From the NCBI RefSeq assembly GCF_964355755.1, contig NC_092674.1, forward strand, positions 25,260,001 through 25,324,000: a DNA stretch of 64,000 bases. Reading direction: 5' to 3'. Source of the stretch: Antedon mediterranea. Its lineage: Eukaryota; Echinodermata; Crinoidea; Comatulida; Antedonidae. The translations under genes were made by a program, and so were the position numbers. The notes under the pieces were generated by a model. That model was not told the origin of the DNA and did not search any database. It saw only the letters and a program-made list of their open reading frames with translations. Shown here piece by piece: positions 1-64,000 of this stretch. Each line of letters starts with the position of its first letter. The stretch's first letter is position 1.

Positions 1-362
1 GCGACCAGAATTCTGGAAAATTTGTCTATAGTATAAGATTGTTCTTTTTCTCACTTTATGCACCCATTATATATATATACTTTTCTGTCTGTACGTTTTT
101 ACTCGGGGTACCCGAGTCTAGTACTTACTCATTTTCTCCTCCACCATCTGGACACTATTGAGTAAAAAGTGCGATTTTTAAAGTACTACTCCTCCCTTAT
201 TAGTTGTAGTATTGAGCTGGGATTTGGCATGAACATACTACAGGGACATGTCCTCAAAGCTATAGAGCCGGATTTTTAATTTTTTGTTAATTAATTTGTT
301 TAATTAAGAATCCACAATGTGTGACACACACCACAGCATTATGTAGTTATATGGTTATATCC
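1..362. repeat. Left copy of tRNA-array flanking unit
   Basis: No gene is visible here. The stretch from about 100 to 300 recurs, diverged, at about 9757-9960 (shared landmarks: the block after CGGGGTACC and the block CATACTACAGGGACATGTCC). The AT-rich stretch at about 285-355, with GTGTGACACACACCACAGC, recurs at about 9265-9335 just before the next tRNA-like copy. It is therefore the spacer of a locally duplicated tRNA unit rather than unique sequence. The duplication is seen in the sequence; calling it part of a tRNA array is inference. Confidence 0.7.
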
Positions 363-434
363 GGCTTCTTGGCGTAGTGGTTATCACGTTTGCTCAATAC
401 GCAGAAGGTACCTGGTTCGAGCCCGGGCTAAACC
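363..434 (+). pseudogene. Decayed tRNA-Val-like copy
   Basis: The A-box-like TGGCGTAGTGG and B-box-like GGTTCGAGCCC are present, and the anticodon stem TTTGC/GCAGA can still form. The anticodon loop reads TCAATAC, so the Val anticodon AAC of the sister copies has become AAT. The acceptor arms (GGCTTCT and CTAAACC) no longer pair well and the T stem is disturbed. A T-run follows, as expected of a Pol III terminator. It is most likely a tRNA pseudogene related to the copies at 9113, 9337 and 9620. Confidence 0.75.
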
Positions 435-579
435 TTTTTTTTAAACTTTATGGTGAAAAGTACTGTATACGCAATATGATAATTATACACAGTATATCTT
501 ATTATTATTTTTTTAAATACTTATTTTGTGTAATCGGTAATTATCACTTTTACACATGTTTATTTTGCTTTGTGCTTAT

Positions 580-1172
580 TGTGATATAAAGATATACTTT
601 TATATTTAAGAAATTGACCTTTGTATCGGAATTAAATAGGTTCACAAACTTGACCCAGAAAGTCCAAAGGAGAGTTTGTCCAGATGTTTTAATGACCATT
701 TAGTTTATAATAGAGTCCCTAAAGAAAACACTTAGCTTAATTTTGTGACCTTTCCCATCGTTAAACCAGGAGTGATGGACACTATTTAAGTACAGATTTG
801 ACAGTGTCATCCATCACAGAAATACCTTATGATACCGTTAATCACTCCCACTTAAACACCCCTGGATCAACTTAGGACCAATCGTTACCCTCACAGATGA
901 TGTAATGACATTATGCAAATGAACTGAGCCAATATACTCCCAAGTTTCAGAAGGGCCCAGACACACCATACAGCCACTTCTCCAGAAGCAGACTAACACA
1001 CTTCACACCTCACCGACAGCATCATTGATTGTCCGTTCCTTATGTATACTTATAGTTGTATATTGTACTGAAGTATTATACTGAATAAATAATATATGTG
1101 TTACGACAGTCAAGCGAGTTAGAGTCTTTCATTAGTACCTCAACAACGCAACATTATAAACACTATATTACA
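580..1172 (+). repeat. 5' LTR of the Ty3/Gypsy element
   Basis: This 593-bp direct repeat pairs with 8452-9044 with no difference seen on reading. It starts TGTGATATAAAG and ends TATTACA. A TATA-like CTATTTAAG lies near 783 and a polyadenylation signal AATAAA at 1084-1089, so the R region probably starts between them. An octamer-type ATGCAAAT occurs at 913-920, which may be a coincidental POU-factor site. Confidence 0.93.
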
Positions 1173-1187
1173 TGGTGGAAGACCCGA
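1173..1187 (+). other. Primer-binding site (minus-strand priming)
   Basis: TGGTGGAAGACCCGA lies immediately after the CA of the 5' LTR. It begins with TGG, complementary to the CCA end of a tRNA, as in LTR retrotransposons. The tRNA species was not identified by eye. Confidence 0.75.
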
Positions 1188-1893
1188 ATTTCATAAGGAA
1201 CGGAGTGAGAAAACAAGAAATAAACACTTAACAAGACACGAAGACGAAGACGAAGACAAAAATAACCATATTTGTTTGAAAGGAGAGAAATTTACTTTGA
1301 CTCAAAAGACAAGCTGAAATTATATTTGAATGAGATCGAGACAAGCAGAAATTTGATCAAATTATTACCATTGGATGAAGACAAAAAAGATAATCGAGGA
1401 AGACACAAAAGACAAGCTGAAATTATATTTGAATGAAATCGAGACAAGCAGAAATTTTATGAAATTATAACCATTGGATAAAGACAAAGAAGATAATCGA
1501 GGAAGACCCAAGAAGAATCAAAACAGAAGCAAGCGGACAAGAACTGTTTCGTTTAGAGACTTTCAACTTCACGCCGTTTTTTTTCGATCGTTTTTTTTAA
1601 CATTTACCTTTTTTGAACATTGATGAACACCTATCGCATTTTTTTTAATTCGTTGTTTGAAAATTTGAACATTGATGAGCACCTTTAACATTTCTTTAAT
1701 TCGTTGTTTGAACATTTAGACATTTTTTGAACACTTTTTGCATTCCTTTAATTCATTTTTAATTGGATCCGAAGCATTTGGGGTAAGTCAAAACCATTTT
1801 GATTTTGATTTGTAACCTTGATTGAAAAAGTGAGAGTTTACATATATATACACTAAATTGTTTTGATATTTTGATTAATTAATATTATAAAGT
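1188..1893 (+). other. Untranslated leader of the LTR element
   Basis: This is a purine- and AT-rich leader without a convincing ORF. It holds a tandem duplication with a period of about 103 bp (1304-1406 and 1407-1508). It is followed by a looser series of degenerate repeats around TTGAACATTGATGA (about 1610-1760). A GTAAGT at about 1781 and an AAAG just before the gag ATG could be a leader intron; this is speculative. Confidence 0.6.
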
Positions 1894-2859
1894 ATGGTCG
1901 ACGTTGTTGATAACGAAGTAATTTTAAATGAGCCCGTCAATCCTCACCCCGTGCCCCACCTAAGACAAACCGATTTCCTTCCCAAAAGATATGACGGTTC
2001 CATAACCGATCACGACCAATGTAGTGCACATTACTTATCGTTTACCGACTACCTTGAGGCCCACACGTTAGAAAACCCTTTAAACAATGCCCAATTAATT
2101 AATGTAATAAGTATTTTTAAACGTAGGCTTCAGGGCCAAGCTAGACTCTGGATTGAGGGAAAGCAGTTCGATTCACTAGAATCCTTAAAAACCCAATTCA
2201 TCAACAGGTTTAGTAAAAACAAATCAATCTATGCGCACATAAGAGAATACGATTCAATTACATACACCACTGGCGACAACGCCGAAAAGCACTTAACCAA
2301 AATCAAACAAGCCGCAGACAGAATTGGATACGCTGACCAGCAGATAAAGAATAAATTTATTTCGACCCTTCCACCAAAATGTAGAGCAGCTGTAGCCATG
2401 TCCACCCCAATCGATGCCACTATTGAAAATATTGTAAATAGCACACAAAATTACCTTGACCTTTCCGTAGATGATGCCACACGGGAAGTTTCATTCAATA
2501 TCAATAAGGAAACAGATAGGCCTAATAGTCTCGAATCGCTCCAACATGAGATAAATTCTCTCAAGTTAGACATGGCCACAACAAAACGATCCCTTAATGA
2601 TGATACTCGACGCTCACGTTCCCCCACCCGAAATTATATCCCAAGACGAAACCGAAGCCCAAGCCCATACAAACCCCGATTCCAGACCCCACCGACCCCA
2701 AGATATAGACAACCTCCCCCAACCTGTTATTACTGCGGGAAACCAGGCCACATAGCAAGGCACTGCCGACAACAAAACCGTTCTTACGGAAACTATCCCC
2801 CGCCATACCCATACCAACAGTCAAACAATTACTACCCTAGCCACCAGCAGGATTTTTAA
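1894..2859 (+). CDS. gag: Gag protein of Ty3/Gypsy element
   Basis: The predicted protein has 321 residues and forms the particle that packages element RNA. Residues about 25-190 resemble the retrotransposon Gag domain (acidic and aromatic helices with QGQARLWIEG and FINRFSK). An Arg/Ser/Pro-rich linker follows at about 235-275. A single zinc knuckle of CX2CX4HX4C type (CYYCGKPGHIARHC) lies near residue 280 and should bind RNA. The C terminus is Pro/Tyr/Gln-rich. The ATG at 1894 is the first long-frame start after the leader. The stop at 2857-2859 lies inside the overlap with pol, which opens at 2841 in the -1 frame. No disruption is seen. Confidence 0.92.
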   Translation: MVDVVDNEVILNEPVNPHPVPHLRQTDFLPKRYDGSITDHDQCSAHYLSFTDYLEAHTLENPLNNAQLINVISIFKRRLQGQARLWIEGKQFDSLESLKTQFINRFSKNKSIYAHIREYDSITYTTGDNAEKHLTKIKQAADRIGYADQQIKNKFISTLPPKCRAAVAMSTPIDATIENIVNSTQNYLDLSVDDATREVSFNINKETDRPNSLESLQHEINSLKLDMATTKRSLNDDTRRSRSPTRNYIPRRNRSPSPYKPRFQTPPTPRYRQPPPTCYYCGKPGHIARHCRQQNRSYGNYPPPYPYQQSNNYYPSHQQDF

Positions 2860-5800
2860 AAAGGGGACTAGATGCCGCCTATAATCTGGCCCCCCATACT
2901 AAATACGACAATTTTAAGGCAAAATACTTAGGGAATTCAGATAATATTGATTTGTTACTTAACGACAGAAATTACGTTAAAGGAAATTTACCAGATGGTA
3001 GAAATGTTTTAACTTTATTTGACAGTGGTTCAACTAGAACTATAATCTCACAATCGTACGTTAATTCCTCACTTTATTTATCGCGTTTAAAGCCAGTTAA
3101 AGTGAACACAACCAAATTTCGATTAGGTAACGGTGACTTCTTATATGCCAACCACTTAGTGCAATTCGAATTATTTATCCAAGGACACAAATTTAAAATT
3201 TCAGCATTAATCGTTAAAAATTTGACAGGTATTGACCTGATACTTGGAACCGAAACATTGTCTGAACTCGACGGTACTTTAAATTTTAAGGAAAACACAT
3301 TTCGCATTAGACCAAAGATTTTTAGCTTTCGTCCAGTACACAAGATTTTTCTTAAACCCGGTGATACTAAAACAGTTAAATTAAAAGGAAGGGTTCCCGC
3401 CTTTATACGCAATTCAGATGTTGTTCTACATGCAACCACCCATATTTCAAAACTTTGTCCATCAGATATGTTAGTAAAATTACACAGAGGAGAAACCAAC
3501 ATTGATATCACTAACAACACAAACAGAAACGTATCTCTAAATACACATCAACCTATCGCGAGCCTTCATTTAACCAACCTTGTAACAGTTACTAACGACC
3601 TACCAATTGATAGAATAAAGTTGACCAATGACAACGCAAACAAGTCCCCACATTTAGAACGTACAGACCCATTGCTATCTTTAACCGAGGAAGAAATAAT
3701 TAGAAAACAAGTTGATTTAACAGACAGCGTTTTAACACATAGAGAAAAAGAAGATTTGTATAAAACCTTACAACAAAACAGAAACGCATTTTCACTTTAT
3801 GGTGAACTATCTAGCTGCCCAAACTTCAAAGCTGACATACACCTCTCTAACGATGAACCATTTTTTATTCGCCCATACTTCGCGACAGACAAAGACAAAC
3901 ATGTTATTGAGGCCGAATTGAACAAATTAGTCAAACTAGGAATCTTAGCAGTAGGACACCAATCGTATACTTCCCCTGTCCTTCTTGTTTCAAAGAAAAA
4001 TTCAAAAGATAAAAGAGTTGTCACAGACTTTCGCTATCTAAATTCCAGGATAAAACGTATTAATCACCCATTTCCATTATTGGCCGAAACTTTGAAAACA
4101 ATAGGTAACGCTAATGCACAGATTCTTAGCGTAATTGATTTGAAATCAGCGTTCCACTGTGTACCATTAGCCGAACATGCCCAACAATACACAGGTATAG
4201 CTTCATATCATGGTGGAAAGCATTATTATTATAAGAGATTAGCACAAGGATTAAACGTTTCACCAGGTATATTTCAAGCAAAGATTGACGAAATTTTAAA
4301 TGAAATCCCAAATTCTAGAGAATTCTGTATCGCCCATCATGATGATATTATTTTATTTAGCCAAGACAATTTTGCTCATAAGCAGCACCTTGTTTCCGTT
4401 TTACAAGCCCTACAATTAAATGGTTTTAGAATTTGTCCAAAGAAATGTAAGTTATTCAAGAATAAAGTGCAATATATGGGACACACCATCCTGATTAATT
4501 CTTCAGGACACGCATGTATCACACCATTAGGCGACAGGTGTGCAGCTATCCGAAATTTGCCAGTCCCACGAACCCATAAAGAAACTAAACGATTTATTGG
4601 TGCAGTAAATTATGTATCCCATTTTTTCCCTCAAATACAATCAATTTTACGTCCGTTACACACACTTGCAAGCAAACGCCGAAAATTTTGTTGGTCTACT
4701 GAACACCAGAAAGCATTTGACGAAATTAAACAATTAATGGTTAAACCACCAACTCTTCAAATGCCTAGAAAAGAAGGTAGATTTACGCTATATAGCGACA
4801 CTTCAAGAACCGCAACAGGTTCATATTTAACACAAACAGTAAACGGTAAAGAACACATAATAGGTTATTATTCCAAAATCTTACCACAAGCCTGTCAACG
4901 ATATAGCGTCACAGAATTAGAGTTATTTGGACTTTACATTAACGTTTCAGCATTTCGACACTTACTAAAGGGTTGCGAATTTGATGCATTCGTAGACCAC
5001 TCAGCAATTGTACAAATTTGGAATTCAAAAGATCAGCCATGTACACCTCGTCTACAGAAACTAATATTACGATTGTCCGGATACATTTTCCAAATTGGTT
5101 ATAAGAAAGGAACTGAATTAGTTTTAGCAGATTTTCTCTCCCGAGCCCCTCGTGATGACGATTCCGAAATTGATCAAGTTGTACCCATTGCATTTAATAT
5201 TACAGAGACTGAATCTCTTAACCCGATTACAAACACATCTACTAGCAGACCAGTAACAAGGTCATACGCCAAGAAAATGGGAATAAATATACCTGACCTA
5301 CATAAACCCAAACCAGTACAAACGCCCGTCATTAATCAAAACCCAGTGACAACAAACACGCGACCTACACCTCAACCTACCGCTACACCACAAATAATCA
5401 CGAGACAACAAACAAACGCACATCGATCACCGCCCATCATAACGCCACCTATCGTAACACCACCCCCAATACGTAATGTAAACATTCGACAACCTCCAGA
5501 GGAACGACTAGTAGACAAAAGTAAGCAAAACAAAGATACTACACATCGAAACGTACCAGTTGAATTGTATACATCGCCCAAACCACTAGTACCAAAAATA
5601 ACTGAATTTAAGTCAGCACACATCCCAAAACAACAAGACTTAGATAGATTAATGGATGTTATTCAAAGAAAGATAATTAGAGATTATAACCTCCCAGTAG
5701 ATGTTAAACAATTACGTGTTGAACAAGAAACTTCACCATTTTTTAAGCCAGTTTACGATTATTTAGTTCATGATATCCTTCCAGCTGATAAGAAAGCAGC

Positions 5801-7565
5801 TCGTGCAGTTCAGAATAAGTCAGAGCAGTACATATTGTGCAACGGTTTACTATTCCGTTTATTTTTCCAAGATAAAGGTGGAGAATTTGTATTGCAATTA
5901 GCTGTTCCTGAAAACTTAGCAGAGACTGTTATTTCTCAGTATCACGACAATTTGTTAAGTAGCCACCAAGGTACGATGCGTACTTACCTTACTATTAGGA
6001 AATTATTTTACATGCCTCTTATGTTCGAGAAAGTCAACAATTATACCCAAGCGTGTCTTAGATGTCAACAATTTCGTCCCAAAACCGATAAATTACGTCC
6101 TTTACACGATCGAGTACCAGCAACTTACCGTCCCTTTCATACACTCAGTCTAGATTTTAAGAGTATGCCAACTTCACCTTCAGGTTTTAAACATATTATG
6201 GTAGTATGTGATGAGATAACTAGATTTTTGATTTGTGTACCTTTGAAATCCATTGATGCCGAAACAATTTGTGAAGCACTAATTCAAAAGGTCATCAGTA
6301 TTTTTGGACCCCCATCTCGTCTTATTTCAGATGCAGCAACCTCCCTTACAGGAAAATTATTAACACTATTATGTAACACCCTTAATATTGATAGGAAAAT
6401 CATCAGCGTCCACAATCACGGTAGTTTACAAGTTGAACGTCATATCCGCACCGTATCGGACCTGTTAAAAGTCAACCTTAACCAATTCGGAACAGATTGG
6501 GTTAGATTTGTATCAACAACATGTTATGCTTATAACTCGTTTTCATCCCCACATCTAGGAAACCACTCCCCTTACGAATTAGTTTTTGGCCGCCAACCTC
6601 CAAGTTTGACCTCATTAGCATTTAACCCTATTTCAGGATTGTCTCATTCCTATGAAGAATACTTTGAACATCTCAAGAAGAAATTTCAAAACATTTCACA
6701 GACAATGCTACAATTACAGCGAACACAACAAAACGTCCAAAACTCAAAGATTTCCCAACGCTTAGAAAAAAGTCCAATTTACTCAGTAGGACAACTCGTA
6801 TATTTATACAAGCCAACATCATCATCACTAACAGCAAATTCAAAGAAAATCGCCGCAGAATGGGTCGGACCATTAGTGATTCATGAAGTACTAGACAGAA
6901 CACACTACATCCTAGCGACGATTAAAGGAGAAATACTTCGCGACGTATTCAATTATAACAGACTGAAACCCTGTTTTATGAGAACACCCAAAGAACGCAA
7001 AAATTTTACACATCTCCAAAAACTGAAACAATTGTTGAATGAACCCACCGATGATAATAACGAGAAAATCCAAAACACCATTAATGTAGTAAATGACGAA
7101 ATCAATGTTGAATTTGTAGACGAACATGATAGGACACCCACCCAATTGCAATCAGATACCCTTACACATCCAACTAAAGTAGCACCCCTTAACTTGCAAC
7201 CTTACATTGACTGTGTAGAGAATAACATGGGATTAGCAGCCCCATTCCAAATGAAAGAAGAACAAATAAAGGAACAAACTAATTTAATTATGACAGCACC
7301 TAATGATTCAAATATGACATTAAACCGAGGTAGATTTAAAGCAGGACATTTCCAAGTTTTAGTTTCGTATTCTAAACCGACTTCAGCCAAACGCAACACC
7401 AATAAAACAAAACACGAATCTAATGATCGCAAATTTTGGTGGAATATTGACAGATATAACGATACAGATAAATTGATTAAAGAGATCATTAATGATAAAC
7501 AGATACCGATAAGTGGATCGCCAAAACGATTCATAAAACGTTTGTATAATGCAACAAATTACTGA
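2841..7565 (+). CDS. pol: Pol polyprotein (PR-RT-RNase H-IN)
   Basis: The frame is open from 2841, without an ATG at its start. Residue numbers here count from the codon at 2952. An aspartic protease has the DSG site at residue 24. The reverse transcriptase has catalytic Asp 396 and then His-His-Asp-Asp at 462-465 where YxDD is usual. RNase H has Asp 616 in LYSDTS. A low-complexity Pro/Thr linker lies at about 755-860. The integrase has an N-terminal His/Cys zinc site ending in CLRC, then the triad Asp 1068, Asp 1127, Glu 1162, and a GPY/F-like module near 1300 (WVGPLVIHEV). A C-terminal extension of about 200 residues ends near FWWNIDRY. It would synthesise element cDNA and integrate it. No stop or frameshift is seen. 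The histidine in the RT motif is the one oddity. Confidence 0.95.
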   Translation, partial: PPAGFLKRGLDAAYNLAPHTKYDNFKAKYLGNSDNIDLLLNDRNYVKGNLPDGRNVLTLFDSGSTRTIISQSYVNSSLYLSRLKPVKVNTTKFRLGNGDFLYANHLVQFELFIQGHKFKISALIVKNLTGIDLILGTETLSELDGTLNFKENTFRIRPKIFSFRPVHKIFLKPGDTKTVKLKGRVPAFIRNSDVVLHATTHISKLCPSDMLVKLHRGETNIDITNNTNRNVSLNTHQPIASLHLTNLVTVTNDLPIDRIKLTNDNANKSPHLERTDPLLSLTEEEIIRKQVDLTDSVLTHREKEDLYKTLQQNRNAFSLYGELSSCPNFKADIHLSNDEPFFIRPYFATDKDKHVIEAELNKLVKLGILAVGHQSYTSPVLLVSKKNSKDKRVVTDFRYLNSRIKRINHPFPLLAETLKTIGNANAQILSVIDLKSAFHCVPLAEHAQQYTGIASYHGGKHYYYKRLAQGLNVSPGIFQAKIDEILNEIPNSREFCIAHHDDIILFSQDNFAHKQHLVSVLQALQLNGFRICPKKCKLFKNKVQYMGHTILINSSGHACITPLGDRCAAIRNLPVPRTHKETKRFIGAVNYVSHFFPQIQSILRPLHTLASKRRKFCWSTEHQKAFDEIKQLMVKPPTLQMPRKEGRFTLYSDTSRTATGSYLTQTVNGKEHIIGYYSKILPQACQRYSVTELELFGLYINVSAFRHLLKGCEFDAFVDHSAIVQIWNSKDQPCTPRLQKLILRLSGYIFQIGYKKGTELVLADFLSRAPRDDDSEIDQVVPIAFNITETESLNPITNTSTSRPVTRSYAKKMGINIPDLHKPKPVQTPVINQNPVTTNTRPTPQPTATPQIITRQQTNAHRSPPIITPPIVTPPPIRNVNIRQPPEERLVDKSKQNKDTTHRNVPVELYTSPKPLVPKITEFKSAHIPKQQDLDRLMDVIQRKIIRDYNLPVDVKQLRVEQETSPFFKPVYDYLVHDILPADKKAARAVQNKSEQYILCNGLLFRLFFQDKGGEFVLQLAVPENLAETVISQYHDNLLSSHQGTMRTYLTIRKLFYMPLMFEKVNNYTQACLRCQQFRPKTDKLRPLHDRVPATYRPFHTLSLDFKSMPTSPSGFKHIMVVCDEITRFLICVPLKSIDAETICEALIQKVISIFGPPSRLISDAATSLTGKLLTLLCNTLNIDRKIISVHNHGSLQVERHIRTVSDLLKVNLNQFGTDWVRFVSTTCYAYNSFSSPHLGNHSPYELVFGRQPPSLTSLAFNPISGLSHSYEEYFEHLKKKFQNISQTMLQLQRTQQNVQNSKISQRLEKSPIYSVGQLVYLYKPTSSSLTANSKKIAAEWVGPLVIHEVLDRTHYILATIKGEILRDVFNYNRLKPCFMRTPKERKNFTHLQKLKQLLNEPTDDNNEKIQNTINVVNDEINVEFVDEHDRTPTQLQSDTLTHPTKVAPLNLQPYIDCVENNMGLAAPFQMKEEQIKEQTNLIMTAPNDSNMTLNRGRFKAGHFQVLVSYSKPTSAKRNTNKTKHESNDRKFWWNIDRYNDTDKLIKEIINDKQIPISGSPKRFIKRLYNATNY
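2851..2862 (+). promoter_or_regulatory. Probable -1 frameshift site between gag and pol
   Basis: At the end of gag the sequence is GATTTTTAAAAA. The pol frame (-1 relative to gag) has a stop at 2838-2840 and is open from 2841, and it has no ATG until well past the protease. Gag-Pol expression by slippage on the T-run just before the gag stop (the Phe codon TTT can re-pair one base back) is the simplest explanation. The site is not a perfect retroviral X XXY YYZ heptamer. The overlap is seen directly; the mechanism is inferred. Confidence 0.6.
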
Positions 7566-8425
7566 TTTAAATTTTTTTTGCAAGATTATTTTTAAATTAC
7601 GACATTTGCTAAATTATTGATAGCATAGTCTACGTATTTGATGAGATTTGTTTAGTAATGATGTGATTTCAGTTAAAAGAGAATTGAAATTATGATTAAG
7701 TATTGATTTTGTAACGAGTTTGATAATGATTAATTTTGAATTTTGATGATCGATATATTGAGATATTGAAAAGAACGACAATCATTTTGTAACAAATATT
7801 TTGTTGAACCTTTGAGTCGTTAATCTCAAGCATTAATTAACTGATATACAATAACAGGAGATTTTCTTAGTACTTTTAATTGTAATCTTTTTTAACATTG
7901 AGTACAAAAGTCGAATTTGCCGACCGATTGAAATCGTAATTACCTGTAAATATAAATGCTTAAATCGATAAAGTTGTGACGATAACGATATATTGTGGAT
8001 AAGTTTGTGTCAACGGGACACACACATTTGTTTCTTTAAAGTTTTAAGTGATTAAGTTTGATATTTGATTTTAGGCTAATCAGCCACAGTTTCTTGAATT
8101 TTATGTTTTGATTTGATTGATTTATGTTTGAAGACCATTAGAACGCGATGAGTGTATGTTCAATGTAACATACTATTTTTAAGTTTTGTAATTTTATTTT
8201 CAACTGATTTATGTTTGATTTACGAGAAATTTATAACAAATTCATTTTTAATTTTAATTTTTTTAAGAGAGAGAAGAGAGAGAGTGAAAGTGATAAGGTT
8301 ACACTTCAGAGTCAATGGTTTTGGCTAACTCAATTTTTGCATATATGTATAATGTTTTTTTTTCTTTTATATAACTTTAATTTTGCATGCCACTATTATA
8401 ACCATTTTTATATGTTAAATAGATT
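7566..8425 (+). other. Non-coding 3' region of the LTR element
   Basis: About 860 bp of T-rich sequence lie between pol and the polypurine tract. The only short frame (8211-8456) has low-complexity composition and is not supported as a gene. There is no envelope-like reading frame. Confidence 0.6.
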
Positions 8426-8451
8426 AAAAAAAAAAAAGGGAAACAGAGGGA
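8426..8451 (+). other. Polypurine tract
   Basis: A run of A is followed by GGGAAACAGAGGGA, ending directly at the 3' LTR. All bases but one are purines. This is the expected primer site for plus-strand synthesis. Confidence 0.8.
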
Positions 8452-9044
8452 TGTGATATAAAGATATACTTTTATATTTAAGAAATTGACCTTTGTATCG
8501 GAATTAAATAGGTTCACAAACTTGACCCAGAAAGTCCAAAGGAGAGTTTGTCCAGATGTTTTAATGACCATTTAGTTTATAATAGAGTCCCTAAAGAAAA
8601 CACTTAGCTTAATTTTGTGACCTTTCCCATCGTTAAACCAGGAGTGATGGACACTATTTAAGTACAGATTTGACAGTGTCATCCATCACAGAAATACCTT
8701 ATGATACCGTTAATCACTCCCACTTAAACACCCCTGGATCAACTTAGGACCAATCGTTACCCTCACAGATGATGTAATGACATTATGCAAATGAACTGAG
8801 CCAATATACTCCCAAGTTTCAGAAGGGCCCAGACACACCATACAGCCACTTCTCCAGAAGCAGACTAACACACTTCACACCTCACCGACAGCATCATTGA
8901 TTGTCCGTTCCTTATGTATACTTATAGTTGTATATTGTACTGAAGTATTATACTGAATAAATAATATATGTGTTACGACAGTCAAGCGAGTTAGAGTCTT
9001 TCATTAGTACCTCAACAACGCAACATTATAAACACTATATTACA
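8452..9044 (+). repeat. 3' LTR of the Ty3/Gypsy element
   Basis: This is the direct repeat of 580-1172, with the same length and no difference seen. AATAAA is at 8956-8961. The target duplication TTAT follows at 9045-9048. Confidence 0.93.
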
Positions 9045-9112
9045 TTATTACCATTTATTTGTAATTTAAATGGATTAAAAAACTTTCTGTAACCCACAAT
9101 TTCAAAGTAAGA

Positions 9113-9183
9113 GGTTTCGTAGTGTAGTGGTTGTCAAGTCTGCTTAACACGCAGAAGGTCCCGGTTCGAGCCCTGGCGAAACC
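9113..9183 (+). tRNA. tRNA-Val (AAC)
   Basis: The acceptor arms GGTTTCG and CGAAACC pair perfectly over 7 bp. The anticodon stem is TCTGC/GCAGA with loop TTAACAC, giving anticodon AAC. The A box TAGTGTAGTGG and B box GGTTCGAGCCC are present, and a T-run follows. There is one mismatch in the D stem and one in the T stem, so activity is likely but not certain. It starts 68 bp downstream of the LTR element's right end. Confidence 0.8.
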
Positions 9184-9336
9184 TATTTTTCTTTAACTTT
9201 CTAACTGTATACGTCTGTATACAGCTTCTTTCGCTGTACCCCGAGTATTGCACATTCGTGCTTGTTTGTTAATTAATTTGTTTAATTAAGAAGCCACAAT
9301 GTGTGACACACACCACAGCGTTATGTAGTTATATGC

Positions 9337-9408
9337 GGCTTCTTGGCGTAGTGGTTATCACGTCTGCTTAACACGCAGAAGGTCCCCGGTTCGAGCCCGG
9401 GCGAAACC
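9337..9408 (+). tRNA. tRNA-Val-like gene (AAC), imperfect acceptor
   Basis: It has anticodon loop TTAACAC (AAC), a full T stem CCCGG/CCGGG, intact A and B boxes and a following run of T. The acceptor arm GGCTTCT does not pair at two positions with CGAAACC. It could be a decaying copy or a SINE-like relic. It shares its upstream and downstream flanks with the copy at 363-434. Confidence 0.6.
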
Positions 9409-9619
9409 TTTTTTTTCAACTTTATGGTAAAAAGTACTGATAAGGTAATATGATATACAGTATATCTTATTTTTATTATTTTTAAAAATATTTATTTTGT
9501 GTAATCGGTAATTATCACTTTTACACATGTTTATCTTGCTTTGTGCTTATTACATAATAATTTATTTGTAATTTAAATGGATTAAAAAACTTTGTGTAAC
9601 CCACATTTTTGGTGTAACA

Positions 9620-9690
9620 GGTTTCGTAGTGTAGTGGTTGTCAAGTCTGCTTAACTCGCAGAAGGTCCCGGTTCGAGCCCTGGCGAAACC
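9620..9690 (+). tRNA. tRNA-Val (AAC)
   Basis: This is nearly identical to 9113-9183: perfect acceptor GGTTTCG/CGAAACC, anticodon stem TCTGC/GCAGA and anticodon AAC (loop TTAACTC). The flanks match those of the 9113 copy (GGATTAAAAAACTTTSTGTAACCC, where S marks C or G), so the two are products of local duplication. There is the same single mismatch in each of the D and T stems. Confidence 0.78.
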
Positions 9691-10269
9691 TATTTTTCTT
9701 TAACTTTATGGTGAAATATACTGTATACGTAAAATGATATAGAGTATATATCGTTTTATTAGTCGGGGTACCTGAGTCTAGGACTCTCTCATCTTTTCCT
9801 CTTCTTCTTCCATCCGGACACTATTGAGCAAAAAGTGCAATTTATAAAGTACTACTCCTCCCTTATTCGTTGTAGTATTGAGCTCGGATTTAGCATGAAT
9901 ATACTACAGGGACATGTCCTCAAAGCTATAGAGAGCCGGATTTTTTAATTTCATACCGGATGCAGCCATATGACGTCTCGAAGATGGTATCGTATAGTAG
10001 CCGTATTTGGTAGCGCGGTTTTTGATGTGTATGTGACGTTACATCCGCTCTTATGACGTCATTACAGCTTCTTTCGCTGTACCCCGAGTATTGCACATTC
10101 GTGCTTGTTCTAGATGTTTTTAGGAACTTATATATGCGTCTGTCTTTTTCTGAGTTGTTTGTACACGCCGATTTCTGTATCAAATATGTCTAGGCCAGGG
10201 AGTTATTACTAATAACAACTCCCTGTCTAGGCCTAGGCCTGTATCAATTGCAATATCCTACGCCAGGAA
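9691..10269. repeat. Right copy of tRNA-array spacer
   Basis: About 9757-9960 repeats the spacer seen at about 100-290. A short stretch, GCTTCTTTCGCTGTACCCCG, occurs here (about 10067) and at about 9222. At 10188-10235 lies an interrupted palindrome around GGGAGTTATT / AATAACAACTCCC. No protein gene is visible. Confidence 0.6.
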
Positions 10270-10399
10270 TGAACTATTGCGGCTCAGGCGTCACGATAGC
10301 CCGAAACCTGAAGGCTATTGTCAGTTTCCACGGGAAGTCAAGTTGAGGAAAAAGGGTAAAGGTGGAGGGTATTCGAAAGCGCCTTAGAAAACGTAAGTC

Positions 10400-11326
10400 T
10401 AAACCTCCACTTCCATCGATGATTTTAGGAAATGTGAGATCTCTGTCAAATAAAATTGACGAACTCCAAGCATGTTCTAAACACATGTTTGAATCATACT
10501 CTATGGTTTGAATACAGAGAAGCTTCAGTGATGTGTTTCACAGAGACATGGCTTAATAATAATATTATTGACAGCGAATTAGTACTAAGTAATTTTGAAT
10601 TAGCTAGAGCGGATATAACTGTAGAGTCGGGGAAAAAACGAGGAGGAGGAGTATGTTTTTATATAAATAAAGCATGGTGTAGTAACTGGAGGATATACGC
10701 CGGATATAGAATTACTAACCATAAGTGCAAGACCCTTCTATCTACCACGAGAATTTTCTCAAATTTTTTTTACAGTGTGCTACATACACCCAAATGCAAA
10801 TATTGATAATGCGAGTGAGACTATTTCCAGTACTGTTCACCGGTATGAAACAATGGCACCGGACGCTCCACAAATAATTCTAGGAGACTTCAACAAATGC
10901 ACTTTGAAGGATGTGCTACCTACTTATGAACAAGCAATCTCTGTAGAAACAAGAGGCAGTGCTACGCTGGACTTATGCTACTGCAATGTGAAAAAAGCAT
11001 ACACAAGCAAAATCTGTTCAAAACTTGGAAATTCTGATCATAACAATATACATATTATGCCAAAATACAAGACAAAATTAAAACAGTCAAAACCAGTAGT
11101 TATACAACAGCAGTTGTGGAGTACAGAGGTGGTTGAAAAGTTGCGTGGCTGTCTAGCATGTACTGATTGGGATATTATGCTCGATGACGATGATACTCTT
11201 GATGTAAGGGTATCTACAATCTCGGCATACATATCCTTTTGTGTTGATATGGTTATACCTAAAGTAACAAAAAAGATGTATGCAAATGAAAAACCATGGA
11301 TCTCTAACCAACTAAGAAAACTGTAG
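10400..11326 (+). pseudogene. LINE endonuclease domain, frameshifted
   Basis: Fragments in different frames carry the marks of an apurinic-type (EEP) endonuclease: NVRSLSNK, then CFTETWL (metal-binding Glu), GGGVCFYI, LGDFNKC, the ATLDLCY block and GNSDHN (catalytic Asp-His). The frames change near 10500 and 10780. The region after GNSDHN continues into the usual linker (about 11090-11320), ending in KPWISNQLR. It is not functional as it stands. Confidence 0.85.
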
Positions 11327-11516
11327 AAAAGATAAGCATATAGCGCATTGAGGAAAAGATACTCCTAAAGTCAAGGAAATTCAAAAGGAAATAAACAAGT
11401 GTATAAAAAATAGCAAACTGAAATACAAAAAAACACTAGAAAATAAATTTAAAGACAAAAATCCTAAAGCAGCATGGAAAGCAATTAAAACACTAACCGG
11501 CTACAAAGAAACCATA

Positions 11517-13052
11517 TTGCGTGTACATGGAAGTGAGAACTTCGCTAATGACTTAAACAACTTTTTCTGTCGTTTTGAATCCGAGATATTAGTTACCAAA
11601 AATGAAAATGAAGACACAGAAATCCGCGAAAATGAGACTTCATTAGTAAACAATGCAGTCATAAATGTAGTTGATGTGCGTAATGTATTCGCCAAAGTAA
11701 AGCCTGGTAAAAGTACTGGCCCTGATGGAATTGGAAATCGTGTTATTAAATACTGCAACCAAGAGTTGGCACCGATATATACCAAACTTTTTAATGAGAG
11801 TTTAGCAAGTGGTACAGTGCCCAATCAATGGAAAACGGCCTGTATCTCACCTATTCCTAAGATAAAAAATCCCAAGGAACTTAATGACTATAGGCCAATA
11901 GCTATCACATCCAATGTTGGTAAGTGCCTAGAAAAGATTGTACTTAGGCAGTTGCTTGATCAGACGAAATTTTTTCTTGATCCTCTCCAATTTGCCTATC
12001 AGAGTAATAGAAGTGTTGAAGATGCTGTGCTCTTCCACTTACATAATATTTACCAACATTTAGATGTGCCTAAATCATATGTAAGATGTTTGTATATAGA
12101 TTTTTCTAGTGCTTTTAATACCGTTGAACCTGGTTCATTAGTACGCAAACTTAAAGAAATGAACGTAAACGACACATTGACTTCATGGATATATAATTTC
12201 TTAACAAAAAGGTTCCAGTATGTTAAACTAAACGGTATTTTATCTGATAAAAGAACTGTTAGCATTGGCACGCCACAAGGGTCTGTTATCTCCCCAATGT
12301 TGTTTTCACTGTTCACCAGCAGTTTCAGAGCCAATTCAAATGAATGTTGTATAGTAAAATATGCAGATGACACAGTCATCACTGGATACATTACTGGCAA
12401 TGATAAAACAAGCTATAGACAACTAGGATGTGATTTTTATCACTGGTGCTGCAATAACAACCTGAAACTAAACATAAAGAAAACAAAAGAAATTCAAATT
12501 GATTTTAGGAAAATTAAAGAACCCTTAGAACCTCTGATTATAAATGAAAATGAGATTGAAGTAGTAAATGAGTACAAATATCTGGGTTGTATAATTGACA
12601 ATAAGCTAAATTGGATAAATAATGTAAATAAAGCCACATGCAAAGCCAACCAAAGGATGTTTATTTTAAGAAAAATGAAGTACCTACAAATTGACAAAAC
12701 TATACTTAAATTGTTTTCTAACTCTGTAATTCTCAGTGTAATACTTTTTTGTAATGTTTGTTTTTATGGTAATACAATGCAAAAAGATAAAATTAAACTT
12801 AATCGAATAGGAAATAGAGCAATTAGACTAGTAGGAGAGCACTTACCTGATGTTGAATCCTTGTATAAAGAAAATGTGTTAAAAAAATTAAAAAGTATCA
12901 TTGATGATGAAACAGTCACATCCTCTTCACAAACAATTTGCTCTCATGAATTCTGGCATAAGACTACGTGCACTTAATACCAAAACAAAACGGTTTAGGT
13001 GCTCGTTTGTACCTAATGCTATACACTTATATAACTCCAGAGTACAAAGGTA
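11517..13052 (+). pseudogene. LINE reverse transcriptase, C terminus frameshifted
   Basis: The frame 11517-12977 contains the RT core: GKSTGPDGI, the ISPIPK block, YRPIAIT, IDFSSAFNTV (catalytic Asp), GTPQGSVISP and YADD at 12360-12371, followed by LKLNIKKTKE. The upstream part up to the endonuclease is joined through another frame. Near 12930 the frame shifts: the expected C-terminal LINE residues (RFRCSFVPNAIHLYN) continue in a different frame to about 13052. Confidence 0.88.
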
Positions 13053-13312
13053 AAATGTAACCGCTTTTGTTTATTTTTATAGTTTTAATGCTTTTATATA
13101 AACTTTAAGTCATCGTTAGTGCAATATAATAATAAATCATATAATATAATTAAATAATAATAATTTTTATCTAATTTTAACAATTTTTAGCCTCTTAACT
13201 TTTTGTGTGTGTTTTTGTAAATTGTATTTTATATTTTTGTATTTTGCCAGTTTTCAAATCACATTTCTGTTTTTTAAATGGACAATAAAGTATATATGAC
13301 TATGACTATGAC

Positions 13313-13526
13313 AGTAGCGTACTCTATTTAATTGATTAATTCTCCTTATTCACTAAAAAACATATTGATGTTCATTTTACATAGATGTGAAATCTTTCTG
13401 TTATAATATAATATTATTTAGAAGTTTCCATGTGATTGTATTACTTAATTATTGAAAGGTAAACTAACAACATAAGCTACAGTGTCAATAAATCCGATTA
13501 AGCGAAAACACTGTATGTTTTAATTA
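13313..13526. other. Spacer, nothing recognised
   Basis: This is AT-rich sequence between the LINE tail and the next fragment. No ORF or repeat partner was noticed. Confidence 0.4.
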
Positions 13527-14290
13527 TCACTGATCATCATCATCCTCATATTCACTCTCACTGTCACCACTCCATGGTTGGCTATCATAGTCAATGTCGT
13601 CTATTTCACTATCTTTAGAAATATCTGTATCGGAATCATACAAGACTGCATCCTTTGCTTCATCACTCACAACGTTTCTTGATTCGCATTCTGCTTCTTT
13701 CAACTCTTCTGGCAGAGATGTTCCTTCAAACCAACGAGGTACATAATGACCATCTTCATCGTCAAGCCATCCAAAATTCAGCGGATGCAGATGTTTTGTT
13801 GGTTCTGGAGTGTTTGCTCGCCTCATACCATAGATATATAGTTTGCCCGTAAAATATGTTGATGAAGTGTTTTGCTGCATGGCGGTAACGATGAACAGTT
13901 TATTTTCTTCACCTGAACACCTTTCCTACCTTTTGTCATCTTAATGAATGACTGATACCTTGCCTCATTTATGTCATTTAACGACTTGAACCCGTAAATC
14001 TGGCATATGTATGTAGTGATCGCCGATTTATCAATACCTTCATCACTACCGAGTGATATTAACGCAGCAATATGTTTTGAATTTTTCTCCAAATGCGTAA
14101 ATGGCATTGACTTTCCCTTTCGGTAGAAAGCCGAGTTAAAATCACATCCGGTAAGGGCGTGGAAACCAACGAGTGCTTCGCTTAAACCACGTTGTTTCTT
14201 TTCAAGTTGTCGTGAAATACTTGTAACGTTGATTAGCCTTCTACTGTTAGCTGAACCGTAATCCATTACAATATTCGACGTTTCTGGCAT
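13527..14290 (-). pseudogene. Fragment of TGCD-motif protein, frameshifted
   Basis: Reading leftwards from 14290, the first frame (to about 13823) contains VGFHALTGCDFNSAFYRKGK, then a helical stretch and SLPPCSKTLHQHILRANY. The protein continues in another frame to 13527 with LNFGWLDDEDGHYVPRWFEG and an acidic C terminus. The HALTGCD..SAF.GKGK signature is common in large repeat-associated invertebrate proteins; the TGCD core recalls FEN1/PIN-type nuclease domains (inference). The piece starts abruptly at the satellite boundary near 14300 and has a frameshift near 13850, so it is a truncated relic of a mobile or multicopy gene. Confidence 0.65.
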
Positions 14291-14301
14291 TCTAGGAGGA
14301 C

Positions 14302-16345
14302 GTTTTAAAATGTCGTAAAATGGCAGCTAGACGGTATGGACCGGGGCAAGTGGTCTTTTTCTAAAATGACTGGACCCTACTCGCCCCAACCCATGTATCG
14401 TCATCCCGGTCCATGCCGTTTATAACGTAACTAGCAATTATACCCGCCCCAGGGCGGGTTTCAAAATGAGTTTAAAGCCTTCTCAGTACATAACATCCGA
14501 CGTCAGTATCTCCGTATACGCACCAACCTCCACTCCTTAATAACACCCCACACTCTTTACAGTGAAGGACAAATTCAATTAAACTTTAGCTTCAAATTGA
14601 GTGGGCATACATAGCTATGATAGGCCTATGGCTTAAGTACGTTGTAAACTGTGTAAATGAGTAGGTGTCATATTGGCTGATAATTAAAATATATAATGTT
14701 GATACTGCGGTCCCCCGGCCTTCTTTCTCCTCTCACCAGTACAAATTATGTTAGCCATCACTTCCAACCCATAATCCCTCAGTGGCAGTTTTCAAATGTA
14801 GTTTTAAACATTCCCAGTTTCGGTCATGTATCTAATTTAGATACTGCGGGCCCCCAGCCTTCTTTCTCCTCTCACCACCAGCCACAATCAACAAACCTTA
14901 ACTCCTCTCCTAGACAGTTCAAATATAGTAACTTTTCCTAGTACAATTCCAAGCATATAGGCTACTTCATTACGCCAGTATTTTCGCTCTTCCTCCTCCC
15001 CCTACAAACACACCCCAGATACACTGGGTGATGTGTTGAAGACGGTTCCAGTACAAATTATGTTATTATCACTCCCAACCCATAATCCCTCAGTGGCAGT
15101 TTTCAAATGTAGTTTAAAACATTCCAAATACAGTTTCGGTCATGGTGATAGGCCAACATCCCCACCCCAAACTCCCATCTGCTTCCCAGGGATGATTAAA
15201 TACTTTAACATTTTCCAACCACAATTCTGGTGTAAGCAAAATCACCTGAACCCAAACCCTATCTACCAACCCCACTCTCCCACAATTGACGTTTTTTCTT
15301 GGAGGATTGGTGATGTAGTTGAACACAGTAACAGTAAACAACATGTGTATGTTCACACAGGTATGGATGTCTGTAATGAGACAATCCAAGAGACCGATAC
15401 ATAGCTGGATATGGTTAAAGTACTTAGCTAAATGTGTAATTGAATAGGTGTCATATTGGTTAATGAATGAAATATGTATATCTATATCTATATTTCCCCA
15501 AACGCCTTGCTGAGGATAATTCAAATACTTTGTAGTATATATTTTACAATTCGATAGCCTACAACCCCGAGCCCTAGCAAAAATGTGACATCACAAACCA
15601 CCGCACCACCCACCCACCCCTCCCACAAAACCCCAAGAGTCGGGGGAATTTTTTTTAATGTAGTTTAAAACCTTCCGGGTACAATTGCCATCATTTTGAT
15701 ACCCCATACGTATGGTTACGTGCAGAAACAGAAATTTGTATAACGAACAAACATCGAAAGTGGGGGTTTTGACCTCATTTTGGTCCCTAACATGGATCCT
15801 AGGTGGCGGATGATGTTGAAATATAGCTTCCGGTACAATTGCGGTCATTTTGATACCACATATATAAGATTACGTGCAGTAACAAAAATTTGTATAACGA
15901 ACAAACAAACAAACAAACAAACAGACAGACAGAAAAACTCTCTCACTTATATTAGAGATTATAGCCCTATATATCATCCGGTTATATTGCATTTTTGATA
16001 AAAACGTTAAATTGTAGTAAGGTTTTAAAATGGCGTGAAATGCCAGCTAGACGGCATGGACGGGTCAAGTGGTATTTTTCTGAAACTACTGGACCCTACT
16101 AGCCTCAACCCATGTATCGTCCTCCCGGTTTATGCCGTTTATAACGTAATTATAGCCCTATAAATCATTCGGTTATATTGCATTTTTTATTTTTTTAAAT
16201 TAAATTGTAGTAACGTTTTAAAATAGCGTAAAATGGCTGCTAGACGGTATGGACCGAGGCAAGTTCTATTTTTCTGAAATGACTGGACCCTACTCGCCCC
16301 AACCCATGTATCGTCATCCCGGTCCATGCCGTTTATAACGTAATT
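14302..16345. repeat. Short satellite (three units) split by a Helitron
   Basis: Three related units contain the core GCTAGACGGYATGGACCG (Y marks T or C), followed by ACTGGACCCTACT, AACCCATGTATCGTC and GCCGTTTATAACGTAA. They lie at about 14302-14430, 16021-16150 and 16213-16345. Units 2 and 3 are joined by ATAGCCCTATAAATCATYCGG-type sequence, which also follows the Helitron at 15961. The first and second units are therefore adjacent units separated by the insertion 14431-15958. Confidence 0.75.
14431..15958 (-). mobile_element. Non-autonomous Helitron, family 1
   Basis: On the minus strand the element starts TCTCTAATATAAGTGAGAG and ends with the hairpin ACCCGCCCTGGGGCGGGT, then ATAATTG and CTAG. 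These are the hallmarks of a Helitron: 5' TC, a hairpin about 10 bp from the 3' end, and CTRR. Comparison with the intact satellite unit shows insertion between A and T with no target duplication. Near its 5' end is a tract of CTGT/TTTG tetranucleotides. There is no Rep/helicase ORF, so it depends on an autonomous partner. A block around CAGTGGCAGTTTTCAAATGT is present twice inside (near 14780 and 15090). Confidence 0.85.
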
Positions 16346-16997
16346 ATAGCCCCATATATCATAATAACAACTCCCTGGTATCTCCACATCTTTGATGACC
16401 GGAATATCCACACTTCACATTCATCAGCTTTGTATCTATTTATATGCAAATATCAAATCCACAACCACAACAGAGCACAGCTATACTATAAGATTCAATA
16501 ACAATCAGACAACTAAATAAAATGAATTTGTACATTTAATACCATGCCATTTATAAGGCGAAATTTCTCCTGTAAAACTTGTAAATAAACTAAACAGAAA
16601 CAGAGCGAAATAAAGACTAGATTTTAACAAGCTTATGAGATTTTACTAATAATATTGATTTTTCTGCATATCAATATCTATAGGTTAAAAAATGGACGAT
16701 ATCTTATTGCTGATGTTATCTTGAAAATAGTCATACATAACATCATGAATAATTGCATACAAAGCAAGTATTACGCGGTATATTACAAATATCGAACTTA
16801 CCGGTCGAACATAGAATAGAATAGAGCTCTTCTATGGAAAACATCCATTGATATAAAATATAACCAAACATGGTATATTACAATAAAACTAATGCATTTT
16901 TTTCACTTCATCAAAGTTAGATGTAATTAAATTCAATCGTATGCATTATCAATTAATGTTTTCAACTTAGTTATTAATTGTGTAAGTATTTTATCTG
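16346..16997. other. Intergenic, no gene seen
   Basis: At about 16362-16377 is a copy of the TAATAACAACTCCCTG motif found at 10206-10221. Otherwise it is AT-rich sequence without ORFs or repeats that could be recognised. Confidence 0.4.
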
Positions 16998-17130
16998 TTC
17001 ATTCATTCATTCATTCCTTTATTCGGTCAAGATCAACATACAATACATGTTTACATAACAATGTTACAATACAGAAAGGTAAAACATGAGACTCACAATT
17101 AAAATGAAAGAAAAAAGTACAATGTAAATT
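16998..17130 (-). mobile_element. LINE 3' tail fragment
   Basis: Read on the minus strand, the sequence ends GACCGAATAAAGGAATGAAT followed by GAAT repeats, the typical 3' end of a CR1/L2-like LINE. Only the tail is present. Confidence 0.55.
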
Positions 17131-17849
17131 ATAAATTAGTTTTTTAGATAATTAATTTTTTTTCTATCCAGTTGTTGGTCAAAGTGAATAACTAAGAAAA
17201 TAAAATTGGAATTAATAATAGGCAATATAATGAATTCAATGTGTGATTGTTTGCGGCGGAAACTAAAGCCTCAATCAAGACGAGTTACTTGTTTGGGGGG
17301 AAATTCCATCTATTGTTTAGAAGATCAATTTAACCTTAACAAACTGTCATCACAACATCTCACGAATAAACGAGTTGGGGTACATGCACCCATGTACACG
17401 TGTGTGGGGCGTGACCATGTCGCCGAACATAACAAAGCACATGCGCAACTTAAATTGTTACATTTCTCAAAATTCTGAAATGTGAGTATTAAAACAGTGT
17501 TCGAGTGAGTAGCAAGCGGATAATCGTATGCACCATAAATTATTGGTGTCAAACCACGTGACTTGTATATATTATATATATGTATATGCTTGGCCGTAAT
17601 TGGGTGAGGTAAAGTATAATACGTATAAAGAAGCGCCAAATGAGAGAACATATTTATCATTTTACTAATATTATCGGGGATATAATGTTGTTTTGTCAAC
17701 AGTGTTTTAATGTTAGACAAACTCAACATCTCTATCTCTTCGTAGTATTCCTCTGTCCATCTTCTCATCTCCAACATACTGTAACCCTCTGTCCTTCCTC
17801 ATTGAAACTCATTTTCTACTCTTTTAGTTTTTTTTTTGTTATGCTAAAG
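17131..17849. other. Intergenic spacer upstream of receptor gene 1
   Basis: Small frames in both orientations have no recognisable domains and no splice logic. No promoter element can be assigned with confidence. Confidence 0.35.
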
Positions 17850-18051
17850 TATACGAAGTTTTATTACAGGTTTAGCGAGGAGGAAGTGAAAGGCACTGAA
17901 ATTGCAGTAGGTCTATTGTATATAGATAATGTATCTGTGTGGTTATATTTAACTAACAGTTATTAATGTCAATACCTCATTAACCCTTGGTTTTCTATCT
18001 CACACGGAACACGAGCATACTGTATTCTGGATATACACACGCTTAGTGAAG
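17850..18051 (+). promoter_or_regulatory. Putative promoter/5' UTR of receptor gene 1
   Basis: The block GTTTAGCGAGGAGGAAGT (about 17870) resembles GGGTTTAGCGATGGGGAAAT upstream of gene 2 (about 26422) and GGGTTTAGCGACGAAG upstream of gene 3 (about 48024). The three copies lie at similar distances (about 185-265 bp) from the start codon. Its conservation among paralogs suggests part of the first exon or promoter. No TATA box is evident. Confidence 0.45.
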
Positions 18052-21000
18052 ATGTTGAATAAACCTTTTCCAAACTGTATTGGCCTAATAGTCCTAGCTG
18101 TCACTTATTTGACGTTTCAATCCGGATCAGCAGGTATATGTTATAGGCTAAGCTTAGATTTGCCTTTATCTCTTTGAAATGATTGCTATAGGGCCTACTG
18201 TAGGTTAGGCACCCGTATTAGTATAGTGTATTACTGTTGTGTTGGTGAGACCAGCCTACCTACATTAATCTTCATAGTTCACCTATTTTAATTATGAAAT
18301 CAACAAAAATATTACTATTTTTAAACAAAATTAATTCAATTGACCGACACTTTGGAAAAATACAGCATTTACAAAGATTACAATTTGTTTCTTCCTTATT
18401 TTATTACATTTAGGCCTACTTTATACTGTTATTTTGAAAACAAATGTTTAAATAATTTAAAAAAAAAGTAATCTAGAGTCTCTATCACACAAACCTCCTG
18501 GGTTTCCTGGGACTCCGTTTCATCACTTTCTTGAAACATTGCACATATTATTGTTTCTATTTGATGAATAAATGTATTTGTATTTTAGTTTTAGTCAATG
18601 CACTGAGTACAGACAATAAGCCTACTGTAGTCAGTCGGGAAAACCCCTAATCTCCATTGACATAATACATTAGTTGATTTATAGGTCCATGGTATCTATG
18701 TGAGCTGATTGTTTCCGTAATTCGGATTAGGTCTTAACTTCACCAATGCAAGTTAAATACGGTAGTAATATTTTCTAGATGGAAATTTACCCCATATTTA
18801 CCCGTTTACTTAATTGCAGTAAAATGATTTAATAGGTCTAAAGTTATCAAATAATATTTTATTGTTTAAAGATCCATTAGATATAGTCGTATTTTCTAGT
18901 ACACCACTGGCAACATCTAGTACTGATAGTTGGTTTCGAGGATACGTACTTGACGATGACAAAGACATTCGAGATTTTTCAGTGGGAATATTATACAAGA
19001 ATATTACTGGGAAAGATAATGTGACTTGGGATGACACTAGCTATGTAAGTGGTGATGACGCGCAAACGACAGATATGCCAGACGGTAAAATATTTCACAC
19101 AAGTAGCACTATTATATACCGGGCATTCAGAGACCATACGAATCTAGGTGTTGAAACATCACAACAGACTGATAGAGTTGGTGTATTTTCATTTGAAGCA
19201 AAGAAAGGCGAAGTAATAAGAACTTCAGCAATTGTATTGACATCTGCTTCTGGTGAGTAACGCCATGATATATCTTCTGTTTTATGGAAATTGACTAGAA
19301 CATATATAAATACATTATTACGTTACTATGTTATTATTAATAATACTTTTATAATTATTTTTATTAATACAGTTATTATTTTACAGCCAGTATTGTAATG
19401 GAGTATAAAACAATAACTGTCGGTATTGGAGAGTTGGTCACTATCAATCTTAGAAAAGGTGGTGACATAATTACGGTGATGAAATACAAAATCTGAGGGG
19501 TAGTACGTCTGCTGTGATCGATAACATACGAATGAAAGATGATGGCGTATATGAATGTTATACAGGAGATAGCCCGGATGGTAACCATGGTATTATGAGA
19601 ATTATTGTTAGAAGTAAGTCGAACAGGTTTTACAAAGTTATCACCATTTACCTTCTGCAATACAAAGAATTATAAATTAAAAAAACTTATAACACTTATA
19701 TATTGTTCTCCTAAAAAATATTTTGTTTTCAATTGCTTTTTTGACAAGGCCATTTTCATTTCACATAATAGTTATTCACTTTGACCAAAAACTGGATCGA
19801 AAACAAAATTATTTACCTGAAAAAAAAATAATTTAAAGCATCAAATACTTAAATTGTCTGTCATAGGCTACGATGTTTTTGGTTAACATTAAACGTTTCT
19901 TTTGTCTTTTTATAAATGAAATAGTATTTTTTCTTTGTTTTTTTTACGGAAATGAATAACTTTATTAAAACGGCAGAATGTTCTATTAAAGTCTGATTAA
20001 CTAATCTTCATTTTTCATTTTTTTTGGTGGACAATACATCTTTTAAAATAACTAATAATGATGAGATCAAGATTAAAGATTAGTTTTTTATTATTGAGGT
20101 GCATAAATCCACACCTACGTACACCCAAAGCGCAATCGTGATGTTGTTGTTAGTTGTGGCAGGGAAGAGTGAATTTAGGCCTACACTGTTCGTGGTGGTG
20201 GTGTGTAGTTGTAGCCGCTGCCGCCGATGGAAGCAATATCATTTGCATTAGTCTATAAAAAAAAGCCAGTAGGCCTATTTAGCTAGTTTGTATTATATTT
20301 TATAAATATTTTATTATAAAACAAATCCGGTCTTAGGCGTGGAATGTGTTTATTTTTTGTTTATTAGCTTGTTCCTCACCAAAATGGAATCCTCCAGATT
20401 GTGAAATGGACTGTCCCGTATGTTATAATGGAGGAAGGTGTGACGATAAGACGGGTGTCTGTATTTGCCCAGCAGGATTTAAAGGCGCTGATTGTCTAAC
20501 TGGTAATAGCAGAACTGTAAATATGTTTATGTTAATTTTTTTACAGATTTGATTGGATCGAATTTTGAACTAAAATTATTTATCAAACAGGTTGTGGAAA
20601 TAACAACTTCGGTCGTGACTGCGTCGTTCTGTGTTCTCGCCACGCCAACAGAGCCGGTTGCAATGGAGATCTAATATATCCAACCGATCCAATTGGATGT
20701 ACATGCATCAATGGTTTTGGAGGAAATGATTGCGAAGCAGGTTTGTTGTTGTCAGTAACTTCTTCTATTATAATAGAACTAACCTATGTACTCCTCTATA
20801 TCCTCCTAAACCACAAGTCCGATAGCGCCGGTTTCTAGCTGGGAAATCTTTTAATGCCACTTTATCTATTAAGCTATAAACGGACACTTTGTACGAAAAA
20901 AATGTGTTTTTAGACCAATTGCTTTGCAACTGCCGAAGTCTGAACAGGTACCAGCTAGTTTTAAGGTTAATTTACTTACTGGTCTTCGTCCGCCCATTCT

Positions 21001-24000
21001 AGTTTACTTTCGTTTTCAACTACGCTTTTCAACCATAAAAATACTATAGTTGTCATTTTGTAATTAATGTGTGTTTATAACCGTTAAAATAAATTTGGAA
21101 CAACAATTAATTTGTTATTTATTAGGCCTAGTTGAAATAAAATATTCGTATTTGTGTTTCTTATGAAATATTTGAAAAGCAAAGGAAAAAAGAATGACAG
21201 AGTGATGATGAAAGAATACAGAGTAAAAAGCCACAGAGAATTTACAGATATAGACCATACCATTTAATAGTGGGGTTCAAATGGCATAATTGGCATAATT
21301 GTCAAAAATGTAGAGCTGTTGATCCACACCCATACATATGTCTCAGTGATTCATAAGATACAAACGGTAATGTCTAAACTTGCCCCAAGTCTTGTAGTAT
21401 AGGCTACGTATGAAACGACATATGTGCAAAAATATTTAACTATAAACTAATTTCGTGAATTATTTTTTATTTTAGCGTGTGAAGTTTTATACCCAGACGA
21501 CACCAATGTCCCAGATGAGGATTTATACTATGGAGCGGGATGTCGGCAAAAATGTAACTGTGCCAATGACGATTGTAATCGAAGTCCAAGCCTATCAAAT
21601 CAGGACGTAGGATGTGCTTCCGGGTCAACATTTTTAGCTGGTTTTACTGGAAACAAATGCCTAGGTATTATTAATTAATACATTAAAATAATAATACATA
21701 AATAATAAAACATAAATATAAAGCTTCACTATTCGGTATTTTGCGTAAGATTATCTAATTCCATTCCATCTTTGCTTCCTAAATAAGATTTCATAACTCG
21801 TGGCACGCGTTTAATACAATATAGACTATATAAACATCGCATGCAGTGTAAACTTTCACATCATTTAAAACCTAATGTGATTGCTGTCTATAGAAACAAA
21901 TCTGTCCAAATAGACGATATTTACTGATATTTACTCACCTAAACAATGCTTGACATTAAGTCGATTTGGTCAATTTCCAACACGTTTTTTTATTTTACTT
22001 TAGAAAATCAATTAATTATTAAAGTATTAAATACGTTTTGTTTGTACAGAGCCTACGTCATGTCCTTCTGGGTTCTTTGGTGTATTGTGTAACTTTCCAT
22101 GTCACTGCAAAGAATCTGAAAATTGTAATCGGGATGGGAGTTGTGTCAATGGATGTCATGAGGATTGGGCTGGACCAGACTGCAGCATAGGTAATAAACA
22201 CACTCTTGGAATTCTCTTGGAGCTATTTCTATATTTAAAACATGTCTACAATTTCATACAATGTAATGTGTGATTGGAGTTCCAAATGAAATAAAGAAAT
22301 GAAGATATGCCATGAGACTCTATGCGATGTTGTCAGAATGAATATTAATAGAGAGAAAACAATCGCAGTTATAGTAGGTCTAATGGTGGCCTTTGATTGT
22401 ATGATTGGTTTATTATGTAGAAGTGAAAAGCACTGCAATCTCAAAGGTAACGGTATGAGCAATGTAAACATCTGTTTTTTTTGGTAAGTGTACCCTAAGT
22501 AGGCCTAATGATTTTGTTCCTTAATAATTAGCATTACCGTACCGCTCTGAACCGCCAACTGTTGTAAACCAGACAGCAACTACTCTAACGTTTGACGTCA
22601 CTTGGATTCTCGGTGAAGACTATGGAACAGGAAGAATTACAAAACGGAAGCTTTCATATAAATCATCGCAAGTAGATTTGTTTATATCAGTAACTGAACC
22701 AGATGATGATGTATTTCTTGTTATTGATTATCTCATCCCAAATACGCAATATCAATTCTACTCTCAACTCTCAAGGAAGATTGGTGGTATCGAGGTAGAT
22801 GGACCAAGAAGTACGATTGGAACAACCAACACCATATGTACAAGTAAGTAGAATGTCTTTGGACAAATGTAGAATGTCACATTGTAGCAATCTATCTAAT
22901 CTATGTTAGCTTGCTGTAATGTTTTATCACACGCTGACTTATAATGTATTAAATTACGTATTATATAGAACCTTTGGAAGTACCCGAGATAGAATTGAAA
23001 GCAGTTGAAGACAATCGGGCCATCTTGAGTTTAAAGGTATGATTAGTAAACAGAAAACCAATATCGTATATTTTTAATTGCACAAACACAACACAACATG
23101 TCTTGGATCAATTAAACTTAATGTCATTGAGGCACTATTATTTTGATTTCTAAATTATATTCAGTCAGTTTCTAGTGAGTATGATCGAATCCAATGTAAC
23201 TCTATTCTTCGGTATCAAGTGCAATATTCGGACATAGATGGAAATGTACAAGGTATAATCAACACAACAAGCAGTACTCAATTGGAAGTTGAACTATCAG
23301 AATTGTCAAGCTGCACTAATTATGTCGTCAACGCTCGAGTTGTTAATAATCTGGATATTGCTGGTGATTGGGGACAGGAAATAACAGTACAAACAGCACC
23401 GAGTGGTTGGTTACAGTTATAACGTATAACAAAGTATTTCTAAAAAGTCTAATGTAATATTCACTAAGCATATATGATTTCTAACACTGCTCTGAAATAC
23501 TACTACAGTCTTAGTAGAGTAATTGGTTATTCTGTTTCCAAAAATAGCGCCGACAATAGAAGATAATCCATTCACAAATGGAACACATTTGCTGATAAAG
23601 TGGAAAGCTTCTACGTGTGACATCCTAGATTATCAGGTGACCTACGATTATGAACTGTCAGGTGATGGAATATTTCAAGAAGGAAAAACAACAGAAACTG
23701 AAGTTGTAATTGGTAATGGAATAGAATCATACAACCAATATACATTCACAGTATTAGCGTCATATTCAAATATTAATGGGACGTTGGACAGCAAGAAAGT
23801 TGTGTTTGGAACAGATTGTGCCAGCCAAGAAGACAACTCAAACCAGACCCAATGTGTGTAAAATCTTTCCTTATTTAGCTTTCTGATTTCGTCAAAAGCT
23901 TACACGTCGTTGAGAAAACACATACAATTGTGTCATTATATTTTTTAGGTTATGTAATAGGTTTTGTTATTGGCTCAATAATTTCGGCATTAATCACTGT

Positions 24001-24504
24001 TGCCATCATCTTAATATTACAACGGTAAAGTATGTTTCTATTGTTTAAATAAATTTATTAAATAATGACACAATAATTCAATAGAATTTGCAAGTAAAAT
24101 TCGAAAATGTAAACAAAATGTGTTTGGTTAATCTTTTTACCTTACCGACACCGAATTATATTTTTATTTTTCCATAACAGACCATTATTTTGCACAAATT
24201 GCTCACAAATTCCAATAACATACTTGATTCTTCACTGACCGATGAAATATAACACTCACACTTGACAAATTTTAGATTTCGTCGTAAACATTCAGAAAAT
24301 TAAAAGGACGTTGGTAAATCCTCCACTGCTCAACCCAATGTATGCACAATAGATACTGATTACCAAACATTGTCGAAAAAATTTGAAGAAAGTGAATATG
24401 AAGGAATTAAGCCTACCGATACTACTTCTTCTGCTGAACACGTTTACGCAAACCCCGAGCCACCAGTATCGGAACATGTTTATGGTAACACGATTGATAA
24501 ATGA
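18052..24504 (+). CDS. Receptor gene 1: Tie-like ectodomain, no phosphatase
   Basis: There are thirteen exons: 18052-18133, 18872-19252, 19387-19613, 20368-20502, 20591-20740, 21476-21664, 22050-22190, 22532-22843, 22969-23036, 23165-23405, 23548-23853, 23949-24024, 24276-24504. The order is signal peptide, cysteine-poor domain, Ig-like domain, four EGF-like modules, three FN3 domains, a transmembrane helix (about 23955-24015) and a short cytoplasmic tail with tyrosines (EYEGIKP, HVYANP, HVYGNT), ending IDK-stop. No PTP exons follow before gene 2 begins. There are two lesions. The Ig exon is 227 nt, against 243 and 249 in genes 2 and 3, so a 16-nt deletion shifts the frame to a TGA at about 19494. 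The tail has an in-frame TAA at 24301-24303. Skipping the Ig exon (phase 1-1) would restore the frame. It is either a pseudogene or a phosphatase-less decoy expressed by skipping. The donor after 23405 (GTTGGT) is weak. Confidence 0.8.
19387..19613 (+). pseudogene. Ig-like exon of gene 1 with 16-nt deletion
   Basis: The exon aligns with 27996-28238 and 53577-53825 but lacks 16 nt after AGAAAAGGT, removing the segment that holds the core tryptophan (LRWR in the paralogs). The downstream part (NIRMKDDGVYECYTGDSPDG) is intact only in the shifted frame. The splice borders are good on both sides. Confidence 0.85.
20368..22190 (+). CDS. EGF-like exons of gene 1
   Basis: Four phase 1-1 exons each encode one cysteine-rich module. 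The first has CYNGGRCDDKTGVCICPAGF, the classic EGF pattern. The second contains YPTDPIGCTCINGFGG, like the second EGF of Tie receptors. The third carries the CRQKCNCANDDCN pattern, but one cysteine near its end is replaced (STFLAGF where the paralogs have STCSSGF or SQCSPGY). The fourth has CHCKESENCNRDGSC. Confidence 0.8.
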
Positions 24505-24934
24505 GGAATACAACCTGTACTACTATTATACTATACTGGAGTCCTAATCAAAAATATCGATCTTACAGGGCAAATGAGGCCATTTTCCCTAAAACCATAG
24601 ACACAACATTAAAACCATTAATATTCTATAAATGGATATGTATTTTTTCTACGTAGTTTACAACTTTGTTGACATTTCCTATTTACCTTTATTATCTTAA
24701 ATATATAATTTGATTTAAAAAATCTTAAAATAATCTTCTCGTCACTCTGATAACAATCCGGTAGAAACAGCTTTTTAAACATTTATCATTTTTAATAAAG
24801 ATTTTTTTTTGTATCCTTTAATAGTTTTTTCTTTACCAAGTAATTCAAAAGTCACAATTATTCTATATTCGAAAGAAATTAAAAAAATTATAGAAACAAT
24901 TGATTGAATATAAATGATTCCTTTAAAACAACTT
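24505..24934. other. 3' flank of receptor gene 1
   Basis: This is AT-rich sequence. An AATAAA at about 24794 could be the poly(A) signal of gene 1 (weak). No PTP-like sequence was found, so the phosphatase part is absent rather than displaced nearby. Confidence 0.4.
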
Positions 24935-25020
24935 CCTTTTATTGATTGATGGATCAATTTATTTAAGAATAACAAAATTCCATACAAACAAAAACAACAC
25001 AAAGAAAAGAAAAATCACAC
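24935..25020 (-). mobile_element. LINE 3' tail fragment
   Basis: On the minus strand it reads GTTATTCTTAAATAAATTGA followed by ATTGAT-type repeats, similar to the 3' ends of CR1/jockey-type LINEs. Nothing else of the element remains. Confidence 0.45.
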
Positions 25021-26377
25021 TAAACTAGGATTTTTTTTCCATTAGTTAAGAGTTCAAAACATACAGTTACATATAGTTCGTAGTAAACTTAACAAGATCA
25101 TTTTTACTATTCAAAAACATAGAAGCACTTGCTCGTTAAAAGATGGTATTCTCCTAGTGGTAAATATATGTTACAGTCAAAAAATCTTAAAAACAATATT
25201 ATCATTCAAATTATCATTTTAGTTATTAAGAAGCCTAGACAATAATTTTAAGATTGTTAATTGTTAATTTTAATTTTTATATTAAAGAGGTCTACCATTT
25301 AATATTGTATTTTGTTATTATTACTTAAGCATATATAGTTTTTGCCTAGTATTAATACATAATAATTATCACTTGGTTTTTTTAGAGTATTTTGGGTCCA
25401 TGGTGTCCTTAGTGAGACAAATTCTACTTCTAACTAGGGCCCATGATTATAATGTTAGTTTTTATTCATACAGTACTTAAATATACTTCGTACGCTTTGT
25501 TTTTCTTTATGTCAATATTATCAAAATAATAATAATAGGTAATGCAAAGCACTGTAAAAAGTAATTCGGATTTTGCACCATATTTTCGTGTAAATTTGTT
25601 TTCTCCTTTGGTATACTTTTCCTTAAATTTTAAAAGAATAGTAGCCCCTACTACTTACAATTTCTGGAATTTATCAATAAAACATTTACAATAATCAAGA
25701 GTATAGGCCTAATTGATGATGAAGTTATATTAAAAATTTAGTTCTTCATTTTTATAGTTTTGTGTATTATATTTACTACTTAAATGACGCGTTGAAGTGT
25801 GGTCTCCTTGCTAATCAATAGAACAAGTGTTTATCTAGAAATAAATTATTTGACCCATTTTAAGTATAGTGCTGTAAATGTCACAAAACGGATATCTTCT
25901 ATAAACACAATGGTACCACTCGGCACTTTGATACAAATAATAGAATAATCATAAACTTTGTATAAATAAGTTATTGTATAAACACGGATAAATAGGTTAT
26001 TGTATAAACATGGATAAATGGGTTATTTATCCATGGTCGATCGCTCTCACAAAGCAGCTGTAACCTAACTCCTTCCTCCTTATAATGATTAGTTGTTTCT
26101 TTATACGAAGTCTACGTAATTATGAGTATTGTTATTTCTAAAGAAACTCTAAAGGAATTTTTGCCATCAAAAAATATTTAAAAAATTGTTAAATATTGTA
26201 TAACACCTACTTGGAAGTAATAGTACTAATTTTGCTACAAACATAGGCCTAAACAATAACATAAAGATAATTTATATTACTAGACAAAAAGGTATAATAA
26301 TCATCCAACAATGCCTCTTTCTTTCCTTCTTTATTTACCTTCTGGTTTACATGCTACAACAAACAGTAGTTATTTGA
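25021..26377. other. Intergenic between receptor genes 1 and 2
   Basis: AT-rich, with no supported ORF. A short direct repeat around ATAAACAYGGATAAATRGGTTA lies near 25978-26025 (Y marks C or T, R marks A or G). Confidence 0.35.
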
Positions 26378-26686
26378 ATCATGGTGGCGGAATTGTTTGA
26401 ATTGTATTCACGTTTCAGTACCGGGTTTAGCGATGGGGAAATAAAAGAACTATTATTAGACATAAAGCATTCCATGGATAAAGCCTGTCACGAATGAACA
26501 ATGATACTCAAGAAGGAAGTACTTCACAATATTACTGGCTATGAGTTTGTGTAGTACAATCTCTTATTAACTCGTACTATTTTGTATTGCTTTACATTAA
26601 GACGTATAACCACGTGCGATAAATTTTAGTAAGCACCTACTGATTCTGGAGAATACAAAAGTGAACAAGTGTCAACTTTAGTGGAG
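26378..26686 (+). promoter_or_regulatory. Putative promoter/5' UTR of receptor gene 2
   Basis: About 150 bp are clearly shared with the region upstream of gene 3 (48003-48170): CGTACCGGGTTTAGCGA-like, then AAAGCATTCCATGGATAAA, then a GGCTATGA/GACTATGA block. The upstream part (GAATCA then TGGTGGCGGAATTGTTTGAA) is the empty-site version of two Helitron insertions found upstream of gene 3. The conservation probably reflects recent duplication plus regulatory constraint. Confidence 0.5.
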
Positions 26687-26771
26687 ATGTTGGCTAAACG
26701 TTTTCCAAACTGTATCCGCCTGGTTATGGGCCTAGCCTTTTCTTCTTTGACGTTTCAATCCGGATTATCAG
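26687..26771 (+). CDS. Signal-peptide exon of gene 2
   Basis: Starting at ATG 26687, the peptide MLAKRFPNCIRLVMGLAFSS has a basic start and a hydrophobic core, followed by LTFQSGLSG. The same exon appears at 18052 and 48237, which supports the start choice. A nearby in-frame ATG at 26669 lies in a different context and is not conserved in the paralogs. Confidence 0.8.
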
Positions 26772-29700
26772 GTATGATACATAGTGTAATTGGCTTGTTT
26801 TTTGTCATGTCTTTTGTGGAATTATTGGTATACCTTAAGCGGACTTTTTTATTTCATTCTTTATTTTAGTCTTTTGTCCACCTTAATGTTTAATCTTCAT
26901 CATTCCCGAATATTTATAAACTATATTGCTTTATGAAACCATTTACCACATTTACGCAATGTTTACAGTTACACAATATAACAGACGTAATTCGTTGTCA
27001 CTAAATCATCTTAAACCTTTACACTATAATAATAATATTAAAATGTGTTTAGTCATTAATCCTACCTTTACTTAATATTCTGGTTTTCTCACGTCCTCAT
27101 CAAAAACATGCCAAGTATTTATTAACGGTTGGTTTTCAACTACATTTAACACCTTTTTTACAATTATTTTTATGTCTGTTATATTTTAACTTTATATTAG
27201 ACAGTTTCAAAAAATAGTAAGGCACAGGAAAACAGTACGATTGCAGATAGGCATACTGCAATACTTATTTGTTGAATATAATCCACAGGATATACCAATC
27301 CTACGCACACTCACTGTATCGATCAAATATCATTAGTCAATAAACTGTCTTTATGACTGTAAAGAATAATGCCTAGCCATGGAAGAACAGCTTTTTAAAA
27401 ATTAAAATTTACCAGATTGCAAACAGAATCATCCACATTACAATAGACAGAAGTTTACTACATATACTTTAAAGCAAGACAAGTTAAATAACTAAACACT
27501 ACTAACCACCATTGCTTGTAATCACTAAATATTGTTTTTTTATTTTATTTAGATCCATTAGATATAACAGTATATTCTGCAACACCATCTAGTAGTGAGT
27601 TTCGAGGATACGCGCTTAGAGAAGACAGAGACATTCGAGATTTGTCAGTTGGAATACTATACAAGAATATTCCCGGGAAAGACAACGTGACTTGGAATGA
27701 TATTGGTACAGTCAATGATGGAAGTACCATTTTTCCTGCAAATAGTTGGGTTTCATCTCGTTCATGGATGGATCTTTTCACGTATCTAGGTATTGCTAAC
27801 TTACAACCCCAGACAGATAGAGTTGGTGTATTTTCATTTGAAGCAAGGAAAGGTGAAGTAGTCACAAATTCAGCAATTGTATTGCTGTCTAATTCTGGTG
27901 AGTACAATAATGCCATGATGTATCTCATATCATTTTTAAATGGAAATGAAAATGTTTGTAACAGTTGGCACTTTATTGATGGTTTGTTAATACAGCTACT
28001 ATTGTCATGGAGTACAGAACGATAACCGTCGGTATTGGAGAGTCTGTCACTATCAATCTCAGTAAAGGTCTTAACGATTTACGCTGGAGACATAATTACG
28101 GTGATGAAATACACAATCTGAGAGGTAGTACGTCTATTGTGATTGATAACATACGGATGAAAGATGATGGCGTATATGAATGTTTTACAGATGATAGTCC
28201 GGATGGTAGCCATGGTATCATGAGACTTATTGTTAGATGTAAGTCATAATATCACTGTTTTTACAAAGTTATCATTTGACACAAAGAATTTTTTATAAAG
28301 AGCTATAAATTAAACGCCAGATCAAGATTTGTATTATGTAGGCCTACATAAATCCAAACTCATTTTTTGATGCGACTAAATAATAAATTTTTGCAGCTTG
28401 TCCCTCACCAAAATGGAATCCTCCGGATTGTGAAATGGACTGTCCCGTATGTTATAATGGCGGAGTGTGTGATGATAAGACCGGTGTCTGTATTTGCCCA
28501 GCAGGATTTGAAGGCACTTATTGTCTAGAAGGTAATGGCATGCAATGCATGCAGTAGAATAGTTTTGATGCCATACGATATGTTTAAATTCATTATAAAA
28601 AATGTGATTTACGTTAATTGGTGTTCAATAGTCGAAACTTTCACATGTGCTTTGATAAACACTGAAATAACCCCTTATTGTTAAACACCCTGTGATATTG
28701 TCCTCCAGGTACAATTTATGTTAACGACTTGAAATAAAATAATAGGTTTGTGATAACCATACGTAATAGGCCCCTATTGGAATGTATTCCGTTTCTAAGA
28801 TAAGAAAAGATAATAAGATTTATAAACGCATATCCAATCAAGGCTGAATTTATGTATACTGCCTGTTAATAGGCTGTGGAAATAACAACTGGGGTCGTAA
28901 GTGCGAAGTTGTGTGTGGCGGTAACAGATGCGGTGGAGCTTTATTATGTCCCCCGGATCCAGTTGGATGTGCATGCATCAATGGTTTTACTGGGAACGAT
29001 TGTAGAACAGGTTTGTAGCATGTAATTATAGTTACCACCTACAGTGGTAAGTTCGTCCACTCATTTTAGCTTACCTTCGTTTACTTTTTTTTTTCTTTTT
29101 TTCAAAAGTTATTCTCCCAACTATTTCTGCCATTGTTATTGTCCTTTTGACTTTGTGTTTTATAACCTTTTTAAAAATAAATTCTAACCTTTTATTTTGT
29201 AGGCCTATTTTTAACGCAACCACGATAATTGTTATTTAATTTTTTTATTTTTGTTGAAAAGCGATCTACAAATTAATCTTAATATTATGCAAATCTTTTC
29301 TCTACATTCATAACGTACAAACAAATGTGCTGTTACTATTTGAAATGGTGATTCTCTTGCGCATTAGGCCTATATGTCACAGTGAAATAAATTCATTAAA
29401 TTGAGTACACTCAATCTATCTAAATGTTTATGCATATGCCTATACATTTTATATGGGGATACAGTCGTTTTTTAAAGTTATACATGAAATTTTAAAAGTA
29501 ATCTAGAAAAGAACCCCATTTTGAAAAGAACCCCATCTTGATCATGGGCTTCTTTTCGAGGTGTTATGGTTTTACGGTATGACTTAGAAATCGCAACTGT
29601 GTACAGAGAACTATGCCTAATTCCTATTATCGATTCGATTGTTGTTGTTGTTGTTATTATTAGTAGACCAGGCCAAATTTTAGTTGTTGTTATTTGGCTA

Positions 29701-32700
29701 AAAATCAAAATAATGTTTCAATGGAATCATTTACTTCTTCTATGTTTTAACCTATTATGTTTTTAAGCGTGTACGGATTTATACCCAGACTCCGATGCCC
29801 CAGATGAGGATTTATACTATGGAGCAGATTGTCGGCAAAAATGTAACTGTGCCAATGACGATTGTAATCGAGGTATAAGCGATTCAGATATAAACATAGG
29901 ATGTGCTTCAACGTCAACATGTTCGTCTGGTTTCACTGGAGAAAAATGTCTAGGTAGTATGATAAGATTAAGTCTTATATAAGTATATAATGCATTGACT
30001 GTATGCTAATTATCTATGTGTTTAAAAAAAAAACATAGAAATAGTTCATTACTGACATACCCATGTAACCAATGTCTTAAATACACCGACTATCGGTCAA
30101 TAATAATTGCAAACACTTCGAAACTGTAAAGTAGTTAATATAATACCAATTATGCTCTGTTTATAAAGAGCCTACGTCATGTCAGTCTGGAATGTTTGGT
30201 GTTTTGTGTAACTTTCCATGTCACTGCAAAGACTCTGAAGATTGTAATCGAGATGGGAGTTGCGATAATGGATGTCACGAGGCTTGGACTGGAACAAACT
30301 GCAGCATAGGTAACACGCTAAATTAAGATAACCAAACAAAAAATACGTTCTACAATTAAAGCATCTACAAGAAAGCGACCAACTACACACATTTTCAATA
30401 TCAAAATTATTTAAAAAGAAACAATTGTTAACCCAATTGCACTTGCTGGTCCATCAACCTCAATATCACCAACCATCCTTGAAAAAAGACAGTATAATTA
30501 TATGTGAATGTAAAATGTATCATAACTTACTGTTATTAGTAGGCATAATGGTGCCCTTTCACTGTAAGCGTATATGTAAGGTGATACGATAGCAGAGAAT
30601 TGACATTATTGTTAAATATGTAATCATGATGCTTTTCATTTCTTTAATAATTAGCATTACCATACCTATCTGAACCGCCGACTGTTGTAAACCAGACAGC
30701 CACTACTCTAACGTTTGACGTCACTTGGATTCTTGGTGAAAACTATGGAACAGGAAGAATTACAAAACGGAAGCTTTCGTATAAATCATCGCAAATGGAT
30801 TTTATAACAGAAGAACAAGATAATAGTTTAATTGTTATTGATGATCTCATTCCAAATACAGAATATCAATTCTATTCTTATTTTTCGAGGATGGTTGGTG
30901 GTATTGAGGTTGATGGACCAGAAAGTACAATTGGGTTAACAAATACCATATGTACAAGTAAGCTAATATTACAGCATTGTTAAAATCATTTAAGTAAACT
31001 ACACAAAACTGACGCGTACAATAATCACCTAAGCAATTAGCAATTTCACGAAAATAATATTTATTTAATAAAGTAAAGATTAGAAATTGGCTTGATACAA
31101 CGTCAGACATTCTACCACATGACACCAGTGTCATGGGAACAATGTCAAATGTGAGGCGGTACTCTAACATTTAACGAAGATTATTCTGGACAAGTTTTTA
31201 CTCATCAGGATTGTTGGCCAATTGGTTGATACTGGACTATTTAAAATAATACACAATTTGTCTAAATAAGAAAGAAATTCCGAAATTGTATAAGAACAAT
31301 ACAGTAGTCTAGAGCATATTTCCTATGGATTTCAGTTCGTTTTTTTTTTTCGTATATTGTTTCTATTTTCTCAGTATTAAGCAAGTTGTATTACTTATAT
31401 CTCTTATAGAACCATTGGATGAACCTGAGATTGAATTGAAATCCATTGATGACAATCAGGCCACCTTGAGTTTAAAGGTATTTCAAAATATCTAGATTTA
31501 TTTTATATTGCAATAAATTGGGTTTCGTTTCTATGTTTTATAGAAATGTTTTGTAATGGCGGTTTAAATTGCATTATTTTAAATCAATATGACATTTTGC
31601 CCGTTCTACCTTTAATATTATATATTTATTTATATAATTTATTATATATTATTTTTAGTCGGTTTCTAGTGAGTATGATCGAATTCAATGTAACTATATT
31701 CTTCGATATCAAGTGCAATACTCGGACATAGATGGAAATGTACAAGATGTAATCAATACAACAAGTTCTCAATTACAAATTAAACTATCAGGATTATCAA
31801 GTTGTACTGCTTATGTCGTCAACGCTCGAGTTGTTAATAATTTAGACATTGCTGGTGATTGGGGACAAGACATAACAATACAAACAGCACCATCAGGTAA
31901 CTAAAATAACATAATCTTATTTTTTTGAAAGAATTTCATTTAGCTTCGATTTTGTATAGATGACAAATTTCGTTTTTGTAAAAGCACAAGTTAACGGAGT
32001 ACTTACTCGAACGTTTCGATCTCTATCAGAGATCCTTCTCAACTGACTGCGGAGTGTTAATGCAGCTTGGTCATTCTTGACGTCATCTGTTGACCACCTT
32101 CAAATTTAACCCCCAAAGAACGAAAGGCCATAAACAACTTGAAGAAAGATAAATCTATTCTTATTCTCCCAGCGGATAAAGGTAGATCTACTGTCATCCT
32201 AAATACTAATGATTACAAAGATAAAGTGGGAACCATGGTGAGCGACACTAATGTTTACGAACTGCTAAAACGTAATCCAACACAAAACTATAAACGAAAA
32301 GTGGTCAACATCATAGGCAGGTTGTTCAAAGAAAAGAAAATCAACTACAGAGAGAAAGAATGGCTGTTTCCCACGGCTGAAATTGTACCTAGGTTGTATT
32401 GTCTTCCGAAGATACATAAACCAAATTGGCCATTAAGACCTATAGTAGATAACATCAACACCGTTTTTTACACCGTTGCACAATTCCTCACCAAAATCCT
32501 GGGTCCGCTTGTCGGAAACACAGAACATCATGTAACTTACTCAGGAGAGTTGGCGAGTGAACTAAAAGAAATAATAGTCAAACCAAGTGAAACATTTGTC
32601 TCGTTTGACGTAGTATCTCTGTTTACAAAAACACCAGTAGAAGAGGCCCTCAAAGTTGTCGAAAATCGCCTAACAACAGATCCGACACTTCTGGATAGAA

Positions 32701-35700
32701 CTAAACTACATGTGACAGACATAATGGAGCTCCTCGGTTTAATTGTGAACAAAACCTATTTCTCGTTCAATGGTAACATTTATAGGCAAATACAAGGCAT
32801 TGCTATGGGAAGCCCAATAAGTCCTATATTGGCGAACTTGTATCTAGAGTGGCTCGAACATCAAGCCATAAACACGGCACCCACTAACATCAAGCCTGTG
32901 TATTGGAAACGATACGTTGATGATGTATTAGCTATCATCCCCATAGGTACAGTACATACATTTAACACACATCTTAATAACATCGATATAACTGACAATA
33001 TCAAGTTCACCACAGAATCGATGACAAACAACACAATACCTTTCCTGGACATGCTCATCACACTCAATGACAATGGAACAGTTACCACCTCAGTCTATCG
33101 GAAGCCCACTCACACAGACCAATATTTACATTTCAACTCACATCATCCACTCGAACACAAACTGGGGCTTATAAACACGCTTGTGGACAGAGCTGAGAAG
33201 GTAGTGGGAGATATGGATTTGAGGAAAGTTGAGATGGATAACATCAAGAAAGCGTTACACAACTGCCAGTATCCAGAGTGGTCCTTCCAGAGAGTTATGG
33301 AAAACCGAAAAAGGAAAAAGAACAAAGGACACGAACCACAGAAGGAAAAGATCAAGATGCGAGGTAGCATAGGAATCCCCTATGTAAAAGGAATGGCAGA
33401 AAGAATACGACGCACTCTCTCCTATCACAATGTCGGAACCTATTTCCTACCCCAAAATAAAATCAAGAATAGCCTCGTCCACCCAAAAGATAAAATCGAG
33501 AAGATGGATACATGTGGAGTAATCTACGAAGTCACCTGCCGCAACTGTCCACAAGTTTACATTGGGGAAACAGGGAGGGCATTACAAACACGAATCAATG
33601 ATCACAAAAAAGATGTTACAACAAACACGGGGGGAGTAATGACTAGGGCCTCCAGAACATCCACATCTTCGATCATACACAAATCTGCCATTACAGAACA
33701 TGTCATAAAACACAATCATGTACCGAACTGGGAGGCTACCATCTTAACCAAAGAGCCTAAACGCAAAGACAGACAGATTAGAGAATCATTACATATAAGG
33801 AGAAATAAAGAGAAGACCATGAACCGGGACACTGGAGCCCACGAACTCTCGCATTTGTACAATGATTTGATAGACACATCACCTGGCCGAGCCCCGCACA
33901 ACCTCCAACCTACAACCGGAGGCGTACAACGTCATCAACAGATGACGTCAAGAATGACCAAGCTGCATTAACACTCCGCAGTCAGTTGAGAAGGATCTCT
34001 GATAGAGATCGAAACGTTCGAGTAAGTACTCCGTTAACTTGTGCTTTTACAAAAACGAAATTTGTCATCTATATAATCTTATTTATTTATATAACATCTT
34101 TATATAGGATTACATAATCAGGTAAAAGAAAACCAGTTTTTCATTGTGATACTGTCTTAAATGCAAAATAAATCAAGGGAAAATGTTTAGTTTTGTGAAA
34201 AAAAAAGATGAGCTTGATATCTAGCTTTGAATGAAAAAGTATTGTTAGGGAATATTTAATTTCAGTTGGTAGGTTTTTCCATATTTTACCGCCTGCAACT
34301 TTGAATGACAAGTTCATTTTATTAGTAAATACAAAAGAAAACTTAAACTAAATGAACCCTACAACTGTACATAAACATTTTATCACTATAGAAAATAGAA
34401 ATACTCTATGCAAAGCTTAATAATGCATATGAAATACTTCTCCATTCATAATCAATTTTGGTGTCAAAGGCATTCCGTAGATTGGCATTTGGAAACAAGA
34501 ACTATAGTGTACTACACTCATTAAAAAGGTTCAAATATAAAAATATTTCAGTATGGTGTAAAAATATATCTCTAATCCTACCTCTATCCTAATCAGCTAA
34601 TTTTTCTGGCTGTTTTATTTTTATCGTTTTTATTTTTCTTTTTGCTTATTTAATTTGAATCCAGTTAAGATAAAGTCACTGATACCTACAGAATTTGTTC
34701 AGTAATTTGCCTTTAGATTTATATATTATTATATATTATATAAGTCAAAGTCAAAGTTAGAATATAGTATAAGTATAAAAATATTTACATTATTTATTAC
34801 ATTTTACACATTGTTATTTGTGTTGCAACACCAGAGCCGTCGATAGAAAGTAATCCATTCAGAAATGGAACACATTTACAGATGACATGGAAAGCTTCTA
34901 CGTGTGACATAACCGATTATAATGTGACCTACCATTACGAACTGTCAGATGATGGAATATTTCAGCAAGGGATTACAACAGAAACTGAAGTTGTATTTGG
35001 AGGAATAGAGTCATGTAAAGAATATCTATTCACAGTAATGGCGTCATATTTGAATGTTACTGGGACATCTGACACAATACAAATTATGGTTGAATCCGGT
35101 TGTGACAACCCTAGCAACTCGGACCAGAAAGAGGAAGAAGGTTTGCAAAATAAAAAATGTTCTTCCTTGTTTTTCTTTTGGTATCTACTTAGTATAAGTT
35201 CTTAAAAGAAAGACAAATATCTTATCTCAATGAAGATAACATAGTGTGATTGCTTAAAGAAAAGATTGGTGTTTCTATATTCTACTATTAACAAAACAAA
35301 TGTTGAGGTAAAAATGTAAAACAATTCTCGTTTGCAATAATTGTAGGCTCTATTCATTCATAGATCTTAGCCCAACTCGTATGGTGGTCACTACATTCCT
35401 ACAATATAATACATTGCTGCATAGTCTATGTTCTCATTTCCCTGATCTAGCTGTCATGTTGACAAACTTTCAGCTTATATTATATTTTATTTGGTTATAC
35501 CCTTATATTTAAAAAATTACTATTACTGTCATGGATATAGGCCTGATTAAGTTGTTTACTAACAGCATCGAAGAGTTTACCACTAACAGTATCCGCATTA
35601 CTTCTATTATTATTGAATAATAAATGGAATACGTATCTGTAATTTCAGAATCTGGATCACCAATAGGTGTTATAATTGGCTGCCTGGTTCCTGCATTGTT

Positions 35701-38700
35701 GGTACTCGTTCTTGTGCTAATAGTAATTAAACGGTAATATGTGTTTGATATAAATTAGCATTAGGTTTTTCATATATAATAATATGATTGGTGTTTTTAT
35801 TGTTCAGTCTTCTTTTTACGATCTCAGACAGAATCAATATTGAATTAGCGTCTCTTTTTTTAGGCGTAGAAGCAACAAAGGTAATCCTACTGGTTTATCA
35901 AGCCATGCCGTGTCCATCGGTGGTGTGTCTCGTAAAACAAAACAAGAGCAAGATATTGGAGGTAAGTTACTGATTGTAGAGGGACGAGGGAAGTAGGATT
36001 CAAGTAAGTAGTATACAGTATTCATGTATAGGCCAAAGTTGATAGTATTCTTTCTATAAAGAGAACTTACTTTTTAATACATATGATTTTATTCACTCGT
36101 AATATGGCCTCCTTTACGTATAAAGACAGTGCTTTTGAGGAAGTAAGGGGTGCCTATGATAACGTGGGGGGTGCCAGAAACTCTTCAAAGAAATCAGTAC
36201 ACGCTGAAGCTGATGCCGAATATCAACCTGATTTTGATATTGACCAGGAACCCATGTATGGCAACACGCAATTGGAAAATCAAGAATACAAACCAATCGA
36301 GTTATCCAAACTGCATGACTATGTGATGAAGCGTCAAATAAGTGTCGAAAGTGGCTTTGAGAAAGAGTTTGAGGTGCGTTAAAAAGCATTATATTGGTAT
36401 TTACACTCTAACTATAATTAATATTAATCAGTTTAAAACAAAAAATACTTTTCAAACTGCTTGAATTGACACAGGTATAATATATTGTTAGTGCATGTAT
36501 TAAATCCAGGATTCCAGGACAAAAAAAATAATGTTTCCTCATTTCCTTCTTTCGTCGCACAAGCCTTTATCTGCGTTAAACCATTACTTTAACCGTGAAC
36601 ACTTACTCCGTCAGTTTAAGCACGTTTCTTTTTTATATCTAAAGGATCTTGGCAACAAGCCCTTATTCCCCAGCACAGTCGCAAAGTCATCAATAAATAG
36701 GAAGAAAAATCGATATGCGAACGTAATTCCATGTAAGTTAATAATATTTTTTTTTTTGTATCATATATACTATTTATAGTTAATGCATTAATTTTTGGAA
36801 AGATATGTCTTTCTAAAAAGTGTAGTAAAAAGAAGTAATAATGCTTGATTTCATGTACATCTAAATTCCATGCTGAACCTTTTTCCTAAAGTTATTGCTT
36901 AATGAATTAATATTTTAATTCAATTTAGATGACAACACCCGTGTGGTTCTTGACAAGATTGAAAATGTCCCAGGATCCGATTACATTAATGCTTCGTATC
37001 TAGATGTAAGTTAAAAAATGTGCATACCTTTATGTTGAAATGATCAAATTATTAATACAAAAAAATGCTGTTCTGCAAAGAGTATGGTTGAAAGGAAGTC
37101 ATGGCTCTCGGTAGGGAATTCAGTACGAAGAGGGTTACACGACCAGACATAATTATAATTAATAAGAAGCTAATTTACGACAACGTTTAAATATTATTTT
37201 TGTAGTTATGATATCCTATTACTATAATGTTTAATACTTGTTCGTGTAATGGATAAAAGCTGTTTAAAAATATGAAGTTGTACTTTTTCAGGGATATACA
37301 ATACCACGTGAGTTTATCGCATGCCAAGGTAAGCTTTAATTCATATATTACAAATGTATTATCCTTCTTAGTAGAATTTTCCTTGGTGTTTGTATTGTTT
37401 AACTTATTATTTTTAATTTCCAGGACCAAATGTGGCTTCAGTCAACGATATGTGGAGAATGGTCTGGAAAGAGAAGTGTCGAGTGATTGTCGTAGTTACG
37501 AATCTTGTTGAAGGAAACCGAGTAAGGCCTACTATCGTTTTCTAGTATTTGACAGTGCGAAGGTGTCAGTGATAAAAAAGTGTTTTACTGAATACTATAA
37601 AACAATCCATATATTTGCTTGAACAAAGGTTAATATTGTTATTTCTGGCATGTCAGTAAAATGAAAAATGTGTGTCCTTACAGTATAACCCAATTTGTTT
37701 GTTTGTGTAAGTTCCGTATAATTATATGTGGTTAGCTAAATAAAACACACACATATTATTAGAGAGGTTTCGCAATCTTACGAATACGATAACGAAAACG
37801 GATACGTCACGCACACGTATTCGTTTTCGTAAGCCATAAAACAATCTGTTTCGCATGGCAACGAAATATTGAGGCGCGTCCAAAATATGACTGCGGTAAA
37901 TTTGAGCGAAGCGCAGGTACGTGTTGCTTTGTGCTTGGCTGCCTAGGCCTAGCGTAACATCAAAGCGAGTGAGGACTTTAAAAACTATCAAAATTGACTT
38001 GACATTTTAGTAAATTACTTTAGTAAATTACTTTCAATAAATCTATAATTATATTATAATCATGAATCATTCCTGATTCAAATGCAAAATGTGCAAAATA
38101 GATCAAAAACTATACTCGTTTTGTAGTTACGAATATGACTGGTGATATTCGTCAACACGAATACGCTTTACGAATATAAAATGGGGATCAGCTCAAAAGT
38201 TTCACAAATGTATGACGTATCCGTTTTCGTTATCGTATTCGTAAGGTTGCGAAACCTTCCTATTATAATACGGAACAGGTTCGGTTGTATTCGTTTATGT
38301 ATTGTCATATTTTATTTTTCAGAAAAAATGCGAACAATACTGGCCTGACTTGAACAATAGACAGGAATATGCAGAAATATCTGTAACAAATGCTCGTGAA
38401 ACTAACTACGGGCATTATGTGACCCGAATTTTTCAAGTTCAAAAGGTAAAATGCGATAACAGATAGGTTCCTATTTCTTCTACTGATTTTAATACATTTT
38501 ATTTGGAAAAATGTTTTGTTTATTTCTTACTTCAGATTGTATTTTTGTTACTTCATTGCATGCAATAAACCAACTTATTCTATTCTTTAAACGTATATTA
38601 GGCTATGAACTGTTGAACTGTTGACAGTATTAAGCGTTCGTTCCAGTAGGACGTAACGCAAGGACGAAACGCAACACAAGCGTGTTGACCAATGACAAGT

Positions 38701-41700
38701 GTCAGTTTGAATAATCCATCGCTTGTCATTGGTCAACTTACTTACGTTGCGTTACGTCCTTGTGTTGCGTCTCTAGTGGGAACCAAGCTTTAGGCCTAAT
38801 CCGGCGCATCCGACGCATAAGTAATTTATCAAACGTCTAATGGTCTATCTATATGATCTATCTATATAGTTTATAGTGTAACTGTTTTTTTTTAAATGAT
38901 AAAAATCGTTCTGTTTTAATCTTGAAGGTAGAAGATGAAGACAGTATATATAACGTATACCAGTATCATTTCACCGAATGGCCCGACAAGAGTGTTTCCA
39001 ATGCCGTTCCGCAGTTAATCAACTTTATCCAAACGTTTAGAAAAACTCAGCAGAAGTTTTCTAGCAACAGTGTACCAGTTATTGTACATTGCAGGTAATA
39101 TAATCATAATAATACTTTCCACAACAAAATGAGAGAAACTTGTTGAAAAAAACGTTTGTCTGAATTAACAGCCAAGAGTGTTCATTCAGTTCATCATTAA
39201 GATTGATTTATGTATGTTTTACAAAGGTAGCTCTATCAGCTCTACTACAGCAGTACAGCTGACTTGTAGAGGCCCCCTTAAAAGCAGCAATACGAAAATA
39301 TACAAACAAATGATGTTGTGCAATTATTTTAGAAGAATAAAAGACACTTAGCTAGTGAAACAGTTTGTAGAGGAGAAACTATGAAATTATATTCAAACTA
39401 AATTGAGATCTAACCACAAATTTGACTCCTTTTTTTACATTTTTGGTAATATTCAAAATATGTTAGTGCTGGAGCTGGTAGGACGGGAACTGTGATCGCC
39501 ATTGCAGCCATGTTGGATATGTCAAAAGATCAAGGCAAAGTGGATGTGTTCAATTTTGTACGGAATATGAGGCAGAACCGTATTCAAATGGTTCAAACAG
39601 AGGTTAGTCAAATCAGTTATTTCATTTGATTATGTCTATAGATATTAAATTCGTAATTAAGTATACTTAATTACGAATTTAATGTGTAGTGCCATATGAC
39701 AAAATGTCCTACTGCATTTTGTTTATATTGATTGCTTAAGGTATTTTTGGTACTTTTTACCGCCTGCAATAAACTTTTTTCGTGAACAATCACTTAGTCT
39801 AGTAACATTTCGTCATTTGGCACACGAAAACACACAGATCCGCTTATGGCTTTATTAGTAAACAATTCAATTGCATTACTATTTTTAGGAACAATATAAG
39901 TTCATCTATGCCGTTATACTTGAAGAGTTGTTTTGTGGAGAGACTGTGATTCCTGTAAATGATTTACAAAACGAAATACAAAGACAGGCTCAACACACTC
40001 CATCGAGTTTTGATTATCAACTCAAAGTGAGCATCATGATTTTTTGTTGTTGAATATAATATATTGTATAACACAAATAAACTTAAATATAGAAGCACTT
40101 CCTCTTTAACTGTTAGTACAGTTTGCAAATGCTACCATAAATAATAATAATACAAAATAAATGATGGACAATTAATTTTGTGTTGAAAAATGTACCTGAA
40201 ACTCGTATACAACCGTTACACAATTACGTGTTACCAATTTAAAAAACAAACAACTATGGGAGATTATTATGATCTGATCTATTGTATTGTATTGTATTGT
40301 GTGAAACAATAAACTTGAATCCGCACTCTATCAACGAATTAGATGACAATTGACGGTCTACTTTTGTAACCCGTCACTACACTGTGTCTACTGGGAGCAA
40401 TCTTGTGCGATATCATGAATGGACATTTGCTGTGATTTTCTTCTAACCGAACACACTTAATTTGTATATTTTCAGACGTTGAACTGTCTGTTTCCCCTTC
40501 CCGTTGATGATCTTACTTCACACGCACGACAACCTGAGAACGTTTCCAAGAACAGATTCTATGACGTGGTTCCACGTAAGTAGTTTTTGTGGTTGACAAG
40601 AAAAAAAGTGTTAGTCGAGTTTTGCTGATAAAACAAAGCACTGATAAAACCTGATATTATTCAGAAGTTTGTATTCAGAAGTCATGTATTATTATCTCAT
40701 TAAACGTTATCATCAATTTCTACATCAACACGAGCTATACATCTTCTTCATCGTGACAGGATATTTTCAGAATGCATTTGCGAGTAGAGAACCTTCGTCA
40801 ACCGAGTTCTGATTGGTCAGTTTACCAATACTATTAATGTCGGTTACCAAACGGAAAGTTTAGAAATGTCATTTCTTTTCGGTTTTTTTTTGCAGTTAAT
40901 AGAGCTCGTCCATTGTTAATGTCACCATCCGACCGTGGCACTGATTATATCAATGCATCTTTCTGTAACGTAAGAAAACTATATTCTATTTTTAAGCGTA
41001 GAATTTTAATACCATAATAAGCTATTCATCGTATTATCCGCATTAGATCTTCCAAGAATGTTATTTAGTTTTCTAAGTTTTTATTGTCAGGTTCACAAGA
41101 AACCCAACGCGTACATTGTGACACAGGCTCCATTGGCTAAGCCAGCTAATACTGCTGAGGACTTTTGGCGTCTGGTGTTTGACTATAAATCTGAAGTCAT
41201 TGTGCAACTGAATGACAAAGACCAAACCTGTGCCGCCTACCTTCATAAGCAAATAAAGCAGCCAATAAAATTCGGGCAATTTACTGTTACTGTTGTATCA
41301 GTGGTTAAGAAAGAATTTATGATTGAAAGAAAAATATCACTAGAAAATGTAGGTTTTTGTTACTGATATATTGATATTGTTACTGGATTTCGATTTTATT
41401 TGTTACAATAACCACATATGAATTGTTGACGAATTATAATGATCTTCGTGGTACACGTTTTACGATTTATACAGATAATAATTATTTATATCAGAAAAAA
41501 CAAAATTCACAGTCATACTTACTTGTGTGTTTCTTCTTAGGATAACAACGTACGGGAAATTGTTCACTTCGAGTTTAGACAATGGCCAAATGGGAAGAAC
41601 GTTCCCGACGTTGATCCGTTTGTGAGGTTCATCACAAACATTGGAGAGGGAACTTTGTCTAAAAATAAACCAATCATCGTTCACTGCCTGTAAGTACACA

Positions 41701-42640
41701 TCGTATTATCTAATGCTGTTTTTATTTTGAGTTAGAAAAGGATAATGCAGAGTCCTATATTAAGACACCTTTGGAATCGTAACAACATGGGGTCCCCTTA
41801 ACAATACGGTATTTAGTCCCAATGAGTTGGTTGTAGTACGCTCCTCAGTCGCTTCGCGGAAAACTTTCCCCATAATAGGAATATCTCAAATACTGTAAAT
41901 GAGTAGGTTAATTATTCAAATGAAATGTATAGGCCTAAAGACATATAATAAATAATAACAAATTGGAGTTATTTCAAAATAGGAAAAACCCACGAACTGA
42001 AAAACGCATTCTGAAATTCAAAACTGTATTTCATTTCTAAAACCACGTTTTTGTTTTACTATAATTATTTCATTTTTATAAAAGGGATGGAGTTTGTAGA
42101 TCTGGATTGTTCTGTCTAATTCATTCAATGATCGAGAAAATGAGAGAAGACAAGGTGGTGGATGTATTCCAAGCACTTAAAACGTTTCGTTCAACGTGCC
42201 CTACAATGCTGAAAACCAAGGTACTGTATCGTATTTTGTTTATGCTATTTCTACACTTTATACTACAAAACAGAAAAAAAAATAGTCTTTAATTCACCAT
42301 TAATCACCATTGTTGTTAATATATTGAAAACTAAATCTTTTATTGTAAAATATCCTAATTATCTTTTGGTCATGTCTGGTTACAGACTTTGATGATAATT
42401 GGTCTACAAGAGTTTGAAAGAACTTGTCGTTGAAGTGAGCTGTTGCTTGTGTAGAGAGATAATGTCAAACGTTGAAAGCCATGACTTCTATTCTTCTTAT
42501 TTTCACCTTCATTATTGTGTTGCCAAAACTTTTTTTTACTTTTAATGATTCTTATTTTAATTGCATAGGTTCAGTACAATTTCTGTTATGATGCAGCCAA
42601 ATGCTATGTGCAGAATTACCAAGAATATGTCAATGTTTAA
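26687..42640 (+). CDS. Receptor gene 2: Tie-like ectodomain fused to tandem PTP domains
   Basis: Twenty-eight exons join in frame to about 1423 residues: 26687-26771, 27553-27897, 27996-28238, 28397-28531, 28873-29010, 29768-29953, 30169-30309, 30655-30957, 31410-31477, 31659-31896, 34835-35140, 35649-35733, 35864-35961, 36126-36373, 36645-36732, 36929-37005, 37292-37328, 37424-37521, 38323-38445, 38928-39094, 39467-39602, 39889-40026, 40476-40575, 40896-40969, 41091-41348, 41541-41689, 42085-42220, 42569-42640. Layout: signal peptide 1-28, cysteine-poor domain 29-143, Ig 144-224, EGF x4 225-424, FN3 x3 425-729, TM about 732-757, juxtamembrane to about 873, PTP D1 and D2. It should be a type I membrane receptor that removes phosphate from phosphotyrosine. 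The ectodomain order matches Tie1/Tie2 kinases; the catalytic part does not. No lesion is seen. Introns hold a Penelope element and MITEs. Confidence 0.88.
27553..28238 (+). CDS. N-terminal cysteine-poor and Ig-like exons of gene 2
   Basis: Exon 27553-27897 encodes 115 residues with no cysteine; it has FRGYALREDRDIRDLSVGIL and DRVGVFSFEARKGEV. The latter resembles the last strands of the first Ig domain of Tie2, without the cysteines. Exon 27996-28238 encodes an Ig-like domain (VGIGESVTINL, then LRWR, then MKDDGVYECF) that runs into MRLIVR just before the first EGF module, as in Tie receptors. Only one of the usual two Ig cysteines is evident. Confidence 0.75.
28397..30309 (+). CDS. EGF-like block of gene 2 (four exons)
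   Basis: Each exon is symmetrical (phase 1-1) and encodes one module. Module 1: CPVCYNGGVCDDKTGVCICP. Module 2: CGNNNWGRKC and PPDPVGCACINGFTGNDC. Module 3: GADCRQKCNCANDDCN to CSSGFTGEKC. Module 4: CHCKDSEDCNRDGSC to WTGTNCS. Known Tie1/Tie2 receptors carry three EGF modules here, with the same PDP-x-GC-x-C feature in the second. Here there are four. Confidence 0.82.
30655..35140 (+). CDS. Three FN3 domains of gene 2
   Basis: FN3-1 is one exon (30655-30957), with FDVTWILGENYGTG and LIPNTEYQFY. FN3-2 is split over 31410-31477 and 31659-31896, with YVVNARVVNNLDIAGDW, close to the second FN3 of Tie2 (YVVRARV then GEWSEDL). FN3-3 is one exon (34835-35140), with TCDITDYNVTYHYELSDDG. The intron between FN3-2 and FN3-3 carries the Penelope insertion. 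Confidence 0.82.
31923..34072 (+). mobile_element. Penelope-like element with inverted terminal repeats
   Basis: The insertion lies in the intron between FN3-2 and FN3-3 of gene 2. A 12-bp direct repeat, ATAATCTTATTT, flanks it (31911-31922 and 34073-34084). The paralogous intron of gene 3 (60438-61044) is empty. The ends carry 138-bp inverted repeats (31956-32093 and 33935-34072) that match base for base by eye. The left end has an extra stretch of about 33 bp outside the repeat; asymmetric short extensions are known in Penelope. It is in the same orientation as the host gene. Confidence 0.9.
32103..33971 (+). CDS. Penelope RT with GIY-YIG endonuclease, 5'-truncated
   Basis: The frame is open from about 32103 (just after a stop) without an early ATG, so the N terminus is missing. 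Residue numbers count from 32139. It begins in the RT fingers (ILPADKGRSTVIL), then LPKIHKPNWPLRPI, FVSFDVVSLFT (catalytic Asp), GIAMGSPISPILAN, YVDD at 32913-32924 (residue 259) and FLDMLI. A GIY-YIG-type nuclease with GVIYEVTC (about residue 460) and VYIGETGR follows. The 3' end of the ORF runs into the right inverted repeat. The order RT then GIY-YIG identifies Penelope-like elements. No internal frameshift is seen. Confidence 0.9.
   Translation, partial: NLTPKERKAINNLKKDKSILILPADKGRSTVILNTNDYKDKVGTMVSDTNVYELLKRNPTQNYKRKVVNIIGRLFKEKKINYREKEWLFPTAEIVPRLYCLPKIHKPNWPLRPIVDNINTVFYTVAQFLTKILGPLVGNTEHHVTYSGELASELKEIIVKPSETFVSFDVVSLFTKTPVEEALKVVENRLTTDPTLLDRTKLHVTDIMELLGLIVNKTYFSFNGNIYRQIQGIAMGSPISPILANLYLEWLEHQAINTAPTNIKPVYWKRYVDDVLAIIPIGTVHTFNTHLNNIDITDNIKFTTESMTNNTIPFLDMLITLNDNGTVTTSVYRKPTHTDQYLHFNSHHPLEHKLGLINTLVDRAEKVVGDMDLRKVEMDNIKKALHNCQYPEWSFQRVMENRKRKKNKGHEPQKEKIKMRGSIGIPYVKGMAERIRRTLSYHNVGTYFLPQNKIKNSLVHPKDKIEKMDTCGVIYEVTCRNCPQVYIGETGRALQTRINDHKKDVTTNTGGVMTRASRTSTSSIIHKSAITEHVIKHNHVPNWEATILTKEPKRKDRQIRESLHIRRNKEKTMNRDTGAHELSHLYNDLIDTSPGRAPHNLQPTTGGVQRHQQMTSRMTKLH
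35649..36373 (+). CDS. Transmembrane and juxtamembrane exons of gene 2
   Basis: The TM helix IGVIIGCLVPALLVLVLVLI is followed by the stop-transfer KRRRSNKG. Exon 36126-36373 is acidic and tyrosine-rich: EVRGAYDNV, EPMYGNTQLENQEYKP and KLHDYVMKRQ. These are plausible phosphotyrosine/SH2-type sites. The chosen acceptor (ATAAAG before 36126) keeps the frame; the upstream AG gives a stop. Confidence 0.78.
36645..40026 (+). CDS. PTP domain D1 of gene 2 (active-type)
   Basis: The exons 36645-36732 through 39889-40026 encode one PTP domain. It has the substrate-recognition loop KKNRYANVIPY, GSDYINASYLD, the WPD loop (FTEWPDKS), the catalytic HCSAGAGRTG with Cys about 1069 and Arg six residues on, and the Q-loop region MVQTEEQYKF. 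All residues known to be needed for catalysis (Cys, Arg, WPD Asp, Gln) are visible, so it should be an active cysteine phosphatase. The only change in the signature is Ala where Val is usual. Confidence 0.88.
37765..38257. mobile_element. MITE with 44-bp terminal inverted repeats
   Basis: It lies in an intron of gene 2 (37522-38322). The left arm 37765-37808 (AGGTTTCGCAATCTTACGAA onward) is the reverse complement of 38214-38257 apart from scattered mismatches. The interior has no transposase. It ends 65 bp before the exon at 38323. The superfamily was not identified. Confidence 0.75.
38632..38791. mobile_element. Short foldback MITE, copy 1
   Basis: About 160 bp form a long hairpin: TTGACCAATGACAAG pairs with CTTGTCATTGGTCAA, and GGACGTAACGCAAGGAC pairs with a copy near 38745-38765. 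It lies in an intron of gene 2. A diverged relative is at about 42725-42880. Confidence 0.7.
39644..39683. repeat. Perfect 40-bp palindrome
   Basis: Each arm is 20 bp with no spacer (ATTAAATTCGTAATTAAGTA and its exact reverse complement), in the intron after the exon carrying the P-loop of D1. It could extrude a cruciform or be the relic of a foldback element. Confidence 0.85.
40476..42640 (+). CDS. PTP domain D2 of gene 2 (pseudo-phosphatase-type)
   Basis: Exons 40476-40575 to 42569-42640 encode a second PTP domain: SKNRFYDVVP, GTDYINASFCN, NAYIVTQAPL, WPN in place of WPD, and HCLDGVCRSG in place of HCSAG.GRTG. Cys about 1354 and the Arg are kept, but the general acid Asp and the Ser-Ala of the P-loop are changed. 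The C-terminal helix VQYNFCYDAAKCYV is typical of D2. Such D2 domains are usually inactive and regulatory. Confidence 0.85.
42386..42433 (+). CDS. Possible alternative last exon of gene 2
   Basis: After a good acceptor (GGTTACAG) the frame reads TLMIIGLQEFERTCR and a TGA, in phase with exon 42085-42220. Its use would replace the canonical D2 C-terminal helix encoded at 42569-42640. It may be a chance frame. Confidence 0.3.
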   Translation, partial: TLMIIGLQEFERTCR

Positions 42641-42702
42641 TGCAGTGAGGTTATATTGGAGATTTGAAGAAACCGAACACATTGGGAAAAATTATATTTT
42701 AA

Positions 42703-42708
42703 AATAAA
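42703..42708 (+). terminator. Poly(A) signal of receptor gene 2
   Basis: AATAAA lies 63 bp after the stop codon of gene 2, in a short AT-rich 3' UTR. Confidence 0.65.
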
Positions 42709-42724
42709 GTTTCTTAAAGATATT

Positions 42725-42880
42725 TCTTCCCACTGCTTGACAAAACACAATGACGTAAGCTGCGCAAACGCAAGCAAATTGTCAAAATTACAAGAGAAAA
42801 TGTTGAATAACCCATCTCTTGTGATTGGTCAAGTTACTTGCGTTGCGCTTTCGTCATTGCATTCTAGTAGAAAACCAAGT
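42725..42880. mobile_element. Short foldback MITE, copy 2
   Basis: This is related to 38632-38791. CTCTTGTGATTGGTCAAGTT and TTACTTGCGTTGCGCTTTCG mirror the left arm with CAATGACGTAAGCTGCGCAA and CAAGCAAATTGTCAAAATTA. It lies just downstream of gene 2 and overlaps its 3' flank. Confidence 0.6.
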
Positions 42881-43779
42881 ATTAATAAGTGAATACATCT
42901 CTACTACAGTAATACATATCCTCATACACATTCTATCGTATTTACATAATGCCAACATTTTTATTATTATTTTATGTTGTATTTCATTCATTTTTACATC
43001 TGCAAAAAGTAACTTGTTACAACTTGTAACCAGGATCGCAGTGTGAAGACATCATCAGAGACGCCATTTCTTTTGTTCCGAGATGTTCCGAGTTTTTACT
43101 GCGCATGTGTAATTGTCCTGGTATTTTACTGACTAATCATAGTAATTTAATAACAATAATATTATTGTCATGCAATCTATGCAGTGTGAAAACGGTATAC
43201 GTTGTGCGTATTGTATTACCCGAGTATTTAAAAAAAAAAAAAAAAAACATCAATAACAACAAAGAGTAGTTATAATTTACATATTTGAATATAATGTTAT
43301 ATTTTAGCTCTGATGAAGGATTTGTGTTAGATAGGATAAGATAAGATAATATTTATTGGTCCATCATAAAAAATATGTTGGAAATTAATTTTCCAAATGG
43401 CGTACACATAAACATTCATTACAAATATAAAATTTATGTTTTTAATATAATAGGCCTATGATGTACTTAAAAATAGTTGACCTGGATTATTATAATTCAT
43501 CAAAACGTCTGTTACTGTATATATATTTACTATTAATATTTATATTAAAATTAATAAGCTTATCGTATTGCACACGGATTATATAATCTTATTGAGTTCA
43601 TTGCAAATGAGAAATTATGTATGTTATATGTTGAACTAATAACTAAATAGTTGTTCCTTATAAGAAGCATACGTATTATGATATTGTTTTCTTGTTTTAA
43701 ATTCACTACTATTGGAAGGTTTGCATGACGGTGGTAATATTATGTTATTGGTATTTTTTTACGATTAATTAATATTCTA
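42881..43779. other. Spacer with LINE-tail fragment (minus strand)
   Basis: At about 43328-43445 the minus strand ends in TTATGATGGACCAATAAATA then TTATC repeats, like a LINE 3' tail. A run of 19 A lies near 43230. No protein gene is seen in the rest. Confidence 0.45.
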
Positions 43780-45263
43780 CTAGATGGTACGCTCGCTTCG
43801 CTCGCGCACCATCTAGGTCGTTCCCATAGATGGTTCTCGAATACACAGTAATTTCAGCGTAACAAAACTGGTGATTTCAAATGTACGTACCGCAGAACTA
43901 TAATACATTGTCGTTTACATAAACGAATAAATAGACACGATGATTTATGTAGTCAACTAAAATTAGCACCCTGGGAATTACTTCCGAAGGAGAAACTTAT
44001 CACAATGAGTCCAAATTTTTGATTTTGACTCATTTAAAGAAACCCAATTTGTGTTTTGTATGTAACATATAGCCTATAGGGATGGGAAAGCGGATAGGTA
44101 CAAAGAGGAACCATTTTTAAATATATTCTTTATCCACTCAGTAACGAAATATTTTTTTCATGTTTTATAGGCCTATAAATAATATACCTCTAAATACAGT
44201 AAAACATTTGCGATTTAATACTTTGTTAAAACTTTCACTGTCATAATCGATTGAAATATTAAAGTACATGTCACGATACACCACTACGACGTTTATATTA
44301 TTGGTAATTAGTAATTAATACAAACGTTGAGAAGGAACTGTCAGTATAAAGTTTATTTGTATATAATAATGTGTTTATATATCTAACAGTAGCCTATCCA
44401 CAATCTCAGTAATAAAGTTTACTCTGTTTACTCACAGCTTTATACTTTGTTTGTTTATAAAATTATATATTTATTTTAGTTAAGATCATGGGACTGCTGA
44501 CTCTTGTAGTTTTACTTTAGCAGTCCCTTACCAATTCATCTTTGTACATTGTATATTATGTCACTTTGTTGGTCAAATAAATAAATGAAATGAAATGAAC
44601 AGTACGAACATTCACAGTAAGAAATGTTCGATTGAAATGAGGACCAAAAATAGTTAATAGGTATTTACAGTATTGTCAAAGTATTGCAAATTTATTCTCA
44701 AAGGGCCCATATATTTACCTGTCGTATGTGTTAAACCAAGGGCTCATAAATTGACAACCTACTTGTGTTAAACCAAACTCTGGCAGACCGAGAGATTGGG
44801 ATGTTCCATTCATCGCAAATCAATACATTTGTATAATCGTATATTAAATCTATCAAAATAGTATTTTCTTAAGAAAATCGGCCTGTCTTCAACATTATGA
44901 TGCTGTACTCTAGCTGTTCAACCGGTTTTCAGCTATTAAAAACAATTATCGTAGGAAGAGATAGGAAAATGCGAAGCCTCCTCGCATTTTTGTGGCGGGT
45001 ATTTTTCAAGATGGACATCCATTAGGCAGTGTATACCACGATCGGAAAACACCCGGCCTATTTGGTGCAAATCGTTGAACCTAAATTCGTTTTAATCGTC
45101 AATAACTAATTATCTAACTTAATTTAATTAGTAAACATGGTTACATCGGGTGGTTAAAATCAGTACCGAAAGTACGAACCAACTTTATATACCATCGAGT
45201 AAAAATTCTTGAGGTAAGGCGCGATTTACCGAATTTTACCCTTACGTAAATTTATATATTAGA
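43780..45263 (-). mobile_element. Non-autonomous Helitron, family 2, copy a
   Basis: On the minus strand it starts TCTAATATATAAATTTACGT and ends in a strong GC-rich hairpin (stem GGTACGCGAGC..., mirrored by GCTCGC.CACC at 43784-43815) and then CTAG. The flanking bases are A on the left (43779) and T on the right (45264), the Helitron A|T target. A LINE 3' tail on the plus strand, ending AAATAAATGAAATGAAATGA, is nested at about 44455-44598. No Rep/helicase frame is present. Confidence 0.8.
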
Positions 45264-45419
45264 TAAGACGTCCAAACTTTATAACATGCCAAAATCAGGT
45301 ATAACCTTGTTTACTATACAAAGAAGTAATAACCAACAATGACTCCCTTTGCTTCTTTATTTGCTTTTCTTTTCTCTAGTTTGCTGTTGCAATAAACAGC
45401 TATTAGTATTATTGAATCA

Positions 45420-46762
45420 CTAGAAATTATACCCGCCCCAGGGTGGGTTTCAAAATTAGTTTACAGCCTTCTCAGTACATAACAACCGACGGCAGTATCT
45501 GTCTATACTCACCAACCTCCACCCCTCTTCAATAACACCCCATACTCTTTCTTAAAAACAAATTCTTCCCAGTGATGGACAAATTCAATTCAACCTAAGC
45601 TTCGAATTGAGAGGAGTATGCATAGCTACGATGGGTCTAATAATGGTTGAAGTACGTTGTAAATTGTGTAAATAAATAGGTGTCATATTGACTGATAATT
45701 AAAATATGTAATTTAGATACTGCGGTCCCCCAGCCTTCTTTCTCCTTTCAGCACCCCAGCCACCATCAACAAACCTTAACTCCTCCCCTGGACAGTTCAA
45801 ATTTAGTAACTTTTCCTAGTACAATCCAATCATATAGGCTACTTCATTACGTTAGTATTTTCGCTCCTCCTCCCCCTACAAACACTCCCCAGATACACTG
45901 GGTGATGTGTTGAAGCCGGTTCCAGAACAAATTATGTTATTATCACTCCCAACCCATAATACCTCAGTGGCAGTTTTCAAATGTAGTTTAAAACATTCCA
46001 AATACAGTTTCGGTCATTGTGATAGGCCTACATCCCCACCCCAAACTCCCATCCGCTTCCCAGGGATGATTAAATACTTTAACATTTTCCAACCACAATT
46101 CTGGTGTAAGCAATCAAAATCCCCATTATCCCCTGAACCCAAACTCCCAAACTCCCAAACTCCCAAACTCCCAAACTCCCAACCCCACTGGGTCTGTAAT
46201 GAGACAATCCAAGAGACCGATACATAGCTGGATAATGGTAAAAGTACTTTGCTAAATGTGTAATTGAATAGGTGTCATATTGGTTAATGGATAAAATATC
46301 TATATCTATATCTATATTTCCCCAAACGCCTTGCTGAGGATAATTCAAATACTGTAAAACTTTTGTAGTATAACTTTACAATTCGATAGCCTACAACCTC
46401 GAGCCCTAGCAAAAAATGACATCACAAACCACCACACCACCTCCGCCCCAACCCCTCCCACAAAAACCCCAGGAGTACAGTCGGGGGATTTTTTTTTAAT
46501 GTAGTTTAAAACCTTCCGGGTACAATTGCCATCATTTTGATACCCCATACGTATGGTTACGTGCAGAAACAGGAATTTGTATAACGAACAAACATCGAAA
46601 GTGGGGGTTTTTACCACATTTTGGTCCCTAACTTGGATCCTAGGTGGCGGATGATGTTGAAATATAGCTTAGAACATTCCCGGTACAATTGCAGTCATTT
46701 TGATACCCCATATGTAAGATTATGTGCAGTAAAAAAAATTTGTATATCGAACAAACAAACAA

Positions 46763-46793
<31 letters not shown>

Positions 46794-46816
46794 AACTCTC
46801 TCACTTATAATATAGA
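45420..46816 (-). mobile_element. Non-autonomous Helitron, family 1, copy b
   Basis: It shares the ends and interior of 14431-15958. The minus-strand start is TCTATATTATAAGTGAGAG, and the 3' end has a hairpin around ACCCACCCTGGGGCGGGT and then CTAG. The target is A (45419) and T (46817). The empty site is readable upstream of gene 2 (GAATCA then TGGTGGCGG at about 26377-26390). Inside, CAAACTCCC is repeated five times at about 46140-46183, an expansion absent from copy a. Confidence 0.85.
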
Positions 46817-46845
46817 TGGCGGAATTAGTTTGAATTGTTTGAACA

Positions 46846-48002
46846 ATTGCCCACAGATGGTTCTCGAATACATAGTAATTTCAGCGTAAAAAAACTGGCG
46901 GTTTCAAATGTACGTACGGCAGGACTATAAAACATTGTCGTTTACAGAAACAAATAAATAGACACAATGATTTATGTAGTCAACCAAAATTAGCACCTAG
47001 AAACTTGTCACAAAATGAGTCAAAATTTGTTATTTGGACTCATTTAAACAAACCCAATTTTGTTAAATTATTCTTTATATTTCTTTATTATCCAATCATT
47101 AACGAAATATTTTTTTTATAGGCCTATAAATAATATACCACTAAATAGAGTAAAACATTTCCGATTTAATACTTTATTAAAACTGTCTCATGGTCGATTG
47201 AAATAGTAAAGTACATTTAAAGACCACTAATACGTTTATATTTTTGTAATTATTAATTAATACAAACGTTGAGAAACAATTGACAGTAATAAAGTATTAT
47301 ATAATTATGTGTTTATAATCTAAAAGTAGGGGCTACCCACACTCACAGTGATAAAGTTTATTAGTATATTTGTTTATATTATATCTAACAGTACCAACAC
47401 ACTTTTGATTCAAATGGCGATCAAAAGTGGTTAATACCTATTTGCAGTATTGTATAGCATTACAATACTATTTCTGTTTATTCTCCAAGGGTCTATAAAT
47501 GTACCTACTTGTGTTAAACCATGGAGGTATGCAATAATTTGGAATGTTCCATTCATTGAAAATCAATACATTTCTATAAACGTATATTAAATCTATCAAA
47601 ATAGTATTTTTTTTAAAAAATCGGCCTGTCTTCAACATTATGATGCTGTACTCTAGCTGTTCAACCGGTTTTCAGCTATTAAAAACAATTATCATAGGAG
47701 GAGATAGGAAAATGCGAAGCCTCCTCGCATTTTTGTGGCGGGTATTTTTCAAGATGGACATCCATTAGACAGTGTATACCACGATCGGAAAACACCCCTA
47801 TTTGGGGCAAATCGTTGAACCTAAATTCGTTTTAATCGTCAATAACTAATTATCTAACTTAATTTAATTAGTAAACAGGGTTACATCAGGTGGTTAAAAT
47901 CAGTACCGAAAGTACGAACCAACTTTATATACCATCGAATAAAAATTCTAGAAGTAAGGCGCAGTTTACCGAATTTTGCCCTTACGTAAATTTATATATA
48001 GA
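46846..48002 (-). mobile_element. Helitron family 2, copy b, truncated
   Basis: It is collinear with 43780-45263 from the block CCACAGATGGTTCTCGAATA to the end TTACGTAAATTTATATATAG. The GC-rich hairpin and CTAG at its 3' end (plus-strand left) are missing; a short AATTGTTTGAACAATT palindrome stands there. The right border is followed by T (48003) and by host sequence TTGTATTCAAGTTTCG, matching the gene 2 promoter region. The left border is approximate. Confidence 0.75.
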
Positions 48003-48236
48003 TTGTATTCAAGTTTCGTACCGGGTTTAGCGACGAAGTATAAAGGACTATTGTTAAGTAATCTAAATAAAGCATTCCATGGATAAATCTATCACGGATT
48101 GACAACGAATACATAAGGAAGTATTTGCAATATTTATACTGTACTGACTATGAATGTGTGTAGTAGGCCTACATTCATTTATTAATTGTCATTGTAGGCC
48201 TATGTAAGACGATCGAAGATATAAACTTTAGTAAAG
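48003..48236 (+). promoter_or_regulatory. Putative promoter/5' UTR of receptor gene 3
   Basis: It holds the same blocks as upstream of gene 2 (TACCGGGTTTAGCGA, AAAGCATTCCATGGATAAA). The region further upstream has been displaced by two Helitrons, so distal control elements shared with gene 2 are now about 2.6 kb further away. Confidence 0.5.
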
Positions 48237-51200
48237 ATGTTGGCTAAATGTTTTCCAAACTGCATTCGCCTGTTTATAGGCCTAGCTTTCTCGTCATTGA
48301 CGTTTCAATCCGGGTCATCAGGTATGCTACATAGGGTTAGTTTTCTAGACCTAAAAACGTTTCCTCGTCGACCGTATCCTTTTCCTCTTATTTTGTTATT
48401 GTTCAGTCTTTTCACTTCTTATAACCGCTGTTTAAATTTCATTAAACTTGTTTTTCCCCTTTTAGATGTCTGTTTGAATGTGTTTTAAACATTATTTTTG
48501 GTTACTAAATTTTCCTATCTTTGTAATTGCAAAGAAACAGAGTTTCAATGTAGTGATCTAATTCACGTAAGCGATAGACTATATTTCACTGAATCGAGGG
48601 TGGTACTAGAAATAGGATAGAGGTACTGGAAAACAGCACAATAGCAGATACTGTATAAGTCGGTCATTTAGGCCTATAAACACGTACATACCAATTAAAA
48701 CACTACTTTCCTCTATGACTCACTGTGCAAACAATTAAGTGAAAATCTGTAACTTTTCGTACGCTGTGTGGTAAACATTGTGTTGGCGAGTAGACGTGCA
48801 GAACTTCCGCACACAAGCTCGCGTCTCACCCGTCATCACCAGTGTGTTCGCCACTCTGTGCGTCCTTGAGCAAGTACGTGTATAGGCCAACTTGTGAGTG
48901 GCGTACGAGCGAGAACAATATTTAAAGCGGGAGCTAATATAATATACGAAAATGTTTGCATAATCAGAATATTCGTTAGTTAGAAATATTCAAATATTCA
49001 AAGTAAAAAGTAACTTCACAGGACTACAAAGGTAATAATATCAAACTCGAGAAAATAGACCGTACCATCATTTACTCGCCGTTTTTACGAGATTAACCTA
49101 GTTGCAGTAAAGTGACTGAATGTAATAAAGTAACCATAACTTTTTTTTATAGATCCATTAGATATAACATGTTTTTCTGCCACACCACTGACGACATCTA
49201 ACACTAATAGTTGGTTTCGAGGATACGCACGTTACGGAGACATTCGAGAGTTATCCGTTTCAGTTTTAAACAAGAACATTGATGGGAAAGACAACGTGAC
49301 TTGGGATGATACTGGCCATTCAGTTGGGAATATAAAGCGTCAAGCGATAGATATGCCAGACGGTAAAGTATTTCACACAAATAGCAGAATTTTATACCGA
49401 GTAAGCGATGCTTTCAGGTATCTAGGTGTTGAAAGACTACAGCAGACTGAGAGAGTTGGTGTATTTTCATTTCAAGCAAAGAGAGACGAAGTAGTCGCAC
49501 ATTCAGCTATTGTATTGACATCCACTTCTGGTGAGTAATTCGGTAATGACTTTAAATATCTATAATAGAAGAGGGAAGTTTACGTTTGTTCATTAAACAA
49601 ATGTTTCCTTTTTTGCGTTGGTATTAGGCCTACAGTTGATATTTCAACAACACTTGAAACAGAAAAGAAAAAAATTACCAGTATAGGCCTACAAAATGAT
49701 ATTCTGAATCTTGAACGGTATTCAAGGAGTTTTTACAAATGTACAAACTTTCAACAATTAGTTGTCAATAGTCATGCAGATGATTAACAAAGAAAATAAG
49801 CTAGCATACATTACTGGTGATATGAACTTAGACATTAGCCAACACATGAGAGACAAAAACATCGAATCCCACCTTGACAATATCCAGTCCCAGTCCTTCA
49901 CTTTTCTTATTAATAAGCCCACAAGAATAACAGAAAACTCTGCTTCCATAATAGATAATATTCTCTACAATTCCCATCTAACAAATAACATAAACACTGG
50001 TATCATATATTCGGATATATCCGACCACCTTCCAATGTTCTGCATAAACACATCCGAAACTCACCATTATCATAACAACGTATACTGTTATAAACGCGAA
50101 AACAAACAGTATCAACATTGATCATTTTAAGCATGAACTTGCAAATCAACAATGGCAGGATGTCCTAGAATCAAATGACGCAAACAAAGCATATCAACAT
50201 TTTTCCACAACTCTGCAATCATTAGTTAATATATGCTTTCCAATAAAAAAGATAAAACTCAAAGCTAATAAACTTCAATCTCCTTGGATAACGGAATCAA
50301 TTGCTAAGTCAATTGTTACTAGAAACAAATTATATAGCAAATACAAACGTAGACCGACAAACATAAATAAATCTAAATATACAAACTATAGAAACGTACT
50401 TACCAATATTATTAGAAAACGAAAAAAGGAATACTATTTTAATAAATTTGAAAAAAATAAAAATAATATGAAGAAACGTGGAATGCCATTAATCAACTTT
50501 TAGGTAGGAAGAAAAAATCCAAACTGCCATCAAACCTAAAACATGTGACAGAGACATACACTAACCCAGAAACAAAATCCGATGCATTCAATTCTTACTT
50601 TATTAATATTGGGAAACAATTAGCTGACAAAATTAACCATGATAACAACCCTGCCATTGATCCAACGTCATATTTGACTGGTAACTACCTTAATTCTATG
50701 TATTTCAGACCCACAACAGAATACAAAATAATGACATACATTAATAAATTAGAAACAGATAAAACACCAGGTCACGATGATATCAGTGCTCACTATATCA
50801 AGTACAATTCCGTCTACCTTACAAAACCTATTTCACACTTAATAAACGTTTCACTCGCCACTGGCCGATTCCCTGATGAACTAAAATGTGCCAAAACTAT
50901 ACCTGTTTTTAAAAGTGGCGATAGGCAAAACCTTAATAATTATCGACCCATATCAATCTTACCATGTCTTTCTAAAATATATGAAAGAGTTGTCTACGAC
51001 CAAACCATTTCATACCTTAATAAATACAACATAATAAATCAATCTCAATATGGATTCCGACAAAAACATTCAACTGCACATGCTCTACTACACACACTAG
51101 AAAAAATAACATCAGCAATTGATAACAACTCATTCATTATAGGTGTTTTCCTAGATCTGTCGAAAGCTTTCGATACGATCGATCATAGAATTCTAATCAA

Positions 51201-54200
51201 TAAAATGGAATGCTATGGCATACGTGGTATTGTGTTAGACTGGTTCAGGAGTTACCTAAACCACAGAACTCAGTATGTTACTATTGAATCACACAAATCA
51301 ATAAAAAGAGAAGTAAAAGTTGGTGTTCCACAGGGATCTATAATTGGCCCATTGCTATTTTTGTTATTTATAAATGACATATTTTGTGTAAGCAAAGTTG
51401 TCGAACTTATCATATTCGCGGACGATACAAACATATTCCTCAAACATAATGACCCCATAGTTGCATGTAATATACTAAACTGCGAATTACAACGACTAAC
51501 CACTTGGTTTAGAGCTAACAAACTCTCAATTAATACAAATAAAACTAAATATATAATCTTTAGAGGGCGCCAGAATTTAACCGACTTCACAGACATGCAA
51601 CTATACGTAAATAACACCACACTCGAAGAGGTAACCCATATCAAATTCTTAGGAGTTACCTTAGACAAATTTTTGTCCTTCTGTACCCATATTGATGGCA
51701 TTGCAAACAAAGTTTCAAAGATAATAGGAATTCTGAATAAATTAAAGTATTTTTTACCATATATGACTCTATTGCAAATTTATAAATCTATAATCCTTCC
51801 CCATTTAACGTATGCAATAGTAGTATGGGGCTCCTTCGAACCAAGTAAATTAAACCGACTTCACATCCTCCAGAAAAAAGCACTACGAATTATATGCAAA
51901 GTCCACTATCAACATCCTTCCCAACCGCTATTTATACAAACCAACACATTAAATATATTTGATCTTTATGAAAAACATATGGCAATACTACTCTTCCAAT
52001 TTTATAATAAACAGCTCCCAATTACGTTTGACACTTACTTTCAAACAATTGAATCAACACATAATTATGATACCAGGAATAAAAAAAACTATACCACTGT
52101 ACTAAAGAGAACCAAAATAGGACAACAAAGTATATGCTATAGGGGTGCCAAGATATGGAATAGCCTTGAAAACTCAGTAAGAGAAATCAAGAGTATAGGA
52201 CTATTTAAAAAACAATTCATACTAATCTCCTCAAAAAATATTCTAATACCTAAAATCACATCGTATTAAGAACAAAAAATTTTTTATTATCGATTTCTTT
52301 TTTTCTTTTTTTTATGAATGATCTATTCTGGTCATATTTTTGAAATTGTTATTACATGTATAATAATATATATATATTTTTTTTTTATTCAACTGTCATT
52401 TATGATTATTGCTTATTGTCTCTATTGTTTACATATATATTTACTAATTGTTATTGTTTTTATTGTAATTTATTTATTTATTTAATTTTTCCAATTTTTA
52501 ATTCTTACATAGGACATCACATTTTAAAGCTTTGCTTATAGTGATGCCCGATTAAATCAATCAATATATAACTTTTGCTTAAAACCATGTTCAACTGTAG
52601 GCCGTTGCCAATATACAGTAATCTCTCTAAACAATGCTACTTTTAATACTTACAATATTATATGTTTTCATCTTTTCCATTGATTGTAAACCTCTAACTA
52701 AACTTTCCAGTATTTTATTATTCAACTTCTGTTTCCAATAATAGTCAATATAAACAATTAATTTTTATTTTTATCATTACTGTAACTAATCATTGTATAT
52801 ATTTTATAATTTATATTTATATTGGTCTTGTTTTTTTGTTTGTAAAAATCTACTGTAATATTATACCTTATTGTGGTTACCATTATAACAAATGTACGAT
52901 TGATTGAATAAAGTTCACATATAAAAAAAAAAATGTTACGGTGAATGTTTAGATAAGTTTATAACATTTAATATAGTGGCTAAAAATGAGTCTACATACA
53001 TCCCTTTTCCCACTTAAGTTATTTTTTTCATACAAATTACTATTGCTGCACGCATTTTCTCAGAGTGAGGGGGCTAAAGGGTAATAGGCGGTGTTGCTAG
53101 GGATAGTGGGGTATCAAAATGAATTGAAGCACCTCCGGGAAGGTTTTTATGTTGTGGAGTAAAACAAAAATTACCAGAATTGTACTGGGAATGTTATAAA
53201 CTACATTTAACAACCGTTGGGTTGTTTGGGTTTGGGTGGGTCGAACCAGAATTTGTATTAAGAATGTTTTATATTTTATTATATATTTTTTTAATAACCT
53301 GGTTGCTTGGTGTGTCGTAGGATAGGTGAGGGGTGCGTTGTGGATAGTTAGGCAACTATATAAAAAAAAATTGTTAAGTAACCCTGTTACATACAGGGTT
53401 TGCTAATACAGTCATTGTTACTACAGTATAAAGAACGATACCGTTAGTATTGGAGATGTCATATATCGATCCAAGTGAACGTGGTTGAGACATAACTACG
53501 GTAAGGAAATTTACATTTTATCCTTCCAGTATTGATACCAGTATGTATTTATTAATACTGCACAATTATATTACAGCCACTATTGTTATGGAGTACAGAA
53601 CGATAACCGTCGGTATTGGAGAATCTGTCACTATTAATCTTAGTGAAGGAAGTAATCTGGACGATTTACGTTGGAGATTTAATTATGGCGAAGAAATTGC
53701 CACTCTGGGGGGTAGTACGTCTACTGTGATTGATAACATACGGATGAAAGATGATGGCGTATATGAATGTTATACAGGAGATAGCCCAGATGGTAACCAT
53801 GGTATCATGAGACTTATTGTTAGAGGTAATTATAACCGTTTTCACAAAGTAATCATAATTTACGTACCTTCTTATCTTTCAATTATGTTAAAAGCATTCA
53901 TTATGATAAAACATACAGTAACTCCACATTCGTGTCAAACATTATAAAAAGAAAATCACATATAGACATTATGTGAAAGATCTTAATTGTAAAAGCAATG
54001 ATGTACCTATAAAGCACAATAGCAATATTTGAATTATTTATATTTGAACTAATTATATCACAATTTTTATTTCAATTTTATTTTTGTCATTTAGCTTGTC
54101 CGTTACCAAAATGGAATCCTCCAGATTGTGAAATGGATTGTCCCGTATGTTATAATGGAGGAATGTGTGACGATAATACGGGTGTCTGTATTTGCCCAGC

Positions 54201-57200
54201 AGGATTTAAAGGCACTGATTGTCTACAAAGTAATAACATATTTAATTATAAAATAAAATATAAGATAAATAATTATAAATAGCTTATTGTCGCTATTCTC
54301 TCAAAGCCTCATATCTCCACAAAACATAATTTTACTGGATTTTTTTTTGTTTGCTCTTGTAAATGTGTATGAATTAAAAAATCACAGATTCCAGTAAAAT
54401 GTAGAAAAATAATCAAAAGGTAAACACTATATAGTATTTAAGTTATTCTAAATTATTAAACATGATTTTGGTGACTTTTTCTAGGAATTTTGATGTACCA
54501 TATACCTTATAATTGTGAGCATCAACAAATATGTGTGTTCTAAAATATAATGGGTACTCGATTTTAGGAGAAAAATGAGATATCATCATAACATAATTTA
54601 TGTTTTAATGCATTTTAAGCGTGATTCGATTACGTCCAACAAATTCAATGTGTATTTACTCATTTTCCGTTAGGCGGATTATAGTTCCTCTATGCCCGTA
54701 AATTTATGAAAATAGATTTCTTTGTGGATATGTATTTCTGTTGTTTCCTTTTTTAAATGTGTCTTTAGATCAAACCATGACTTCAAAGTCTTTTAACAGG
54801 TTGTGGTCATAATCGGTGGGGTCGTGAATGCACCAGTTCATGTAGTAGAAGTGGATATTGCGATGAATTTCTATTCTGTCCACCGGATCCATTTGGATGT
54901 GCATGCAGCAATGGTTTTGGAGGAAACGATTGTAAAACAGGTTTGTTGTCAAAAAGCCACCTAATCAGTTTTTACTTTAGGTTGGGGTTATCTTACCTTT
55001 ATCTGATTCCTTTCAATTCTCGGACATTTTGACAATCGTTATAACATTTCAGCTTTAATGTGCTAGAGCAAGTTTCTTTGCTCTATTAATTATATTTTTT
55101 ACCTTACTGCTTGTGCATTTTACTTTGTGAAGTTAAAATAACTTGAATTGAATTCTTGTTTAGGCATGCTTGAAAATATGAAAAAAAAAGTATATCTGAT
55201 ATATGGTATTTGGAAATTACAAAAATAGACCTAATTTTTATTGATATTATAATTATTGATTAGTGAAAACTGACGTATTCCGTAAATCAACAGATGTAAC
55301 TTCTCCCTAGCAGTTGTCATCCCTGAAACTGTACTGAACGTCAAGCATTACGTATCTGACGTATCTGTTCTTCAGATTTAGATTTTTAGAATCGTACAGA
55401 AGAACTAACCGGACATCTCCGGAAAAGAAATTACAAGAAGGAATACAGCGAAGCAACTACCGGTATAAAGAAAAGATATTCCTCGCTGTACAAACCACGT
55501 CAGTCAAATTCGACAATCACCTTAGGTTGCCTCCATTACGGCTATTATTGAGAAACATATGCCCATTCTACAGTCCACAAAACGTCTCAGGACTCAGTTC
55601 CCCACCTTCGTGATATATTAGTAAGATCTAAATTGACTCTCACGAAAGCCCGAATTTGGGCTGTCAATTTTGCGGCAAATACTGAAAAATTTAAGAGTAA
55701 CCAAACTGGCGACCGCAGACAATACATTTTGTCTAAAAAAAACGTCATTTATCTTAATTAATGTAAAATTTGTGGAAAACAGTACGTCAGAGAAACCAAA
55801 AACACTCCATATGAGAATAACACAACACAAATCATCTATCAAAACATTAAAGATTGATCAACCTGTAGCCGAATGTTTTAATTCAGCTGGTTACTCGATT
55901 GCAAATTTCAATAGAGACTACGATGTCAAATGGAGACAAAAATAAAACCACTGAGAATTACTACTTAAAACCAAAACCCCTATTTGGACATTTGAACATA
56001 CTCCCAGATCGGTAAAATTATTCCATTGACTATTCCTAGAATTTAAGTTTCAATATTAACCACTATTTGAGTTGTTTTTTAGTTCCATTCTTAAATTCAA
56101 TTCAATTCAAAAGACATTATATTTACGTCCAAAAGACAATTTCTGTTAATTTTTCTGGCTGTTTTACTTTATAGTTTTGCCTTAGCCTTTTGCTTATTTT
56201 ATTTTCTATCTACATTGATATCCAGCCACTGATACCCACAGCATTGTCAATTTTTTTCAGTAATTTGTCTTTGTATTTATAATATCCTTATTAGTGTTAT
56301 AGACTACACAGTAGTTTAGGTATAATATTTCATTATGAGAATAAAATCAATTTTCAGTGTCTTCATAAAATCAAAAAGTGTCTTGAACCTATTATGTTTT
56401 TAAGCATGTGAAGATTTATACTACGGAGCAGATTGTCGGCAAAAATGTAACTGTGCTAATGAAAACTGTAAGCAACTCGATACAAGCGATCCCACTAAAG
56501 ACATAGGATGTAGTGCCGGGTCACAATGTTCACCTGGTTACACTGGAGACAAATGTCTAGGTACGGTAATTATTAATATATTATTATATTTTCCATAAAA
56601 CCTATAACATTTCGATTTGACTGAAATTAAAAGTTCCCATCCATGACTCTGTAATCTAGTGGGCGTGGTGCTATCACTGTTGGACCGAATTGGTAAAAAG
56701 CCAGGCTATTGTATGTAGCTTAGGCCTGGCCTATATCCTTAACTTTCTGAATAAAAGGCTTTCCAGCAATAAGACCCACGCAATAACCTCAGCATTAAAT
56801 CCTTTATTTAAAATTACCACTGAAAATTGATAATTAACAATCATTTTATGATAATTAATGTATAATTATTTAGTAAACTAGATGGTACGCTCGCTTCGCT
56901 CGCGTACCATCTAGGTCGTGCCCACAGATGGTTCTCGAATACACAGTAATTTCAGCGTAACAAAACTGCTTTTTTTTAATGTACGTACTGCAGGATGATA
57001 ATAGTTATTATTGTTTACAGAAACGAATAAATAGACACGATGATTTATGTATTAAACTGAAATTAGCACACTGGGAATTACTTCCGAAAGAGAAACTTGT
57101 CACAAAATGAGTCCAAATTTGTTATTTGGACTCATTTAAACAAACCCAATTTGTGTTTTGTGTGTAACATTAGGGTTGAGGGATGGGGAAGAGGATATGG

Positions 57201-60200
57201 GTACAAAGAAGAACAATGTTTTAATATTCTTTATCTACTCAGTAACAAAATATGTTTTTCATGTTTGATAGGCCTATACCACTTGATACAGTAACACATT
57301 TGCGATTTAATACTTTGTTAAAACTGTTCACTGTTATAGTCCATTGAAATAGCATGTACATGTAACGATACACGTACCACTACAACGTTTATATTCTTTG
57401 TAATTATTAATTAATACAAACGTTGAGAAGCAACTGTCAGTACTACAGTTTATTTGTATATTGTACGTTCTATATAACAGTAGGGCCTACACTCACAGTA
57501 ATACGTTTATTTGTACATGATTGTGTTATAACAGTCTAACAGTACCCACACTCACAGTAAATTCAATGGCGACCACAAATGTTAATACGTATTTACAGTA
57601 ATGTCTAAGTATTGCAATACTATATATATATATATATAGGTTTTAGGTTAATTCCCCAAGGGCCAATAAATTTACCTACAGCTGGTGGTACTTGTGTTAA
57701 AGCAAAGAGTTATTATTGGAATGTTCCATTCATCGGAAATCAATACATTTGTATAAATGTATATTAAATGTAACAAAATAGTATGTTTTTAAAAAAATAG
57801 GTTTGTCTTCAACATTATGATGCTGTACTCGAGCTGTTCAACTGGTTTTCATCCATTAAAAACAATTATCGTAGGAGGAGATAGGAAAATGCGAAGCATC
57901 CTCGTATTATTGTATGCGGGTATTTTTCAAGATAGACATGCATTGGACAGTGTATACCACGATCGGAAAACACCCCTATTTGGGGCAAATCGTTGAACCT
58001 AAATTTCGTCAATAACTAATTATCGAACTCCATTTAATTAGTAAACAGGGTTACATCAGGTGGTTAAAATCAGTATCGAAAGTACGAACCAACTTTATAT
58101 ACCATCGAGTAAACATTCTGAAGTAAGGCGCGATTTACCGAATTTTGCCCTTACGTAAATTTATATATAGAAGATACAAGTAAGATGCCATTAGTACACC
58201 CCCCCCCCCCACCCCCAGAAAATCATCGCGAGATTATTCTCTGCCATGATTTTGGTCAACTTTTTCATTGTTATGACTTTATAGCCTACGTCCACTCGTT
58301 CTCAGTCAGAGAGCAAACGGAAAAATTCCACACATGAACAAGTTCTCAATCAAATGTGACATATCACAATGACGTCATAGGGTATCAATAGAAATATTGG
58401 ATGTACAAATCTAATGATGATGGAAGTATTCACTTTATTGTTTTTAAACATATGATATATGTGATAGTATGATACTTCGGATATAAAATATGAATGTAGG
58501 CCCCTATTGACCACTGTTAGTATAAAAATAAAATTACTATCTTTCAGGGGAGAAACATAATTATCTCTAATATATTTCATTGCTGACATGTTAATATGAA
58601 AAAATAAGCCCTCTAAGCTTGGTAATTTGCAAAATATTTCATTTTACACTGATTTAACTTTTACTTTACACAATAATTTAATTTACTTTTGATTGGTGAC
58701 GTATTATATTACTGTGTCTGTGTACAGAGCCTGTGTCATGTCCTTCTGGATTCTTTGGTGTGTTGTGTACCTTTCCATGTCACTGCAAAGACACTGACGA
58801 TTGTAATCGAGATGGAAGTTGTCCTAATGGATGTCACGAGGCTTGGGCTGGAACAAACTGCAGCATAGGTAATGAGACACATATAGGATTCGTTATAAAG
58901 TATCTCTATGATATGATGAATGTAAGCCTGAATGAAAATTGGAGCGAAAAAAAGTGTGTTATTATTAATGTTATGAGGCTACTAGGACGATAACGATTGA
59001 CGATAAATACAGTACAGTTTTTCTACAGCAAAGAAAAGTTTTCATTTCAAAACCATAGGTAGTAACCATATTTAATAATAAAAATAATATTTACGTTTAT
59101 AAGTAAAATAAAGTAATATACGATAGCAGAGAATTGACCACATCTATTTGTTAAAATATGCCTGGTGCTTTTCTTTTCTTTAATCATTAGCATTACCGTA
59201 CCGCTCTGAACCGCCAACTGTTGTAAACCAGACAACAACTACTCTAACGTTTGACGTCACTTGGATTCTTGGTGAAGACTATGGAACAGGCACAATTACA
59301 AAACGGAAGCTTTTGTATAAATTATCGCAAATGGATTCATTTACATTAATAACCGAAGAACCAGATAATAATTTAATAATTATCGATAATCTCATTCCAA
59401 ATACAGAATATCAATTCTATTCTCAATTTTCGAGGATGGTTGATGGTATTGAGGTTGATGGACCAGCAAGTGCCATTGGATCAACAAAAACCATATGTAC
59501 AAGTAAGTTATTCTACAAGAATTGTTAAAATCATTTAAGTAAACTACACATACTGACGCGGATCACAAGAACAATTAGAAATTTCAGGAAAATATTATTT
59601 ATTTAATAAAGTAAAAATTATAAATTGGCATATGAATTCCACCGATTCTTTTGGTACAACGTCACACATTCTACCACATTTTACACCAGTGCCATGGGAA
59701 CAATGTCAAAAGTGAGACGGTACTCTAATGTTTAACGAAGATTATTTTTACCCATCAAGATTGTTGGCCAATTGATTGATACTGGACTATTTAAAATAAT
59801 ACTCAATTTGTCTAAATAAGAGAGAAAATCCGAAATTGTATAAGAACAATACAGAACCCTAAAGCATATTTCCTGGATTGCTTCGTAAATTTGTTGTCCT
59901 AATATTGTTTCCTTTTTTCTCAGTATTATTCAAGTTTTATTATTTATATTTTATCTTATATAGAGCCATTGGATGATCCTGAGATTGAATTGAAAACCAT
60001 TGATGACAATCAGGCCACATTGAGTTTAAAGGTATTTCAAAATATCTAGATTTATTCTATATTGCAATAAACTGGGAGAGTCGTTTCTATGTTTTATAGA
60101 AATGTTTTGTTATAGCGGTTTAAATGCATTATTTTAAATCAATACAATGGCCCTTTGCCCGTTCTACCTTAAATATTATATTTTGTTATATATTATTCTT

Positions 60201-63200
60201 AGTCGGTTTCTGGTTATGATCGAATCCAATGTAACTCTATTATTCAATATCAAGTGCGATATTTGGACATAGATGGAAATATACATGGTATAATCAACAC
60301 AACAAGTTCTCAATTAGAAGTTGAACTATCAGGATTATCAAGTTGTACTGCTTATGTTGCCAACGCTCGAGTTGTTAATAATCTTGAGATAGCTGGTGAT
60401 TGGGGACCGGACACAACGATACAAACAGCACCGTCAGGTACCGTAACTAAAATAACACAATTGTATTTATTTATTTATTTAACAACATACAGGATTACAC
60501 AATCAGGTAAAAGAACACCAGATTTGCATTGTGAAACGTAAATGCAAAATAAATCAAGGGAAATGTTTAGTTTTGTGGTAAAAAGATGAGATTGATAATA
60601 TCTAGCTTTGAATGAAGAAGAATTGTTAGGTAATATTTAATTTAAGTTGGTATGTTATTCCACATTTTACCGCCTCCAACTTTGAATGACGAGTTCATTT
60701 TATTAGTATTATTCATATAATCCAAAAGAAAACTTAAACTAAATTAACCCTACAACCTGTACACAAACATTTTATCACTATAGAAAATAGAAATACTCTA
60801 TGAAAAGCTTATGCATATAAAATACTTCCATCCATAATCAATTTTAGAGTCAGAATGCACAACGTAGATTGGCATTTTGAAACAAGAAGTATGAATAGGC
60901 CTATTATAGTGTACACTCATTAAAAAGTTTGAAATATAAAAATATTTTATTATGGTGTAAAAATGTATAAAAGTTAAATTAAATGTTAAAAGATAAAGTA
61001 AACTTATATAAGAAACATTAATTGTGATTTTCTACCTATTGTAGAGCCATCGATAGAAAGTAATCCATTCAAAAATGGAACACATTTACAGATGAAATGG
61101 GAAGATTCTACGTGTGACAACCAAGATTATCAGGTGACCTACCATTATAAACTGTCAGATGACGAAGTATTTCAGCAAGGAATAACAACAGAAACTGAAG
61201 TTGTTTTTCACGAAGGAATCGAGTCATGTAAAGAATATATATTCACAGTATTGGCGTCATATTTGAATGTTACTGGGACACCTGACGCAATGCAAATTAT
61301 GGTTGAATCCGGTTGTGACAACCCTGGCAACTCGGACCAGAAGGAGGGAGAAGGTTTCCAAAATACTACAATTTTTCTTTTTTTTTTTCATTTGGTATCT
61401 ACAGTGTATAAGTTCTTAAAAGAAAACTAGATATCTTATCTCAATGTAGATAACATAGTGTGATTGCTTAAAGAAAAGCTTGGTGTTTCTATATTCTACT
61501 ATTAACAAAAACAAACAAATGTTGAGGTAAAAATGTAAAACAATTAATTTTAGGCCCAAATCATTCATAGATATTAGCAAAACTCGTGCGGTGGTCAGTA
61601 CATTCCTGCAATATAATACATTGCTGCATAGTCTATGTCTATATTTCCCTGATCTAGCTGTCATGTCGACAAACTTTCAGATTATATTTTATTTGGTTAT
61701 ACCCCTATATTTAAAAAATTACTATTACTATCATGGATATAGGCCGGAATAAGTTGTTTAATAAAAGTATCCGCATTACTTCTATTATTATTATCATTAT
61801 TATATAATAATAAATGGAATCTGTATCTGTAATTTCAGAATCTGGATCACCAATAGATGTGATAATTGGCTGCCTGGTTCCTGCATTGTTGGTACTCGTT
61901 CTTGTGCTGATATTAATTAAACGGTATATATATATAATGTTATTATAATTGGCATTATGTTGTTATTAATATCTAATAATATACCTTTGTTCCAATTATT
62001 TTAATTGTATTAGCCTTTTTCTTACGACCTCAAAATCAGTCACAACAATTAGCATCTCTTTCAATTTTTTGTAACATTTAGACGTAGAAGCTATAAAGGT
62101 AAGCCTATTGGTTTATCAAGCCATGCCGTGTCCATCGGTGGTGTATCTCGTAAAACAAAACAAGAGCAAGATATTGGAGGTAAGTTACTGATTGTGGGAA
62201 GGGAGATATGAGTGAAGTAGGATTAACGAGTAGTACAGTAATCGTGTGTAGGTCAAAGATGATTTTGCGATATGAGTGATCTACAGTAGTGACTACTCTT
62301 TCTTTATAGAGAACTTACTTTTAAAATGTTATATTTATACATATGATTTTATTTACTCATAATATGATCTCCTTTACGTATAAAGACAGTGCTTATGATG
62401 AAGTAAGGGGTGCCTATGATAACGTGAGGGGTGCCAGAAACTCTTCAAAGAAACCAGTACACATTGAAGCTGATGCCGAACATGAAAATGATTATCAACC
62501 TGAAATTGACCAGGAACCCGTCTATGGCAACACACAATTGGAAAATCAAGAATACAAACCAATCGAGTTATCCAAACTGCATGACTATGTGATGAAGCGT
62601 CAAATAAGTATTGAAAGTGGCTTTGAGAAAGAGTTTGAGGTGCGTTAAAATGCATTTTATTGGTATTTACACTCTACAATAATTAATATTAATAATGTCC
62701 AGTTTAAAACAAAATGCTTTTCAAACTGCTTCAATAATTACATTGACACAGGTATAATATATTGTTAGTGCCTGTATTAAATCCAGGATTCTGATTTTCA
62801 AACTACGTAACAACAAATAAAGCGAATGCTTTCCCATTTCTTTTCTTCTCATCATGCGTCGCACATTCAAGCCTTTTATCGCTCTCCGATAAACCATTAC
62901 TTTAACCATGAACACTTACCCCGTCGCGGTTTAATCAAACTTATTTCTATTTATACATCTAAAGGATCTTGGCAACAAGCCCTTATTCCCCAGCACAGTC
63001 GCAAAGTCATCAATAAATAGGAAGAAAAATCGATATGCGAACGTAATTCCATGTAAGTTAAAAATGTAATAATTTTTCTGTATCATAATTCATAGTCATG
63101 TCTTTCTAAAAAGTGTAATTTATTATACTTTTTGCTAGCTAAAAAAAGTAAAATGAAGCAATATGTACATTTATCAGCTGAACGTTAATTGCCTAATTAA

Positions 63201-63815
63201 CTTTATTTTATTTTTATTTAGATGACAACACCCGTGTGGTTCTTGACAAGATTGAAAATGTTCCAGGATCCGATTACATTAATGCTTCATATCTAGATGT
63301 AAGTTTAAAAATTAAAATGACTAAACAAATTTGTTAAAGTCATATTTTTCATACATTTATGATCAAATTGTCAAATTATTGTTTTTAGTAAAAAAAATGT
63401 TTAAATGCTGTCCTGGGAAGAGTATGGTTGAAAGACTCTCTGTAGGGTATTCGGTACTTATTTATACAACCACATAATTAACAACAATTTATAATTATTG
63501 TAGTTATAAAATCATAATACTATATTGTTTAGCATCGTTCGTGTAATTGTTTTAAAAATGTTAAGTTGTACTTTTTCAGGGATATACAATACCACATGAG
63601 TTTATCGCATGCCAAGGTAAGCTTTAATACATATATTACAAATGTATTAGCCTATTCCTTCTTAGTAGAATTTTCCTTGGTGTTTGTATTGTTTAACTTA
63701 TTTTTTTTAATTTCCAGGACCAAATGTGGCTTCAGTCAACGATATGTGGCGAATGGTCTGGAAAGAGAAGTGTCGAGTGATTGTCGTAGTTACGAATCTT
63801 GTTGAAGGAAACCGA
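48237..63815 (+). CDS. Receptor gene 3: Tie-like ectodomain with PTP, cut by window end
   Basis: Eighteen exons lie in the window: 48237-48321, 49153-49530, 53577-53825, 54095-54229, 54800-54940, 56405-56560, 58728-58868, 59191-59502, 59964-60031, 60203-60437, 61045-61353, 61839-61923, 62082-62179, 62386-62639, 62965-63052, 63222-63298, 63580-63616, 63718-63815. They join in frame to 982 codons. The layout is the same as gene 2: signal peptide, cysteine-poor domain, Ig, four EGF, three FN3, TM, tyrosine-rich juxtamembrane (EPVYGNTQLENQEYKP) and the start of PTP D1 (KKNRYANVIPY, PGSDYINASYLD, NDMWRMVWKEKCRVIV). The catalytic loop lies beyond the right edge, so activity cannot be judged. No lesion is seen. 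The third EGF module is shorter (52 residues) than in gene 2. Introns hold a LINE, a relic Ig exon, a Penelope fragment and a Helitron. Confidence 0.87.
49762..50121 (+). pseudogene. LINE endonuclease C-terminal part
   Basis: YITGDMNLDIS, then SASIIDNIL and SDISDHLPMF, are the last motifs of an EEP endonuclease (metal Asp and catalytic Asp-His). The N-terminal half is absent because of 5' truncation. Confidence 0.8.
50545..52269 (+). pseudogene. LINE reverse transcriptase
   Basis: This 574-codon frame has DKTPGHDDIS, TIPVFKSGD, NYRPISILP, FLDLSKAFDTIDH (catalytic Asp), GVPQGSIIGPLLF and FADD at 51415-51426, then the thumb and a C-terminal domain ending in WNSLENSVREIKS. The RT itself is uninterrupted, but the ORF2 N terminus is frameshifted away, so the copy is dead. 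Confidence 0.9.
53070..53270. repeat. Helitron family 1-like fragment (reverse)
   Basis: ACCTCCGGGAAGGTTTTTAT and AATTGTACTGGGAATGTTAT resemble, in reverse orientation, parts of the family 1 Helitron (ACCTTCCGGGTACAATTG and neighbours). No ends are preserved. Confidence 0.45.
53412..53521 (+). pseudogene. Relic duplicate of the Ig exon of gene 3
   Basis: After an acceptor-like GCTAATACAG, the sequence ACAGTATAAAGAACGATACC GTTAGTATTGGAGAT matches the start of the Ig exon (ACAGAACGATAACCGTCGGT, then ATTGGAGA). It later has TTGAGACATAACTACGGT, like the middle of the gene 2 exon. It is decayed and lies 56 bp upstream of the intact Ig exon at 53577. Confidence 0.75.
55360..56000 (+). mobile_element. 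Degraded Penelope-like fragment
   Basis: In broken frames, the translation shows LRDILVRSKLTL (the segment that precedes the nuclease in Penelope), then NVIYL, CGKQYV.ET and DQPVAECFNSAGYSIANF, which is the GIY-YIG domain. Stops and frameshifts are frequent. It lies in the gene 3 intron between EGF modules 2 and 3 and is unrelated in detail to the Penelope copy at 31923-34072. Confidence 0.7.
56878..58171 (-). mobile_element. Helitron family 2, copy c
   Basis: It has the same ends as 43780-45263: minus-strand start TCTATATATAAATTTACGTA and a 3' GC-rich hairpin (56882-56911) followed by CTAG. The base before the plus-strand left end is A (56877), as expected. The base after the right end is A rather than T, a small deviation. 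It is inserted in the intron between EGF modules 3 and 4 of gene 3. Confidence 0.78.
58197..58217. repeat. Poly-C tract
   Basis: A run of C interrupted once by A lies just beyond the Helitron end, in an intron of gene 3. Confidence 0.8.
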
Positions 63816-64000
63816 GTAAGGCCTATAATTTTCTAGTATGTTTGACAGTGCGAAGGTGTCAGTGATACAAATTATGAAATATGCATAGGTATTAATGATA
63901 CTGACACTGAATAAAGTCTAAATAAATCGTTTATTTTACGCAACTCCGACCGCCGGTAGGATTATTCCAACAAACAAACAAATTAAGTGTGTTACTGAAT
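63816..64000 (+). other. Intron of gene 3 at window edge
   Basis: The donor GTAAGG at 63816 opens an intron that corresponds to 37522-38322 of gene 2. The visible part does not contain the MITE arm found at 37765. Confidence 0.6.

Follow-up and report, generated by a model that had tools for sequence, protein, structure and literature searches.

A predicted receptor tyrosine phosphatase with a Tie-type ligand-binding arm in the crinoid Antedon mediterranea

A local array of genes with a common ectodomain

The window, that is the whole stretch of 64,000 nucleotides analyzed here (C5:25260001-25324000), belongs to the Antedon mediterranea genome (354 Mb in 18 contigs). In the 164 kb around it, seven genes share a common ectodomain: genes A, 2, and 3 have protein tyrosine phosphatase (PTP) exons, and genes B, C, D, and 1 have none. 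Genes B, C, and 1 contain a membrane-helix exon of different make, and in gene D none could be made out. In gene 1, the reading frame of the Ig2 exon is broken near 19457, and a stop stands at the expected phosphatase position; the gene may be a pseudogene or a tail-only receptor. Past the helix its tail is open and contains the tyrosine motifs DYQTL, SEYEGI, HVYANPE, and HVYGNTI. A Ty3-like element of LTR type, whose gag-like and pol frames are open, lies upstream of gene 1 at window positions 1891-7565. LINE-type endonuclease/reverse transcriptase frames are found at 10667-12977 and 50048-52269, the latter within gene 3, between its Ig1 and Ig2 exons.

Gene 2, spliced by hand and checked by script, consists of 28 exons with GT..AG borders and consistent phases, which form a single open frame of 1423 residues on the forward strand, from the ATG at 26687 to the TAA at 42638-42640 (Table 1). 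This agrees with the 28-exon splice proposed in the initial annotation; the junction from 35733 to 36126 given there has been dropped, as it omits the in-frame exon 35864-35961. Its three FN3 modules and tandem PTP domains are retained, there are two Ig modules once exon 2 is counted, and the EGF modules number four. Ectodomain exons 2-8 and 11 both start and end in phase 1, and FN3-2 is split in phase 0. On the spliced protein, Pfam finds Y_phosphatase in two stretches (441 bits), fn3 in three, and, under their cut-offs, EGF_2 and Ig; when modules are scanned singly, those of Ig and FN3 type and most of the EGFs fall under the Pfam cut-offs. By hydropathy, a single membrane helix spans about residues 735-757. 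Gene 2 is matched from end to end, at 73% identity, by the A. mediterranea database protein P0001, and each of its modules is matched by Anneissia P0002; these matches speak against a chance arrangement. Intron 10 (window 31952-34076) harbors a Penelope-like open frame at 32094-33971 with a reverse transcriptase and a GIY-YIG match under the cut-off, flanked by inverted repeats of 149 nt that are 97% complementary.

Table 1. Positions of genes and modules in the window
Feature	Position	Strand	Basis
Gene 1: Tie-type ectodomain, membrane helix, Tyr-motif tail, stop before any PTP	18052..24504	+	
Gene 2, exon 1: ATG and signal peptide	26687..26771	+	Spliced frame; exon present in 5 of 6 local paralogs (65-86%)
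Gene 2, exon 2: Ig1-like domain at the Tie2 Ig1 position	27553..27897	+	Fold match of paralog model
Gene 2, exon 3: Ig2, ending in MRLIVR	27996..28238	+	Alignment to Tie2 Ig2; Pfam ig 8e-4, under cut-off
Gene 2, exon 4: EGF1	28397..28531	+	Domain scan and alignment
Gene 2, exon 5: EGF2 with PPDPVGCAC	28873..29010	+	Alignment
Gene 2, exon 6: EGF3	29768..29953	+	Spliced frame; Pfam EGF-like match under cut-off
Gene 2, exon 7: EGF4, where Tie has Ig3	30169..30309	+	Spliced frame; Pfam match under cut-off
Gene 2, exon 8: FN3-1	30655..30957	+	Pfam
Gene 2, exons 9-10 (31410-31477, 31659-31896): FN3-2 with YVVNARV and GDW	31410..31896	+	Spliced frame, Pfam
Gene 2, exon 11: FN3-3	34835..35140	+	Spliced frame, Pfam
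Gene 2, exon 12: transmembrane helix	35649..35733	+	Spliced frame, hydropathy
Gene 2, exons 13-14 (35864-35961, 36126-36373): Tyr-containing juxtamembrane stretch	35864..36373	+	Spliced frame
Gene 2, exons 15-22: PTP D1 with WPD and HCSAGAGRTG	36645..40026	+	Spliced frame, Pfam, motifs
Gene 2, exons 23-28: PTP D2 with WPN and HCLDGVCRSG, then stop	40476..42640	+	Spliced frame, motifs
Gene 3: Tie-type receptor phosphatase paralog, extending 4.7 kb past the window	48237..64000	+	

Two adjacent genes, one for the ectodomain and one for the phosphatase, might have been wrongly joined in this model, as four of the local paralogs have no PTP exon and three of these encode a membrane helix in a separate exon of their own. 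Against such an error, the phases match over the gene 2 junction, genes A and 3 show the same order, and the same join occurs in database models of two crinoids, sea cucumbers, and urchins. Considering the phases, the full-length match of P0001, and genes A and 3, we judge a misjoin very unlikely.

Genome-wide, at least 79 Tie-arm units were counted, which lie in clusters, and at least 25 of them are followed, within 30 kb on the same strand and ahead of the next unit, by a PTP exon; units were merged by distance, and the counts, taken from 150 of 165 arm matches and 142 of 153 further matches, are lower bounds. The fusion described initially holds as a join; it is not a unique case, given these units and the relatives in other phyla. 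The A. mediterranea protein P0003 matches a phosphatase gene of the local cluster, with four pieces aligning at 97-100% and three at 81-93%.

Kinship of the ectodomain with Tie receptors

The Ig1-Ig2-EGF1-EGF2-EGF3 ligand-binding arm of Tie is present in gene 2 as judged by the whole-arm score and by the fold of the paralog P0005, whose model from residue 28 matches Tie2 from residue 23 and is the basis for assigning Ig1 to exon 2. The Ig1 exon itself has no Pfam match and no profile match to vertebrate Tie Ig1 (0.08%), and the Ig1 profile reaches 21.7% over 25 columns against echinoderm and amphioxus kinases. The sequence marks that had first suggested Tie kinship were all recovered, namely MRLIVR running into EGF1, PPDPVGCAC in EGF2, and YVVNARV..GDW in FN3-2. 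A Tie-type assignment of the gene 2 arm is supported by sequence, profile, and predicted fold, the latter on a paralog.

Three FN3 modules precede the membrane, as in Tie. The third Ig that Tie has between EGFs and FN3 is absent, and exon 7 encodes an EGF running into FN3-1; in place of the cytoplasmic tyrosine kinase, Pfam finds PTP D1-D2. Of the proposed Tie-order ectodomain on tandem PTP domains, the Tie-type arm and the PTP join have stood, and the order has not. Profile comparison of FN3 gives 96.6% for Tie versus 65.6 and 53.7% for two LAR blocks, the Tie and LAR blocks being cut at fixed positions, and the fold comparison does not favor Tie; the structure search lists are filled mostly by FN3 rows, and absences in them carry no meaning. 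An EGF-array ectodomain of the MEGF type that merely resembles Tie would account for the match of EGF1 to MEGF6 (48%), but Tie is singled out by whole-arm score and fold, which in our view rule out this origin, and gene 2 does not fit the description of an EGF array without an Ig2-EGF1-EGF2 arm; we give this reading practically no chance.

The angiopoietin-binding face is another matter. In PMC8294587, Tie2 is described as contacting both angiopoietins via Phe161-Glu169 of Ig2, and half-maximal binding was not measurable for Tie2 with Ala at Phe161 or Pro166. In the alignment of gene 2 with Tie2 Ig2, Ile162 and His163 are identical, Val165 is replaced by Leu and Phe161 by Glu, and gaps fall at Pro166 and His168-Glu169. 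Because of this replacement of Phe161 and these gaps, an angiopoietin face of gene 2, as put forward in the initial annotation, is unsupported and was not kept, and the arm probably does not bind a vertebrate-like angiopoietin. The loop is short in brittle-star and amphioxus kinases as well, which suggests that vertebrate-style angiopoietin binding arose late. Retained binding of angiopoietin-like ligands by gene 2 as a Tie relative, with one ligand engaging kinases and phosphatases on different receptors, would be in line with the arm fold shared with Tie2 and with the two identical motif residues; we consider it unlikely, in view of the changes at both alanine-sensitive positions, of the gaps at His168-Glu169, and of the loop that is short in those kinases too.

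The phosphatase half and the distribution of Tie-type arms

D1 of gene 2 contains the motifs KNRY, WPD, and HCSAGAGRTG, and D2 contains WPN and HCLDGVCRSG; one membrane helix together with a D1 bearing KNRY, WPD, and HCxxGxGRTG, the features that define a receptor-type PTP (RPTP), are thus all found. PTP motifs distinguish active from silent domains, and from their reading D1 is predicted to be active, as it should be with this set, and D2 is probably inactive. Among single-domain PDB chains, D1 scores highest with PTPRK (250 bits), PTPRT (241), PTPRM (227), PTPRA (222), and PTPRE (212), followed by a delta chain (6kip, 206), PTPRU (203), and 2nv5 (203), which we take to be D1 of LAR type; LAR-type two-domain chains score above 400, both domains being counted. 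In a D1 tree of 45 rows, which contains no R2B references, LAR stands apart (99) and seven crinoid Tie-type D1s are joined (100). Of the 36 rows labeled Tie-type, 33 fall together and the other three (one Apostichopus, two Ptychodera) group with sponge sequences on long branches; P0123 and P0125 were called Tie-RPTP although their models have no arm, and the arm of P0052 reaches 42 bits only. A single origin of the Tie-type D1s is neither shown nor excluded by this tree. Overall, we assign a probability of roughly 0.9 to gene 2 being a single-pass RPTP with an ectodomain that is truly related to the ligand-binding arm of Tie.

Catalytic motifs vary among the relatives. The two Ptychodera proteins of the D1 tree have a single weak PTP stretch each, in which the catalytic motif is missing. 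The sea-cucumber Tie-family phosphatases P0050, P0052, P0055, P0056, P0058, P0059, P0061, and P0066 have lost the catalytic Arg in their first PTP stretch (e.g., HCSNGSGAS, HCRDGSGST) and are candidate pseudophosphatases; in P0054, P0060, and P0063, the motif is intact.

Database searches found Tie arms with PTP domains in crinoids, holothurians, echinoids, Acanthaster, Ptychodera (degenerate PTP), and Tachypleus, and with kinases in starfish, Amphiura, Branchiostoma, and vertebrates. Among 80 rows labeled by tail (gene 2 and 79 of 239 proteins, rows having been left out by hand), 32 are PTP, 21 kinase, and 27 neither, the PTP label of P0008 and P0011 being given by fragments only (no stretch above 30 bits, and 36 residues). 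Crinoids account for 16 rows, with a PTP in seven (two by fragments), neither enzyme in nine, and a kinase in 0/16; in the crinoid genome, no kinase was seen within 60 kb of a Tie arm among the matches listed (133 of 772 kinase candidates scored). Tie-type arms are also present in P0080 (Holothuria leucospilota, 174 bits), by annotation an adhesion G-protein coupled receptor, and in P0116 (Branchiostoma lanceolatum, 173 bits), by annotation PKDREJ. Chelicerate arms occur in P0024 (Ixodes persulcatus) and P0118 (Tachypleus tridentatus); the latter has an intact PTP motif plus PF03815, presumably an LCCL domain.

In the arm tree, with the 80 rows and with a reduced set of 44 of them, phosphatase and kinase labels are intermixed, and a tree with all phosphatase arms on one side was rejected in an AU test of 38 rows, all enzyme-labeled (p 8e-76); two of the three AU groups were named post hoc from the tree, the phosphatase/kinase split was not. 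In the reduced set, Acanthaster P0088 (PTP) is nested among eight kinases in a clade of starfish (100/99). Two urchin phosphatases, P0096 and P0102, group with starfish and brittle-star kinases (100/97). Since the AU test rejects a single split of the arms, tails would have been swapped more than once, provided that the public gene models are right. On a bolder reading, to which we give somewhat less than even odds, the Tie arm would be an old animal sensor module that was repeatedly exchanged among kinase, phosphatase, and enzyme-less receptors; because kinases are absent from the crinoid rows, it would in crinoids have moved to phosphatases, and the signal read by vertebrate Tie kinases would there be read by a multigene phosphatase family.

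Proposed mode of action and comparison with known systems

The overall explanation that we favor, and consider probable, is a Tie-arm RPTP that was built by exon shuffling and would signal through D1 by clustering or spacing. The phase-1 borders of most modules argue for exon shuffling, through which a Tie-type arm, a fourth EGF, and three FN3 modules would have been joined to an RPTP. The arm would bind a ligand or a neighboring cell, whereupon receptors would cluster or be spaced apart, with the stem setting receptor spacing, and D1 would dephosphorylate tyrosines on kinases, adaptors, or sibling tails assembled at that contact. One recognition module could thereby signal with either sign; for this signaling scheme we would give somewhat less than even odds. 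Opposing or paired signaling from one arm is plausible, given the enzyme-less siblings and the relatives with kinase tails among other echinoderms. According to PMC13409769, the coelomocytes of starfish bear a Tie-2-like kinase as well as a receptor phosphatase named F-like, which points to coelomocytes as the cells to look at.

The same coelomocyte findings would suit an immune or self/non-self recognition family, in which many tandem receptors that share one arm, with or without a phosphatase tail, would be paired, for example on coelomocytes. This reading also draws on the clustered arm units with and without a downstream PTP exon, on the local mixture of three PTP genes and four without, and on dN/dS, which, pooled over the seven paralogs, has its ectodomain maxima in Ig1 (0.54), EGF2 (0.52), and EGF3 (0.56). 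No pooled value reaches 1, however, and positive selection on Ig1 was not found in this set; we consider a recognition family possible rather than probable. All dN/dS values derive from tblastn pieces, and those of juxtamembrane and PTP exons rest on one to three pairs. The D1c value was set aside, coming from one saturated pair (pS 0.73) in which unlike exons were perhaps compared, and so was, in the comparison of genes 2 and 3 alone (values through D1b), that of one juxtamembrane exon (1.50 from very few changes). With pS at 0.04 in D1a, genes 2 and 3 may have undergone gene conversion in their phosphatase half, yet aligned blocks there, exons included, are only 80-92% alike.

For the Tie-arm RPTP, the wider meaning is that one recognition module occurs with either enzyme, among related animals and within one tree, so that recognition by the arm is separable from the sign of the signal. 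The picture of Tie evolution is altered, with the arm on phosphatases in Ambulacraria and a chelicerate. PMC10815196 states that vertebrate Tie-2 serves as a substrate for VE-PTP, which is a separate receptor phosphatase. Literature searches yielded no description of a Tie-type ectodomain on a phosphatase; a sea-urchin phosphatase survey of 2006 may list members and so have priority. The combination is unmentioned in the available parts of PMC10815196 and PMC5336234 (both on RPTPs), PMC9270726, PMC10855541, PMC13409769, PMC13162719, and PMC8294587, and the terms searched had no match in that of PMC11310086. A search by name misses the family, because database entries are named after one half alone, phosphatase or Tie, or are called uncharacterized.

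Among known systems, LAR-type (R2A) RPTPs share Ig and FN3 modules and D1-D2 with gene 2, but form the separate clade of the D1 tree and have no Tie arm. R2B phosphatases (PTPRK, PTPRM, PTPRT) have the same single helix with D1 and D2, and the best pairwise D1 scores among single-domain chains fall there; R2B RPTPs carry a MAM domain, whereas gene 2 has none among its Pfam matches and has a Tie-type arm instead. Tie1 and Tie2 (TEK) have the five-module arm in common with gene 2, in sequence as in fold, together with RLIVR running into EGF1, DPxGC in EGF2, and three FN3 modules; they differ in having a kinase in place of the PTP tandem, Ig3 in place of the fourth EGF, and an angiopoietin contact motif that gene 2 has not kept. 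Starfish Tie-like kinases have the Tie-type arm in common with gene 2 and a kinase tail, and SpTie1/2 of the sea urchin is reportedly Tie-like with a kinase tail. A Tie-1-like kinase is listed for an urchin in PMC10855541. Urchin and sea-cucumber proteins such as P0018, P0062, P0096, and P0102 show the same arm-PTP combination as gene 2, under the database names RPTP kappa, mu, T or alpha-like, or uncharacterized. They differ in their numbers of EGF and FN3 modules, in an added PF00059 (which we take to be a C-type lectin domain) in P0096, in the presence of two arms in P0010 and P0062, and, in some, in the loss of the catalytic Arg.
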